DNA of 50,030 nt from a virus, in IMG/VR virus record IMGVR_UViG_3300025099_000033, positions 1-50,030 of that record, one strand, 5' to 3'. The notes beneath the pieces were generated by a model. It was not told where the DNA came from and made no database searches. It saw only the letters and a list, made by a program, of their open reading frames with translations. Positions 1 through 50,030 of the stretch are shown here, in pieces (the stretch's first letter is position 1; each line of letters begins with the position of its first letter). The position numbers and the translations under genes are program-made.

Positions 1-939
1 CCATTTGAGTACCCTGAGTATTATACTGAAGGGTGGTTAAAGCAAGCTCAAGCATTTTGGCTACACACCGAAATACCAATGTCAGGAGATGTTAAGGATT
101 GGAATGAAAGATTAACACCTGAAGAAAAGAATCTGGTAGGAAATATTCTACTAGGTTTTGCACAAACCGAGTGTGCAGTATCAGATTATTGGACACAAAA
201 TGTAGTATCATGGTTTCCAAAACATGAGATACAACAAATGGCTATGATGTTTGGTTCGCAAGAAACAATACATGCAGTAGCTTATAGTTATTTAAACGAA
301 ACATTAGGATTAGATGATTTTGAAGCGTTTTTACATGAGCCTGCTACATCTCAGAGATTTGATAATCTCGTGGGATACACCGGGACCGAAACAGTGGGGA
401 TTGCACGATCACTTGCAATCTTTTCCGCTTTTGCAGAGGGTGTTAGCCTTTACAGTGCTTTTGCTGTGTTATATTCTTTCCAAATGCGTAATCTTCTTAA
501 AGGAATTGGTCAACAAATGAAGTGGAGTGTTAGGGATGAATCCTTACATTCAAAGATGGGTTGTCAACTATTTAATCACATGTGTGATGAAGACCCAACC
601 CTTAGATCTACTTGTAGAGATAGTATAAAAAATGCCGCTGAAACAATGGTAGAACTTGAGGAAAAATACATTGACAAGATGTTTGAGATGGGTGACATAG
701 AAGGGATTAAATCTTACGACCTTAAACAGTTTATTAGGAAAAGATGTAATGAGAAGTTAAGGGAACTTGGTTATGATGAAGTCACATCTAGGATGTTTGT
801 TTACGATAAAGAAGCGGCATCAAATTTAGATTGGTTTTATCATTTAACCGGAGGTCATACACATACAGATTTTTTTGCTATGCGACCTACAGATTACAGT
901 AAAGCAAATGAAGGGGAGGATTTCGAGGATATTTGGTAA
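1..939 (+). CDS. nrdB: Ribonucleotide reductase small (R2, radical-generating) subunit, 5' partial
   Basis: R2 of class I ribonucleotide reductase houses the di-metal centre and radical used by NrdA to make deoxynucleotides. The reading frame is open from base 1 (PFEYPEYYTEGW...), so the N-terminus is cut by the window edge and the Met at 79 is internal. Visible-fragment residues matching the family's metal ligands are E57 (AQTECAV), E88 and H91 (SQETIH), E146 (FAEGVS), E180 and H183 (RDESLH); Y95 sits at the radical-tyrosine position. The first ligand is Glu, where E. coli and mouse R2 have Asp. The stop at 937-939 overlaps the next small ORF. The family is certain; the R2 subclass is not determined. 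Confidence 0.96.
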   Translation, partial: PFEYPEYYTEGWLKQAQAFWLHTEIPMSGDVKDWNERLTPEEKNLVGNILLGFAQTECAVSDYWTQNVVSWFPKHEIQQMAMMFGSQETIHAVAYSYLNETLGLDDFEAFLHEPATSQRFDNLVGYTGTETVGIARSLAIFSAFAEGVSLYSAFAVLYSFQMRNLLKGIGQQMKWSVRDESLHSKMGCQLFNHMCDEDPTLRSTCRDSIKNAAETMVELEEKYIDKMFEMGDIEGIKSYDLKQFIRKRCNEKLRELGYDEVTSRMFVYDKEAASNLDWFYHLTGGHTHTDFFAMRPTDYSKANEGEDFEDIW

Positions 940-1174
940 AATAGAAAGCCAACTTGTAAGGAGGAGAAGTCTCTCTCCTTGGGAGAAGATGTACGAAAGG
1001 ATAGGTTATATGGGTAGTGGATTTTTAATTGCTGCTCAATGGTCTATTTCAGCTGAATTATATGTAGTAGGTTTTATACTTGTAATGGTTCAGACAACAT
1101 CAAGAAGACAATGGAATTTAGTAATATTAAACCTTAATGGCTTAACGGCTTGGTTAATACACCTTTTTAAATAA
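908..1174 (+). CDS. Small hydrophobic membrane protein between nrdB and nrdA
   Basis: I do not recognise a named family. The 88-aa reading has a basic N-terminal third (KGRISRIFGKIESQLVRRR), then a hydrophobic stretch from about residue 30 with two or three probable membrane helices (YMGSGFLIAAQW, LYVVGFILVMVQ, LNGLTAWLIHLF). It overlaps nrdB by 32 bp and ends 9 bp before nrdA, consistent with co-transcription. The longer reading from 875 overlaps nrdB further and seems less likely; Met codons at 908 and 989 are the realistic starts. A purine-rich aaggagga lies about 30 bp before 989, too far to be a normal ribosome site. Function unknown. Confidence 0.6.
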   Translation: MKGRISRIFGKIESQLVRRRSLSPWEKMYERIGYMGSGFLIAAQWSISAELYVVGFILVMVQTTSRRQWNLVILNLNGLTAWLIHLFK

Positions 1175-1183
1175 AAAAAATAA

Positions 1184-2884
1184 ATGACTAGTAGTAATAG
1201 ATGGATAAAGGGTAAGGATTACCCTTCTTGGGCAGATAGTGATGTCTACAAGAAAACAATTCAAGGTGGGTATTTACTACCCAATGAAACACCAAAGGAA
1301 GCTTATGAAAGAGTATCAAAAACTATCTCAAGGCGATTAGACAAGCCTGAGATGGAAGAAAAATTTTTTGAATACATCTGGAATGGTTGGTTATGTTTAG
1401 CGTCTCCTGTCCTCTCTAATACAGGGACAGATAGAGGTTTACCAATCAGTTGCTTTGGTATTGATGTAGCTGACTCTATATATGATATAGGATCTAAAAA
1501 TCTAGAGATGATGTTGCTTGCAAAGCATGGTGGTGGTGTTGGTATTGGTATTAATCAAATTAGACCTGCCGGTGCTAATATAACTAACAATGGGACATCA
1601 GATGGTGTTGTACCTTTCTGTAAAGTATATGACTCTACTATATTAGCAACTAATCAAGGATCTGTAAGAAGAGGTGCGGCAAGTGTCAACCTAAACATTG
1701 AGCATGCAGATTTTGAAGATTGGTTAGACATACGTGAACCTAAAGGTGATGTAAACAGACAATCACTTAATATGCATCAATGTGCAGTTGTTGGTGATAA
1801 GTTTATGAGGAAGTTGGGGTCAGGAGATAAAGTTGCAAGGAGGAAATGGGGTGCGCTTTTACAGAAACGTAAAGCTACCGGAGAACCTTATATAATGTTT
1901 AAAGGTAATGTGAATAAAGCAAATCCACCTGCATACAAAGACAACGCTTTGAAAGTATTTATGACAAATATATGTTCAGAGATTACCTTACATACAGATG
2001 AGAACCATAGTTTTGTTTGTTGTCTGTCTAGTTTAAATCTAGCAAAATATAATGAATGGAAAGATACTAACTTAATATATGATAGCACATTCTTTTTAGA
2101 CGGTGTTATGCAAGAGTTCATACAAAGGGCAAAGGGTCTGAAAGGATTTGAAAACTCTGTAAGGTCTGCTGAAAAAGGTAGAGCCATAGGACTAGGGGTA
2201 TTGGGTTGGCACACATATTTACAAGAGAAGGGATTACCCTTCGAAGGATTATTAGCACAACATGAAACAAGAAGGATATTTAGCCAAATTAAAATCGAAA
2301 GTGAACGAGCTAGTATGGCTCTTGCTGATAAGTACGGAGAACCGTTATGGTGCGTTGGTACAGGGTTTAGGAACACTCATCTTAGAGCTATTGCTCCTAC
2401 AGTTAGTAATAGTAAGCTTAGTGGTAATATTAGTCCCGGCATTGAGCCTTGGGCTGCTAATGTATTTACTGAACAAAGTGCAAAGGGTACTTTCATACGT
2501 AAAAACCCTACTCTGGAGAAAGTTTTACAAGAACAAGACATGAACACTAGTGAAGTTTGGGAGAAGATATTAGCTGACGGAGGATCTGTTCAGGGATTAG
2601 ATTTTTTAAGTGAACATAACAAAGACGTATTTAAAACTTTTAAGGAGATAAATCAATTAGAGTTAATCAATCAAGCAGGTATTAGACAACAGTACATAGA
2701 TCAGTCCGTTAGTCTGAACTTAGCATTCCCTTCTCAAGTAGATCCTAAGTTTGTGAACAAAGTTCACCTTGAGGCTTGGAAGAAAGGGATAAAGACTTTG
2801 TATTATACTAGAACGGAATCTGTTCTTAGAGGGGATATAGCTGAAAAAGCTATGGATGAGGATTGTTTAAGTTGTGATGGATAA
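1184..2884 (+). CDS. nrdA: Ribonucleotide reductase large (R1, catalytic) subunit, short form without ATP cone
   Basis: NrdA reduces ribonucleotides using a cysteine radical. The 566-aa protein keeps the catalytic set: C90 (LPISCFG), the NxCxE motif N262-C264-E266 (TNICSEI), C280 (VCCLSSLN), the Tyr pair Y540-Y541 (LYYTRTES) for radical transfer, and the redox pair C561/C564 (CLSC) at the C-terminus that re-reduces the active site. It is much shorter than E. coli NrdA (761 aa): the N-terminus goes almost directly into the barrel, so the ATP-cone that turns the enzyme off with dATP is missing. The leader is A-rich (aaataaaaaaaataa) with no Shine-Dalgarno. The stop overlaps the next start by one base. 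Confidence 0.95.
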   Translation: MTSSNRWIKGKDYPSWADSDVYKKTIQGGYLLPNETPKEAYERVSKTISRRLDKPEMEEKFFEYIWNGWLCLASPVLSNTGTDRGLPISCFGIDVADSIYDIGSKNLEMMLLAKHGGGVGIGINQIRPAGANITNNGTSDGVVPFCKVYDSTILATNQGSVRRGAASVNLNIEHADFEDWLDIREPKGDVNRQSLNMHQCAVVGDKFMRKLGSGDKVARRKWGALLQKRKATGEPYIMFKGNVNKANPPAYKDNALKVFMTNICSEITLHTDENHSFVCCLSSLNLAKYNEWKDTNLIYDSTFFLDGVMQEFIQRAKGLKGFENSVRSAEKGRAIGLGVLGWHTYLQEKGLPFEGLLAQHETRRIFSQIKIESERASMALADKYGEPLWCVGTGFRNTHLRAIAPTVSNSKLSGNISPGIEPWAANVFTEQSAKGTFIRKNPTLEKVLQEQDMNTSEVWEKILADGGSVQGLDFLSEHNKDVFKTFKEINQLELINQAGIRQQYIDQSVSLNLAFPSQVDPKFVNKVHLEAWKKGIKTLYYTRTESVLRGDIAEKAMDEDCLSCDG

Positions 2885-3123
2885 TGTCTGAAATATTAGA
2901 AATATACAAAGACTTTAAATTACTTAAAGCAGACGGATTTGATAATGCTATATTAGGTGTAGATCAATCAAATGATCCTGTTAGACTTATATATAGTGTT
3001 AAGAGATGTTTGGATATATTAGAGGAAGATATGAGTAGCGAGGAAGCTATGGAGTATTTTTCTTTCAATATAGAATGTGCTTATATGGGAGAAGAAACAC
3101 CTATATGGTGTTGGGATGTATAA
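2884..3123 (+). CDS. Small conserved-type protein following nrdA
   Basis: An acidic 79-aa soluble protein whose ATG shares a base with the nrdA stop (TAATG), implying translational coupling. The second half (SSEEAMEYFSFNIECAYMGEETPIWCW) looks like a small phage protein family I have seen next to nrdA in other marine phages, but I cannot name a function. A role tied to nucleotide metabolism is inferred only from position. It is the last + strand gene before the strand switch; only about 11 bp separate it from the converging - strand block, and no clear terminator is visible there. Confidence 0.8.
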   Translation: MSEILEIYKDFKLLKADGFDNAILGVDQSNDPVRLIYSVKRCLDILEEDMSSEEAMEYFSFNIECAYMGEETPIWCWDV

Positions 3124-3134
3124 TGCTATACACG

Positions 3135-3407
3135 TTACTTTCTTTTTAGAGATTTTACTCTTCTAGGTTTACCTGCTGGTTGTCCCAGACTCTTTTTCTC
3201 TCTAATCTTCTTTGCTTTCTCTGCAGCGGACATCTCACCTGCTGTCTTCGGAGTCTTACTGGACACTCTTTTACTTGGTCGGCAATAAGGCGTACCCCTA
3301 CCTTCACTTTTACCTCTACCGCAAGGTTTGCCAGTTCTAACATCCACCCATTTTTCTTGAAACCATCTTTTTAGATTTGCACCTTCTTTTGTTTTCCTTA
3401 CTGCCAT
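3135..3407 (-). CDS. Small basic DUF5872-like phage protein
   Basis: A 90-aa, strongly Lys/Arg-rich protein. Its core (KRWFQEKWVDVRTGKPCGRGK, then GTPYCRPSKRVSSKTPKT) matches what I recall of DUF5872, a small family of phage proteins with a W-x-D-x-x-T-G-K-P-C-G-R block and a second Cys. Two conserved-looking cysteines (C29, C42) in a basic context suggest a nucleic-acid or metal-binding fold, but this is inference. The start shares one base with the stop of the phosphatase gene (TAATG). It is the last gene of the - strand block. Confidence 0.7.
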   Translation of the reverse strand: MAVRKTKEGANLKRWFQEKWVDVRTGKPCGRGKSEGRGTPYCRPSKRVSSKTPKTAGEMSAAEKAKKIREKKSLGQPAGKPRRVKSLKRK

Positions 3408-3955
3408 TATACTTTATCTTTTACATGCTCATACATAGAAGTGCCAAGCTGTTCACCAAATCTAGAATCAGATTTGTAATGTGCTTTTGCTACGTTTCTA
3501 CTGTAGGATATATCTTTAGCTTCTTTCATAAAATCTTTTGAAGCCTCTGGATATTTATCTGCTAATACTTTACCAACTAAAAATCCTTGTGCTGAATGAC
3601 CAGAGGGATATGACGGAGTTTTCATAGTCTTAAGTTCTATGTCATCAAGCTTCACCCCAACTTCCTCTGCCACAACTTTAGGTCTAGGTCTTTTATAATG
3701 TTTTTTAAGCTCCAGAATAACATCAGAGCTATCATCAATTAAACTCTTTACAAGTTTAGAAGGGTAATCTATGTTATTTTTATTTGCAACAGATTTAAAT
3801 GATTCAAAAACATCATCCTTATCTTCAACAAACTTTCTATCACCTTTTATTTTTTTAAGATCTTTTATTTCTTTGAAAGTACCTAGTGATTTATTTCCGG
3901 GAGGTTTTTTGTTTTTAAACTTACTTACATTAAAATCCTTAAACAGACCTTTCAT
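3407..3955 (-). CDS. PAP2-type (class A acid phosphatase-like) phosphatase
   Basis: The 182-aa protein carries all three signatures of the PAP2/vanadium-haloperoxidase phosphatase superfamily in order: K84-x6-R91-P92 (KKHYKRPRP), P117-S-G-H120 (SYPSGHSAQ) and S152-R153-x5-H159-x3-D163 (SRNVAKAHYKSD). In the family the second His attacks the phosphate and the third-motif His protonates the leaving group. There is no signal peptide or membrane segment, so it looks cytosolic or virion-associated, unlike the membrane lipid phosphatases. The first ~75 residues are Lys-rich and unassigned. The substrate is unknown; phosphorylated lipid or cell-wall precursors or nucleotides are all possible. It sits among small genes at the end of the late block. 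Confidence 0.85.
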   Translation of the reverse strand: MKGLFKDFNVSKFKNKKPPGNKSLGTFKEIKDLKKIKGDRKFVEDKDDVFESFKSVANKNNIDYPSKLVKSLIDDSSDVILELKKHYKRPRPKVVAEEVGVKLDDIELKTMKTPSYPSGHSAQGFLVGKVLADKYPEASKDFMKEAKDISYSRNVAKAHYKSDSRFGEQLGTSMYEHVKDKV

Positions 3956-3957
3956 TT

Positions 3958-4125
3958 TTATTTTTTCTTAGACTTATTACCGTAGTTTGCAGCACCCACT
4001 TTTCTACATTTAGCAATAGCACCACTAGCATAAGCTGATGGAAATACTCTATACCTAGCTTTTACTTTATGATAGCATGCATCCTTTAATTTAAAAGGTG
4101 ACTCTTCTTCTTTATTTTCCTTCAT
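3958..4125 (-). CDS. 55-aa small basic protein with PSAYASG motif
   Basis: A short ORF filling the gap between the phosphatase and the 54-aa gene. Its start overlaps the upstream stop as ATGA and its TAA lies 2 bp before the phosphatase ATG. The protein reads ...DACYHKVKARYRVFPSAYASGAIAKCRKVGAANYGNKSKKK. The Y-x-V-F-PSAY-ASGAIAKC block resembles very common small phage proteins (the PSAYANG type) of unknown function. Two cysteines and a basic tail are present. Tight packing and motif support expression; function is not known. Confidence 0.75.
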   Translation of the reverse strand: MKENKEEESPFKLKDACYHKVKARYRVFPSAYASGAIAKCRKVGAANYGNKSKKK

Positions 4126-4286
4126 TTCTTTTTATTTTTATATGGAAATAATATATTTAATGCATCCCTTCTACCCTCACATCCACAAGGAATATTTAAT
4201 CCTTCAGATACTCTATCCACAACAGTTTTAATTCCTGTTGCCTTTGTAAATTTTTCTATACTATCTCCTAATCCTCTTGATTTCAT
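4122..4286 (-). CDS. 54-aa small protein with GLGD...CGC motif
   Basis: I chose the start at 4286 (MKSRGLGDSIEKFTKATGIK) because it lies 4 bp after the upstream TAA; the longer reading from 4319 would overlap the upstream gene by 29 bp. The body resembles short phage proteins with a GLGD-x-I-E-K-F-T-K-x-T-G start and a C-terminal IPCGCEGRRDALN-x-x-FPYK block with two cysteines. The function of this type is unknown. It ends in a 4-bp ATGA overlap with the next gene. Confidence 0.75.
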   Translation of the reverse strand: MKSRGLGDSIEKFTKATGIKTVVDRVSEGLNIPCGCEGRRDALNILFPYKNKKK

Positions 4287-4290
4287 AATA

Positions 4291-4575
4291 TTAACATTTC
4301 CACCTACGCCTTGCAGCACAGATTCTTTTTTCTGGTGTTTTTGAACAATTTATTCTATGCATTTTCATTTGACCTTTTGACCTAGCGCAAAAAGATTTTT
4401 TTCTTTTACCACCTTGTGGTTGTGGTGGTTTTAAATTACCACCTGTTTCTCTATTATATGCAGCCCTACCTGCAGCTGTCATTCCGGCACCTTCTTTTGC
4501 TGTAAGAAAGTGTCGACCCTTACCTTTGGTGGTCTTCCTTAATTTAGTAAATGGTGAGCTTGTTTGAATATACAT
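4291..4575 (-). CDS. Small basic DUF6321-like protein
   Basis: A 94-aa basic protein. The block LTAKEGAGMTAAGRAAYNRETGGNLKPPQPQGGKRKKSFCAR followed by a C-terminal RRRWKC matches what I recall of DUF6321, a family found in many phages. It has conserved-looking cysteines in the SFCARSKGQMK, INCSKTP, KRICAARR and RWKC segments. The function is unknown; a virion-internal or nucleic-acid-binding role is only a guess from charge. It starts 5 bp after the DUF5675 gene. Confidence 0.78.
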   Translation of the reverse strand: MYIQTSSPFTKLRKTTKGKGRHFLTAKEGAGMTAAGRAAYNRETGGNLKPPQPQGGKRKKSFCARSKGQMKMHRINCSKTPEKRICAARRRWKC

Positions 4576-4580
4576 AATTA

Positions 4581-5048
4581 TTATTTACATGTGCAGTTAC
4601 ACTCAGTGCAACAATCAGTTACACTAATATTTATAATATCAGCGTCACTCATTTTTTGATAAAGTCTTTTGAATGCTGGACCTGAATTACTTAAGTTGTT
4701 GTTTTGATCAAACCTATTAGACTTAACAGCATCTGACACGAGTAAACAACCATCGGTATGATCATCATCATTCCCTATGTGAATGTAAACGTACTGAAAA
4801 TCAGGCACATCCTGAAGCATAAAGTGATAATCAAACCAAGGATATTTACTTCTATACTTTTTAGTTAAACCACTAAGAACTTCACGCTTTTCTACTTTAT
4901 AAGTACCTGCAGGTATTCTAGTTTCACCTTTTATCTTTTCCTCTCTATATTCATCCTCTAGTGTAAAACATTCAAACTCTCCATCAACAAATAGTAACCC
5001 TAAAGTAGTATCACTTTTGCTACTAAATCTTTTTAGTTCTAGTTTCAT
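4581..5048 (-). CDS. DUF5675 family protein (possible cell-wall enzyme)
   Basis: The 155-aa sequence (LELKRFSSKSDTTLG-LLFVDGEFECFTLEDEYRE, then TRIPAGTYKVEKR, then VYIHIGN-DDDHTDGCLLVSDAV) follows the DUF5675 pattern, with conserved TLED, IP-x-G-x-Y and H-x-GN...TxGC-xxV segments. DUF5675 proteins occur in phages and Bacteroidota; a peptidoglycan-related catalytic role has been suggested because of His, Asp and Cys residues in an L,D-transpeptidase-like arrangement, but I cannot confirm it. The C-terminal tail CCTECNCTCK is unusually Cys-rich. It follows a membrane coiled-coil gene with a 1-bp overlap, so the two may form a lysis pair. Confidence 0.78.
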   Translation of the reverse strand: MKLELKRFSSKSDTTLGLLFVDGEFECFTLEDEYREEKIKGETRIPAGTYKVEKREVLSGLTKKYRSKYPWFDYHFMLQDVPDFQYVYIHIGNDDDHTDGCLLVSDAVKSNRFDQNNNLSNSGPAFKRLYQKMSDADIINISVTDCCTECNCTCK

Positions 5049-5365
5049 TATCTGTCTTTTTTCTTGTATAGATCTTTTTGTAAATCTTCAATGTGTTTTC
5101 TGAGATCCTTAACATCCTCCTCTAAATCACTAACATGATCCAACATCCAAGCATGATTTAAATCATACTCTTTCCTTTCTATCGCAGCTGGTGGCAATAG
5201 CTTTGCCTCTTCGATGTCATTTTGTAATTTAAAATACATGCCACCCAATGTAAATATTCCTGCAACGATTAAACCTATAGACTTTAGCGTTAAATGAAAA
5301 TCAGGCTTACCATCTCCATCTACATCAACTCCCATATTTGTACCACTCCCTAATTCTTGTGCCAT
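5048..5365 (-). CDS. Single-pass membrane protein with coiled coil (spanin- or holin-like candidate)
   Basis: The 105-aa protein has a polar Gly/Asp-rich N-terminus, one probable membrane helix (residues ~26-44, LKSIGLIVAGIFTLGGMYF) and a long charged helix that looks like a coiled coil (ISDLEEDVKDLRKHIEDLQKDL type, residues ~75-103). This topology is typical of phage lysis accessory proteins such as inner-membrane spanins or antiholins, but no family signature settles it. The stop shares a base with the DUF5675 start. A ~47-bp AT-only spacer with no obvious signal separates it from the giant protein upstream. Confidence 0.7.
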   Translation of the reverse strand: MAQELGSGTNMGVDVDGDGKPDFHLTLKSIGLIVAGIFTLGGMYFKLQNDIEEAKLLPPAAIERKEYDLNHAWMLDHVSDLEEDVKDLRKHIEDLQKDLYKKKDR

Positions 5366-5412
5366 ATTTTATATTGTTTTATATCTTTATTATTACCTAT
5401 TTATTATTTTTT

Positions 5413-8400
5413 TTAATTATCAACTATATCTCTAAGTCTTTTAGCTGTTTCCATTTTTTTATCTAATCTATTTTTTCTTCTGGTTTCTTTTGCTTTTTTA
5501 ATACCCTCTTTCTTTCTTCTTTCTTTTATCCCTGCCTTTATACGATCTTGATCTTTGTTTTCAATACCAATATTCCAAGTAGACCAACCCATGCTTGTGG
5601 CTATTCTTTGATAATTTTTATTATTAGAATCAAGTGCTGCTCCAAAATTTATAACTTTTGTTCTTAAACGATTTAATGGAATATTAGTTGAAGCTTCTAT
5701 ACTTCTACCTGCTATTTCATATATAGGATTATCTATTTGAAAGTAAGGAAATGTATCCTTAAAACCTTTGTTCTGTTCTTTAATTAAATCTTTTTCAAAT
5801 TTTAATACATTACCAACTTGATATAAATTGTTGACTTTATTACCTAAAGTTGGAGATACATTTGCTAAAGAAGCTATGATTTTACCTGTTTCTCCTAAAA
5901 ATCCTTTTTCATCCTGTTTCCTATATTCAATGTAAGTATCTTTAAGTGCAACTAAACCAGCACCAACTAAGCCTGTGCCTCTTATTATTGTGTTAATTGA
6001 ATTATTAAGCACTCTAAACCATTTACTACTTATAAAAGCCTTATCATCTTTACCTTCTTTTGAAAACCAATCGCCCTTAATACCCTTTTTTGCAAGCTCT
6101 GCTTCTCTCTCTTCCTCATCATCATCAAACAACAAAAAGAAAAGACCACTTTGAAGACTATTAAAAGCTATATTTTGAATTGCACCATAATAAATTATTT
6201 TTGAGAGATGTGTTTTCCAAGCCCCTTCTTCGAATGACCTTATACCATCACCCCTTTTATTTTTAATGTCTAAAAATGATTTTTTTATTTGTCTATTATA
6301 CTGCATAGCCACGTTATTAAATGCAAGTATAAATCTACCAAAAGTTCCAGCTTGTTGTTTAGATATTAAAGCAGGATCTGAAGATTGCTGTGTTTCTTCA
6401 GCTATAGAATAAAAATCTTCAAGTGATTTAGATTCAGCTTCAGATTCACTCAACCCTTGTTTTAAATATGTTTTAATTCTGTTTCTATAAAAGCTAGCAC
6501 CACCGAGAGCTATAGCAAAACTATCTGAAATTTGTGTTGGAGCAAACCCTATTTTAACCATATAATTATATGCAGCTTTTAATTTGTTTTTGCTACCAGC
6601 AACAGAATTTGCTAATTCAGCTTGATTAACATCTAACTTTAACCCTTTTCTTCTTTGTTTTAATTTATCAGAATTAAAAAGTCTACTAAAATCACTCCAA
6701 AATTGAGGTTGGTTTGCAAAAGCAGCACCAGCAGCTAATATGTTATTATCACTCCAGTTTACAAAATTAGCAAAAGACACTTGTTGCAATAGTGCACTTC
6801 TAACATTTAAAAACATTATTGTGGCGGTAGATTGGTTTATAAAGTTTTCAACTGCATTTACTTCTCTATCTTTACCTTGTTCTCTATTTATGCCTGTTTT
6901 CATTCTATGTAAAGAGTTTTCTAAACTTTCTCTAAACACTTTCCCATAAATAGCTTGTATCTTGTTTAAATTTTCTTTATTAAATATTTCCTTACTATTT
7001 TCTATGAATTCTTTTAAATGTCTTTCTCTACTTTGTTTATTTAAAGATCCATCCATATCAGCGGCTATAGTATCTACAAGCCAAGTTTTAGTTGGCTCAA
7101 CATAACCTTTAGGCTCATTAATAATTCTTTCTACACCTAAAGCAAACTCTAACAATCTAGGGTCATTTGCTACTATTCTGTAAAGTTTATTTGATTCTCT
7201 TTTTTTAATACCAGCCCCACCTTCACTAACATCTTTAGATAAATCAAATCCATTTTTTCTCCATAGAAATACTCTTATTGCTTGATCATGAGTAAATTCT
7301 TCACCCGGTATTTTTTTCCCTAACTTTTTTGTAACATCTTTATATTTTTTTCTTAAAGAAAAATAATCATCAGCCATTTTTTGTCTAGAACTTTCTAGTG
7401 CAGCTACACCTCTTTTGTAAGGAAGATTTAAAGCTTCTTCAAAGAATTGTTTTTGTTCATCTCCAATCTTACCTTTACCTAAAAAAGAATATATTAAACC
7501 CATAAAATCCTCTGCAGTAGGAGGTACAAAATATCCAAACTTTTTTGATATACCCCTTTGTGCGTTTGCAAATTCTGCTTCAGCGTCTGAGTATATTTTT
7601 TTAGCAGATACACCTTTATTTTGTTCTAAAATTTTATTAAACTTATTTTTTAAAGCCATAGGTCTACTAAAGTAAATTGAGGTTTCACCTTCTTTTAAAC
7701 CATAAGTTTCTCTTATTTCTGCTTCAGACAATTTAGGTAATTCTGTACCTTCTTTCTTAGCTTTAAAATAATTAGTTAATCTATCCTGCAATAACTTACT
7801 AGAGAATAATTGATTAGTTTTGTGATCTTTATATAAATTTCTAGAATTTATTTCTGTCATTTCAGGAGAATATCTTATACCAAAATAAGCCTTTGTTTTA
7901 TCTGCTGGTGTAGCGGTTAATCCTATCTCTGGTTTAATGTAAAACTGTGGATACATTCTTTGTCCATCTACTAAATCTTTTTCATACAACATAGGTAAGC
8001 CTGTTGCGTCTGATAATTCTTTATTTAAAGCGTAAGGTTTAAATTTAAAAAATAAAAGTTCTACATTTTGTTCAATATAGGGATTAAGAATTAATTCTTC
8101 AAAAAGGTTATTATTTCTTATTATTGTTTTATAATTTGCTGGTTTAATTTTTTTCTTTGCTTTTTTAGCTAAGTCTAAATTTAATATTGTTCCCGGATTT
8201 TTTTGTCCAGAAATTTTTTTGTAAGCGTCACCAAAATCAAAAAATAAATCAGTGTCACGATTTAATATTATATTTTTTATTTTTTCTGGTAAATTAATAT
8301 CACTTTCTTCATTAAAAAATTTTTTATTTCTATCAAAGAGTTGATATGTTTTTTTATTTAATGTAATATACTTACCTACTCTCCCTAAAAGTTCATTTTT

Positions 8401-11400
8401 TAATTGAGCCCCAAATGTATCTGCATATTTTTTTGTTACACTATGATTTAATTCATTATCTTTTTTATCTGAATAATAAAAATACACATCTTCTGCTGTT
8501 CTAAGAGTTCCAGCACTTGTGGGGAATATACCAAAATTATCAGTGTTATATGGTAAATGAAAATCAATAAACATGTGTTCCCCCACATAACCACCAAGTC
8601 TTGCTATTGCTAATTTTAGTGTATCATCATAAATAACTTTTTCATAAGAGTTTTCATCTAAATTAATTTTTTCAGCTTTTAACTGAGCAATTCTTGCTAA
8701 AGAAACATTATTTCTAATTTTATCAACTTTTTCATAGTCAATAGAAACTAATTCATTATTAAAACCAATACTTTTTATAAATTCTTCTTTGGTCTTTTTA
8801 GGTAATAATTCAAAGTTAATTCTTCCTGCACTTAACATAAGATTGGCTTTACCTGATTCTATATTTAGAATCTCTTGTTCAGTTCCAACTCTTTTAGCAA
8901 GCTCTTGTCTTGCTGTTGTGTTAGTAACAAGTCTACCAAACAAGTTAACCAACCCTTTTGCTGTCTGTGCTTCAGCTGATCTTACATCTACTCTTTTAGG
9001 TATTGAAGCATCAGATTCTAATCCTATGGCATTATAAAAATCCTGTACAGTTATATTTTCTTTTAAATCAAAAACTTTTAGTCCTGATCTAGTGTCTATT
9101 CTATCACCTTTAACATAAAAATTTTCTAATATATTTGTAGGTAATCCTGTAGCAGTTCCATACAAATCTTTTCTAACTGCTGGGTCAGTGATTGCACCTT
9201 CAGGTAATATTTTTATAAAGTCTTCAGCTATTTCTTTTAAATTACTTAAAGCACTTTTTAACTCATTTTGAGTAAATCTCTTTTTAAGAGATACCTTATC
9301 AACAGGAATACCAAATCTTTCCGCTGTAGTTTCTTCAGATAAATCTGGTAAATCTTTAAATGTTTTTGATTTTTCAGATACTTCATCTATTCTAGATGCA
9401 ACATTTTTAATAGCTTGCTCACTTAATTTTTCATCTAATAAAGTTTTAGGATCTAATAGCTCATTGTCTATATCTTCTATTTCTTCTACTGAATCTAGTG
9501 ACTCTTCATTAACAAAATCACCCACACTGGCTTCAGTTAAATACTGAGATTCTGCATCAGAATAGCTTGGTTCAGCTTTATCTTTTGTTGCATTTTTAAG
9601 TATTTTATTAGATCTAATTTTTAAATATTTAGAAACATAAGCACCTAAAGGACCTTTTTCAACATCGTAAGTTCTAAATAAATCAACTATGCCATTAGGA
9701 TCATATTTTAAAGAAGAAATCATATCTTCTTTTACTTTAGCAGATTCTGCTTCAGGAGTTTTTAATGAACGATACCTTCTTCTTAAATAAGAATTAATTA
9801 CTTTTTCTATTGTTGTATCAAACAAACCCTCTTCAAGTGCTGTCCAAGCTCCATTGTCACCTTCATCTTCATATATTTCTTGAAGCCTATCGGATCTTTC
9901 AGTCATTTCTGGTGTTATACCTTGAGATAATAACATTTCAGATTTCTTTTCACCTGTAGATTTTTTAGTTTCAGCTATTCTCTTTTTTCTTTCTTTAGCT
10001 TTTTCATTAATAGCATCTATACTTTCTTGGTCTATAATACCTTTTTCTAAAGACTTAGCTATACCTGATAAAAAATCTATAATATCTTTTTCTCCTTGAA
10101 AGTTAATTTTAGCACTTTTACCAAACTTAGATAATCCTTTGTTTACAATATTACCTAGAAGTTGTGGAAAACCTCTGTTTTCTCTTGAAGTCAAATCTAT
10201 CTTTCCTTCAGCAACCCTCTCCATAAATCCAACAATAACTTCTTCTGCTATAAAATTTTTACCATCTCCTTCTACAGTTTGACCTTCATAATATCCACTA
10301 AACATTTCTATAAAAGCACTTTCGTTAGTGGTAGAAAGCCAAGTGTATATATTATTAGCAAGTTCTTTTTTCATGTTATTATCTACATCTTTTAATGCTT
10401 CTGCAAATAATTGATGAGATATTTCATGTACTCCACTTCTAGTTCTTTTGTTTTCTTTTATATTTTCTTTTGTAAGTATTATGGTATTCTTTCCTTTTTT
10501 TCTTTTAATTATAGCACCATTGGCATATTCTAGTAAATCTATTTTTTCATCAGGTGTTATTTCGCTTCTTACATTTTTTACATACTCACTAATCTCCTCT
10601 TGAGTTTCAAAAACTTGAAGATCTACTTTTTCTTTTTTATCATTAATAATTTTAATAAGAGATCTTGTGTTTGCTATATCCTTTTCTACTAATCTATCTA
10701 AATATATGTCAAATCTTTTCTTTTCTACTTTCTCAGTATTTAGTTCAGAAACAGAATCTAATCCCTCTTCTTTTCTGACAGCCGCTTCTGCTTTTTCAGT
10801 TATAATTTTATATTCTTCAGGATCAGAGTTTTCAAGCATAGAATAAATGTTACCAAAATCTTTAACATTTCTAAATTTATCTTTTAATTCTGCTAGTTTG
10901 TTAAATCTTTCTTGCAAAATATTTATTCTATCTTGTCTTGTTTGTTTGTAATCAGGATTGTCTACTATTTTTTCTACTTCATTTCTTATTTGTTCTTGTT
11001 CTATGGTTGCTTTTGTATATGCATTAAATGATTCTTCAGATAATGATCTTACATTTTCATCTATTTCTATTAGTATTTCATCATTTTTCTTATTAAGAGT
11101 ATTAATTTGATCTTCTACTATCTTTTTTTGCTCATTATATTCAGCAGTTTTTTCTGGTGTATTTTCTTTAGAATCAAGAAAAACTGAACCATCACCGGAT
11201 CCATATTTAGATTCAAACTCTGATTTTAACTGAGCAATTTTAAATACATTTTTTCTAAATTCTATTTTTTTATCGTAATCAGAAAAATTTGTTATAGCTA
11301 AAGAGGCTATTGTAGGCATTGAATTTACAGCAAAACCAAAAAAACCACCTGAAAACATTGCATGACCTACACCTTCGAAAAGAGGATTACCTGTGATAAA

Positions 11401-13116
11401 GTTTTGACCTAATTGAGTTAATCCTTCAGTATAAGTTTCTGTAAAAGTTGGCTCCATAACTCCGGACCAAACTCGTTTATTAACATAGTTGTTAACACCT
11501 TTTGTGACTAATCCTTTAGATCCTTGAGCAAAAGATTTACCTGCTGCATTAAATATTCTTGCTGTCGGAAGTGCACTTAATCCTCCTTCAAGCAAACCAA
11601 AGCCTGTGCTTACTAAAAACTTTTGTAAGTCACCTCTATTTATATCGTTAAAATCAAATTTATCATTGTTAGCTAAATCTTCCTCATAATCCATATCTCC
11701 AAGTTGCGAACCTGCAGAGGAAACTCCTATAAATGTTGCAGCTGCTGCACTAGAAGCCATAGCCCCTAAACCAGCAGCAGAAGCTACTCCACCAGTAACA
11801 GCTATTGAAGCCATTATTGGTATTTGTATTGCTGCTTCTTGTAATATAAATTCTGAAAAATTGTCAACACTGTCAAATGCTTCATCAAATTTAATGTCAG
11901 GTAAAAATCTTGCTTTTTCTTGTGCCGCATTTTTCCTATGTTCTATTGCTAATTGAGCAAAATAAGGTCTCGCTTTTGGTGCGATTAAAACACTTGCATA
12001 CTCAGCAAGACCAATACCCGATGATTTTACAAAGTTTTTACTTAAATTAGCAGCCTTTGCCACAGTATCAAAATCTCTTTTTAATATATCAAGTTGTGTT
12101 TCACCTGAAAGAACCTTATCAGATAACTTTCTATAAGAATCATATTGTTTTTCATACAGACCATATTGATCAGATATAATTTTTTGTTGTTCTCTTACAG
12201 ATTGTAATGAAGTATTATATCTATCCACTAAATCTTTAGGAATTTTTTTATCATTAATTACAAAAAACTCCTGTCCTTCTCCTATAATATATTGTATTAA
12301 AGGGTCTTTTATTTCTTTTTCAAAATTATTAACATACTTAAATTCATTAGAAGATTCAAGAAGATCAGATTGTTGTTTTATAACTTTCCTAACTTCACTC
12401 ATAGAAAGTTCTACTCTATCTCTTTCTTCACTAATACCTTTAATTTTTGGAGCTTCTATAGATACAATTTCTTCTCTTTGTTTTTCTGTTAAATTTTTAC
12501 CTGATTCTATTGTTACTTTTTGGACTGTTTCACTTAATTCATTATCATAAAGTTGTTGTCTCCATTGGTACTCCCATTCTTCTTGAGTAGGATTTCTTCC
12601 ATATTGTTCAGATAAAACATTGTAAAGATTTAAGCCTACATCAACTTGCTCATCAGTTAAATTTTTATATACTTCTTTTTCTATTTTAGGCAAATAAACG
12701 CCTTTGCCCAAATACTGCGCTTCTCTGGAAATAAGTTCTTTTGAAAATAAATCTGGATCTTTATATTTATCACTTATTATATCTACAGACTGCTTAGTTG
12801 TGTTAGCAAGTTCCTGTTTTGATTTTATACTAAGTTCTGCATCAGATAAATCTTGCTCTGCTTCTCTTAATCTTTGATAGTAAGATGAAGTTTTAGGTAT
12901 ATTCTGATTTAATAATGATCTACCTTGCTTATCTATATTAACTACTTCACTTAAATCCTTCTCTGCTTGTTCCTTTTGTTTTCTAAGTTGAATATCAACA
13001 GCATCTTCCTGTTTAATTTTAGAACCGGGATTATTTATTCTAAACGCACCCATATTCTCTCTTTTAACTTTTTTCTCAGAACCGTCAGGTAAAATAAATA
13101 TTACAAATTCATTCAT
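5413..13116 (-). CDS. Giant 2567-aa ejection/cargo-type polyvalent virion protein
   Basis: Probably a head-packaged protein ejected with the DNA. The N-terminal ~400 residues are charged and helical. Residues ~425-470 form a Gly/Ala-rich hydrophobic segment, as in phage ejection proteins. An HExxH motif (H897-E898-x-x-H901, in SGVHEISHQLF) suggests a zinc-peptidase-like unit. Around residues 1090-1180 is an Arg-rich stretch with FRTYDVEKGPLGAYVSKYLK, recalling the N-terminal part of sigma-like or polyvalent domains. The C-terminal portion near 2235-2275 (ETQQSSDPALISKQQAG, FGRFILAFNN) matches a segment I know from giant 'large polyvalent' phage proteins. The Lys/Arg-rich tail ends KRLRDIVDN. 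Virion location is inferred from neighbours. Confidence 0.8.
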   Translation of the reverse strand: MNEFVIFILPDGSEKKVKRENMGAFRINNPGSKIKQEDAVDIQLRKQKEQAEKDLSEVVNIDKQGRSLLNQNIPKTSSYYQRLREAEQDLSDAELSIKSKQELANTTKQSVDIISDKYKDPDLFSKELISREAQYLGKGVYLPKIEKEVYKNLTDEQVDVGLNLYNVLSEQYGRNPTQEEWEYQWRQQLYDNELSETVQKVTIESGKNLTEKQREEIVSIEAPKIKGISEERDRVELSMSEVRKVIKQQSDLLESSNEFKYVNNFEKEIKDPLIQYIIGEGQEFFVINDKKIPKDLVDRYNTSLQSVREQQKIISDQYGLYEKQYDSYRKLSDKVLSGETQLDILKRDFDTVAKAANLSKNFVKSSGIGLAEYASVLIAPKARPYFAQLAIEHRKNAAQEKARFLPDIKFDEAFDSVDNFSEFILQEAAIQIPIMASIAVTGGVASAAGLGAMASSAAAATFIGVSSAGSQLGDMDYEEDLANNDKFDFNDINRGDLQKFLVSTGFGLLEGGLSALPTARIFNAAGKSFAQGSKGLVTKGVNNYVNKRVWSGVMEPTFTETYTEGLTQLGQNFITGNPLFEGVGHAMFSGGFFGFAVNSMPTIASLAITNFSDYDKKIEFRKNVFKIAQLKSEFESKYGSGDGSVFLDSKENTPEKTAEYNEQKKIVEDQINTLNKKNDEILIEIDENVRSLSEESFNAYTKATIEQEQIRNEVEKIVDNPDYKQTRQDRINILQERFNKLAELKDKFRNVKDFGNIYSMLENSDPEEYKIITEKAEAAVRKEEGLDSVSELNTEKVEKKRFDIYLDRLVEKDIANTRSLIKIINDKKEKVDLQVFETQEEISEYVKNVRSEITPDEKIDLLEYANGAIIKRKKGKNTIILTKENIKENKRTRSGVHEISHQLFAEALKDVDNNMKKELANNIYTWLSTTNESAFIEMFSGYYEGQTVEGDGKNFIAEEVIVGFMERVAEGKIDLTSRENRGFPQLLGNIVNKGLSKFGKSAKINFQGEKDIIDFLSGIAKSLEKGIIDQESIDAINEKAKERKKRIAETKKSTGEKKSEMLLSQGITPEMTERSDRLQEIYEDEGDNGAWTALEEGLFDTTIEKVINSYLRRRYRSLKTPEAESAKVKEDMISSLKYDPNGIVDLFRTYDVEKGPLGAYVSKYLKIRSNKILKNATKDKAEPSYSDAESQYLTEASVGDFVNEESLDSVEEIEDIDNELLDPKTLLDEKLSEQAIKNVASRIDEVSEKSKTFKDLPDLSEETTAERFGIPVDKVSLKKRFTQNELKSALSNLKEIAEDFIKILPEGAITDPAVRKDLYGTATGLPTNILENFYVKGDRIDTRSGLKVFDLKENITVQDFYNAIGLESDASIPKRVDVRSAEAQTAKGLVNLFGRLVTNTTARQELAKRVGTEQEILNIESGKANLMLSAGRINFELLPKKTKEEFIKSIGFNNELVSIDYEKVDKIRNNVSLARIAQLKAEKINLDENSYEKVIYDDTLKLAIARLGGYVGEHMFIDFHLPYNTDNFGIFPTSAGTLRTAEDVYFYYSDKKDNELNHSVTKKYADTFGAQLKNELLGRVGKYITLNKKTYQLFDRNKKFFNEESDINLPEKIKNIILNRDTDLFFDFGDAYKKISGQKNPGTILNLDLAKKAKKKIKPANYKTIIRNNNLFEELILNPYIEQNVELLFFKFKPYALNKELSDATGLPMLYEKDLVDGQRMYPQFYIKPEIGLTATPADKTKAYFGIRYSPEMTEINSRNLYKDHKTNQLFSSKLLQDRLTNYFKAKKEGTELPKLSEAEIRETYGLKEGETSIYFSRPMALKNKFNKILEQNKGVSAKKIYSDAEAEFANAQRGISKKFGYFVPPTAEDFMGLIYSFLGKGKIGDEQKQFFEEALNLPYKRGVAALESSRQKMADDYFSLRKKYKDVTKKLGKKIPGEEFTHDQAIRVFLWRKNGFDLSKDVSEGGAGIKKRESNKLYRIVANDPRLLEFALGVERIINEPKGYVEPTKTWLVDTIAADMDGSLNKQSRERHLKEFIENSKEIFNKENLNKIQAIYGKVFRESLENSLHRMKTGINREQGKDREVNAVENFINQSTATIMFLNVRSALLQQVSFANFVNWSDNNILAAGAAFANQPQFWSDFSRLFNSDKLKQRRKGLKLDVNQAELANSVAGSKNKLKAAYNYMVKIGFAPTQISDSFAIALGGASFYRNRIKTYLKQGLSESEAESKSLEDFYSIAEETQQSSDPALISKQQAGTFGRFILAFNNVAMQYNRQIKKSFLDIKNKRGDGIRSFEEGAWKTHLSKIIYYGAIQNIAFNSLQSGLFFLLFDDDEEEREAELAKKGIKGDWFSKEGKDDKAFISSKWFRVLNNSINTIIRGTGLVGAGLVALKDTYIEYRKQDEKGFLGETGKIIASLANVSPTLGNKVNNLYQVGNVLKFEKDLIKEQNKGFKDTFPYFQIDNPIYEIAGRSIEASTNIPLNRLRTKVINFGAALDSNNKNYQRIATSMGWSTWNIGIENKDQDRIKAGIKERRKKEGIKKAKETRRKNRLDKKMETAKRLRDIVDN

Positions 13117-13126
13117 ATACTATTTA

Positions 13127-14653
13127 TTAAAAAGTTAAACCACTAGTAGGGTTAAGATCACTTTTTGTTGGTTTAAATCCTTGATTAAATAAAAATTCAG
13201 TTAAAAGTTCTTTTGTTTCATCTAAATTAATATCATCTATTCGATATGTTTGAGGAAACGCAACTTCATCTTTATCTAGTATTTCTAAAACAGGAATTCC
13301 TTCCTTATTATTTACAACTTCAAAACTAAAACCTAAATTAGCATATCTTTTATTTAAATTTTTCTTATATTGTTTAGCTAAATCTCTTAAATTTCTTTTT
13401 CTTGTATCTGAAATAGATTCTTCTATTTTAATAGCTCCTTCTGGCAAAGCTCCCCCTTTTATTTTTGTAGTTGTATACAAATTTCCCTTTTCATCTTTAA
13501 CTGTTCCAATAAATTTTTCTGTTTTAAGTCTTTCTGCTTCTTGAGCACGAAACGCTGGGGTATCTTTTTCTGTTGGAACAACACTGAAGGCTGTATCAAT
13601 ATCAGTTCTTATAGATTTTACTCTTTGATCCTCAACTGATAAAGTTTCTTTTCCTGCTTCTTCTTTCTCTTTTTGAAGTCTTGCTTCTTCTAATAATCTT
13701 AATCTTTCGTTATTGCCTGCATTAATTTGTGCATCGTACATGTTTATAAGGCTGGTAGATAATATTTCCTCTAACCTTGTTCTGGCAGCAGAAGATTTTT
13801 CTTCATCATCACTATATAAATCTATGATATCTTGACTTTCGTAATTTAAATCTGGAGATATTGCTTCATCAGCAAAAATTTTTGATATAAGACCAGAGAC
13901 TAACTCCTCTTTGCTAGATTTAGTTACAAGTTTCTTTATTAAGTTTTTATTAAAATCATTATCATTTTTATTAATAGCATCTTTTCCCCTTTTTAATGAA
14001 ACTTCATAAATAGGATCAAATAAACTAGTTTTTAAAGGTATAAATTTAGCAATACCAACCTCTTCATTAAATAATTTTTTGTGTTTATTATAATAAAATT
14101 CATCTATACCATCACCACTAAATAAAAGTCTACCATTTTGATCTATTCTTAAATCAAGTTTATCTGTATAAAGAAAACTATTTAAATTTTTATCTTTTGG
14201 AGAATTTACATTATCATATATTCCTCTATCTAAATCATTCATATATATGAGTTTTCCTTCTCCAAATTTAGTAAACTCATTTCTTAATGTTGTGTAAGAA
14301 TCTTTTATTCGATCCATTCTTTCTTTTGCTTCATCATACTCTTGAGACCTAGGATCTAAAGTGGCTAGTAGTTGAACATCATCAAAATATTGCTGTTTAT
14401 TTTCTTTAAGAAAAGATTGCCAAATAGGTTTATATTCTAAAGGCAAATCTGACATAGAGGCATCACTGGGAAATAAATTTTTATATTGAGCTACTGTAGC
14501 TTTTATTCTCTCATCCTCTGCTCTTCTTAATTTTTCATTTTGTTTTATATTTTCTCGAATTTTTTCTACACCCTCCAAAATAGGGGTTATATCAGCTATA
14601 GGTCTACTGTAAGCTCCTTCAAAACTACGTATTAAATTTGTATCTGCTGCCAT
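13127..14653 (-). CDS. Helical virion protein, probable internal/cargo protein
   Basis: This 508-aa protein is not recognised by motif. It is rich in Glu, Lys, Arg and Asn, with long helical and coiled-coil-like stretches (residues ~25-60 and ~300-345, e.g. LLEEARLQKEKEEAG) and no membrane segment. It lies between the S74-tailed 349-aa gene (2 bp away) and the 2567-aa protein (10 bp away). In short-tailed phages this position after the nozzle gene usually holds internal core or ejection proteins, so that role is inferred. The Ala- and Gln-poor composition differs from the gene just upstream. Confidence 0.75.
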   Translation of the reverse strand: MAADTNLIRSFEGAYSRPIADITPILEGVEKIRENIKQNEKLRRAEDERIKATVAQYKNLFPSDASMSDLPLEYKPIWQSFLKENKQQYFDDVQLLATLDPRSQEYDEAKERMDRIKDSYTTLRNEFTKFGEGKLIYMNDLDRGIYDNVNSPKDKNLNSFLYTDKLDLRIDQNGRLLFSGDGIDEFYYNKHKKLFNEEVGIAKFIPLKTSLFDPIYEVSLKRGKDAINKNDNDFNKNLIKKLVTKSSKEELVSGLISKIFADEAISPDLNYESQDIIDLYSDDEEKSSAARTRLEEILSTSLINMYDAQINAGNNERLRLLEEARLQKEKEEAGKETLSVEDQRVKSIRTDIDTAFSVVPTEKDTPAFRAQEAERLKTEKFIGTVKDEKGNLYTTTKIKGGALPEGAIKIEESISDTRKRNLRDLAKQYKKNLNKRYANLGFSFEVVNNKEGIPVLEILDKDEVAFPQTYRIDDINLDETKELLTEFLFNQGFKPTKSDLNPTSGLTF

Positions 14654-14655
14654 AA

Positions 14656-15705
14656 TTAAACTCTTTTAAATTCTACATCTAAGTTAGAATAATTAACCAT
14701 GTCATAACCATCTTTATTAACAATAATATTTTCTATAGGTATTTCATCTGACATAACTCCTTGATAAATACCCTCACCATATTTTTTGTTTTTATATTCA
14801 AAAGTATATATGTTATAACCTTTATTTGATTTTGTTAAAAACTTAATGTTTTTCTTTAATCTTCTATCACTAGCAGCAGACATTATCATAGCAGAACCAA
14901 TGGATCCAGCAGCATCTCCTGCTCCACCTACAACTGAGCCAAGTATTTGTGCTCTTCTGTTAAGTAAGTTTTGTAAATCTTGTTGTGCTCCAACAGTTCT
15001 TTGTGCTTGTATACCTAATGCGGTAGCTTCTCTATCAAATTGTCTTTGTTGAGCAATATCTGCTCCTTGAGCACGAAACATTTGTGATCTAAGATCTAAA
15101 TCTGCAAGAGTCAAATCTCTTTGTTGTTGTTGTTGTGCTGCTAAAAGTTGATTTCTAGAACCTTCTTCAGCTATTGCTCTTTGATTTGCAATTTCTTGCG
15201 CTAAAATTGTTTGTTGATTTACAGCAGACTCAGAAGCAACTGCTCCTTGCAAAGTAAATTCTTGACTTGCTCTTTGTTCATTAATATTAGCTTCTTGCTG
15301 ACCTATAGATGCAGCTGCTTGTTGTAAATTTTGAGATTGCACACCTGAAACAGCTTGAGCAAGAGCAGCTATACCACTAGATCCTGCCGCACCTCTTAAG
15401 CTTCCAAGAGTATTAGATAAACCTTGCTGTTGTTGTTGAGCTAAAAATTCAGCTTCTCTTTGATTTATTGTTAAATCTTCAAACGTATTCTCTCTTTGTG
15501 CTTGAAAGTTTTGAAGTCCAACAAAAGGATTTGTAAATCTTTCAGAAAGATTAGTTAAATTTGACGCTGGAGCGTCTCCTAAAGTAGGTGCTGTAATTCC
15601 TGAATAAACATTTTCTAAAGGAAATTGTTTAAAACTTTGAAGCTCTCTATCTAATATCCCTTGTTGCTTACTTATTTCATCTCTTAATGCCCTTTTTCTA
15701 CCCAT
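14656..15705 (-). CDS. Ala/Gln-rich helical protein with C-terminal S74-like chaperone domain
   Basis: The 349-aa protein has a basic N-terminus, an extremely Ala/Gln-rich helical body (residues ~80-260, e.g. AQQQQQRDLTLADLDLRSQ) and a Gly/Ala hydrophobic patch (GSVVGGAGDAAGSIGSAMI). It ends with residues 279-349 beginning SDRRLKKNIKFLTKS and ending YSNLDVEFKRV. The SD-x-R-L-K start is the hallmark of the S74 intramolecular chaperone that cleaves itself off fibres, but this copy is short (71 residues). The body resembles DNA-ejection or needle-type proteins. Whether the short S74 copy is still self-cleaving cannot be told from sequence. Confidence 0.8.
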   Translation of the reverse strand: MGRKRALRDEISKQQGILDRELQSFKQFPLENVYSGITAPTLGDAPASNLTNLSERFTNPFVGLQNFQAQRENTFEDLTINQREAEFLAQQQQQGLSNTLGSLRGAAGSSGIAALAQAVSGVQSQNLQQAAASIGQQEANINEQRASQEFTLQGAVASESAVNQQTILAQEIANQRAIAEEGSRNQLLAAQQQQQRDLTLADLDLRSQMFRAQGADIAQQRQFDREATALGIQAQRTVGAQQDLQNLLNRRAQILGSVVGGAGDAAGSIGSAMIMSAASDRRLKKNIKFLTKSNKGYNIYTFEYKNKKYGEGIYQGVMSDEIPIENIIVNKDGYDMVNYSNLDVEFKRV

Positions 15706-15746
15706 TTTTTTATTTTATTTTTTAATACAATTACACATATATTTTA

Positions 15747-16082
15747 TTACTTACTACTTTCAACTATTTCAGATCCCACTTGATACAATTCAACTTCACT
15801 TGTAGATTCATTTTTCATTTCAACTTCAGCAAAATATCCTACTAGCGAAGATAGATTAGCTTTGTTGTCTTTACTAAAAAAAAAGAAATTACTTGTTGTA
15901 GGTACATCAGCAGTAGAAGCTACATTACATGTTACAGTTGTGTCTGTAAAAGCAGTTACACTACCAACTTCTATTGGAGAACCAGTTACGTTATTAGTTA
16001 CTACAGCGTAATGAACTGTATCACCTATTTGTAAAGATTTATTAATTGAATTTGCAAATGTTAAAGTTAATGAAGTTGCCAT
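15747..16082 (-). CDS. Small beta-rich virion protein
   Basis: The 111-aa protein starts MATSLTLTFANSINKSLQIGDTVHYAVV. It alternates short beta strands (GSPIEVGSVTAFTDTTVTCNVAS) with a conserved-looking end (FFFFSKDNKANLSSLVGYFAEVEMKNES) of a type common in marine phages next to the nozzle gene. It follows the 2823-aa gene by 9 bp. A structural role is inferred from location and composition. The phrase I-G-D-x-V...G-S-V-T...T-V-T resembles the grammar of the repeated beta-module of the neighbouring nozzle protein, a weak similarity that may be only structural. Confidence 0.75.
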   Translation of the reverse strand: MATSLTLTFANSINKSLQIGDTVHYAVVTNNVTGSPIEVGSVTAFTDTTVTCNVASTADVPTTSNFFFFSKDNKANLSSLVGYFAEVEMKNESTSEVELYQVGSEIVESSK

Positions 16083-16091
16083 ATTTATAAT

Positions 16092-19000
16092 TTATAAAGC
16101 ATTATTTAATGTTACTTTTATAGTCACTCTTAGTGTATCTGTTGATACCACATCTCCGTTACATGTTACAGCAAAATCAAAAGTAGCTTTTGTATTTGTA
16201 ACACTAGGTAAACTGTCAAATCCAGTTAACTGAGTATTACTAGAATCAAAAAACTTAATGTTACTAATTTGCGGAGCAGAAGACCCTCCTGTAAATCTAC
16301 TACTTGCAGTAATTGTTATTGATGCATCGTTAACAGTATTTCCATCTCCTCTAAATAAAACTTGTCCAGATCCAGAAATTGTATCACCATTTTCTGCTCC
16401 ATTACCAGAGCCAAGCGTAACAAGCTTCTTAACTTTAACAGTTCCACCAGAGTTTGTGCTTGTAGAGTCATATAATCCACTAATAGTTAGCGTAGGATTT
16501 GAAGGTGCAGGTGCAGCGGCTCCTTCTCCCCCCACACTTAGTAAACTAGGTAACGATATAGTTGAAGTTAAACTTTTTGTACCAAATCTTATAACTTCTA
16601 AAACTCCAGTTATAGTATATGTGTTTGGGTTATTTCCAGTAGCTATATTTCCTGCTATATTTGAATATTCGATTATCCAATCATTAGGTGCTGAAAATGT
16701 TAAAGTATCATTTAAAGATATACTATTTTGTGCTAGTGAAACTGAATTTTCTGATGAATGATTTAAAGTTAAATCTAAACTGTCAGAATCATTTTTACTA
16801 GAAACGAAAGTTCCTTCTGGTAAAGTCCCTCCAGTAACAACACTAGATAAAGTTTTATCAGCATTTGCTTGTATTGAAATATTTCTCACACTTTCTGTTA
16901 AATCTATTACAGAAGTGGTTCCATTACCAACAGCACCTACTGTTCTTTTAGTATTAGCAAACCCAAAATCATCTGATGTTAAACTTCTAGATGAAGATAA
17001 AAACGTATTACCAGTGCTATCATTTGCAGTTATTGTAAAAGAAAAATTAACTAATCCAGATTTTGATAATTCTTTTGGTTCAGATAAAGATATACCAGTT
17101 ATACTCTGATTTGCTGTAGATGTAGGATTTGCATGAGTAAAGGTTAAAGCTGTATCATTTGATAAATTTTGAGCATCTGATAAAGTTAAATTGTCTTGAT
17201 CTATAACTACTGCTACAGTAACTACTCCTGAAATTCCAGTACCAGTAACTACGTCACCTACAACAATATTACCTCCAGATTGACCATCTATATTTAAATC
17301 TGTTGTACTACCAAGTGATCCAACAACTGATGCAGTAACTTCAGAATTTAATGTTACATCAGGAGATATTGTCCAAGTAACTTCAGCAGTTTGATTAACA
17401 GATGTAGGATTTGCACCATTAAAAGATGTGGCTAAAGCAGTATCTTCTTGAGCTTCAACTTCATAATTAAATGTTCTAAATGTAGAGTTTGCAGGATATT
17501 CTACTGGTATAGAATAAACACCTGAAGATGGTATAGTTTGTACAGGATTGGAATATAAGTTTTCGGATAAATCACCAACATCAAATTTTTTACCATTCCA
17601 AAAATTTGAGAAAGTCAACTCTGTATTATCTGCTATTGTAGTAGAAGATGAAGCTGTTACAACCGTAGGAGATCCAGATGCGCTACTTACTCTTAATCCA
17701 GATTGCACATTATCACCTTTAATTCTCATACCTGAAAGAATAGCAGTATTTGTGTTGTCTAAATTTATAGTAGTAGAACCAGCAACAGCACCATTGACAG
17801 TATCTGTGGTAAATCTAGTTAATTTAAATTTAGCTCCTGCTCTACCAAATATTCTTATAAATCTAGTTTCTCCTCTAGCACCTACAGGCTTTGTTGACAT
17901 TTCCATGCCTGTGATTTCATCTGCAAAATCTAAAAATGTTTTTTCTGCTTTAGCTGTTAGTAATATTTTATCTTCTGTGGGATTATTAGAACTAAACACA
18001 TAGTAAACTTTTAATGTAACTGATGTAGGAAAAAAAGATAAAGTTGTATTTGCAGATATTTTAGCTGCAGTCGATAAAGTTAAAGTTGTACTATTTATTA
18101 CTGATACTGTCGTAAAAGATGATATTCCTGATCCACTAACAGCCATTCCTACAGCTATTAAAGAATTAGAAGCACTAAGCGTTACAGTTACAGAATTATT
18201 TACATTTGATTGAACAACAGATGTAGTAGAAACAAAATCATTGCTACTTGTATAATCACTAAATTTACTTTCATCTTCTTCTAAAACATCTAATGTTGGT
18301 GCAGACCTAAATTCAAATCCAGTGTCTGCTCTAAATGTTCTAGATATTATCTCTTTACCAAATCTTAACAAAGTGTCATCAGGTATTGTAGCATTTAAAT
18401 CTGCACCTGTACCATCCTTTATTGTTAAATCTGTTAAATTAGCTCCAGTTATAGTTTTAACTAAAGCATTATCAGGCACACCAGATCCTATTATAGCCAT
18501 ATTAGCTGATATTAAACTATTGCCTGTTAAATTATGTAATACAGGACTGTTGTCTGTGCTTAATCCATTTACTATGGCATTTACATAATAATCTCCACTA
18601 CCACTATAACCAAAATTATAAACAGATGAAGTTTGTGTATTCTTTTCATCAGTGTTAAAAACTCCTGTTACTTTATATTGAATTTTCGATAAAGTGGTTA
18701 CAGCTATACTAGGCTGTATTGTAACATTACCACCAATAGCTTCATTTACTAAATTAAAAGTTACTTCAACTGTATTTGAAGCAGTACCTGCTGTTCCTGT
18801 ATCTGACTCATTTGCTGATGCTATTTTGCTTAAACTACTACTACCAGTAACTTGACTAGCAGAAATAACGTAACCAGTATTAGGTGTAATTGTAAATACA
18901 GCAGTTTTACCAGCACCAATAGCTACACCACTTGTAGATTCTACTGTAACACTACCACTTATTGTAAAATTAAGTAAAGTTATACTTGGAGTTATTGTTA

Positions 19001-22000
19001 ATGTTCTAGTGACTGTTCCAGAATCAGATATATTCGAAGGAAAACCCAACCCTTGTACAGATAACTCTTTCGTGTCTATGTTAGATGATGTTGTGCTATC
19101 ACCTAATATTTGATTAAATTTAAAGTTTTCTTTTTCTTTAAAAAATCTGACACTACCAGTTTGTTGATCTGTAGTTATAGAATCAGCAAACCATCCTTTT
19201 GTTTCTGCTTCTGGTAATGCAGCTATACTATCAGGAGAAAGCCCTGCTTTCTTAAGAACCTCTAATGTTGTACCTGCTCCATAAACAGGTGTAAATGTTA
19301 AGGTAACACCATCACTTATACTTTGAGCACTTGATAATACTAAATTATTTTGATCAGTGACAGTAGTAACGGTTACGGTTCCTGATATTCCAGAACCAGT
19401 TACTACATCTCCCACAACAATGGTTCCAGAATTACCATCAACAACTAAAGCTGTTGAGCTAGTTATTGTACCGTTTACTACAGCTGTGCTAGTTGTTCCT
19501 CCGTATGTATATTTTCTAGAGTCACTACCCTCATAATTTAATGTTTTAAAACTTTTTACACTTTCAGGAAAATCATTAAATATAAACTTTACAGAAGATG
19601 GACTTGCTGTATCATAAAAAGTATTTCTTGTTGCACTGTCGTGAGAATATAAATCTCCATTTTTATAAGTGTAATAAATATTATTTAATGAAAATCCAGC
19701 TTCAGGTATAAAAGATTTAAAACTAGTCCACCCATCAACTCTTTCATCAAAACTTATTGTTTGATTATTTAAAGTTATATTGTAAGATCCTTTGTCATCA
19801 TCATAACTACCAAGTATTGTTGTAGATAAAGGCAAGTTATCTCCAAAAAAATCAGTCATACCTTTCTCAGATATTTCAGTCAACCCATCTCTAGACAATC
19901 TTAATACTGCACCTCTAGCTTTATCTGAAAAGTATATTCTAAAAGCATGTGATGCAAATGATTCTGGATTTCTAGATATGCCATACTCACCAACGTATGG
20001 AATTGCTTGACCTAAAACTGCACTCGTAGCTGTTAAGTTAGTATTTCCATCAGCATTAAATAAAGCATCTTTATTCGCTAATACTTTTAATATTTTATCC
20101 TCACAAAATGTAATTAAATCCGCATCTCTAGCATATATTCTTTGTATAGTCCCATATTCAGGATTTATATCTTTTGTTATTGGTAATGCTAATAAAAATT
20201 GATTAAGTTCATTAATACCTGATATAGAGTTGAATATTCCTGAAAATATAAATGTATTAGTTTTATGTTCTTCTTTATAATCTTCATTTAAAGTTGTAGA
20301 CACTATAGGACCTTTATCAATAAAAGATGTATTAAAATCATCTCTTATTCTATTAGATTCTACTCCATTGCCAAAAGAAAAAACATTATACCAATCTAAA
20401 GAATTTACTTGACCATGAACTTGATTATCTGCTAATACAACAGATTTAGATGTAGCAACATCTCCACTAGTAGTTATTGTAAAACTATATATACTATCCT
20501 GATCAGTAAAAGTTAATACAGTCCCACTAGACATAGTTCCATTAGTGTTGTTTAATAGTTCTATATTACTACCATCAACTACAGATTCAACAACATTAGA
20601 ATTACCAGACCCTACATTTGTGCCAGTAACAGTCATACCTGCTTTTATAATAGGTAATGCATTACTTGCCTCGTGATATATATCTAACCCTTCTTTTGTT
20701 TTTGGTTCTGTTTCAAATATTGCAGGATTATTAGAATTTATTTTTTCATCATCTATTTGTATGTTTTTCTTTACTAAAGATATGTTATTTATTCTTCCAA
20801 AAGAGGTTGAAGTCGCAGCAGAAGCATTAAATCCATCATCATATAGATCTCCTGTTTCTTGATTTCTTATAAATATTTTATATAATCTTCTTTTACCACT
20901 TATCCATGTTTTTTTCGTAGCATTATAAGTTCTAAATTCAGATTTTACACTACTTCCTGTAACTTCATATATTTGACCTTTGTCTCCAAAATCATTACTA
21001 AATTGTATTAATGCTCCCGGTTTTGTTATTTCTGTTATAAGTGGATTTACATTTACACTTAAATTATCTTCTTTAGCACCATACTCACCTATATCTATAC
21101 CTCCAAAATAAAACTGAAAAAATTCAGATCCTTTTTTAGGATGTGTGTCTACTGGTCCTAATGTGTTTTCTACATCTCCAAAGTCTTTATCACCCCAAGC
21201 AAAATTTTGTTTTGGTTCTTCAGAACCTTCATCTTTATTTGAAAAATCATTTAATAGATTTGAATTAATAGTTTCACTTTTAGTTACATCAAATCTAGAT
21301 TTTACTGATGGAAATACTTCTATTATATTTCTATCTAATGTAGAATCTCTAGATACTTTAACAAAAAATCTACCAAAGAATTCATCTTTAGGTTCTATTG
21401 TTTTTCTAAATATATTTACGTTAATATCTTTACCTTCAGACACTAAATCTGATGCAAACACATCTTCATCACTTTCGTGAATTGGATCTTTTAATGTTAC
21501 ATCATAAACAGTTCCATTACTAGATAAACCACCACTTTCTATTTTATATTTTCTAGATACTCTAGCTGGAGCTTGAATAAAAGTTATAACTACATTTTCA
21601 TCTAAAGTTTGATTTGTTGATAAAACTAAAGATGCAGTGGTAGAATCTTGATTTGTAATTTTTGTTACTACAGGATTGTTCTGAATTCCGTCACCTGTTA
21701 ATTGATCTCCTACTCTTATGGTATTTTGTTTTCCATCTACTTCTAGTGTATTCCTTTCTGAAATATCGCTTTTTACAGAAGCTGTAGCTATTTGATTTGG
21801 ATTAGGAATATCTGTAGATATTTGTATTTCACTTTCAGTTCTAAATGCAGAAGAAAATGAAGGATTTGAAGATGCTTCAGGTCCATTAAATTGAAAAAAA
21901 GTAGAACCAACTGCTGGTTGATTTACTGACAATGTTGAACAACTAGCTTTTCCTGAAGAAATTAATTTTTGAGATATAAAATCTGGTGCTTCATTAGATA

Positions 22001-24563
22001 TATCTAAGATTCTATATCTAGCTTTTTCTGATACAAACTTATTATTATCATGTTGTTTTTTAAGTATTAAATAAGTTTCTTCATCCACTTTATTTCTTTC
22101 AGCTGATGGAAATGATAACCAAATATTACCATCTTCTGCAAAATAAAATTTATCAAGAGCTAGGTTATAGTATTCACTAGAAGTTTCTTTTACAAAAAAT
22201 TTATAATGTGTTGCCCAATCAGGAGCATTATTTTGTAGCTGTACATTTATTCTATTTTTTGTTATACCAAAAGATTTTCCTAATTTAATGGATGATTTTT
22301 TTGAAGAAAAAACCGGACTTTCTCTTCCATATCTGTCAGAATAAGTTGTACCTATTTGATATGTTCTTAATGATTTAACTGATTTTTCACCTATTTTTTT
22401 ATTAGTAAAAGTTAAAACAGTATTTTCTTCTATATATACCTCTTCGGATCCATAATTACTTCCATCTTTATAATCATCCTTGTTTATTTTTGTTCTTACA
22501 AATATTGTTAATTCTTGATCTAATATGTTTTTTACAAAAGTATGTCTAGGCACTCCTTCACCTGTTATCAACATACCTATTTTAATTAAAGGATTAGAAG
22601 CTGATAAAGTAATTTTATTATTTTCTCCGGGATTAGATGAAGATACAACAGCTGTAATTTCTGTATCAGAAGCACTTTGTTCTACAGTTACATCAATGTC
22701 AGGAGTGTTTTGTTTTAATAAATTATAACCTTGATAATAATTTGCAAATATTAATCTGTTAGCTATAATTTCTTGAGCTTTTGCTTTTTTAGGTACATTA
22801 TCAAAAGGTCTTAATATTTGATTTGACTCTACTACTGCACCAAAACTTTCAGACAAAACAGAATAAGATGTTTCTCTATTTTTTAAAACATCTAACACAT
22901 ACACAACATTACTAACTGAATCTTTAACTAATATTTCAACTAACTCTACATCATTTGGTTGAGTATCAAAACCACCTAAAGAAAGTGTTCTTATAGAGTT
23001 TTTCATACCTATATTGTGACTTTCATCACTTTCATACAAAAACTCACTAGGTAAAAAAGCTACTTCAGAAAAAGGTGAAAATGTAGAATATTGACCTTCT
23101 TTATATTTCCATCTATAAGCAAATCTTACAAAACTATCTTCAAACAAAGGATCTTTTTCTTTTAATGTAGCAATCCAAGTAACAGATCCTAAATCTGGTA
23201 AGTTTAAATTTATTGTTTGTATAATAAAAGTTGCTGAATGAGTATCTGAATCAGGATATCCTTCAGTAATAATTTTAGAATTTATTAAACCTAATACTTT
23301 TACGGTTATTGTGTGTTTAGTTTCTTTAAAATTATCTAATTCAGTATGCTCTAATACTATAATATCATCTTTTATAAAATTAGCTTTATTGTCAAATTCT
23401 ATATCAAATTTAGACCCTGAAGTTAAAACAGATCCTCCACTATAAAAATTTTTTTCAATATATACAGGAGTACCACCTTCAATACCAGAGGAGCTTTGAG
23501 TTCTTTCAGTAGAAGACATTGTTAACGTGGGTGCTTTTAATGGAGATTGCTTAATTACAGTAATATCTTTTTCTGTAAAATCTGCATTATTAATTTGAGT
23601 GTGATAATTAAATGTACTAGAACCTTCTTTAAATTTAGATATTTTTATTAATTTAGGTTCGGTTTGATTATCTGTCCAAGATAACAATCCACTAATAACA
23701 TTTGCACCTGTTATTAAATATTCATCACTATATTTTAGTATGTTATTTTTATCAACCAGAACTGGTGATATTTCTCCTGTTGTACTATCAAACTCTGCAA
23801 TACAACTAACTTGAGATTTAAATGTTAATAATGCGTTGTCTTTTAATAGAGAGTTACTAGATAAGGTAATATTGTTTTGATTTGTGACTGTTGCTACTGT
23901 TACTTTACCAGATATTCCTGCACCACTAACGGTCATCCCTACTTCAATAGTGCCGGAATTATTATCAAGAACAATTGCTGTTCTTTTTGGAGTAAATGTT
24001 AAAGAGACATCATTAGATATAGTTTGAAGACTATCTATAAATATAACTTGTAATCCACCGTCTACTGAAGAAATAGCTGTTACTTTAACTTCACCAATAA
24101 TTCCTGTTCCTTCCACCACATCCCCAATACTAACAGTACCACTTATATTATCTATATTTATAGTAGAAGACTGATTTACTGTTGTATCATTAACTGAAGC
24201 TGTTGATATAGCAACATCTCCACTAATAGTTATTGATGCGGTGGCAGTAGACCCAGAAGATATAAACCAATATACTTTATCATTCTGAGGGTCGACAACA
24301 TATCCTATGCATTTAGGGTTTGTTAAGTCTTTTATTGAAGATGAGCTACTACCCCAATCAGTTAGTAAACCTGTACCACTATCAAAGCTTCTACCATCTT
24401 TTAAAGTATTACCTAAAACATTTTGAATAGACCCAACGTCAGATCCTTCAGAAGTAATTATTTCAATATTCTGAGCGTCTCTATATTCACCATTAGGTAT
24501 TAATCTTTCATCTAGATCTTTATTCATTCGACCTCTACGAAAGTGATGCTTTATATTTGCCAT
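16092..24563 (-). CDS. Giant 2823-aa tail nozzle ('muzzle'/tail-tube B-like) protein with repeated beta modules
   Basis: The N-terminus (HHFRRGRMNKDLDERLIPNGEYRDAQNIEI... VGSIQNVLGN) is characteristic of the nozzle or stabilisation proteins of short-tailed and crAss-like phages. About ten copies of a ~60-70-residue beta module are scattered between native segments; the best reads TALVVDG...VGDVVTGSGISGTVTV...TDQNNLVLSSAQS...LTFTP. The last ~700 residues are almost entirely Ser/Thr-rich Ig-like or beta repeats. Between copies lie ordinary nozzle-type stretches such as RIYARDADLITFCEDKILKVL and YVGEYGISRNPESFASHAFR. It should form the distal tail channel. At 2823 aa it is far longer than typical nozzle proteins, apparently because of module insertion. 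Confidence 0.85.
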   Translation of the reverse strand: MANIKHHFRRGRMNKDLDERLIPNGEYRDAQNIEIITSEGSDVGSIQNVLGNTLKDGRSFDSGTGLLTDWGSSSSSIKDLTNPKCIGYVVDPQNDKVYWFISSGSTATASITISGDVAISTASVNDTTVNQSSTINIDNISGTVSIGDVVEGTGIIGEVKVTAISSVDGGLQVIFIDSLQTISNDVSLTFTPKRTAIVLDNNSGTIEVGMTVSGAGISGKVTVATVTNQNNITLSSNSLLKDNALLTFKSQVSCIAEFDSTTGEISPVLVDKNNILKYSDEYLITGANVISGLLSWTDNQTEPKLIKISKFKEGSSTFNYHTQINNADFTEKDITVIKQSPLKAPTLTMSSTERTQSSSGIEGGTPVYIEKNFYSGGSVLTSGSKFDIEFDNKANFIKDDIIVLEHTELDNFKETKHTITVKVLGLINSKIITEGYPDSDTHSATFIIQTINLNLPDLGSVTWIATLKEKDPLFEDSFVRFAYRWKYKEGQYSTFSPFSEVAFLPSEFLYESDESHNIGMKNSIRTLSLGGFDTQPNDVELVEILVKDSVSNVVYVLDVLKNRETSYSVLSESFGAVVESNQILRPFDNVPKKAKAQEIIANRLIFANYYQGYNLLKQNTPDIDVTVEQSASDTEITAVVSSSNPGENNKITLSASNPLIKIGMLITGEGVPRHTFVKNILDQELTIFVRTKINKDDYKDGSNYGSEEVYIEENTVLTFTNKKIGEKSVKSLRTYQIGTTYSDRYGRESPVFSSKKSSIKLGKSFGITKNRINVQLQNNAPDWATHYKFFVKETSSEYYNLALDKFYFAEDGNIWLSFPSAERNKVDEETYLILKKQHDNNKFVSEKARYRILDISNEAPDFISQKLISSGKASCSTLSVNQPAVGSTFFQFNGPEASSNPSFSSAFRTESEIQISTDIPNPNQIATASVKSDISERNTLEVDGKQNTIRVGDQLTGDGIQNNPVVTKITNQDSTTASLVLSTNQTLDENVVITFIQAPARVSRKYKIESGGLSSNGTVYDVTLKDPIHESDEDVFASDLVSEGKDINVNIFRKTIEPKDEFFGRFFVKVSRDSTLDRNIIEVFPSVKSRFDVTKSETINSNLLNDFSNKDEGSEEPKQNFAWGDKDFGDVENTLGPVDTHPKKGSEFFQFYFGGIDIGEYGAKEDNLSVNVNPLITEITKPGALIQFSNDFGDKGQIYEVTGSSVKSEFRTYNATKKTWISGKRRLYKIFIRNQETGDLYDDGFNASAATSTSFGRINNISLVKKNIQIDDEKINSNNPAIFETEPKTKEGLDIYHEASNALPIIKAGMTVTGTNVGSGNSNVVESVVDGSNIELLNNTNGTMSSGTVLTFTDQDSIYSFTITTSGDVATSKSVVLADNQVHGQVNSLDWYNVFSFGNGVESNRIRDDFNTSFIDKGPIVSTTLNEDYKEEHKTNTFIFSGIFNSISGINELNQFLLALPITKDINPEYGTIQRIYARDADLITFCEDKILKVLANKDALFNADGNTNLTATSAVLGQAIPYVGEYGISRNPESFASHAFRIYFSDKARGAVLRLSRDGLTEISEKGMTDFFGDNLPLSTTILGSYDDDKGSYNITLNNQTISFDERVDGWTSFKSFIPEAGFSLNNIYYTYKNGDLYSHDSATRNTFYDTASPSSVKFIFNDFPESVKSFKTLNYEGSDSRKYTYGGTTSTAVVNGTITSSTALVVDGNSGTIVVGDVVTGSGISGTVTVTTVTDQNNLVLSSAQSISDGVTLTFTPVYGAGTTLEVLKKAGLSPDSIAALPEAETKGWFADSITTDQQTGSVRFFKEKENFKFNQILGDSTTSSNIDTKELSVQGLGFPSNISDSGTVTRTLTITPSITLLNFTISGSVTVESTSGVAIGAGKTAVFTITPNTGYVISASQVTGSSSLSKIASANESDTGTAGTASNTVEVTFNLVNEAIGGNVTIQPSIAVTTLSKIQYKVTGVFNTDEKNTQTSSVYNFGYSGSGDYYVNAIVNGLSTDNSPVLHNLTGNSLISANMAIIGSGVPDNALVKTITGANLTDLTIKDGTGADLNATIPDDTLLRFGKEIISRTFRADTGFEFRSAPTLDVLEEDESKFSDYTSSNDFVSTTSVVQSNVNNSVTVTLSASNSLIAVGMAVSGSGISSFTTVSVINSTTLTLSTAAKISANTTLSFFPTSVTLKVYYVFSSNNPTEDKILLTAKAEKTFLDFADEITGMEMSTKPVGARGETRFIRIFGRAGAKFKLTRFTTDTVNGAVAGSTTINLDNTNTAILSGMRIKGDNVQSGLRVSSASGSPTVVTASSSTTIADNTELTFSNFWNGKKFDVGDLSENLYSNPVQTIPSSGVYSIPVEYPANSTFRTFNYEVEAQEDTALATSFNGANPTSVNQTAEVTWTISPDVTLNSEVTASVVGSLGSTTDLNIDGQSGGNIVVGDVVTGTGISGVVTVAVVIDQDNLTLSDAQNLSNDTALTFTHANPTSTANQSITGISLSEPKELSKSGLVNFSFTITANDSTGNTFLSSSRSLTSDDFGFANTKRTVGAVGNGTTSVIDLTESVRNISIQANADKTLSSVVTGGTLPEGTFVSSKNDSDSLDLTLNHSSENSVSLAQNSISLNDTLTFSAPNDWIIEYSNIAGNIATGNNPNTYTITGVLEVIRFGTKSLTSTISLPSLLSVGGEGAAAPAPSNPTLTISGLYDSTSTNSGGTVKVKKLVTLGSGNGAENGDTISGSGQVLFRGDGNTVNDASITITASSRFTGGSSAPQISNIKFFDSSNTQLTGFDSLPSVTNTKATFDFAVTCNGDVVSTDTLRVTIKVTLNNAL
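19285..19500. repeat. Best-preserved copy of the beta module in the nozzle gene
   Basis: Encodes STAVVNGTITSSTALVVDG, then GTIVVGDVVTGSGISGTVTV, then TDQNNLVLSSAQS and LTFTP. It interrupts a native stretch (SDSRKYTYGG on one side, YGAGTTLEVLKKAG on the other). Other copies by sequence lie near 23820..24210 (two), 22560..22690, 21590..21790, 20500..20660, 18350..18570, 18030..18230, 17615..17790, 17130..17330 and 16690..16870. They are progressively diverged; edges are estimates by eye. Confidence 0.7.
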
Positions 24564-24566
24564 ACT

Positions 24567-25715
24567 TTAATGTTTAATACGTTTAGATTTACCTCTCATT
24601 ACTTGAGATAACTCTTCTAATTTAAGATTAGATAATCTTAGTTTAGCTGTTCTTGTAGCAGCAAATTTTTCTTTTTTAAATCTATTAACAATATATTCAG
24701 GTACATTTATTTTAGTTGATAATATGGCGTGAGCTAAATATTTATACATAGCTTCTTCGGCAAATTTATGTACAATCATTTCTGAATCTTTACCTAAACT
24801 ATCGCTAATATATTTTAATATAACAACCTGACCACTTATGTTAGAGCTAAAATGTATATTACCTCTAAGTTCATCAATATAATAAACTCCATTTATTTGT
24901 GCTGACTCAGGATCTATCCCATATCTTCCACCAACCATTAACTTTGTTTGGTCATCAACAATGCTTTTACTTTTTATAGTATGTTCATCACTTGTATTTT
25001 GTTTATATTTTTCCCAAGCAAATGACTCCTCAGATTCAAGTAAATCTCCTGTTGTGTTGTCAAATAAAAAATTATAATCAGAATCTTGTAATATTGATCT
25101 AGGATTACTTGTAGATCTTGAAGGATATATTACTCTTTCGATTCCTGTATCTCGTTCAACCCAACTTAGTCTAACTTTACTTACATAATCTTGAGGTAAC
25201 GGTAGTTTTAAAGTTGGAGGTATTTCTGATTCAAATGTTTTTTTACATTTAAAAACATCATAGCTAAATTCTTGTAATGCTCTTTGGGCGTGAAAGGCTA
25301 CATCTGCTCTTCTAACTCTATTAATTATTTTCTCATAGCCAACATAAGAAACCATAAAGTTGTTTATAATATCATCAATACTTACAAACTGATAATTACC
25401 AAAAGATTCACTTTGTTCAATTTCTTTTACTAAAACAGTTAAACCAGATAATGGTGCACCATTTGTAGCTTGAACATCTGCATTTACATTTGTAGATGAA
25501 AAAGTTAATGTTGGTGATGAATAACTATAGTTAGAGCTAGATATTTGAGTACCATCAATAAAAACATCAAATTGTGTTTCGGCTGTAGGTAGTGTAGGGA
25601 AAAATGTTGTGGTTAATGTAAAGGCTACCGTACCAGAACTACCAGACCCATCTCCTGTAAATGTTTGACTTTGATTATAATAACTTTGTTCAGTTGTTGT
25701 ACCTAATAATCCCAT
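24567..25715 (-). CDS. Neck/ring (head-to-tail connector) protein
   Basis: The 382-aa protein has an N-terminal Ser/Thr/Gly beta region (residues ~1-95). The helical/beta body contains DDIINNFMVSYVGYEKII, VAFHAQRALQEFSYDVFK and PLPQDYVSKVRLSWV. The C-terminus is basic (KFAEEAMYKYLAHAILSTKI, NVPEYIVNRFKKEKFAATRT, KLRLSNLKLEELSQVMRGKS). I recognise this combination from ring/tail-stabilisation proteins of marine and crAss-like podoviruses, where it sits between the first ring protein and the nozzle, as here. It binds its neighbours in the neck below the portal. The homologue name is from memory, so the exact ring number is unsure. Confidence 0.8.
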   Translation of the reverse strand: MGLLGTTTEQSYYNQSQTFTGDGSGSSGTVAFTLTTTFFPTLPTAETQFDVFIDGTQISSSNYSYSSPTLTFSSTNVNADVQATNGAPLSGLTVLVKEIEQSESFGNYQFVSIDDIINNFMVSYVGYEKIINRVRRADVAFHAQRALQEFSYDVFKCKKTFESEIPPTLKLPLPQDYVSKVRLSWVERDTGIERVIYPSRSTSNPRSILQDSDYNFLFDNTTGDLLESEESFAWEKYKQNTSDEHTIKSKSIVDDQTKLMVGGRYGIDPESAQINGVYYIDELRGNIHFSSNISGQVVILKYISDSLGKDSEMIVHKFAEEAMYKYLAHAILSTKINVPEYIVNRFKKEKFAATRTAKLRLSNLKLEELSQVMRGKSKRIKH

Positions 25716-25721
25716 ATTTTA

Positions 25722-26642
25722 TTATGTTTTTCTTTCTACCTCTTGAGCAGCTTGTTGATAAAGTAAAGGGTCTTTAATTGAAATACCGGCTAATTCTAAT
25801 ATTGTTAATACAAGTTCTGTTTCTTCAGATTCATGTAGTTCAAAATCAACAGAATTTGTAGAATTAAATAAAGCTTCTCCATTAACTATTGTATAATCAA
25901 AAGAAGCATTTGTTGGTTTATCTACATAATTACATTTTACACTAGGTGTGAATGTTAAACCTCTATCATTAGTTAGTGATTGAGCAGAGGATAAAACTAA
26001 ATTATTTTGATCGGTTAAACTTACAACTGTAACAGTTCCAGAAACACCTGCAGATGAAGATGGATCAGTGTTTGTGACAGTATCTCCAACAGCAATATTT
26101 CTATTTGTAGACTGACCATCTACTACTAAAGCTGTAGCACTACTTGTTGTTCCATTTACAACTGCTGTAGATGAAGCTAAAGATAAAGGGTATAGTTTTA
26201 TTGTTGTTTTACTTTGCCTAGTAAAATAAGGTCTATTTAAATTTGCCCTAGTTAGGGGAGCTTTTTCTAAATCTAAAACATCATTTTGTGAAACTTCATC
26301 TAGTTCAATGGGGTATGTTCCACCAGTATACATAATAGTTCCTAGTCTATAAACGTCAGTTGGTAGTGTAGCAATTCCAGATGAATCTATAGTAGAAATG
26401 CTTTGTTGATATTTTTGGAATATAGCTATTTTTTCATTTATTAAATCTATCATATTAGAATACTCAGTATCATTACCGGGTGCTCTAACAAATTGATTAA
26501 CATCGTAAAAATATTGTTCAAATATATCTAACTGAGCTTGATTGGCAAATAAGTTAAACTCTTGGGGAGTTATGTATCCTCTTTGTTCCTTGTTAGCAAT
26601 CGCTAAAACTCTTTGATATACTGTATCTACACTTACTGCCAT
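25722..26642 (-). CDS. Neck/ring protein carrying an inserted beta module
   Basis: The family start (TVYQRVLAIANKEQRGYITPQEFNLFANQAQ) and end (FELHESEETELVLTILELAGI) are those of ring proteins found directly after the capsid genes in marine and crAss-like podoviruses. At residues ~156-233 the loop between YPLS and VKCNYV is filled by a module, STAVVNGT...TALVVDG...SGTVTV...TDQNNLVLSSAQS...LTFTP, almost the same as a repeat of the 2823-aa nozzle protein. As I remember the family, the two flanks normally join directly. The rest is predicted helical with some strands. A 13-bp inverted repeat lies just upstream of the start. Confidence 0.82.
   Translation of the reverse strand: MAVSVDTVYQRVLAIANKEQRGYITPQEFNLFANQAQLDIFEQYFYDVNQFVRAPGNDTEYSNMIDLINEKIAIFQKYQQSISTIDSSGIATLPTDVYRLGTIMYTGGTYPIELDEVSQNDVLDLEKAPLTRANLNRPYFTRQSKTTIKLYPLSLASSTAVVNGTTSSATALVVDGQSTNRNIAVGDTVTNTDPSSSAGVSGTVTVVSLTDQNNLVLSSAQSLTNDRGLTFTPSVKCNYVDKPTNASFDYTIVNGEALFNSTNSVDFELHESEETELVLTILELAGISIKDPLLYQQAAQEVERKT
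25944..26177. repeat. Mobile-looking beta module inside ring protein
   Basis: About 234 bp encoding ring-protein residues 156-233. Its protein and DNA match the nozzle copy at about 19285..19500, including the shared peptides STAVVNGT, TALVVDG, SGTVTV and TDQNNLVLSSAQS. The native family flanks resume cleanly on both sides. It also contains an extra ~10 residues (STNRN, then NTDPSSSAG) not present in the nozzle copy. See the matching finding. Confidence 0.75.
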
Positions 26643-26656
26643 GTTTTATTATTTAA

Positions 26657-26696
26657 AATAATAGTGTGACTATAAGTATATAATCACACTATTATT
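26657..26696. other. Perfect 13-bp inverted repeat (RNA hairpin) before the first ring gene
   Basis: Arms aataatagtgtga (26657-26669) and tcacactattatt (26684-26696) pair perfectly around a 14-nt AT-rich loop. On the - strand it lies 7 bp after the stop of the 279-aa gene and ends about 14 bp before the ring-protein start. In - strand RNA the hairpin is followed by UUAAAUAAUAAAAC, only weakly U-rich, so it could be a terminator, a processing site or a translation-control hairpin. Confidence 0.7.
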
Positions 26697-26703
26697 ACAT
26701 TTT

Positions 26704-27543
26704 TTACTTTAATTGTTTTTCAATATTGGAATAAATTTCCATTCCTTCATCAGTTTTAAACCAAACTGCTAAAGCAGAATATGGATGTTCATCAAAAGGG
26801 ACAGTCATTAATTTTCTATCATTTGATCCCCAACTAAAAGTTCTTTGATCATTTGATAGTTTTATAATACCAAGCTCAGTGGCTTTTATACCAAAATTTC
26901 TTAATTGCACATTGTCATCATTAACGAGTTCTAAGAGAAGATCTGGGTTATTACGTGCAAATACTAGCAGATCTCTTTTAAGTTCTTTAGAACTCATCTC
27001 TGATACCTTAGAACCAAGCTCTACCCTCATTACAGCTTCAGCCATATCTATATCCATATTTCTTGCTGCTAAAATTGCATCTGCTTCTAATTCTAACCTT
27101 TCTATTTCGTTTTCAGCTACTTCAACTGGTTGCCATTCATAATATAATTTATCTTTAAGAGGATGATAAAGACTTAATAATTTTTGAAGTGTTTGTTTAT
27201 TTCTAGGAACAAACAAAGCACCATTCCTAAATATAATATGTTCTAATCTTTGGTCTCCTTTCATCTCATCAACAAAACAAGTTTTTTGATTTTGACAATA
27301 TTTAAGTTCTCTTTCATAACCTAAATTTTCATCAAAATAATAAATATTTGCTGATTTAATCATATAAGACAATGGACTTCTGTTTCTTTTTAAATAATAA
27401 GTTCTGTCTTTTATTTCCCAATTATTTTTTTTAACAGTTGTTTCCTTAACAACTGGATGTTCTATTACTGGGTTTTCTAGAACAACGGTTTCTGTTTTTG
27501 GAGTTACTTTTCTAGCTGTACTCCTTGTTTGTTTTTTTGCCAT
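26704..27543 (-). CDS. Head/neck-associated protein of unknown function
   Basis: The 279-aa protein has a basic disordered N-terminus (MAKKQTRSTARKVTPKTET), then a beta-containing middle (RTYYLKRNRSPLSYMIKSAN, FVDEMKGDQRLEHIIFRNGA, LFVPRNKQTLQKLLSLYHP) and a helical second half (EIERLELEADAILAARNMDI). I recall similar proteins placed between the capsid and ring genes of marine phages, but have no function for them. It is preceded by a 20-nt leader identical to that of the scaffold gene, and the terminator after the capsid gene lies in the same gap. Confidence 0.75.
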   Translation of the reverse strand: MAKKQTRSTARKVTPKTETVVLENPVIEHPVVKETTVKKNNWEIKDRTYYLKRNRSPLSYMIKSANIYYFDENLGYERELKYCQNQKTCFVDEMKGDQRLEHIIFRNGALFVPRNKQTLQKLLSLYHPLKDKLYYEWQPVEVAENEIERLELEADAILAARNMDIDMAEAVMRVELGSKVSEMSSKELKRDLLVFARNNPDLLLELVNDDNVQLRNFGIKATELGIIKLSNDQRTFSWGSNDRKLMTVPFDEHPYSALAVWFKTDEGMEIYSNIEKQLK

Positions 27544-27560
27544 GATATAATATAATATAA
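27541..27560 (-). promoter_or_regulatory. 20-nt leader identical to that of the scaffold gene
   Basis: The + strand bases catgatataatataatataa include the start codon (as cat) and 17 upstream bases, and recur exactly at 30440-30459. The run contains overlapping TATAAT-like steps on the + strand and TATATTATA on the - strand. It could be a late promoter, a translation leader or a duplicated junction. Confidence 0.5.
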
Positions 27561-27579
27561 TTTTTAAAAAAATAAATAA

Positions 27580-27608
27580 AGACCACCCCTGAAAATCAAG
27601 GGTGATCT
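27580..27608 (-). terminator. Rho-independent-type terminator after the capsid gene
   Basis: On the - strand the RNA reads AGAUCACCC, an 11-nt loop, then GGGUGGUCU, pairing over 9 bp with one G-U. It is followed by UUUAUUUAUUUUUUU. On the + strand the same position would be a C-A mismatch and there is no T run after it, so the signal is directional. It lies 12 bp past the capsid stop. Confidence 0.75.
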
Positions 27609-27619
27609 TATAGTAATTA

Positions 27620-29128
27620 TTATTTCAATAACATAAAGTTGTTAGCACCTTGAGTGACTAAACATCTTTCTGATAAGAAATGTATTTGCATTGCATCCAA
27701 AGCAGCTGTTGCAGCACCTACAGAACCTGTAACCCAAGTTTTCATTTTTCGGTCATCAGTCTGTGAAGCTCTGTAACGAACATGTAAGAATGGTCGCTTC
27801 ATATTAGTACCTAAAGTTTGATCATAAACTGTAGATACTCCAGCTGGAACAATAACACCTCTAATTGCATTAACAGTGTCTCTTTCATTAATTCCACCTC
27901 TAGTAGCTTTATCATTTAAATACCTAAAGTCAGACTTATAAAAATCATAAGATCCTCTTCTAAATCCTGAGAATCCTAAATTTAAAGCCATTTCTTCATC
28001 ATTGCTAAATACTCCATAAGAAGTACCACCAGCACCATAAGAGTTCATTGAAGCAAGCATGTCATCAATAGCAAGAGATGTTCCTCTGTTTACAAATAAC
28101 ATGTTTTCTTCAATAGCTCCTTGCTTATCAAATTCTGCTAAAATAGCATCAAACTCAGCTAAATCAGTTGCAGCGTTTACTCCTGTAACTCCAGAGGAGA
28201 TATTTCCTCTGCTTTCAATAGCAGCAAACAAACCTTCAGTACCAGTTAATGTAGTTCCGTCAGTTCCTAAAAATGCATCTACTTTAGTCTCATCTGCGTC
28301 AGCTAAAATAGATTCTAACATAGACATTTCTAAATAATCTGAGAATCTAGATCTTGTATCAGACTCTGCTTTTAAATACCAAAGATAACCAGAGGCTCCT
28401 CCTTCAGAAGAAACTTCAATCCATCCAATACGAGAAACATCAGATCCTGATACTTCGTAGTAATCTTTCAAAATAATTGGTTTGTTTTGAAAAGACTTAA
28501 ATTGAGGTTCATTTGCCTGACGTGAAGTGCTTCCATTGTAGTTATCTCCTTTTTTAAATTCAGATCCATAAACTAATATAGTAGCTTCATCAGCACCACT
28601 TCCAGCAGCTAAACCAGCATTTGCTAATGTAGCTGTTGTATTTCCAGCATCATACACAGCAACATTAATTTTATCATTAGATACTGCAGTAACAAGACAT
28701 TGAACAGTTGCGCTAGAATCTGCTATTAAAACTGTATCATTAACTCTAATACCATGATCAACAGAAGATGTTCCAATAGAATTTCCATCTATATCAGTAT
28801 CTATTTCAAAAACTCCACCTTCTTCATTCCCATTTTGAACTTGTTGCGTTGCATTCTCAACATGCCCCTTATAAGAAAGGTGTAGTCTACCTTGCTCTGA
28901 CCAAACAACTTGATCAGCTGTCATTGGTTCTTCAGCACCAATCTGAGATAAAAATCCAGATATTGTTCTGTTTCCAAATACTTCAGCTTCTTTATCCATT
29001 AAGTCAGGGACATATTGCTGTGCCCATCCTTGTCCGGCTGAAGAAGCTAAGTCTAAATAATTAGTGTTCAAAGTTGCCTTAGTAGGCGCTGGAACACTAT
29101 TTAAATTACTTCCTGCGGTAATTGCCAT
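27620..29128 (-). CDS. Major capsid protein
   Basis: The 502-aa protein follows the acidic scaffold and precedes the terminator and ring genes, the expected place for the HK97-fold shell protein. The sequence has an N-arm (residues ~1-70), a helix/beta core with YLEMSMLESILADADETKV and FLHVRYRASQTDDRKM segments, and a Ser/Gly/Asp-rich inserted-looking domain at ~105-190 (DHGIRVNDTVLIADSSATVQ). The latter may be a surface domain. Length and context agree with ~500-aa capsid proteins of crAss-like and related podoviruses. A strong A-rich leader and a dedicated terminator suggest high expression. Confidence 0.85.
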   Translation of the reverse strand: MAITAGSNLNSVPAPTKATLNTNYLDLASSAGQGWAQQYVPDLMDKEAEVFGNRTISGFLSQIGAEEPMTADQVVWSEQGRLHLSYKGHVENATQQVQNGNEEGGVFEIDTDIDGNSIGTSSVDHGIRVNDTVLIADSSATVQCLVTAVSNDKINVAVYDAGNTTATLANAGLAAGSGADEATILVYGSEFKKGDNYNGSTSRQANEPQFKSFQNKPIILKDYYEVSGSDVSRIGWIEVSSEGGASGYLWYLKAESDTRSRFSDYLEMSMLESILADADETKVDAFLGTDGTTLTGTEGLFAAIESRGNISSGVTGVNAATDLAEFDAILAEFDKQGAIEENMLFVNRGTSLAIDDMLASMNSYGAGGTSYGVFSNDEEMALNLGFSGFRRGSYDFYKSDFRYLNDKATRGGINERDTVNAIRGVIVPAGVSTVYDQTLGTNMKRPFLHVRYRASQTDDRKMKTWVTGSVGAATAALDAMQIHFLSERCLVTQGANNFMLLK

Positions 29129-29155
29129 AATTTTAAATTTTTATTTGTTTTTAAT

Positions 29156-30442
29156 TTATTTTTTAAGTTTAAATTTAAAACTAGTAGAATCATCACCTAA
29201 TACTTTTGCTTTTATACCTCCAACTTCTACTCCAGTAAAAGCTTGTCTGGATCCCATACTTATGTTTTTAGATTTAGTAATACTATCCTTGATAGCATCA
29301 GCTTTACCCTGTTCATAAAAATGTTTAGCAATAGCATCAGAGTTCATGGCAGTAAATAAAGATTTATGATAATTCTTAGCATCTGACATTTCATTATTTT
29401 TATTCAAAAACTTTTTGACAAAATTATTAATGTCGCTTTGATTTTCTTTTACTTTATTTGTCTCCTTAACATTAAACCTATATTTTTTATCTCCAACATC
29501 ATATTCAAAACCTTTGAACTGATCATTAAAGACTTCATTTGTTTTATTTAAGAAGACTGACTTCTGCTTTTCTACTACTTTTTCAGACTCTTCAGTCTCT
29601 TTTTTGTAACGATTAAAAAAATCAATAGCTTTTTGCTGTTCAGGAGCTAACTTAGATCCCATTTTGATTTCTTCATAATATTTAGACTTTAATCCGTCTA
29701 AGTAAATTTTAGCGTTAGCAACTTGCTCTTTAAACGCTAATTTTTTTCTTTTAATATCTTTTGCTTCATCAACCTCTTCATCAAAAGAGAATGAGTCTTC
29801 AATAAGAAAATTTATTTCATCACTTGTTAAGTGAGGCTTTGTTTGTTTATAGTAATCTAATAATAATGAATTATCATCTAGCTTACTGTAATCTTGATTT
29901 AGTCTAACATAATCTTCTAGACTTCCTCCAGTTTCTTTCATAAAGTCAACTACCTTTTGTATGTTTTCAGGTAAATCAACTCCTGTTTCTTTTTGTTCTT
30001 CTACAGCCTCTTTAACTTCTTCAGTTAATTGCTGTGTTTCTTGCTTAACTTCCTCTTCTTTTTTTTCTTCCTCTTGTTCTTCTTTTATTTCTTCAAGAAC
30101 AGGTTGTTCTTCTACTTTTTCTTTTTCTTCTTCTTGTCCGGAAGATTCTTCATTTGTTTCTTGCTCGTTTTTTTCTTGAACCTCTGAAATAGTTTCGGGT
30201 TCGTTGCTGCTAGAAACCTCATCTGTGCTTTGCTCTTGAACGGCATCTTCTTTTTCTTCTTCTTCTTTTACTATTGGTTTTGATAAGTTAACTTTTATAA
30301 CATCATCAGTTAACTGTCCTTTTAATGAGGGTCTACCCCTCTTCTTTTTAACTTGTACTTTTTCTTCCACAGGTTTTTCCTGTGTGGTAGCAGTAGACTC
30401 GTTTTTATCCACCACTACTTCTTCTATTGTTTTTTCTTCCAT
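29156..30442 (-). CDS. Acidic scaffold-type protein with AT-hook-like motif
   Basis: The 428-aa protein directly precedes the capsid gene. Residues ~55-170 are extremely Glu/Lys/Gln-rich low complexity (e.g. EEIKEEQEEEKKEEEVKQET). The C-terminal half (SLEDYVRLNQDYSKL, then VDEAKDIKRKKLAFKEQVAN and YYEEIKMGSKLAPEQQKAID) is helical, as in phage scaffolds. A motif VKKKRGRPSLKG (RGRP at residues 35-38) looks like an AT-hook, which binds the minor groove of AT-rich DNA. A scaffold role during head assembly is inferred from position and composition. Its leader is identical over 20 nt to that of the 279-aa gene. Confidence 0.8.
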   Translation of the reverse strand: MEEKTIEEVVVDKNESTATTQEKPVEEKVQVKKKRGRPSLKGQLTDDVIKVNLSKPIVKEEEEKEDAVQEQSTDEVSSSNEPETISEVQEKNEQETNEESSGQEEEKEKVEEQPVLEEIKEEQEEEKKEEEVKQETQQLTEEVKEAVEEQKETGVDLPENIQKVVDFMKETGGSLEDYVRLNQDYSKLDDNSLLLDYYKQTKPHLTSDEINFLIEDSFSFDEEVDEAKDIKRKKLAFKEQVANAKIYLDGLKSKYYEEIKMGSKLAPEQQKAIDFFNRYKKETEESEKVVEKQKSVFLNKTNEVFNDQFKGFEYDVGDKKYRFNVKETNKVKENQSDINNFVKKFLNKNNEMSDAKNYHKSLFTAMNSDAIAKHFYEQGKADAIKDSITKSKNISMGSRQAFTGVEVGGIKAKVLGDDSTSFKFKLKK

Positions 30443-30459
30443 GATATAATATAATATAA
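30440..30459 (-). promoter_or_regulatory. 20-nt leader identical to that of the 279-aa gene
   Basis: The + strand bases catgatataatataatataa match 27541-27560 exactly. The two sites flank the scaffold/capsid pair. No further sharing is seen upstream of the 20 nt, where this one continues attaaaaaattg and the other tttttaaaaaaa. Confidence 0.5.
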
Positions 30460-30476
30460 ATTAAAAAATTGTTTTA

Positions 30477-32558
30477 TTATCCTTCTAGAGTTTCTATTCT
30501 AGATTTAAGATCTTCTATAATAACTTGTTGCTCTTGGATTGCTTTGACTAATCCTACATAAATTGCATTTTTTTCCAAACCAAATCTTTGATCACCGTCA
30601 TAATCAAATTCCGATACTGATTCGGGAATTATCTCTTTTACTTCTTGAGCAATAAAACCAAATTGTTTCTTTGAGTTTTTATCTCCGTCTAACCAATTAA
30701 ATTTTACTGATCTTAATTTTAATATTTCAGATAATCCGTAATCAATATTTTCAATGTTTGTTTTTAATCTTGAATCAGATGGGTCAGTATTTGTTAAAAT
30801 TCCTGCTCCTGTCGAAAAAACATCACCACTTCCTAAATCATTTACTTTTACAGATGTTGAATACATTTGCCCTGTAATATTAACACCAGATGCTGTAATA
30901 TTTGCAGTATTTGTAGCACCAGCTGTAAATATCAGTGTATTATCACTATGAGTATATGTTATCCCACCTACATCAGTATCATCAGTATCTCCAAATTTAA
31001 CAGAACCTTGACCAGAGGTTGATGATACAATAGTCATTCCCACTGAAGCCACACCGGGATCAATAATAAAATCGTCTGCCACTGATTCTACACTAGTAGT
31101 ACCAGTTCCGCATCTAAGTGTACTATTTTGAACTAGTGTACCATTAGATTTAAGAGTCGTTCTATTTGTTAAACTCGCATTATTTCCAGTGGGTTTAGTA
31201 CCAAAAACAATATCCATACCTCCTGCATCTGCTCCAAACGCTTCTGCTGCCTGAACTTTAATTTCAGCACCAACAGTTATAGCATCACTTCCATCTGATT
31301 CATCTGGAGCTTGAAATTGCATTTTACCTATGGCATTTTCTGAGGCAATTGCTGTTTTACTTGTTTGAAAAGTAAGTACTGCTGCATCAGCAACAGTATT
31401 TTTTAATATAACACCTTTATTGTGCTCGTGTTTTAAAGTAACATCTCCATTTGCACCAAAAACAAATCCTTTATCATCTGCACTTGTTGCTATATCACCA
31501 TTTTCTACTACTAAATTTCCTCCACTACCAGAAGCACCAAAAGTAAATGCTTGATTACCATTAGTGTAAATTCTTATTTCACCTCCATTACCAGATGATG
31601 AAATACCAGACTGACCAGTCGCTAAAGCAGTTCCTTCAAACTCTATTCCTTGTGTAGAAATTACAACTCCATCAGCTTCAATTTTTAAAGCATCAGCATC
31701 AGTGGCAGACCCAATCGTACCAGCATCTGGTATTTTAATGTTACCTGCAAAAGTTGCATTTTGACTAGCACTTATACTTAATGCTAAAGTAGCACTATCA
31801 CCATCATTATTTCCACCATTATAAAACTCCATTACACCGCTAGAGCCTCTAATTTCTAAGTCATTACCACCAAGTTTGATATATGAGTTGTACTCAGTAC
31901 CACCTGTTTGTGTAAGCTGAAGAGTAGGTGTTGAACTTTTACTTATTTGGACATCTCCTCCTTCAAAAGTTGCATCACCTGCAAAAGTTACATCACCTCC
32001 AGATCCTATTGTCATCGCACTAGTTGCACTAGTATGACCTATTGTTGTGCCATTTATAATAATATTATCAACTGTTAATGTTGTAAGTGTACCAAGTGAA
32101 GTAATATTACTTTGTGCTGCACCAGTTACTGTAGCTGCTGTCCCAGATGCATTTCCTGTAACATTACCTGTTAATGGTCCAGCAAAAGCATCAGCTGTTA
32201 CTGTACCATCAAAAAATGCATCTTTAAACTCTAAGGATGAAGTGCCTAAATCTATTTGATTAGTAGTTGCTGGAGCTAATACAGAAGAAGTTAGTGTTAA
32301 TCTATTTGCATTATCTACTTTAAAATCTATTTCATTAACTGTACCAAAATCAATAGCAGTTTGTGCATCTTCACCTATAATAAGATCAGTGGCAAGTATA
32401 GAATTAATATTTGTTTGTGCTGCTGTTAACACTTGACCAGTAAGGTTACCAGTAACATTACCAGTGACGGTATTTATAAACGCTGTAGACCAACGCTTTG
32501 CTGTTACACCAATCCCACCTTCTCCGTTATCGTTAGGTACTATGTTCTTTGTTGCCAT
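30477..32558 (-). CDS. Fibre with S74 intramolecular chaperone, likely head or capsid fibre
   Basis: The 693-aa protein is built of beta-helix-like Ala/Gly/Thr-rich stretches (residues ~30-590, e.g. GNVTGNLTGQVLTAAQTNIN). It ends at 594-693 with an S74 chaperone domain: SDSRLKTNIENIDYG, then [15 protein letters not shown] and a final coiled coil (EQQVIIEDLKSRIETLEG). S74 domains fold trimeric fibres and cleave themselves off before the SD pair. It is encoded between small head proteins and the scaffold, far from the tail genes, which fits a head fibre; that is inference. Receptor or glycan binding is expected. Confidence 0.85.
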   Translation of the reverse strand: MATKNIVPNDNGEGGIGVTAKRWSTAFINTVTGNVTGNLTGQVLTAAQTNINSILATDLIIGEDAQTAIDFGTVNEIDFKVDNANRLTLTSSVLAPATTNQIDLGTSSLEFKDAFFDGTVTADAFAGPLTGNVTGNASGTAATVTGAAQSNITSLGTLTTLTVDNIIINGTTIGHTSATSAMTIGSGGDVTFAGDATFEGGDVQISKSSTPTLQLTQTGGTEYNSYIKLGGNDLEIRGSSGVMEFYNGGNNDGDSATLALSISASQNATFAGNIKIPDAGTIGSATDADALKIEADGVVISTQGIEFEGTALATGQSGISSSGNGGEIRIYTNGNQAFTFGASGSGGNLVVENGDIATSADDKGFVFGANGDVTLKHEHNKGVILKNTVADAAVLTFQTSKTAIASENAIGKMQFQAPDESDGSDAITVGAEIKVQAAEAFGADAGGMDIVFGTKPTGNNASLTNRTTLKSNGTLVQNSTLRCGTGTTSVESVADDFIIDPGVASVGMTIVSSTSGQGSVKFGDTDDTDVGGITYTHSDNTLIFTAGATNTANITASGVNITGQMYSTSVKVNDLGSGDVFSTGAGILTNTDPSDSRLKTNIENIDYGLSEILKLRSVKFNWLDGDKNSKKQFGFIAQEVKEIIPESVSEFDYDGDQRFGLEKNAIYVGLVKAIQEQQVIIEDLKSRIETLEG

Positions 32559-32577
32559 GTTATTTTTGTTTTATTTT

Positions 32578-32910
32578 TTATTTACTAACATATTTTCTAA
32601 CAACAGTTGGTGTTGCTTTTTTTTGTATTTCAGCCTCAATCCTAGTTTTATAATTGTTTATTTCATCTGTAGCAAGTATATCTTCAATCCAACCAGTTAC
32701 ATCAGATTCTTTTAAATCTGCAAACTCTGTAAAACTAGAAAGATCTGAAGTATCTATTTCTTGAGCACCAGTTAATGATGATGAATTTTTTTCCGATGTA
32801 TCATCTACACCTGTTAGTTCCCAATATACTTTAAATATTACATCTGATTTACCACTTTTTGTTGGGTAGGTATCTACAGATTTTGTGTCCCATGTATATA
32901 TTATTGCCAT
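32578..32910 (-). CDS. Small virion-associated protein
   Basis: The 110-aa protein starts MAIIYTWDTKSVDTYPTKSG, with an early aromatic beta stretch (FKVYWELTGVDD) and a helical C-terminal half (DVTGWIEDILATDEINNYKT, then EAEIQKKATPTVVRKYVSK). It resembles small proteins found beside fibre genes in many marine phages (a family I recall as DUF7936, not confirmed). It is separated from its neighbours by A-rich leaders (AAAATAATAAAACA before the start). Function unknown. Confidence 0.7.
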   Translation of the reverse strand: MAIIYTWDTKSVDTYPTKSGKSDVIFKVYWELTGVDDTSEKNSSSLTGAQEIDTSDLSSFTEFADLKESDVTGWIEDILATDEINNYKTRIEAEIQKKATPTVVRKYVSK

Positions 32911-32937
32911 TGTTTTATTATTTTATGTTTTTATTTT

Positions 32938-33177
32938 TTATTTAGGTGTTAAATCTCCATTACCATCTACATTCCAATACCCTTCTTCGCTAGGTGACTC
33001 TGCAGGTGTTAGTTCTGTACTAGTTACATCCCAACAATCACTAAAGTCATAAGCAATACCATCTCTAGGTGTTAAATCACCACCAACCACATCCCACACA
33101 TAATCTTCTATTGCAGTGGCAGTTGTACCACCACCAACCATAGAAGATAAATCTATACTTAATCCTAACCCCGGCAT
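32938..33177 (-). CDS. 79-aa protein with three W-D-V...L-T-P repeats
   Basis: A small acidic protein made mostly of three imperfect ~20-residue repeats: YVWDVVGGDLTPRDG, DCWDVTSTELTPAES and GYWNVDGNGDLTPK. It has no membrane segment. Its ATG shares a base with the stop of the 130-aa gene, so the two are coupled. It lies in the small-gene group between portal and fibre, where decoration or fibre-attachment proteins are usual. I do not recognise a family. Confidence 0.72.
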   Translation of the reverse strand: MPGLGLSIDLSSMVGGGTTATAIEDYVWDVVGGDLTPRDGIAYDFSDCWDVTSTELTPAESPSEEGYWNVDGNGDLTPK

Positions 33178-33569
33178 TAGTATCCTAAGTAAGCGATTAC
33201 ACCACCATCAGCATCTGCGTCAATACTAAAGCTATCCCATCTTCCAAATATTGTAAGACCCTTTGGAAATACTGTTAAATCACTATCAAGATGTGCATTA
33301 ATAATTTGACCTCCAGCTGCACTCCCAGCGTTTGGTGTATTAGATGTGCCTGCTCCACCTTCACCTGTATCATCACCAACACAAATACCAGTTTTTCCAT
33401 CTGAAGCAGAATCTTGAGGTGTTGGAGATAAAGTGTTAAATGTTGTGTCAGATAAAAATTGTATTGCAATTATTTTACGATCATCTGGCGGAACTACAGT
33501 TGTAGTTGTATTTGTAAATATAGATCCGTTTTGCCCAAAGTCGTAACCTGTTCCGAAATGTATACTCAT
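33177..33569 (-). CDS. Small Gly/Thr-rich head-decoration-type protein
   Basis: The 130-aa protein has a disordered Gly/Ser/Thr/Asp middle (DDTGEGGAGTSNTPNAGSAAG). Its conserved-looking end, LDSDLTVFPKGLTIFGRWDS followed by DADGGVIAYLGY, belongs to a type of small beta protein I know from phage head clusters. It follows portal by 27 bp and is joined to the 79-aa gene by TAATG. A surface or decoration role is inferred from context only. Confidence 0.72.
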   Translation of the reverse strand: MSIHFGTGYDFGQNGSIFTNTTTTVVPPDDRKIIAIQFLSDTTFNTLSPTPQDSASDGKTGICVGDDTGEGGAGTSNTPNAGSAAGGQIINAHLDSDLTVFPKGLTIFGRWDSFSIDADADGGVIAYLGY

Positions 33570-33596
33570 TTTGTTTTTGTTTTATTTATGTTTTAT

Positions 33597-36020
33597 TTAT
33601 CTAGGTTCAAAACTACCTAAGTTAAAATTACCACTTAATATATCATTACCTGATGACTCAAAGTTTCTAGGTGGTTTATCTTTTTTTCTTTGATCAATTA
33701 ATTGAGATTGCTGAGATGCTTGAATTTTAGTTCTTTCATCTTTACGATCTTCTTTTTGCTTTTCTCTGGTTTTTAAAGATTCAACTTCCATGTTTTTTAA
33801 TTGCATGTTCATTTGAAACTCTAATTGCATCAATTCTTTTTTAGCAAAAACTTCTTGTTCCATTTTTTGAGATTCTAGTTGAGCTTTTAATTGTTCCATT
33901 TGACTCTCTATTTGAACCATTGATTGTTTTTTCTGAACTTCTGCTTGTGCTGCAACTTGTTGTGCTTGAGCATTTGCTTGAGCTTGAGCTTGTATATTTT
34001 GTTGAGCAACTAGTTGATCTTTTTGGAACTTCTTTATTCTTTTTATTTTTAAAAGTTGATTAGCAAGTTTTATATTTTTTATTTGTCTTAAGTCTATTGC
34101 ATCTTCTAAATCTATTCCTTGCTGTGAAATTGCCGCTTGTATGTTATTTTCAAATATTGCTTTTTCTTCCTCATCTGGTTCTAACTCTAAAAATATACCA
34201 AAGTCATGTAGATGTAAGTTATGTAATTCATCTAAAGTAGCAACATTATGAACACCTATACTTTGAATAAATGCATCTCTTGTTGGTGAATATTCAAGAA
34301 CATCAGATATTCTAAGAGATAAACACTCAGCAGTTTCTGCTGTTAAGAATAAACCTGATTGTAATATGTGTCTAGTTGCAGTATTAGAATTTGCTGCTGC
34401 AAGTTTTTGAACACCCACTAAAGCATTTTTATCTGGGACACTACCATCTCTTGCCTCATTTAATCCAGTAACATCTCTTATCATCTGTAAGTAATAGTTA
34501 TAATTACCTATTAATGATTGCATCTTAGCTCCACCACTACCACTCGCTATTTCTTGTATAGGTACTTTACCCGGATTCATATCTCCGTCAGATGTTAAGG
34601 ATCTACCAACTATACTACCAGTTTGGAAGAACATGTTTAGTGCCTCTTGTGGATTGTAATTAGTTCCGTTACCAAGATCAACTTCAGCTATACCATCAGC
34701 ATCTAAATAAACACCATCAGGTATTAATCTAGACATTACCTGTTGAAGTTTTAAGTGAGTTAACTGAATCATGTCAGCAAAACCAGTGATCCTACTTACT
34801 AAAGATTCTATTCTACCTTTATAAAGTCTAGGTGCTACTATAGAATAATTCATTTTTACTTTAGAATTATCACTTTTAGGTCTCATCATATTAGTAGCCA
34901 TATCCCACTTTAATAACATTTTAGTTCCAAGAACTAAAACTCCTTCATATAATACTTCAATAGATCTAGATATTTTTTCAAAATTAGAATCTAAAACTTC
35001 TATTGGAGGGTTAAATGTATCATCTTTAACTATAACTTTAGTGCCTCCTGTAGCGGTCTCTTTTATTTTATAAACTTCATTCATATATGTTTTGTAATTA
35101 AAATACAAAACATCTATTTGGTTGTTATCACTTTCATCATATAAAGATCTATTATTGGGCATCCCTGCGTTATTTGGCTGCATGGATATTTCTTTTAAAT
35201 CTTCATTAGTAAGATTAGGAAATTGTTTTTTTAATTCATTTATTGGAATTGTTTTTACTTCCCCAGCATAATAAATATCATCAAAATAAGGTGACTCAGT
35301 ATAAGAGTGAACTAAATAAGCAGGATCAACATATTCAATTTTAATTCCTTCAGATTCAGTGAAAGTATTTTTTACACATCCAATACCTATTACAGTAAGA
35401 TCATAATAAAACCTTTTCTTTATAAGTTCATATTTATTTGATTCAAACAAAACATTTATAGCTTGTTCTTCTGCTATTTCGATTGCTTGCTTATAAGTTA
35501 GTTGCATGTGTAATGCAAGTTCTTCTTCATTTTCAGGTAATTCTAATTGATTACTAACAGACATATCAAAATCAAAAGCAGATTTAGTATAATCATTTAA
35601 ATCTTTTGTCATCATGTCTGTTAATAAATTAGTCATATATTGAGTTCTTTTATTAACTCCATTTGGATCCTGAGAATATGCTTTTATATCATAAGTTCTT
35701 TCAGCAATACCATTAACAACAATATCTACAAACTTAGGTATTATTGGGACTGGTTTCCAGTCTAAGTTAAGGTAAGACAAATCACCGTTTATAGATAGTT
35801 CATCTTTATATTTTTGTATAGATTGCTCCCCTCTAGCATATAATCTTAATCTGTGAAATGAATCAAAGTTAGTTCTGAATCTATCATTTCCATAGTCTGT
35901 ATAATAAAACCATTCGTTCTCTATAGCTTTAGCAATTTTTAGACCATACTCTGGACTCATCTTTTCAAGATCACTAACTACCTGACTTGGGAAATAACTT
36001 TTAATACCTGATTGAGCCAT
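33597..36020 (-). CDS. Portal protein (crAss-like type)
   Basis: The 807-aa protein forms the dodecameric DNA gate at one head vertex. The N-terminal IKSYFPSQVVSDLEKMSPEYG, the segments FRTNFDSFHRLRLYARGEQS and YLNLDWKPVPIIPKFVDIVV, and a long Gln/Glu/Lys coiled C-terminus (residues ~660-780, e.g. QAQANAQAQQVAAQAEVQKK) match portals of crAss-like and marine podoviruses in order and length. It directly follows the terminase gene by 1 bp. A mid-segment (IQLTHLKLQQVMSRLIPDGV, DVTGLNEARDGSVPDKNALV) fits the portal stem and wing region. The family name is from sequence memory. Confidence 0.9.
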   Translation of the reverse strand: MAQSGIKSYFPSQVVSDLEKMSPEYGLKIAKAIENEWFYYTDYGNDRFRTNFDSFHRLRLYARGEQSIQKYKDELSINGDLSYLNLDWKPVPIIPKFVDIVVNGIAERTYDIKAYSQDPNGVNKRTQYMTNLLTDMMTKDLNDYTKSAFDFDMSVSNQLELPENEEELALHMQLTYKQAIEIAEEQAINVLFESNKYELIKKRFYYDLTVIGIGCVKNTFTESEGIKIEYVDPAYLVHSYTESPYFDDIYYAGEVKTIPINELKKQFPNLTNEDLKEISMQPNNAGMPNNRSLYDESDNNQIDVLYFNYKTYMNEVYKIKETATGGTKVIVKDDTFNPPIEVLDSNFEKISRSIEVLYEGVLVLGTKMLLKWDMATNMMRPKSDNSKVKMNYSIVAPRLYKGRIESLVSRITGFADMIQLTHLKLQQVMSRLIPDGVYLDADGIAEVDLGNGTNYNPQEALNMFFQTGSIVGRSLTSDGDMNPGKVPIQEIASGSGGAKMQSLIGNYNYYLQMIRDVTGLNEARDGSVPDKNALVGVQKLAAANSNTATRHILQSGLFLTAETAECLSLRISDVLEYSPTRDAFIQSIGVHNVATLDELHNLHLHDFGIFLELEPDEEEKAIFENNIQAAISQQGIDLEDAIDLRQIKNIKLANQLLKIKRIKKFQKDQLVAQQNIQAQAQANAQAQQVAAQAEVQKKQSMVQIESQMEQLKAQLESQKMEQEVFAKKELMQLEFQMNMQLKNMEVESLKTREKQKEDRKDERTKIQASQQSQLIDQRKKDKPPRNFESSGNDILSGNFNLGSFEPR

Positions 36021-36021
36021 A

Positions 36022-38235
36022 TTATTGTTTTATTAATTTAGATGACATTCCCTTGTTTTCATACTTAGCAAAGCCAATATTAAATTTTGTTTTTTCTTTT
36101 CTTACAGTTGGTGTGTATAAATTTCTATTACAAGCCATTACAGCCAAACCACTACTTATTGATGCATCAAATCTAGTTCTATTATTTATATCAAACTTAG
36201 ACCAATCATTCAATGTTTTATTAAAAAACATATTACCATAACTACCGTTTGGTGTTGCACCAACATAATTTTGTATGTACATTTCAATAGCAGCAGCATG
36301 TGCTTGCTTCATGTCTTCACTAGAATTAGGTATGCCACCTATTTCTTTTTCTGTTACAGATAATTTATTCCAAATTCTATCTGGTCTATTCATAGAGTAA
36401 CCTCTATACCCCCTTCTTTTTAAATAATAAAGAAGTCTTGGTTTGTTGTTTTCTGCAAGTATAGGCATACCATAAAATACTAATGCCATTAATACATCTT
36501 CAAAAAATATTTCAGCAGTCTGAGGTCTAGCTATATATTCTAAAAAAAATTTATTTGGTGGAGCATCCTCCATAGAAAACTTTGTTAATCCATGTAAAGC
36601 TCCCTTAGAACCTTGACCGTCAACAGTGCCAGATATATCATAACTATCACATCCAAAAGCACCTATATGTTCGTTACCGGGTTTTTTACCATTACTAGCT
36701 TCTATTACTTTGTTTTGCAAATGACTTGGTGGTACCCAACTAATATTAAACCTACCTTTTGGATCTGGATAAAATATTACTTTTGAATCTTTTATACCAT
36801 TCACCCATTGAAAATTACCTGTAGTTATGGAGACATTATTTTCCATAACTTCATTATAATCTATTTGCTCGTATATTTTTGTTAAGTTAAATATACTGTT
36901 TTTTGTTTCATCTCTAAAGGCATGTTCTTCTGTTCTAGGGAACTGTCTGTAAAATTCATTTAGTGCATCAGGATCATTTTTTAATCCATCAACTTCATTT
37001 TGCCAGTGTTCTAATATACCTATGTCTATGTAATCCCCATAAGGTCCTTTAACTTCTTTTTCAGGTGTATCAAATACTGGCTGACCGTATTCATCAATAA
37101 ACCCTTCGTAATTCCATTCCATAGGAATAAAAAGGCTATAAAGCCCAGAACTAGTCTGCCCATTTCTATTTCTTTTGGTGACATCAGAATCTCTGTATAA
37201 TTTTTTAAAATTACCACCACCTTTATCTGATGAGTTACATGTACTACCCATCATACATTTACCTATAACTCTACTACCTAACCTTAAGGTTGTTTTTGTA
37301 ACTCTCCAGTTGTTGAGGATGTTGTTTGGCTTCTCCCACTTCCCTGATTCATCATGTATGAGGAGTTTAAGTTTCTCCCCATCGTAGGAGTTATCTCCTG
37401 TATTTTTCCAGTCGATTGTGGTGTCCAAGCCTTGTAAATCTTCTGGTTTGTCTGTGCTCGTGATACTCCGTCTGGTAAGTTTTGATGCTGGTACTCTGAA
37501 TGCAAGTTCTGTTTTAGGTCTATCCATACCGTCTTGGATCGGTTTGAAGAAGAACGGATAGTTGACGGATATTGGCACCACTTTGTCGGTGAACATTTTC
37601 TTAGCATCGGGACCGGACTTGGACAAAATCCCGTAGCGTGCATCACTGGATATTGTTGCCAGATTAACGGTTTCACCACTTGCCATGAAAGAGAACCCTG
37701 ACCGTCTATTCTTAAGGTAACACATTCCATAACATCGAAAATCGGCTTTACAGGCTTCCCAAAAGATGTAGAATAATCTATTGGCTTCACGAAAGTCTGG
37801 CTTGCCGACATCAATTTTACTCCATTGCAAGTACATGTAATGAGTACCAGTAATATAAGTAGGATTACTGTTGTTATAGTACCATAAGCCTTCCTCTCGA
37901 ATTTTGAACTCATTCTCTATATATTCTATGTATTTTTCTTTAAAATCATTAGGGTATTCTTTCCAATCAAATATTGTTTTTATCTTATTAAGCTCTTTAG
38001 GATATTCAGTATACTCCCACTTATTACTTTTAAACTTAATAACATTATTTTGTTTTGGTAAGGCTATCTTGAGATTTTGTATCTCATATATCTCCCCAAT
38101 CTGACCGGTCTTACTAATTACAACAACATCGTGTTCTTTGTTATAACCATACCCCCATTTTTTAGACTTGTTAAGTCTTGTTATTGTATTTAATTTAATT
38201 GGAGTTACAACCTTATATAAGGTTTGTTTGTACAT
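36022..38235 (-). CDS. terL: Terminase large subunit
   Basis: The 737-aa packaging motor has an ATPase domain and an RNase H-like nuclease. The Walker A place is degenerate (LKNRRSGFSFMASG, ~174-187), as in crAss-like terminases. Walker B is LKLLIHDESGKW (D296-E297), with a coupling-motif candidate at MGSTCN (329-334). Nuclease carboxylates fit D530 (AFGCDSYDISGT), E579/D580 (IFFEDVLMA) and D690 (RFDASISSGLAVMA). It follows a 150-aa gene by 1 bp and runs into portal. Bases ~37290-37860, residues ~126-315 (the whole ATPase core), have noticeably higher GC and different codon choice than the rest of the gene. Confidence 0.92.
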   Translation of the reverse strand: MYKQTLYKVVTPIKLNTITRLNKSKKWGYGYNKEHDVVVISKTGQIGEIYEIQNLKIALPKQNNVIKFKSNKWEYTEYPKELNKIKTIFDWKEYPNDFKEKYIEYIENEFKIREEGLWYYNNSNPTYITGTHYMYLQWSKIDVGKPDFREANRLFYIFWEACKADFRCYGMCYLKNRRSGFSFMASGETVNLATISSDARYGILSKSGPDAKKMFTDKVVPISVNYPFFFKPIQDGMDRPKTELAFRVPASKLTRRSITSTDKPEDLQGLDTTIDWKNTGDNSYDGEKLKLLIHDESGKWEKPNNILNNWRVTKTTLRLGSRVIGKCMMGSTCNSSDKGGGNFKKLYRDSDVTKRNRNGQTSSGLYSLFIPMEWNYEGFIDEYGQPVFDTPEKEVKGPYGDYIDIGILEHWQNEVDGLKNDPDALNEFYRQFPRTEEHAFRDETKNSIFNLTKIYEQIDYNEVMENNVSITTGNFQWVNGIKDSKVIFYPDPKGRFNISWVPPSHLQNKVIEASNGKKPGNEHIGAFGCDSYDISGTVDGQGSKGALHGLTKFSMEDAPPNKFFLEYIARPQTAEIFFEDVLMALVFYGMPILAENNKPRLLYYLKRRGYRGYSMNRPDRIWNKLSVTEKEIGGIPNSSEDMKQAHAAAIEMYIQNYVGATPNGSYGNMFFNKTLNDWSKFDINNRTRFDASISSGLAVMACNRNLYTPTVRKEKTKFNIGFAKYENKGMSSKLIKQ

Positions 38236-38236
38236 A

Positions 38237-38626
38237 TTATCCTGCTGTGAAATAAGCGTATTCTAATAATATAGTGTGGCTACCAGAAGATTGAACATTT
38301 ACAACTACACTTGATTTAGATGGAAAAAACGCAAATTCTCCTGCAGCAATTCTAAGACCTTCTGTTGAGGTAAATAAAACTGATAATTGATTCGTAGTTG
38401 CAGTAGTTCCATCACCTTGAAATCCTGTGTGACTTATATAAACATATTGATTAGCGGAACCTGAAGGAACAAGTGCTACAACTGATCCAGTACTAGCTTC
38501 AGCAGTTATTTTAGAAATACCTACAATTGGAGCAACTACTGTTAATGAATCCGTTACAGAAAAACTTAATGTATCTGAAGTTACATCTGTACTCGCTAAT
38601 GTTAATGTGGGTGTTAATGTTGCCAT
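38237..38626 (-). CDS. Small beta-rich, Ser/Thr-rich virion protein
   Basis: I place the start at 38626 (MATLTPTLTLASTDVTSDTL), 7 bp after the upstream stop; the longer reading from 38689 overlaps it. The 129-aa protein is all beta and Thr/Ser/Val-rich, and ends HTILLEYAYFTAG. Similar short proteins occur among head and decoration genes in marine phages. It precedes terminase by 1 bp. No family name is certain; a virion role is inferred from position. Confidence 0.7.
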   Translation of the reverse strand: MATLTPTLTLASTDVTSDTLSFSVTDSLTVVAPIVGISKITAEASTGSVVALVPSGSANQYVYISHTGFQGDGTTATTNQLSVLFTSTEGLRIAAGEFAFFPSKSSVVVNVQSSGSHTILLEYAYFTAG

Positions 38627-38633
38627 GTTTTTT

Positions 38634-38912
38634 TTATTTAGATCTTTTTTCTGCAAAACCACTAAATGATACACTTTGATTTGTATCAAATGGTATTTTG
38701 TTTTCTATTATGTTTTCTTCTTCTTCTATTCTTTTAAGTATTTCAAACGCATCAAAGATAGCTAATTTTTTTGTTGCAGCAGCATTTTTTAATCTATCTG
38801 CTGATATATCATCATCTGAATCAACAATAGCTTCTTTAGCAACTTTAATTAATTCCTCAACTGCTACTTGCCCAGCTTGGATTATACTCTTCTTCGTTTC
38901 CTTGATATTCAT
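38634..38912 (-). CDS. Helical protein, possible small terminase subunit
   Basis: The 92-aa protein is almost wholly helical (KKSIIQAGQVAVEELIKVAK, DISADRLKNAAATKKLAIFD, AFEILKRIEEEENIIENK) and ends FSGFAEKRSK. The DRLKNAAATKKLAIFDAFEI stretch is a recurring sequence in marine phages, usually just before the large terminase, where the small subunit that recognises DNA lies. Two genes before terminase is consistent with that role, but no DNA-binding fold can be proven here. It overlaps the upstream 201-aa gene by 56 bp. Confidence 0.65.
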   Translation of the reverse strand: MNIKETKKSIIQAGQVAVEELIKVAKEAIVDSDDDISADRLKNAAATKKLAIFDAFEILKRIEEEENIIENKIPFDTNQSVSFSGFAEKRSK

Positions 38913-39462
38913 ATTTAATTGTAATTTGACTAGTTAAAACTCTATACAGTCTTTCACCGTCAATAATAAATTCATAAGTGCTCGCAGGTGTAAACCCAAC
39001 TAAGTCACCTTCTTTTAATCCAAACTTTAAAAGTGCTTTGTTGCTTTGTTTTAAAACACCTACACATTCTTTTTCTTTATCTGAAGAAAACTTATCTGTA
39101 GACTTTATAGGTTTTACAAAACAAAACCCATCTGTAGCAATCCATTTATCACCTCTTTTGTAAGAAAATATTTGATCTTCTTTTACACAATAAGTGTTTT
39201 CATCTATATAACTTCTACTATTTTTTTCTTCAGCTTTAACATTATGCCATCTCCTGAATATATTATGATGAACTATTACTTCATCTCCAACTTGTATTTT
39301 AGTAGGTATTACTATAGGAATTGATTTAACTATAGCTTTTCTACTAACATATTGATGATTATATATTTCTGTATTAAGTATAAGGTCTTTACCTTCTACT
39401 TTTTTAGTATTGTTATATCTAGAAGTTTTAGGTGATATAATAAAATCATATACACTTTTCAT
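38857..39462 (-). CDS. Putative tandem Cpn10-like (co-chaperonin-fold) protein
   Basis: The 201-aa beta protein looks like two co-chaperonin-type halves. Half 1 (~23-103) has KAIVKSIPIVIPTKIQVGDE, VIVHHNIFRRW and YCVKEDQIFSYKR. Half 2 (~111-186) has GFCFVKPIKS, CVGVLKQSN, GLKEGDLVGFTP, YEFIIDGERLYRVLTSQITI. Both follow GroES order: a VKP-type strand, a G-x-V turn, VGD-x-V, then a final DI/QI strand. A separate, normal groES is present at 46975. The halves share the pattern but little identity, so the fold call is inference. It follows the 74-aa gene and overlaps the small-terminase candidate. Confidence 0.6.
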   Translation of the reverse strand: MKSVYDFIISPKTSRYNNTKKVEGKDLILNTEIYNHQYVSRKAIVKSIPIVIPTKIQVGDEVIVHHNIFRRWHNVKAEEKNSRSYIDENTYCVKEDQIFSYKRGDKWIATDGFCFVKPIKSTDKFSSDKEKECVGVLKQSNKALLKFGLKEGDLVGFTPASTYEFIIDGERLYRVLTSQITIKYEYQGNEEEYNPSWASSS

Positions 39463-39683
39463 TAATATTCTAGGTTATACTCTACAGATATAGCCATGTT
39501 TTTATTAAAGTTTTTCCAAATAATTACATCATTATTTTTTTTAATGTAAATATCAAAACCTTCATCTTCTTCAATTATATCACAAATTTTATGCCCTCCA
39601 TAAACTTCTTGACCCACAGAGTAATGCATAGATTCATTTTTATAATCTTTGCCAATACTAATTTTACGTATTAATTTACCCAT
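39462..39683 (-). CDS. Small conserved-type phage protein
   Basis: The 73-aa protein starts at the second ATG of a pair (39683 or 39686): MGKLIRKISIGKDYKNESMHYSVGQ, then GGHKICDIIEEDEGFDIYIKKNNDVIIWKNFN. It looks like a compact beta protein with a G-Q-x-V-Y-G-G turn, of a type I have met between structural genes of marine phages; no function is known. It overlaps the 81-aa gene by about 8 bp upstream and ends at the start of the 201-aa Cpn10-like gene. Confidence 0.68.
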   Translation of the reverse strand: MGKLIRKISIGKDYKNESMHYSVGQEVYGGHKICDIIEEDEGFDIYIKKNNDVIIWKNFNKNMAISVEYNLEY

Positions 39684-39921
39684 CACCTTTTTCTATTGGA
39701 GTTATAGTACCGTTTTCAATGTTTATATTTACTTCACCGTACTCTTCCTCTAGTTTTAATTGAAAATCTCTAAGATTTTTTTGTACTTCACCTATTTGAT
39801 GAAGTATCATGTGTTTTTGAGTTTCTATTTGACCAATTTGTGATTGACCATTATTAATTTGTTTAACTAAAGTTTGTATTGACTCTAACTCTTCTTTTTT
39901 TATTTTTTTTACTTTACTCAT
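39676..39921 (-). CDS. Small coiled-coil protein
   Basis: The 81-aa protein is one long helix (residues ~8-60: EELESIQTLVKQINNGQSQI, GQIETQKHMILHQIGEVQKN, LRDFQLKLEEEYGEV) followed by a short strand pair (NINIENGTITPIEKG). This shape is widespread in phage genomes as a structural or assembly accessory protein of unknown function. It follows the DUF285 adhesin gene across a 65-bp AT-rich gap with no clear signal, and overlaps the next gene. Confidence 0.72.
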   Translation of the reverse strand: MSKVKKIKKEELESIQTLVKQINNGQSQIGQIETQKHMILHQIGEVQKNLRDFQLKLEEEYGEVNINIENGTITPIEKGDG

Positions 39922-39986
39922 TTTAAATTTAATTTAATTATACTTATTGATATTACTATTACATATATAGTTTATTTTTTAATTTT

Positions 39987-42008
39987 TTAAGTATGTGTTC
40001 CATCACCATCTGTTATTGTCCATCCTCTACCAACTAATGTTGTTCTAGCATTTTGACCTGCAGTATCTGTTAGTTGAGCACTACCAAAGTGTGCTATTAC
40101 ATTACTTTGTGTTGATTGTGCTGCCCAACCTATAATTGTAGCTTTATAGTTAGCATTTGAAAGAGCAGAGCCATTAAACATGTTTGCCATATCTGTCACA
40201 TCTGCTATGTCCCAACTAGCAAGGTTTTGATTAAAAGAAGAAGCTCCACTAAACATTTCTCTCATATTTGTTACCTTTCCCACATTCCAACTACTTATAT
40301 TTTGATTAAAAGAAGTATTGCCTTTAAACATTTCTCTTGTAGTTGTAACATTACTTACATTCCAAGAACTAATGTCTTGATTAAACGGAGTGCTCTCAAA
40401 CATTCCTAACATGTCTGTTACACTACTAACATCCCAACTAACAATATTCCCATTAAAAGAAGAAGCTCCACTAAACATTTCAAACATATCTGTCACACTA
40501 CTTACATTCCAAGAGTTAATATTTTGGTTAAAAGAAGTGCTTCCAAAAAACATTCTATTAGCATTAGTAAGGTTACCTACATTCCAAGAATTAATATCCT
40601 GATTAAAAGAAGTAGCTCCAGAAAACATTAATGACATATTTGTAACTTGACTAACATTCCAAGAACCTATATCTTGATTAAAGGCAGTGGCATTTATAAA
40701 CATTTGATTCATATTTGTTACGCTGCTTGTATTCCAAGAACCAATGTCTTGATTAAAAGAGGGAGCAATAAAAAACATATCTGACATGTCTGTTACACTG
40801 CTTACATTCCAGTCACCAATCCCTTGATTAAAAACACTTGCAGTTGAAAACATTCCATGCATATTAGTTACACTACTAACATCCCAACTACCAATACTTC
40901 CATTGAAGGCAGATGCTCCATTGAACATATCTGAAGTATTTGTTACATCTGCCATATCCCATCCATTTAATGTCTGATTAAATGCTCTAGCAGTTTCAAA
41001 CATAGAAGCGGTATTTGTAACACTACCCATGTTCCAAGAATTACAGGGTTGATTAAAGACAGTTGCTCCTTTAAACATTTCTGTAGTAGTTGTAACATCT
41101 GCCATGTCCCAAGAATTAATGCTTTGATTAAAAGCAACTGCATCCTTAAACATGTAAGATGTATCTGTAACTGACCCTGTATTCCAGCTATTTATGTCTT
41201 GGTTAAAAGCAGAAGCTTCATTAAACATTCTACTCATATTTGTAACATTACTAACATCCCAAGAGCTTATGTCTTGGTTGAAAGAGGTTGCCTGCATAAA
41301 CATTTGCGACATATTTATTACATTACCCACACCCCAACTAGAGACATTGCTATCGTTAAAATTTGTTAATGCTTCAAAACATGAATTTAACTGAGCACTA
41401 CTTTGAAATCCCGGTGTATCACTAGCACTTATATTTAAGCTTGTACTTGCACCTTTTAATTTTAAAAATTTCCATTTTGTATTACCCCAAGCGGTTATAT
41501 CTGTTATATTAAAATTATCAAGATTATTAAACCCCGGAAATGATGAAGGATTTGATGGAGTCATATTACCATTATATGTACTCACTGATGCACCACCACT
41601 ATTATCTGCTATAGTTCTAGTAAGATCGCTATTACTAGTTACGTTTGTTGTAGCACCATCACCCCAAGTCCAAACAGCGTTATAGTCACTTGAACTACCT
41701 GCTAAATCTATATCTGCGGCATAAGTGCTACCGGCAGGAAAAGTATAAGTGAATGAAAATGGTGTGCCAGAAAGTGGATAGCCTCTATACTGATCAGATT
41801 TTGTTATTTGACTTAAATTAGTTATAGTTCCACCTGCATGATCAGGGTCAAATAAACTTACATCTGAAGCTGCAATTAACTCAGAAAACTGAGTATCTCC
41901 ATCTACAGCCCCATTATTACCTTGATCTATTGCACCTTGTATGGTAGTAGTGTCACTACCATCTGTAGGACCAAACATACTAAAATTTCCACTAGTAGGT
42001 ACACCCAT
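39987..42008 (-). CDS. Tail-adhesin-like protein with 16 DUF285/BspA-type repeats
   Basis: The 673-aa protein has an N-terminal Gly/Ser/Thr-rich portion (to ~210) with a beta-sandwich-like stretch ([31 protein letters not shown]). Residues 215-614 hold 16 tandem ~25-residue repeats of consensus FNQ-D-I-x-S-W-(D/N)-V-x-x-V-T-N-M-x-x-MF-x-x-A. The C-terminus is of the BspA type ([33 protein letters not shown]). DUF285 repeats are leucine-rich-like surface modules known from Bacteroidota and Mycoplasma. In a phage they would form an extended binding rod. It follows the S74 fibre gene by 1 bp, suggesting one cell-binding unit. Confidence 0.88.
40167..41366. repeat. Tandem 75-bp coding repeats (16 copies) in the adhesin gene
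   Basis: Each ~75-bp unit encodes FNQ...W(D/N)V...VT...MF. Fourteen units are exactly 25 codons; the first is 26 and the thirteenth 24. The units are similar but none identical, so copy loss or gain by recombination is possible. These are coding repeats, not a CRISPR array. Confidence 0.85.
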
Positions 42009-42009
42009 G

Positions 42010-44223
42010 TTACTTAAATTTTTCCTCTATAGATGTTAATCTTTTTTCAAGTTCAAGTATTGCTTTGTGCATGTGAGCTACAACACTTCTATCACTCATA
42101 GATAAATAGCCTTCATTATTTTCATAAACTGCATGAGGGATTACCTCTTTAACTTCTTGAGCTATAAATCCAGATTCTTTTTCACCACCTTTAATATAAT
42201 TATAAGATGTGAACTGTTTTATGACTTCAATACCTTCTTTTATTGGTTCTATTTCAGACTTTAATCTTCTATCCGATGTAGTTATAAAATTAGATGCTGT
42301 AGCTGTTGAATGGACAAATAATTTTTCAGCTATACCTACACCTCCATCAACAATTAAAGCTCCTGTAGTTTTAGATGTAGTGCCAGTGGTGTCATCTATA
42401 TTTAAAACACCTGTAACCGTTAGATTATCACTAACTGTTGTTTGTGATGTTGTATGACCTATTGTTACAGCTGTACCAGATGTTACACCTAATAATATAG
42501 ATCCAGCACCAGAACCACTATTTAATGCATCTATAGTTAATGTTTTAGCACTACTACTATTAGCAGTCATTGTTATATTGGTGGTATCGGTTGAGTCTAT
42601 AGATAAAGTTGTTGTATCTATTGTTGCTGCACTTGAATTTACATCTAAACTACCAGTGGTAGTAAGTTCTATGGTTCCAGATCCAGAATTAATATCTATA
42701 CCATCTGAATCAATAGTTGCGGCTCCTGTGGCATCTAAGTCAAATGTTGTTCCAGCACCCATAGCTATACCACCAGCATCAGATAGTAATTCTACACTAT
42801 TGCCAGCTGTGCTTTGATCAGCGTGTATTTTAATGGTTTCTGAAGTACCACCGTTAGCGTGAAGTTTTATTGCATTAGCTGCATTTTCTGTAGAAGAAAT
42901 ATTAACTGAAGATCCAGTGGCTGTAATGTCAATATCTTCTCCGGCTGCAGCACCCGATGCTAAAATATCTATACCACCTGCTGTAGATTCTATTTTAATT
43001 GAATCTGAAGTGCTTTCACTAGAAGTTATATTAACTGCTGACAATACACCAGATATATCTATATCTTCACCTGAAGCTCCTCCATTTGTAATATCAATTC
43101 CACCAGCTGTAGTTACAATTTGTAAGGCATCTGCTGCTGTTCCTGAAGAAGATAGTATTAACGATGAATCTGTTGCACCTGCTAATGATATTGTAAAATC
43201 TTCAGCTGCACCATCTGTTGTTGATGTTATGTTTGCTGCTACTCCAGTATTATCAATAGATAATCCAACACTATCTATTTCAACAGCACCGTCAGTATCT
43301 ACATCTAGCTTTAATGCTGCATCTACATTTATACCTCCACCAGTTGATCTTAAATAAATAGCATCTGCGTCACTTTCTGTAGATGTAATATTTACTGAAG
43401 ATCCAGTTGCTATTATATCAATATCTTCTCCTGCAGCTGCACCTGAAGCTAAAACATCTATACCACCTGCAGTTGCTTCAATTACTATAGCATCACTACC
43501 ATTACCTGTAGCATCTATATCTATTTTAGCAGAATTAATTTCAATTTCATCATCAGCATCAATATCTAATTTACCATCTGCACTAGCATGTATAGACCCT
43601 TTACTACTATGAAACTGCAACTTATCAGTTGTACTAACAGTTAATGCTGCAGAGCTATGAGTTAAACTCATATTACCATTACCGAATCCTATAACTGCAC
43701 CAGAAGCTAAAAACAAATCACTAAAAGCAGTTCCTGCTTCACCTAAAACTGCACCATCATTTGTTGCAGGCTTTAATACATCATTAGCAATTATTAAATC
43801 TAAAGATCCTTCAGTTGTAAATTCTATCTGATTATCTGTAGTAAAACAAATTTTGTTATCACTATCTCTACCTACACATAGACCAGTGTTTAATATGCTT
43901 GTGATTGTTGTTTGTAAGGGATTTACTTTTATTGTGGGGGTTGCGCCTTCTCCTGAGTTGTTTAGGAGTTGTATGCCATCACCAGCTACTAAGGATTCAA
44001 CGTAGCTACCTGAAGTTCCGCTACCTAGTGTTACATCTGGGAAAGTTACACTTGATACGCCTGATGAGTTTATTGTAATAGGACCAGATATACCGGAAAA
44101 TATAAATTCTTTTAAATCTTGTAGTTTAAAGTTTTTTGTAGCTGTATCACTAGAATCTGTACCAATTACTTTATCGGTATTTGACAATGTTCCATCAAAA
44201 TCGTAGGTTGATATTCTAGCCAT
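42010..44223 (-). CDS. Tail fibre with repeated beta modules and S74 chaperone
   Basis: The 737-aa protein has a probable attachment N-terminus ([20 protein letters not shown], then [15 protein letters not shown]). A repetitive acidic Ala/Ser/Thr/Asp body (~200-600) carries copies of [20 protein letters not shown]-type units alternating with VNISSTE and LDVD pieces, suggesting a trimeric beta-helix. Residues 650-737 form an S74 chaperone ([28 protein letters not shown], then a terminal coiled coil). Bases ~43905-44075, encoding the segment with [20 protein letters not shown], have higher GC than their surroundings. It lies between the holin-like gene and the DUF285 adhesin; receptor binding is inferred. 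Confidence 0.87.
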
Positions 44224-44229
44224 TTATTT

Positions 44230-44682
44230 TTATTTTGCGCTTGTTCCGTAATAGTATGCAAATATGTTAGATATAACAACACCTTCTACCATACCCATTA
44301 AGTGTACAAACAAATCGTTTTCAACTACAGAGGGTACATACACCACTGCATATATTATAAAAGCAAATGACATTAACCCAACTACTCCGGTCAATGTCAT
44401 CATAAAATCTTTCTTACCAGTTTTGGCAACCTCTATCTCCCTGTTTCTAGCAGAGTCTCTATCAGCAACCTCTATTTTATAAAGTTCTTTTTGATGATTT
44501 TGCAACATCTTCTTATCTTCTGGAGATATGTCAGGATCTGCATCAATCATCTTACTTACCATGCTAAGAACTCCAGCGTCAGGTAAAAAGTCACCAGCAA
44601 CATTTAATATCTTAGGTGCCACCTTTGATAGCAATCCACCTAATTTAGTATCTTTAAATTTTTTCTTTTTATCACTACTCAT
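44230..44682 (-). CDS. 3TM-holin-type membrane protein
   Basis: The 150-aa protein has a soluble helical N-terminus (LLSKVAPKILNVAGDFLPDA, SPEDKKMLQNHQKELYKIEV, then VADRDSARNREIEVAKTGKK). Two clear hydrophobic helices follow (FMMTLTGVVGLMSFAFIIYA and LMGMVEGVVISNIFAYYYGT) and the end is YYYGTSAK. The DRDSAR-x-R-E block followed by membrane helices and a terminal Y-x-G-S/T-S is the pattern of the 3TM phage/GTA holin family. It would make membrane lesions that release lysis enzymes. It starts with a 4-bp ATGA overlap on the mini zinc-peptidase gene. Confidence 0.82.
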   Translation of the reverse strand: MSSDKKKKFKDTKLGGLLSKVAPKILNVAGDFLPDAGVLSMVSKMIDADPDISPEDKKMLQNHQKELYKIEVADRDSARNREIEVAKTGKKDFMMTLTGVVGLMSFAFIIYAVVYVPSVVENDLFVHLMGMVEGVVISNIFAYYYGTSAK

Positions 44683-45032
44683 TTTCTCCTTCTTTTACCG
44701 TTTCTATATTTTCTTCTAGTCTTTCTATATGCTTCTTCCTCCCAAGGCAAATCACTACTACCTTCTTTCATTTTACTTCTAGGGTAAGTTTTCCCTTTCC
44801 AATATACATTTTTATCATCATAATCAAGGTCACCTCTTTTCATTTGATTAAGATGAACTTTTTCGTGAGCTATAGCTTCTTTACCTTCTTTACTTTTAGG
44901 GTTTATATCATCATCTAAAAATATACTTCCATCTCTATTAGCTTCTGCTACCACTCCTTTTTGTAAACTTTTATGGAATATAGGTGTATTAGAATTTTCA
45001 ATTCTAATTAAACCTTTCATTTTAAATGCCAT
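44679..45032 (-). CDS. Small putative zinc metallopeptidase (HExxH)
   Basis: The 117-aa protein carries H56-E57-K-V-H60 (AIAHEKVHLNQM) in a helix, and a later WEEEAYRK glutamate cluster (E98-E100) that could supply the third zinc ligand, the layout of minimal gluzincins. The intervening stretch KRGDLDYDDKNVYWKGKTYP recurs in my memory of similar marine phage proteins. The tail is strongly basic (RRKYRNGKRRRK). It lies directly before the holin-like gene, so a lysis or virion-maturation protease role is possible but not shown. No signal peptide is present. Confidence 0.72.
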   Translation of the reverse strand: MAFKMKGLIRIENSNTPIFHKSLQKGVVAEANRDGSIFLDDDINPKSKEGKEAIAHEKVHLNQMKRGDLDYDDKNVYWKGKTYPRSKMKEGSSDLPWEEEAYRKTRRKYRNGKRRRK

Positions 45033-45035
45033 TAA

Positions 45036-45641
45036 TTAACCACCAAATTTTAAATCAAACATTTTTTGAGCTTCAGGTCCTTTAAAAACATCTTTTTTCA
45101 TTCTAAAAGGTTTACCTTCTTTAACTATAGTCTTTCTAACTTTTCCATCTAATCCATATAAAGATCTAGTTGCTGTTCTAACTCCTGTATTAGGATCTTT
45201 TTTAATTCTTGTTTTTCTTAATTTTACTTCAGGACTTAATATATTTTTAGCTGTAAATGTTCTAGTTATATCTTTCCCTCCATCTGAGGTTTTACCACCT
45301 TCTTTTTTTAAACTAATAGTTATACCATCTGGAAATGTGTATGAAAATTTTCTTGATTTTATTTCTTTATCTTTTTTAGATGGTACATCTTCTTCATTTT
45401 TTTTATTTTCTTTTATTACGAGACCCCCACCTATACTCATACCCTTCATATAACTATCCATTCCACTAGCATTTAATGGGGATGATTTCTTTCCTCGAAG
45501 TATTTTAAAATCTTCTTTATCTAACTTACCATCTTTGTTTTTGTCTAACTTTTTTTGACCTCCAACTAATTGGTTTAAAGGACTTGTTTTTGCAAAAGCT
45601 TTTAATGGTGTTGTCCTTAATTTTGAATTAAAATTCATCAT
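45036..45641 (-). CDS. Basic protein with one EF-hand-like calcium loop
   Basis: The 201-aa, Lys-rich protein contains D33-K-N-K-D-G-K-L-D-K-E-D44 within GGQKKLDKNKDGKLDKEDFK, a good 12-residue EF-hand loop with Asp rather than Glu at position 12. The rest has beta-like segments (FSYTFPDGITISLKKEGGKT, RTATRSLYGLDGKVRKTIVK) and a final EAQKMFDLKFGG. Similar single EF-hand phage proteins are common; their role is unknown, perhaps calcium-dependent virion assembly. It sits 3 bp from both neighbours. Confidence 0.7.
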   Translation of the reverse strand: MMNFNSKLRTTPLKAFAKTSPLNQLVGGQKKLDKNKDGKLDKEDFKILRGKKSSPLNASGMDSYMKGMSIGGGLVIKENKKNEEDVPSKKDKEIKSRKFSYTFPDGITISLKKEGGKTSDGGKDITRTFTAKNILSPEVKLRKTRIKKDPNTGVRTATRSLYGLDGKVRKTIVKEGKPFRMKKDVFKGPEAQKMFDLKFGG

Positions 45642-45643
45642 AG

Positions 45644-46084
45644 TTATCTATCTTTATCTCTTATCATATCATCTAAAGCTTTATTCATAACTTTATCTGT
45701 ATATGATTTGTTTTTGTAAAAAATATTTCTTTCTGTAAATGGTGGATCTTCTTCACCTAGTAAGATTCTATATATCCTACTAATTACTTGACTGCATTTA
45801 AAAGATGTTTTGAAGATACTGTATTTTATAGTTGTCCTATTACGATGTCTCCAAACTTCTATCCACCCCTCTTTTTTCAACCTCTCCCACCTATGCTTAT
45901 CCCAAGAGTATGTATACACTCCTTCAATAAATTCATTTCTTGTAAATCTACCTTTACAATCTAAGTATATTAATAATTCTAAATCAGCATCATTTAATCC
46001 ATAAGTTTTACAGACCCACTTACGTGTGAGCCTGTAATACTTAAGGATGTTAAGATCACGAAGATCTTGTGCTGTTAATCGCAT
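45644..46084 (-). CDS. Winged-helix-like (MarR-type shape) protein
   Basis: The 146-aa basic protein reads LRDLNILKYYRLTRKWVCKT, YGLNDADLELLIYLDCKGRF, TRNEFIEGVYTYSWDKHRWE, RLKKEGWIEVWRHRNRTTIK. This is a helix-turn-helix followed by a beta wing (WIEVWRHRN), as in MarR-like proteins, and resembles small marine-phage proteins I have seen annotated that way. It may bind DNA as a late regulator or, given its neighbours, serve a structural role. It is coupled closely to the EF-hand gene (2-bp gap). No target site is evident. Confidence 0.72.
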   Translation of the reverse strand: MRLTAQDLRDLNILKYYRLTRKWVCKTYGLNDADLELLIYLDCKGRFTRNEFIEGVYTYSWDKHRWERLKKEGWIEVWRHRNRTTIKYSIFKTSFKCSQVISRIYRILLGEEDPPFTERNIFYKNKSYTDKVMNKALDDMIRDKDR

Positions 46085-46087
46085 TTA

Positions 46088-46447
46088 TTACGATGCATCA
46101 ACTACTGCTAGTGAAGCACAAGCTGTAATATTGCCATTTAAGAACACACTGTTCTCACTATCAGCTACAACAATAAAAGGGCTGTTAATAGCACTAGCAC
46201 TAGAAATTGCACCAGTTATAGATTCCATAACTTCCTTATGTTTACCAGAAGTAATGGTAAGAACTATAACAGGTAGATCTATACCTGAATCTTCATCTGA
46301 TTCTTGACCAGAATTAAAATAAATTCTAAGAGAGGTTGCTGTATGCATCTCAAGATGAGATAATTTATCAGCAGGGAAACAAGCTACTTCTTCAGTTGAT
46401 GTTGTTGAATCCGGAGCTCCACTTGCAAAATATAAAAACTTTTTCAT
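46088..46447 (-). CDS. Small beta protein, paralogue of the 139-aa neighbour
   Basis: The 119-aa protein begins KKFLYFASG and contains VIVLTITSGKHKEVMESITG, AISSASAINSPFIVVADSEN and SVFLNGNITACASLAVVDAS. The 139-aa protein just upstream has the same frame of motifs (KYLYFRS, I-T-I-T...K-A-V-M-K-S-I-V-K-A-I-K-S, F-I-E-V-F-D, I-A-S-I-S-V-I-K). The two are therefore likely tandem duplicates. A small virion role is inferred. A ~100-bp intergenic gap separates them. Confidence 0.72.
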   Translation of the reverse strand: MKKFLYFASGAPDSTTSTEEVACFPADKLSHLEMHTATSLRIYFNSGQESDEDSGIDLPVIVLTITSGKHKEVMESITGAISSASAINSPFIVVADSENSVFLNGNITACASLAVVDAS

Positions 46448-46548
46448 GATTATTATTTGTTTTAAGTTTTAAAATTAATTTACTGTTTTTGGTTATTGGA
46501 TTATGGATTATGGTTTCTGGATTATTCTATATTAATAGAATTTTTTTA
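46448..46548. other. 101-bp gap between paralogues with imperfect repeats and an AT hairpin
   Basis: It contains ggattatggattatgg-like direct repeats (~46498-46520) and a 7-bp all-AT-type inverted repeat ATTCTAT...ATAGAAT (46524-46541), followed on the + strand by six or seven T. No ORF fits. A weak + strand terminator or a recombination scar is possible; nothing is proven. Confidence 0.4.
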
Positions 46549-46968
46549 CTAGTCAGCGTAATCTGTTTTAATAACAGATATAGATGCTATATCAGGATCA
46601 ACTTTTAATCCAGAATTAGCATCAAAGACTTCTATAAATCCATCATCACCTGATGATTTTATAGCTTTTACAATACTTTTCATAACTGCTTTTTGATTGT
46701 TGGCAGTTGTTATAGTTATGTTTATGAAATCACAAGAATCACCATCTCCTGCTGCACCCTGATCTTCACCTACAACACCTGTTGGTATTGCTTGTGGTTG
46801 AAACGCTAAATGCAAAACACTATCTCCAGTAGTAATAACACCTGCTGCATCTACTGTGCCTGAACACATACCCTTTAAAGAACTGACTGGATACAATATT
46901 GATCCTGAAGCATCATCATCATTTATTAATGTGGCATCTGATCTAAAGTATAAATATTTTTCTGTCAT
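46549..46968 (-). CDS. Small beta protein, paralogue of the 119-aa neighbour
   Basis: The 139-aa acidic protein (KYLYFRSDATLINDDDASGS, FINITITTANNQKAVMKSIV, KAIKSSGDDGFIEVFDANSG, ASISVIKTDYAD) shares its motif order with the 119-aa gene. It has a ~25-residue insertion around SVLHLAFQPQAIPTGVVGED. Its start is 6 bp after the groES stop. It is presumably a virion component; no family name is known to me. Confidence 0.72.
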   Translation of the reverse strand: MTEKYLYFRSDATLINDDDASGSILYPVSSLKGMCSGTVDAAGVITTGDSVLHLAFQPQAIPTGVVGEDQGAAGDGDSCDFINITITTANNQKAVMKSIVKAIKSSGDDGFIEVFDANSGLKVDPDIASISVIKTDYAD

Positions 46969-46974
46969 TTGTTT

Positions 46975-47232
46975 CTATTCTACCAAGACAACATCTTGTG
47001 CTCTTATAATTTTATAAAGGGTGTCTCCATAGCTAATACCATGTCCTGCATGCTTGTCATAGTATACTATGTCTTTATCATTGACACCCTCGACCTTACT
47101 GCCGCAGCTGATAACCTTAGCTCTAACGTAACGATTATCTAGGTCTGTCTTTTCTGTGAAAATAAGTCCAGCAATCTTTTTCTGTTCTTCTTTGATATCA
47201 CTTACTATCAAATAAAAATTAATTGCTTTCAT
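46975..47232 (-). CDS. groES: GroES co-chaperonin
   Basis: The 85-aa protein follows the GroES plan: strand FYLIVSDIKEEQKKIAGLIF, a mobile loop around GLIFTEKTDLDNRYV, then AKVISCGSKVEGVNDKDIVY, YDKHAGHGISYGDTLYKIIR and the closing QDVVLVE. It caps the GroEL ring so virion proteins can fold inside. It starts inside the end of groEL (14-bp overlap), so the order is groEL-groES, reverse of the usual bacterial operon. The short length is within the co-chaperonin range. Confidence 0.85.
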   Translation of the reverse strand: MKAINFYLIVSDIKEEQKKIAGLIFTEKTDLDNRYVRAKVISCGSKVEGVNDKDIVYYDKHAGHGISYGDTLYKIIRAQDVVLVE

Positions 47233-48784
47233 TAGTCCTCATATTAGATATCACACAATCTGCAGATATAATGGTGGATACCACACTAACTGCATTCTTC
47301 AAAGCTGTTTTAGTTACAAGTACGGGATCTATGATCCCACCCTTAATCATGTTAACATGCTTACCAGATACTACATTGAAGCCCCAACCTTCTTTTAAAG
47401 GTTCAACAGAATCTTCAATGCTTGCATTTTCTAATATAGTTTCATAAGGTGCACGAATGGCACGTAATAAAATATTTTCACAGTCGTTAGAAGGTAGTAT
47501 TTTTTGTGAGGCATTTAACAGCGCAATACCCCCACCAGATATAATACCTTCTTTTAATGCTGCCTTTACAGCATATATTGCATCTTCGACCCGATCCTTT
47601 TTCTCTTTCATTTCAACTTTAGAATCAGCACCTACTCTTACAATACCGACAGATCCAGATAGTATACTTAGTCTATCTTGCAGTTTCTTTTTAAGAAACC
47701 CATCTTTTTCTTTTTCTATTTTCTTTTCTACTTCAGTAATTCTTTCTTCAATATCATGATTAATATCTTTAATCTTTAACACTGTATTTTTAGAATCTGT
47801 AACTGAAGTTAATACCTCACCTAAACAGTCAGGTTGTATTAAATCTAAATCATCACCTAATTCTTCATTTATAACTTTAGCCCCTGTAAGTATGGCTAAG
47901 TCATCAATAGTATCATTTTTATAAGGTCCGAATCCCGGTAGGTCAATAATATTAACATTAATATTCCCTTTCACCTTATTCATCGTTAAAGCTGTTTGTA
48001 CTTGTTGTGCAACTGGTGCTACAATAAGTAAAGCTTTTTTATGTTTTATAACATGCTCTAGTACAGATTGTATCTTCCTAATACTTGTTATTTCTGAAGA
48101 TACTATTAATACTAGTGGGTTTTCTAAAACTGCAGTCTCTCTATCCTTATCAGTTACAAAGTAACTGGATGTTAAACCACATTCTATCTGCACCCCCTCA
48201 ACACTTTCAACATAAGTATTGTTATCCTCCGATTCTTCCATTAGCACTACACCATTCTTACCTACGATGCTGTAAGCTTCTGCTATTGTTTTACCAAGAG
48301 TAAGGTCATTGTTACAAGATATCGAAGCTACACTATCTAGCATGTTATCTTTAACTTCTATACTTTTCTTGTCAAGATATTCATTTACTTTTTTAAGTGC
48401 AGAGTCTATACCTTGCTTTATTTGTCTGACAGTTTTAACTGACTTAACACAATTAGCTTCTCTCATAAGGGATTCGGCAAGTACGATAGCTGTTGTAGTA
48501 CCGTCACCTGCCTCCCTCACTGTATTCCTAGAAGCCTCTTTAATAAGAGTTGCTCCTATATTCTCCATTGGATCAAACAAGACAACCGATTCCGCTACGG
48601 TTACTCCGTCTTTTGTGATCACTGGTTTACCTCTAGCATCTTCATAAATTACACATTTACCAGATGCACCTAGAGTAGACTTAACTGCTTTAGCAAGTTT
48701 ATCTACTCCAGCTGATATTTTGCTGTTAGCTGAATCACCAAAGTTTAAATCTTTGACAATCTCACTAGGTTGACTGTATTCCAT
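47219..48784 (-). CDS. groEL: GroEL chaperonin
   Basis: The 521-aa ring-forming ATPase folds proteins. ATP-site motifs are present: ITKDGVTVA (D59, E. coli D52), AGDGTTTAIVLAES (D94, E. coli D87), and the RVEDAIYAVKAALKEGIISGGGIALL block holding the catalytic Asp (D398 equivalent). The apical and intermediate domains lie between. It ends SNMRTNESN, lacking the Gly-Gly-Met tail of bacterial GroEL. The start is preceded by a repeated ATTTA-type leader (taaattaaattaaatt). It is likely used for capsid or giant-protein folding together with groES. Confidence 0.93.
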   Translation of the reverse strand: MEYSQPSEIVKDLNFGDSANSKISAGVDKLAKAVKSTLGASGKCVIYEDARGKPVITKDGVTVAESVVLFDPMENIGATLIKEASRNTVREAGDGTTTAIVLAESLMREANCVKSVKTVRQIKQGIDSALKKVNEYLDKKSIEVKDNMLDSVASISCNNDLTLGKTIAEAYSIVGKNGVVLMEESEDNNTYVESVEGVQIECGLTSSYFVTDKDRETAVLENPLVLIVSSEITSIRKIQSVLEHVIKHKKALLIVAPVAQQVQTALTMNKVKGNINVNIIDLPGFGPYKNDTIDDLAILTGAKVINEELGDDLDLIQPDCLGEVLTSVTDSKNTVLKIKDINHDIEERITEVEKKIEKEKDGFLKKKLQDRLSILSGSVGIVRVGADSKVEMKEKKDRVEDAIYAVKAALKEGIISGGGIALLNASQKILPSNDCENILLRAIRAPYETILENASIEDSVEPLKEGWGFNVVSGKHVNMIKGGIIDPVLVTKTALKNAVSVVSTIISADCVISNMRTNESN

Positions 48785-48811
48785 TAAATTAAATTAAATT
48801 GATTATTATTT

Positions 48812-48834
48812 AAAAGACTAACCCAAAGGCTAGT
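48812..48834 (-). terminator. Hairpin terminator candidate upstream of groEL
   Basis: On the - strand ACUAGCC and GGUUAGU pair (seven pairs, one G-U) around a UUUG tetraloop, followed by C-UUUU-AAAUAAU. Bases 48817-48834 hold the stem-loop. It would separate the small genes upstream from groEL. The U run is short, so strength is uncertain. Confidence 0.55.
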
Positions 48835-48852
48835 TTTTATTGATTATTATTA

Positions 48853-48960
48853 TTACTTCTTCTTTTTCTTCATCAACATCATTGGTGATTTCTTCTTCAT
48901 CATTGTCATTGGTGACTTTTTTTTCATCATCATCGCTGGTGACTTCTTTTTTTTCATCAT
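48853..48960 (-). CDS. 35-aa Lys/Met-repeat mini-protein (KKKSPM repeats)
   Basis: A short ORF read directly from sequence: MMKKKKSPA, MMMKKKSPMT, MMKKKSPMML, MKKKKK. It consists of three tandem ~9-10-residue units with the motif M-M-K-K-K-S-P and a basic tail. Lys/Met KKKSP proteins are a small basic type seen in marine phage late regions, as I recall. The repeats are also visible as ~33-bp DNA repeats (catcattggtgac-like). It is located 20 bp upstream of the terminator. Function unknown; perhaps DNA condensation. Confidence 0.6.
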   Translation of the reverse strand: MMKKKKSPAMMMKKKSPMTMMKKKSPMMLMKKKKK

Positions 48961-48980
48961 AACTATAATTGTTTAAATAT

Positions 48981-49271
48981 TTAAAATGTTTTAACTACTT
49001 TAGGACCTTTTAAAGCCTCAAGTTTCTTATTGTAATGTTCGATACTACCATCGATAGCTGCTTCTGCACCATCTAAGGTCTCTCTTCTTGTAACGTCATA
49101 CCAAACATCCTCATTGTCGATGTCTCGGTGCTCGGTTTGATAAAATCCATTCGGTAATTGTGTAATCCTCCAGTTACTTTTTAAAGCAACATGCTTGAGT
49201 TTCTCAATTATTTCTGGATTTACTTGTGTTTGGTTGTTCACTGTGTTTGAACGGTAATAAAAATATGTCAT
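48981..49271 (-). CDS. Small conserved-type protein
   Basis: I start it at 49271 (MTYFYYRSNTVNNQTQVNPE); the 49301 start would place the CCGC hairpin in the gene. The 96-aa protein has a helix (PEIIEKLKHVALKSNW), a beta pair (RITQLPNGFYQTEHRDIDNE) and a final helix (DGAEAAIDGSIEHYNKKLEA). This arrangement recurs in small marine phage proteins of unknown role. A hairpin and an A-rich leader lie just upstream. Confidence 0.7.
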   Translation of the reverse strand: MTYFYYRSNTVNNQTQVNPEIIEKLKHVALKSNWRITQLPNGFYQTEHRDIDNEDVWYDVTRRETLDGAEAAIDGSIEHYNKKLEALKGPKVVKTF

Positions 49272-49295
49272 GGTTTTTAAATTTACATGGTTAAG

Positions 49296-49309
49296 CCGCA
49301 ATATCGCGG
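49296..49309. other. Small GC hairpin in the leader of the 96-aa gene
   Basis: CCGC (49296-49299) and GCGG (49306-49309) pair around a 6-nt AT loop. This is unusually GC-rich for the region. It lies ~25 bp upstream of the chosen start at 49271. It might shape translation initiation; the effect is unknown. Confidence 0.35.
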
Positions 49310-49329
49310 TTATCTTTAGGTTTTTTACC

Positions 49330-49434
49330 TTATTTTTTCTTATATAAATACTTTTTTAAGGTGTAAGCTACCACTGTTAATGATATTAACACTAAATTAA
49401 TTAAAACTATAAGAAAAGTAGCTTCATTATCCAC
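49330..49434 (-). CDS. 34-aa single-pass membrane mini-protein with GTG start
   Basis: The frame reads M(GTG)DNEATFLIVLINLVLISLTV, then VAYTLKKYLYKKK. The GTG at 49434 is one base past the upstream stop (TAA at 49436-49438), pointing to coupled translation. One hydrophobic helix and a Lys/Tyr basic tail give a small inner-membrane topology. The longer ATG reading from 49632 is out of frame inside the basic 84-aa gene and is rejected. Function unknown. Confidence 0.5.
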   Translation of the reverse strand: MDNEATFLIVLINLVLISLTVVAYTLKKYLYKKK

Positions 49435-49435
49435 T

Positions 49436-49690
49436 TTATTTGTAGTATTTATACTGATAATTACTTTTACCCTCTTTTTTAGTTCCTTCGCCCTCGTTTC
49501 CTCTATTAGATCTAACAGAAACAAACTTTCCTCGCTTATGATCAAAGTCTTTACCTGCAGCAGCACTAGGATTTGCCCTAGCTTCACGTTGAGCATGTGC
49601 TTTTTTAGCTCTTCTGGCAGGAGATTTAGCAAAAGCCAAGTCTCTAGCAGCCTTATCTCTACGTGCTTGTGCAGATAATTTTTGTTTCAT
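49436..49690 (-). CDS. Small basic, Lys/Arg-rich phage protein
   Basis: The 84-aa protein (MKQKLSAQARRDKAARDLAF, then AKSPARRAKKAHAQREARAN, PSAAAGKDFDHKRGKFVSVR, SNRGNEGEGTKKEGKSNYQY) has a basic Ala/Arg/Lys helix and a second half KDFDHKRGKF-SNRGN-GTKKEG of a form I recall from marine phage small proteins. It is probably nucleic-acid-associated by charge, but without a known role. It is the first gene of the visible - strand block, 38 bp from the right-end inverted repeat. Confidence 0.72.
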   Translation of the reverse strand: MKQKLSAQARRDKAARDLAFAKSPARRAKKAHAQREARANPSAAAGKDFDHKRGKFVSVRSNRGNEGEGTKKEGKSNYQYKYYK

Positions 49691-50030
49691 ATTAATACTA
49701 TTACATGTAAAAAATATTTTTTAAAATAGTGCGACAATAGGGTGTTACTATTATATATCTTATACCCTAATGTCACACTTTTTGTGTAATATTAGATATG
49801 TGGGGATTTTGGGTTACAAATACTGTGCCAAGTACAGATTGCAAAACAAAAACCATTTTTTTAAACCCAGTCCCCCCATGATTTTATAAAAAATTTTAGA
49901 ATTTTCTGCCTTTTTATATATATTTTTTGTGAAATATTTTAGGTTTTTTTTAGACCCCCACCTCTAATTTTTTTATTAACATAATATATTATAGCATCGG
50001 GGTTGGGCTTGTGCGTGGGGTGGTGTGTAT
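49691..50030. other. ~340-bp noncoding right end with two inverted repeats
   Basis: I see no convincing ORF. It holds the 16-nt inverted repeat 49728-49779, then a looser GGGG-attt-GGGTT / AACCC-agtc-CCCC pair (49802-49815 and 49864-49877), long T-runs, and at the very end a G/T-rich stretch (cggggttgggcttgtgcg) beyond poly-AT. It could be an origin, packaging or divergent promoter region, but nothing is demonstrated. It extends beyond the window. Confidence 0.5.
49728..49779. terminator. Imperfect 16-bp inverted repeat, possible terminator
   Basis: Arms agtgcgacaatagggt and accctaatgtcacact match at 14 of 16 positions around a 20-nt loop. On the + strand it is followed by TTTTTG, terminator-like for rightward transcription. 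On the - strand the mismatch at position 5 becomes G-U and a U-rich AUUUUAAAAAAU follows, so a bidirectional role is possible. It shares the AGTGTGAC core with the 26657 hairpin. Confidence 0.5.

Follow-up and report, generated by a model that had tools for sequence, protein, structure and literature searches.

The window is a virus record in its entirety, 50,030 bases long, and carries on its minus strand a 673-aa ORF with an ATG start (39987..42008), the complete gene of a DUF285/BspA-like LRR protein. Upstream the gene adjoins an S74 fibre of 737 aa (42010..44223, minus strand; PF13884, Peptidase_S74, E = 9.7e-12), as the first-pass annotation had noted in placing the repeats next to such a fibre in a phage tail region; GroES and GroEL (46975-48784, minus strand; Pfam PF00166 and PF00118) also lie upstream. 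Terminase and portal are positioned downstream, and the large terminase subunit (36022..38235, minus strand; phrog_6681, E = 2.4e-170) served as the query for finding relatives. Two small ORFs of 81 and 74 aa (39462..39921, minus strand), with orthologs in most relatives, bound on the terminase side the slot that the LRR gene occupies. A second S74 protein of 693 aa (30477-32558, minus strand) lies beyond the terminase-portal block on the other side, giant ORFs encoding 2567 and 2823 aa span 5413-13116 and 16092-24563 (minus strand), and a 27-bp tandem repeat of 3.7 copies is found at 48862-48960. No tRNA was found in the 50,030-base window.

The phage is short-tailed and marine, and is kin to phages of Flavobacterium and Cellulophaga. 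Its terminase matches 87 phage records, all at 80% identity or less, and 86 of these are phages of Flavobacteriia (68 of Flavobacterium, 15 of Cellulophaga, 2 of Tenacibaculum and 1 of Maribacter); the one match with no assigned host is Manatee Spring phage, at 61.7% identity. The GroES/GroEL pair is kept in many relatives, in Manatee Spring phage and in the elemo phages of Flavobacterium. From the terminase kinship and the shared GroEL/GroES pattern we infer a flavobacterial host.

The viral contigs compared with the window, labeled here with L-numbers (L007, L091 and so on), were gathered by the terminase scan and by searches with the whole LRR protein, its anchor and its cap. An ortholog in the same neighborhood is present in ten distinct viral genomes: the window, L007, L089, L090, L091, L181, L182, L184, L185/L186 and L188. 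Redundant contigs were dropped, namely L087, L098, L180 and L192 (one contig equal to the window save 2 differences in 13,528 nt), L088, L099, L187 and L193 (the L007 contig), and L100, L183 and L194 (the L090 contig), and L185 was replaced in counts by its near-copy L186. A 150-aa ORF beside the terminase (38237-38689, minus strand) is only 51-61% identical in relatives whose neighboring 92-aa ORF is 90-100% identical, is 95-97% identical in L182 and L186, and is present in two copies in L090; it seems to be another exchanged gene.

The 673-aa protein matches Pfam DUF285 (PF03382) at E = 1.8e-257 (838.2 bits, cut-off 25) and, over nine stretches, NCBIfam TIGR02167 at E = 3.3e-46 (154.4 bits, cut-off 30), a family currently named PARCEL repeat-containing surface protein. 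Pfam returned DUF285 plus one sub-threshold match and nothing else. The N-terminal anchor (aa 1-78; 41775..42008, minus strand), of low-confidence fold, is followed by a beta-rich neck (aa 79-224; 41337..41774, minus strand). The neck carries WGDG and W-G-N-x-x-W motifs common to cellular BspA-like proteins, matches no Pfam family above its cut-off and exists as two strongly different alleles within the phage group. Next comes the array (aa 225-616; 40161..41336, minus strand), made of 16 LRR-like units, and the protein ends in a cap (aa 617-673; 39990..40160, minus strand) predicted to be alpha/beta. The sixteen Trp-initial units are spaced at 25 aa, with one spacing of 24, and one degenerate unit stands ahead of them (CF at aa 210). 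Tandem Repeats Finder reports a 75-bp period with 9.9 copies at 40212-40948 and two shorter arrays alongside. These domain matches, units and period confirm the sixteen DUF285/BspA repeats of ~25 aa, encoded as ~75-bp tandem units, that the first-pass annotation had read from the DNA. The repeats make up ~58% of the ORF, the remainder being anchor, neck and cap. Across nine of the proteins, W1, F13 and N20 are invariant in 86 of 86 25-aa units, and the entropy of the unit ranges from ~0 at positions 1, 13 and 20 to 2.7-3.5 bits at positions 10, 11, 14 and 15. At the nucleotide level the units of the window array have diverged, with a median identity of 0.65 and 0.79 for the best pair.

Structure prediction makes an LRR solenoid fold likely, because the model of the L091 ortholog matches LRR proteins and Foldseek finds viral models of BspA-family proteins (from jumbo phages and an Aureococcus virus). 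AlphaFold2 gave a pLDDT of 66.2 for the window protein (5 sequences) and a mean of 74.7 for L091 (9 sequences); the anchor falls below 50 in both models, which disagree on strand placement. VIA-align of the L091 model returned LRR proteins throughout, the best being plant RPP1 (Z 21.4, 332 residues, rmsd 3.0), followed by Leptospira LRR proteins and an internalin. With Foldseek, neither model had a PDB match at E<=0.001, and a PDB sequence search with the LRR protein gave antibody-chain noise and no relative. The array had earlier been described as a rod, a term that suits it less than well: the L091 model resembles an LRR solenoid, a fold that is usually curved.

Comparison with cellular proteins divides this architecture in two. 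The anchor appears to be specific to phages, while neck, repeats and cap resemble parts of cellular surface proteins. The anchor had no match among 50,697 phage records, its profile matched 0 of 77 cellular ORFs at E<0.1, and outside the group no convincing kin emerged (best E 0.55 for phage ORFs and 0.18 for cellular ORFs). The neck profile, by comparison, matches 11 of the 77 cellular ORFs. A search that started from the cap gave, as its best 77 cellular loci, 51 from Bacteroidota, 13 from Pseudomonadota, 3 from Promethearchaeota and others. All five Bacteroidota relatives scanned end in Por_Secre_tail, a T9SS sorting domain, which is absent in two relatives from other phyla and, by Pfam, from the window LRR protein. 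The phage has thus mounted on an anchor of its own what is, in cellular surface proteins, the outer portion of the design.

This resemblance raises the question of origin, and the first-pass annotation had proposed that the donor might be the surface-protein pool of the host. A recent capture of this kind fits the Bacteroidota majority (51 of 77 best cellular loci), this being the inferred host phylum, and the sharing of neck, repeats and cap with cellular proteins. The search for close DUF285 relatives did find cellular ones, but across the cap region the best of them, a record labeled Alphaproteobacteria, reaches only 53% identity, and recent donation by the host lacks support. In a tree of the cap the five phage rows form one set, with the nearest cellular row at path 1.4. 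A host origin could not be read from this tree (82 rows, 96 columns), in which 50 of 78 inner branches are open and only the phage set is firm. The arrays themselves point the same way. The order of unit tails, given as the last seven residues of successive units (FNQSINS, FNQPCNS, FNQTLN-, FNG-IG-, FNQG-G-), recurs in all five proteins with the first of two anchor types, and FNQSINS and FNQTCNS tails occur in all but one (L182) of the five proteins in the second group. Because this order recurs, even the diverged arrays are homologous in register proximally, and they have the look of alleles that separated long ago within a single lineage, not of recent acquisitions. Since the phage arrays keep a common unit-tail order while the best cellular identity is 53%, any capture would be old, and we consider a recent one unlikely.

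Across relatives, the slot between GroEL/GroES and terminase holds different large ORFs. Among the 80 listed of 599 confirmed terminase stretches, which do not include L181-L188 and hence amount to no census, 50 reach the slot, and a DUF285 ORF is there in 1 of 50 (L007). Laminin_G_3, a lectin-like family, is found in 2 of the 6 slot ORFs scanned from terminase relatives (L038 and L031, the latter scanned over its first 1036 residues only). A more distant pair, L092 and L093 (terminase 64%), has in the slot a 947-aa DUF285 protein that lacks the window-type anchor. In L101, whose terminase is 91% similar, an anchor 55% identical to that of the window carries an unrelated 218-aa protein without DUF285. 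For a receptor-binding protein one would expect a slot in which lectin-like and LRR modules can replace one another, and likewise a fixed anchor with an exchanged recognition module, seen here both in L101 and in the array exchange described below. Separately, gp37 of Elemo phage (NC_055852; L102 3347-3820), considered as a syntenic relative and annotated as DUF285 domain-containing, was rejected: neither it nor gp36 has a Pfam match at E<=0.1. Its start resembles that of the S74 fibre anchor, and the DUF285 name looks wrong.

The anchor also covaries with its neighbor. Anchor type 1 is paired with an S74 fibre of 724-737 aa in 5 of 5 cases, and anchor type 2 with a short protein of 180-241 aa that has the same start as the S74 fibre (4 of 4 with a full 5' end). 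The short proteins of L181 and L184, the two scanned, retain the S74 domain, and L101 is an exception to the pairing. Contact between the two proteins is a possible explanation, as is plain linkage.

These observations bear on whether the LRR protein is part of the particle. One could suppose that the infected cell, and not the virion, bears it on the surface, for example to bring about superinfection exclusion. Its cellular relatives are surface proteins, with the sorting domain in all five Bacteroidota ORFs scanned, which is in keeping with such a role. The phage protein, however, lacks Por_Secre_tail, its Pfam content being DUF285 and a sub-threshold match, its anchor is phage-specific and is borne by a different module in L101, and its gene adjoins the S74 fibre. 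Display on the host cell thus strikes us as improbable. The label of adhesin given at first pass is plausible.

Evidence for exchange within the gene comes first from the comparison of the window with L091. Silent divergence (dS) is 0.02 in the anchor, 0.02 in the cap and 0.94 in the array; in nucleotides, 4 of 234 positions differ in the anchor and 3 of 171 in the cap, against 181 of 654 in the array and 81 of 435 in the neck. Downstream, identity returns to 97% in a 201-aa protein, 100% in a 92-aa protein and 96% in terminase. Two further pairs repeat the pattern. For L182 and L186, dS is 0.08 in the anchor, 0.09 in the three downstream genes and 1.01 in the array. For L089 and L090, dS is 0 in both anchor and neck, 0.01 in the downstream genes and 0.36 in the array, nearly all of it distal; sliding identity is 0.97-1.0 to codon 320, drops to 0.67-0.72 over codons 480-600 and is 0.95 at the cap end. 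In the window, units 1-7 each have a counterpart in L007, in the same order and at 0.89-0.99 identity, and units 9-15 have no ortholog there, with dS of 0.07 for units 1-4, 2.0 for units 9-12 and 0.28 for the cap. The pattern of fixed ends and divergent array is clear only among such close relatives; against L181-L186, even the anchor of the window has a dS of 0.81-0.94.

Near-zero silent divergence flanking a near-saturated stretch does not readily arise from point mutation, and this points to the array having been swapped by recombination between nearly fixed ends. The S74 fibre shows a replacement of its own, at codons ~120-360 between the window and L091 (identity 0.52-0.68, with most of the rest at 0.86-1.0). 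Together with the LRR array, this S74 stretch shows more exchange than any other part of the two adhesin genes. No donor of the array was found, units 8-16 of the window having no partner above 0.80 identity. A search for a diversity-generating retroelement found RVT_1 (PF00078) in 0 of 5 records, all of them possibly incomplete.

Array exchange also bears on a suggestion made at first pass, that copy number might change by slippage. The number of units does vary among related phages: the window has 16, L007 and L089 15 each, L090 14, L182 12, and L091, L181, L184 and L186 9 each (L188, whose 5' end is cut and whose anchor is missing, was excluded). The first-pass annotation had held constant copy number together with an absence of host-like relatives to be contrary to its reading, and neither was found. 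The proposed mechanism fares worse than the variation itself. Slippage or phase variation of the 75-bp units, altering adhesin length within a population, could draw on this range of 9-16 units and on a genuine 75-bp tandem period. It would be expected to leave near-identical neighboring units and length ladders. The best nucleotide identity between units of the same array is 0.77-0.81 in five arrays, arguing against recent duplicates, and length changes coincide with divergent, replaced arrays. Moreover, L185 and L186 are equal in length, with a single difference in 1530 nt, and three copies of the repeat gene in cyanophage ACG-2014f all measure 1128 nt while differing at 3 to 8 positions. 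In the few pairs compared, then, near-identical copies have equal length and unit number holds steady over short times, and we give slippage very little credence. For a fourth ACG-2014f copy, L238 (KJ019111), the annotation shows two overlapping ORFs in place of one 26-residue repeat gene, possibly the result of a frameshift.

Superimposed on the exchange of whole segments is change at particular positions within units that have stayed in register. Counting only units of 25 aa and ortholog pairs of at least 0.79 identity, we compared 19 orthologous unit pairs (window-L007, 7; L089-L090, 6; L181-L186, 6). Of 41 residue changes, 28 fall on positions 8, 10, 11, 14 and 15. These positions were picked after viewing the alignments, and the shuffle of positions within units accordingly selects its own best five; over 5000 shuffles the count averages 17.0 and never exceeds 23. 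Each of the three genome pairs is individually significant (Fisher 8e-5, 8e-6 and 3e-4), and when the positions are chosen from two of the pairs (the first and second), they account for 7 of 12 changes in the remaining one and for 13 of 19 in L184-L186. In the L184 pairs, 30 of 38 changes are at hot positions. Position dependence of change is therefore strong.

At the five hot positions dN/dS is 1.46 (dS 0.144), a value resting on few silent changes and not demonstrably above 1, versus 0.17 at the other 20; in the L184 pairs the values are 0.95 and 0.08. Positive selection at the hot positions is suggested by these ratios. The main alternative is that the hot positions reflect relaxed constraint on solvent-exposed residues and that array exchange is ordinary neutral recombination. 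A dN/dS near 1 in the L184 pairs is what relaxed constraint would give, and variable hydrophilic positions are a family-wide trait for which the excerpted text of PMC2996958 leaves neutrality open. Yet positions 22 and 24, which vary between units (2.2-2.3 bits), show 0 changes in the 19 ortholog pairs, and exchange is greatest in the LRR array and the S74 stretch of two adhesin genes; both points speak against neutrality. Relaxed constraint with neutral exchange remains a serious contender, although we lean against it.

Taken together, we regard it as probable that the protein is a virion-attached LRR receptor-binding adhesin, diversified by array exchange and by change at polar positions. 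Its location on the virion, its binding to the host surface and selection as the cause of its variation are what we infer from these comparisons. Under this model, aa 1-78 would attach the protein to the particle, aa 79-224 would form the beta-rich neck, and the 16 units would build an LRR-type solenoid capped by the last 57 aa. Whole arrays or distal halves would recombine between the nearly fixed ends, with unit number changing as a consequence, and in units that remain in register the residues at polar positions 8, 10, 11, 14 and 15 change fast. The adhesin would bind a host surface structure. A more ambitious version, in which a pool of LRR arrays recombines between two fixed ends much like the parts of a modular recognition receptor, diversifying selection acts on four or five exposed residues per unit, and the array sets host range by reading host surface variants, is one we offer only tentatively.

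DUF285 proteins occur widely, and little is known of what they do. Fixed ends with a swapped array suggest that the repeats serve as a recognition scaffold, on which the hot positions would be the residues most likely to contact a ligand, and the phage version could provide a test case for DUF285 function in Flavobacteria. If the reading is correct, an LRR-based class would be added to the receptor-binding proteins of phages.

The closest known design is that of the DUF285/TIGR02167 (PARCEL) BspA-like bacterial surface proteins, which likewise consist of a neck, a cap and a 25-aa repeat with hydrophobic core positions and variable polar ones; the window protein differs from them in its phage-specific anchor and in lacking the T9SS tail. 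Roske et al. (2010; PMC2996958), in the excerpted text, describe the PARCEL family with variable hydrophilic positions and likely horizontal spread, and an amphipathic repeat with variable hydrophilic positions is found in the phage units. Dyad symmetry of the coding DNA, in an assay without a positive control, was not above column-permuted or codon-shuffled nulls in 6 of 6 phage arrays, and 8 of 8 cellular control arrays were likewise not above the column-permuted null; the PARCEL authors used MEME.

The presence of DUF285 in phages is not new. Matches occur in 112 of 50,697 phage records, all less than 60% identical to the window protein, and jumbo phage and cyanophage proteins, pir03 ORF 200 and the 26-residue repeat protein of ACG-2014f, belong to the same repeat family in tailed phages. 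The ACG-2014f gene lies directly after tail collar genes. For jumbo phage vB_VhaM_pir03, the excerpted text of PMC7765460 reports DUF285 in ORF 200 with no definite function assigned and states that PARCEL had not previously been described in phages. The open-licence literature, which leaves out most subscription journals, yielded no phage adhesin whose DUF285 array is swapped while the ends stay fixed. By analogy only, the arrangement recalls the variable lymphocyte receptors of jawless fish, in which LRR modules lie between caps. Variable residues are likewise borne on a repeat scaffold, but the phage has no somatic assembly and no evidence of a dedicated mechanism. Nearer to phage biology are metaviromic islands and variable tail-fibre tips, for which the excerpted text of PMC3909814 describes variable recognition genes in marine phages with a fixed N-terminus and a variable recognition part. 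The window protein likewise has a fixed N-terminus, but its variable part is an internal LRR array held between two fixed ends.
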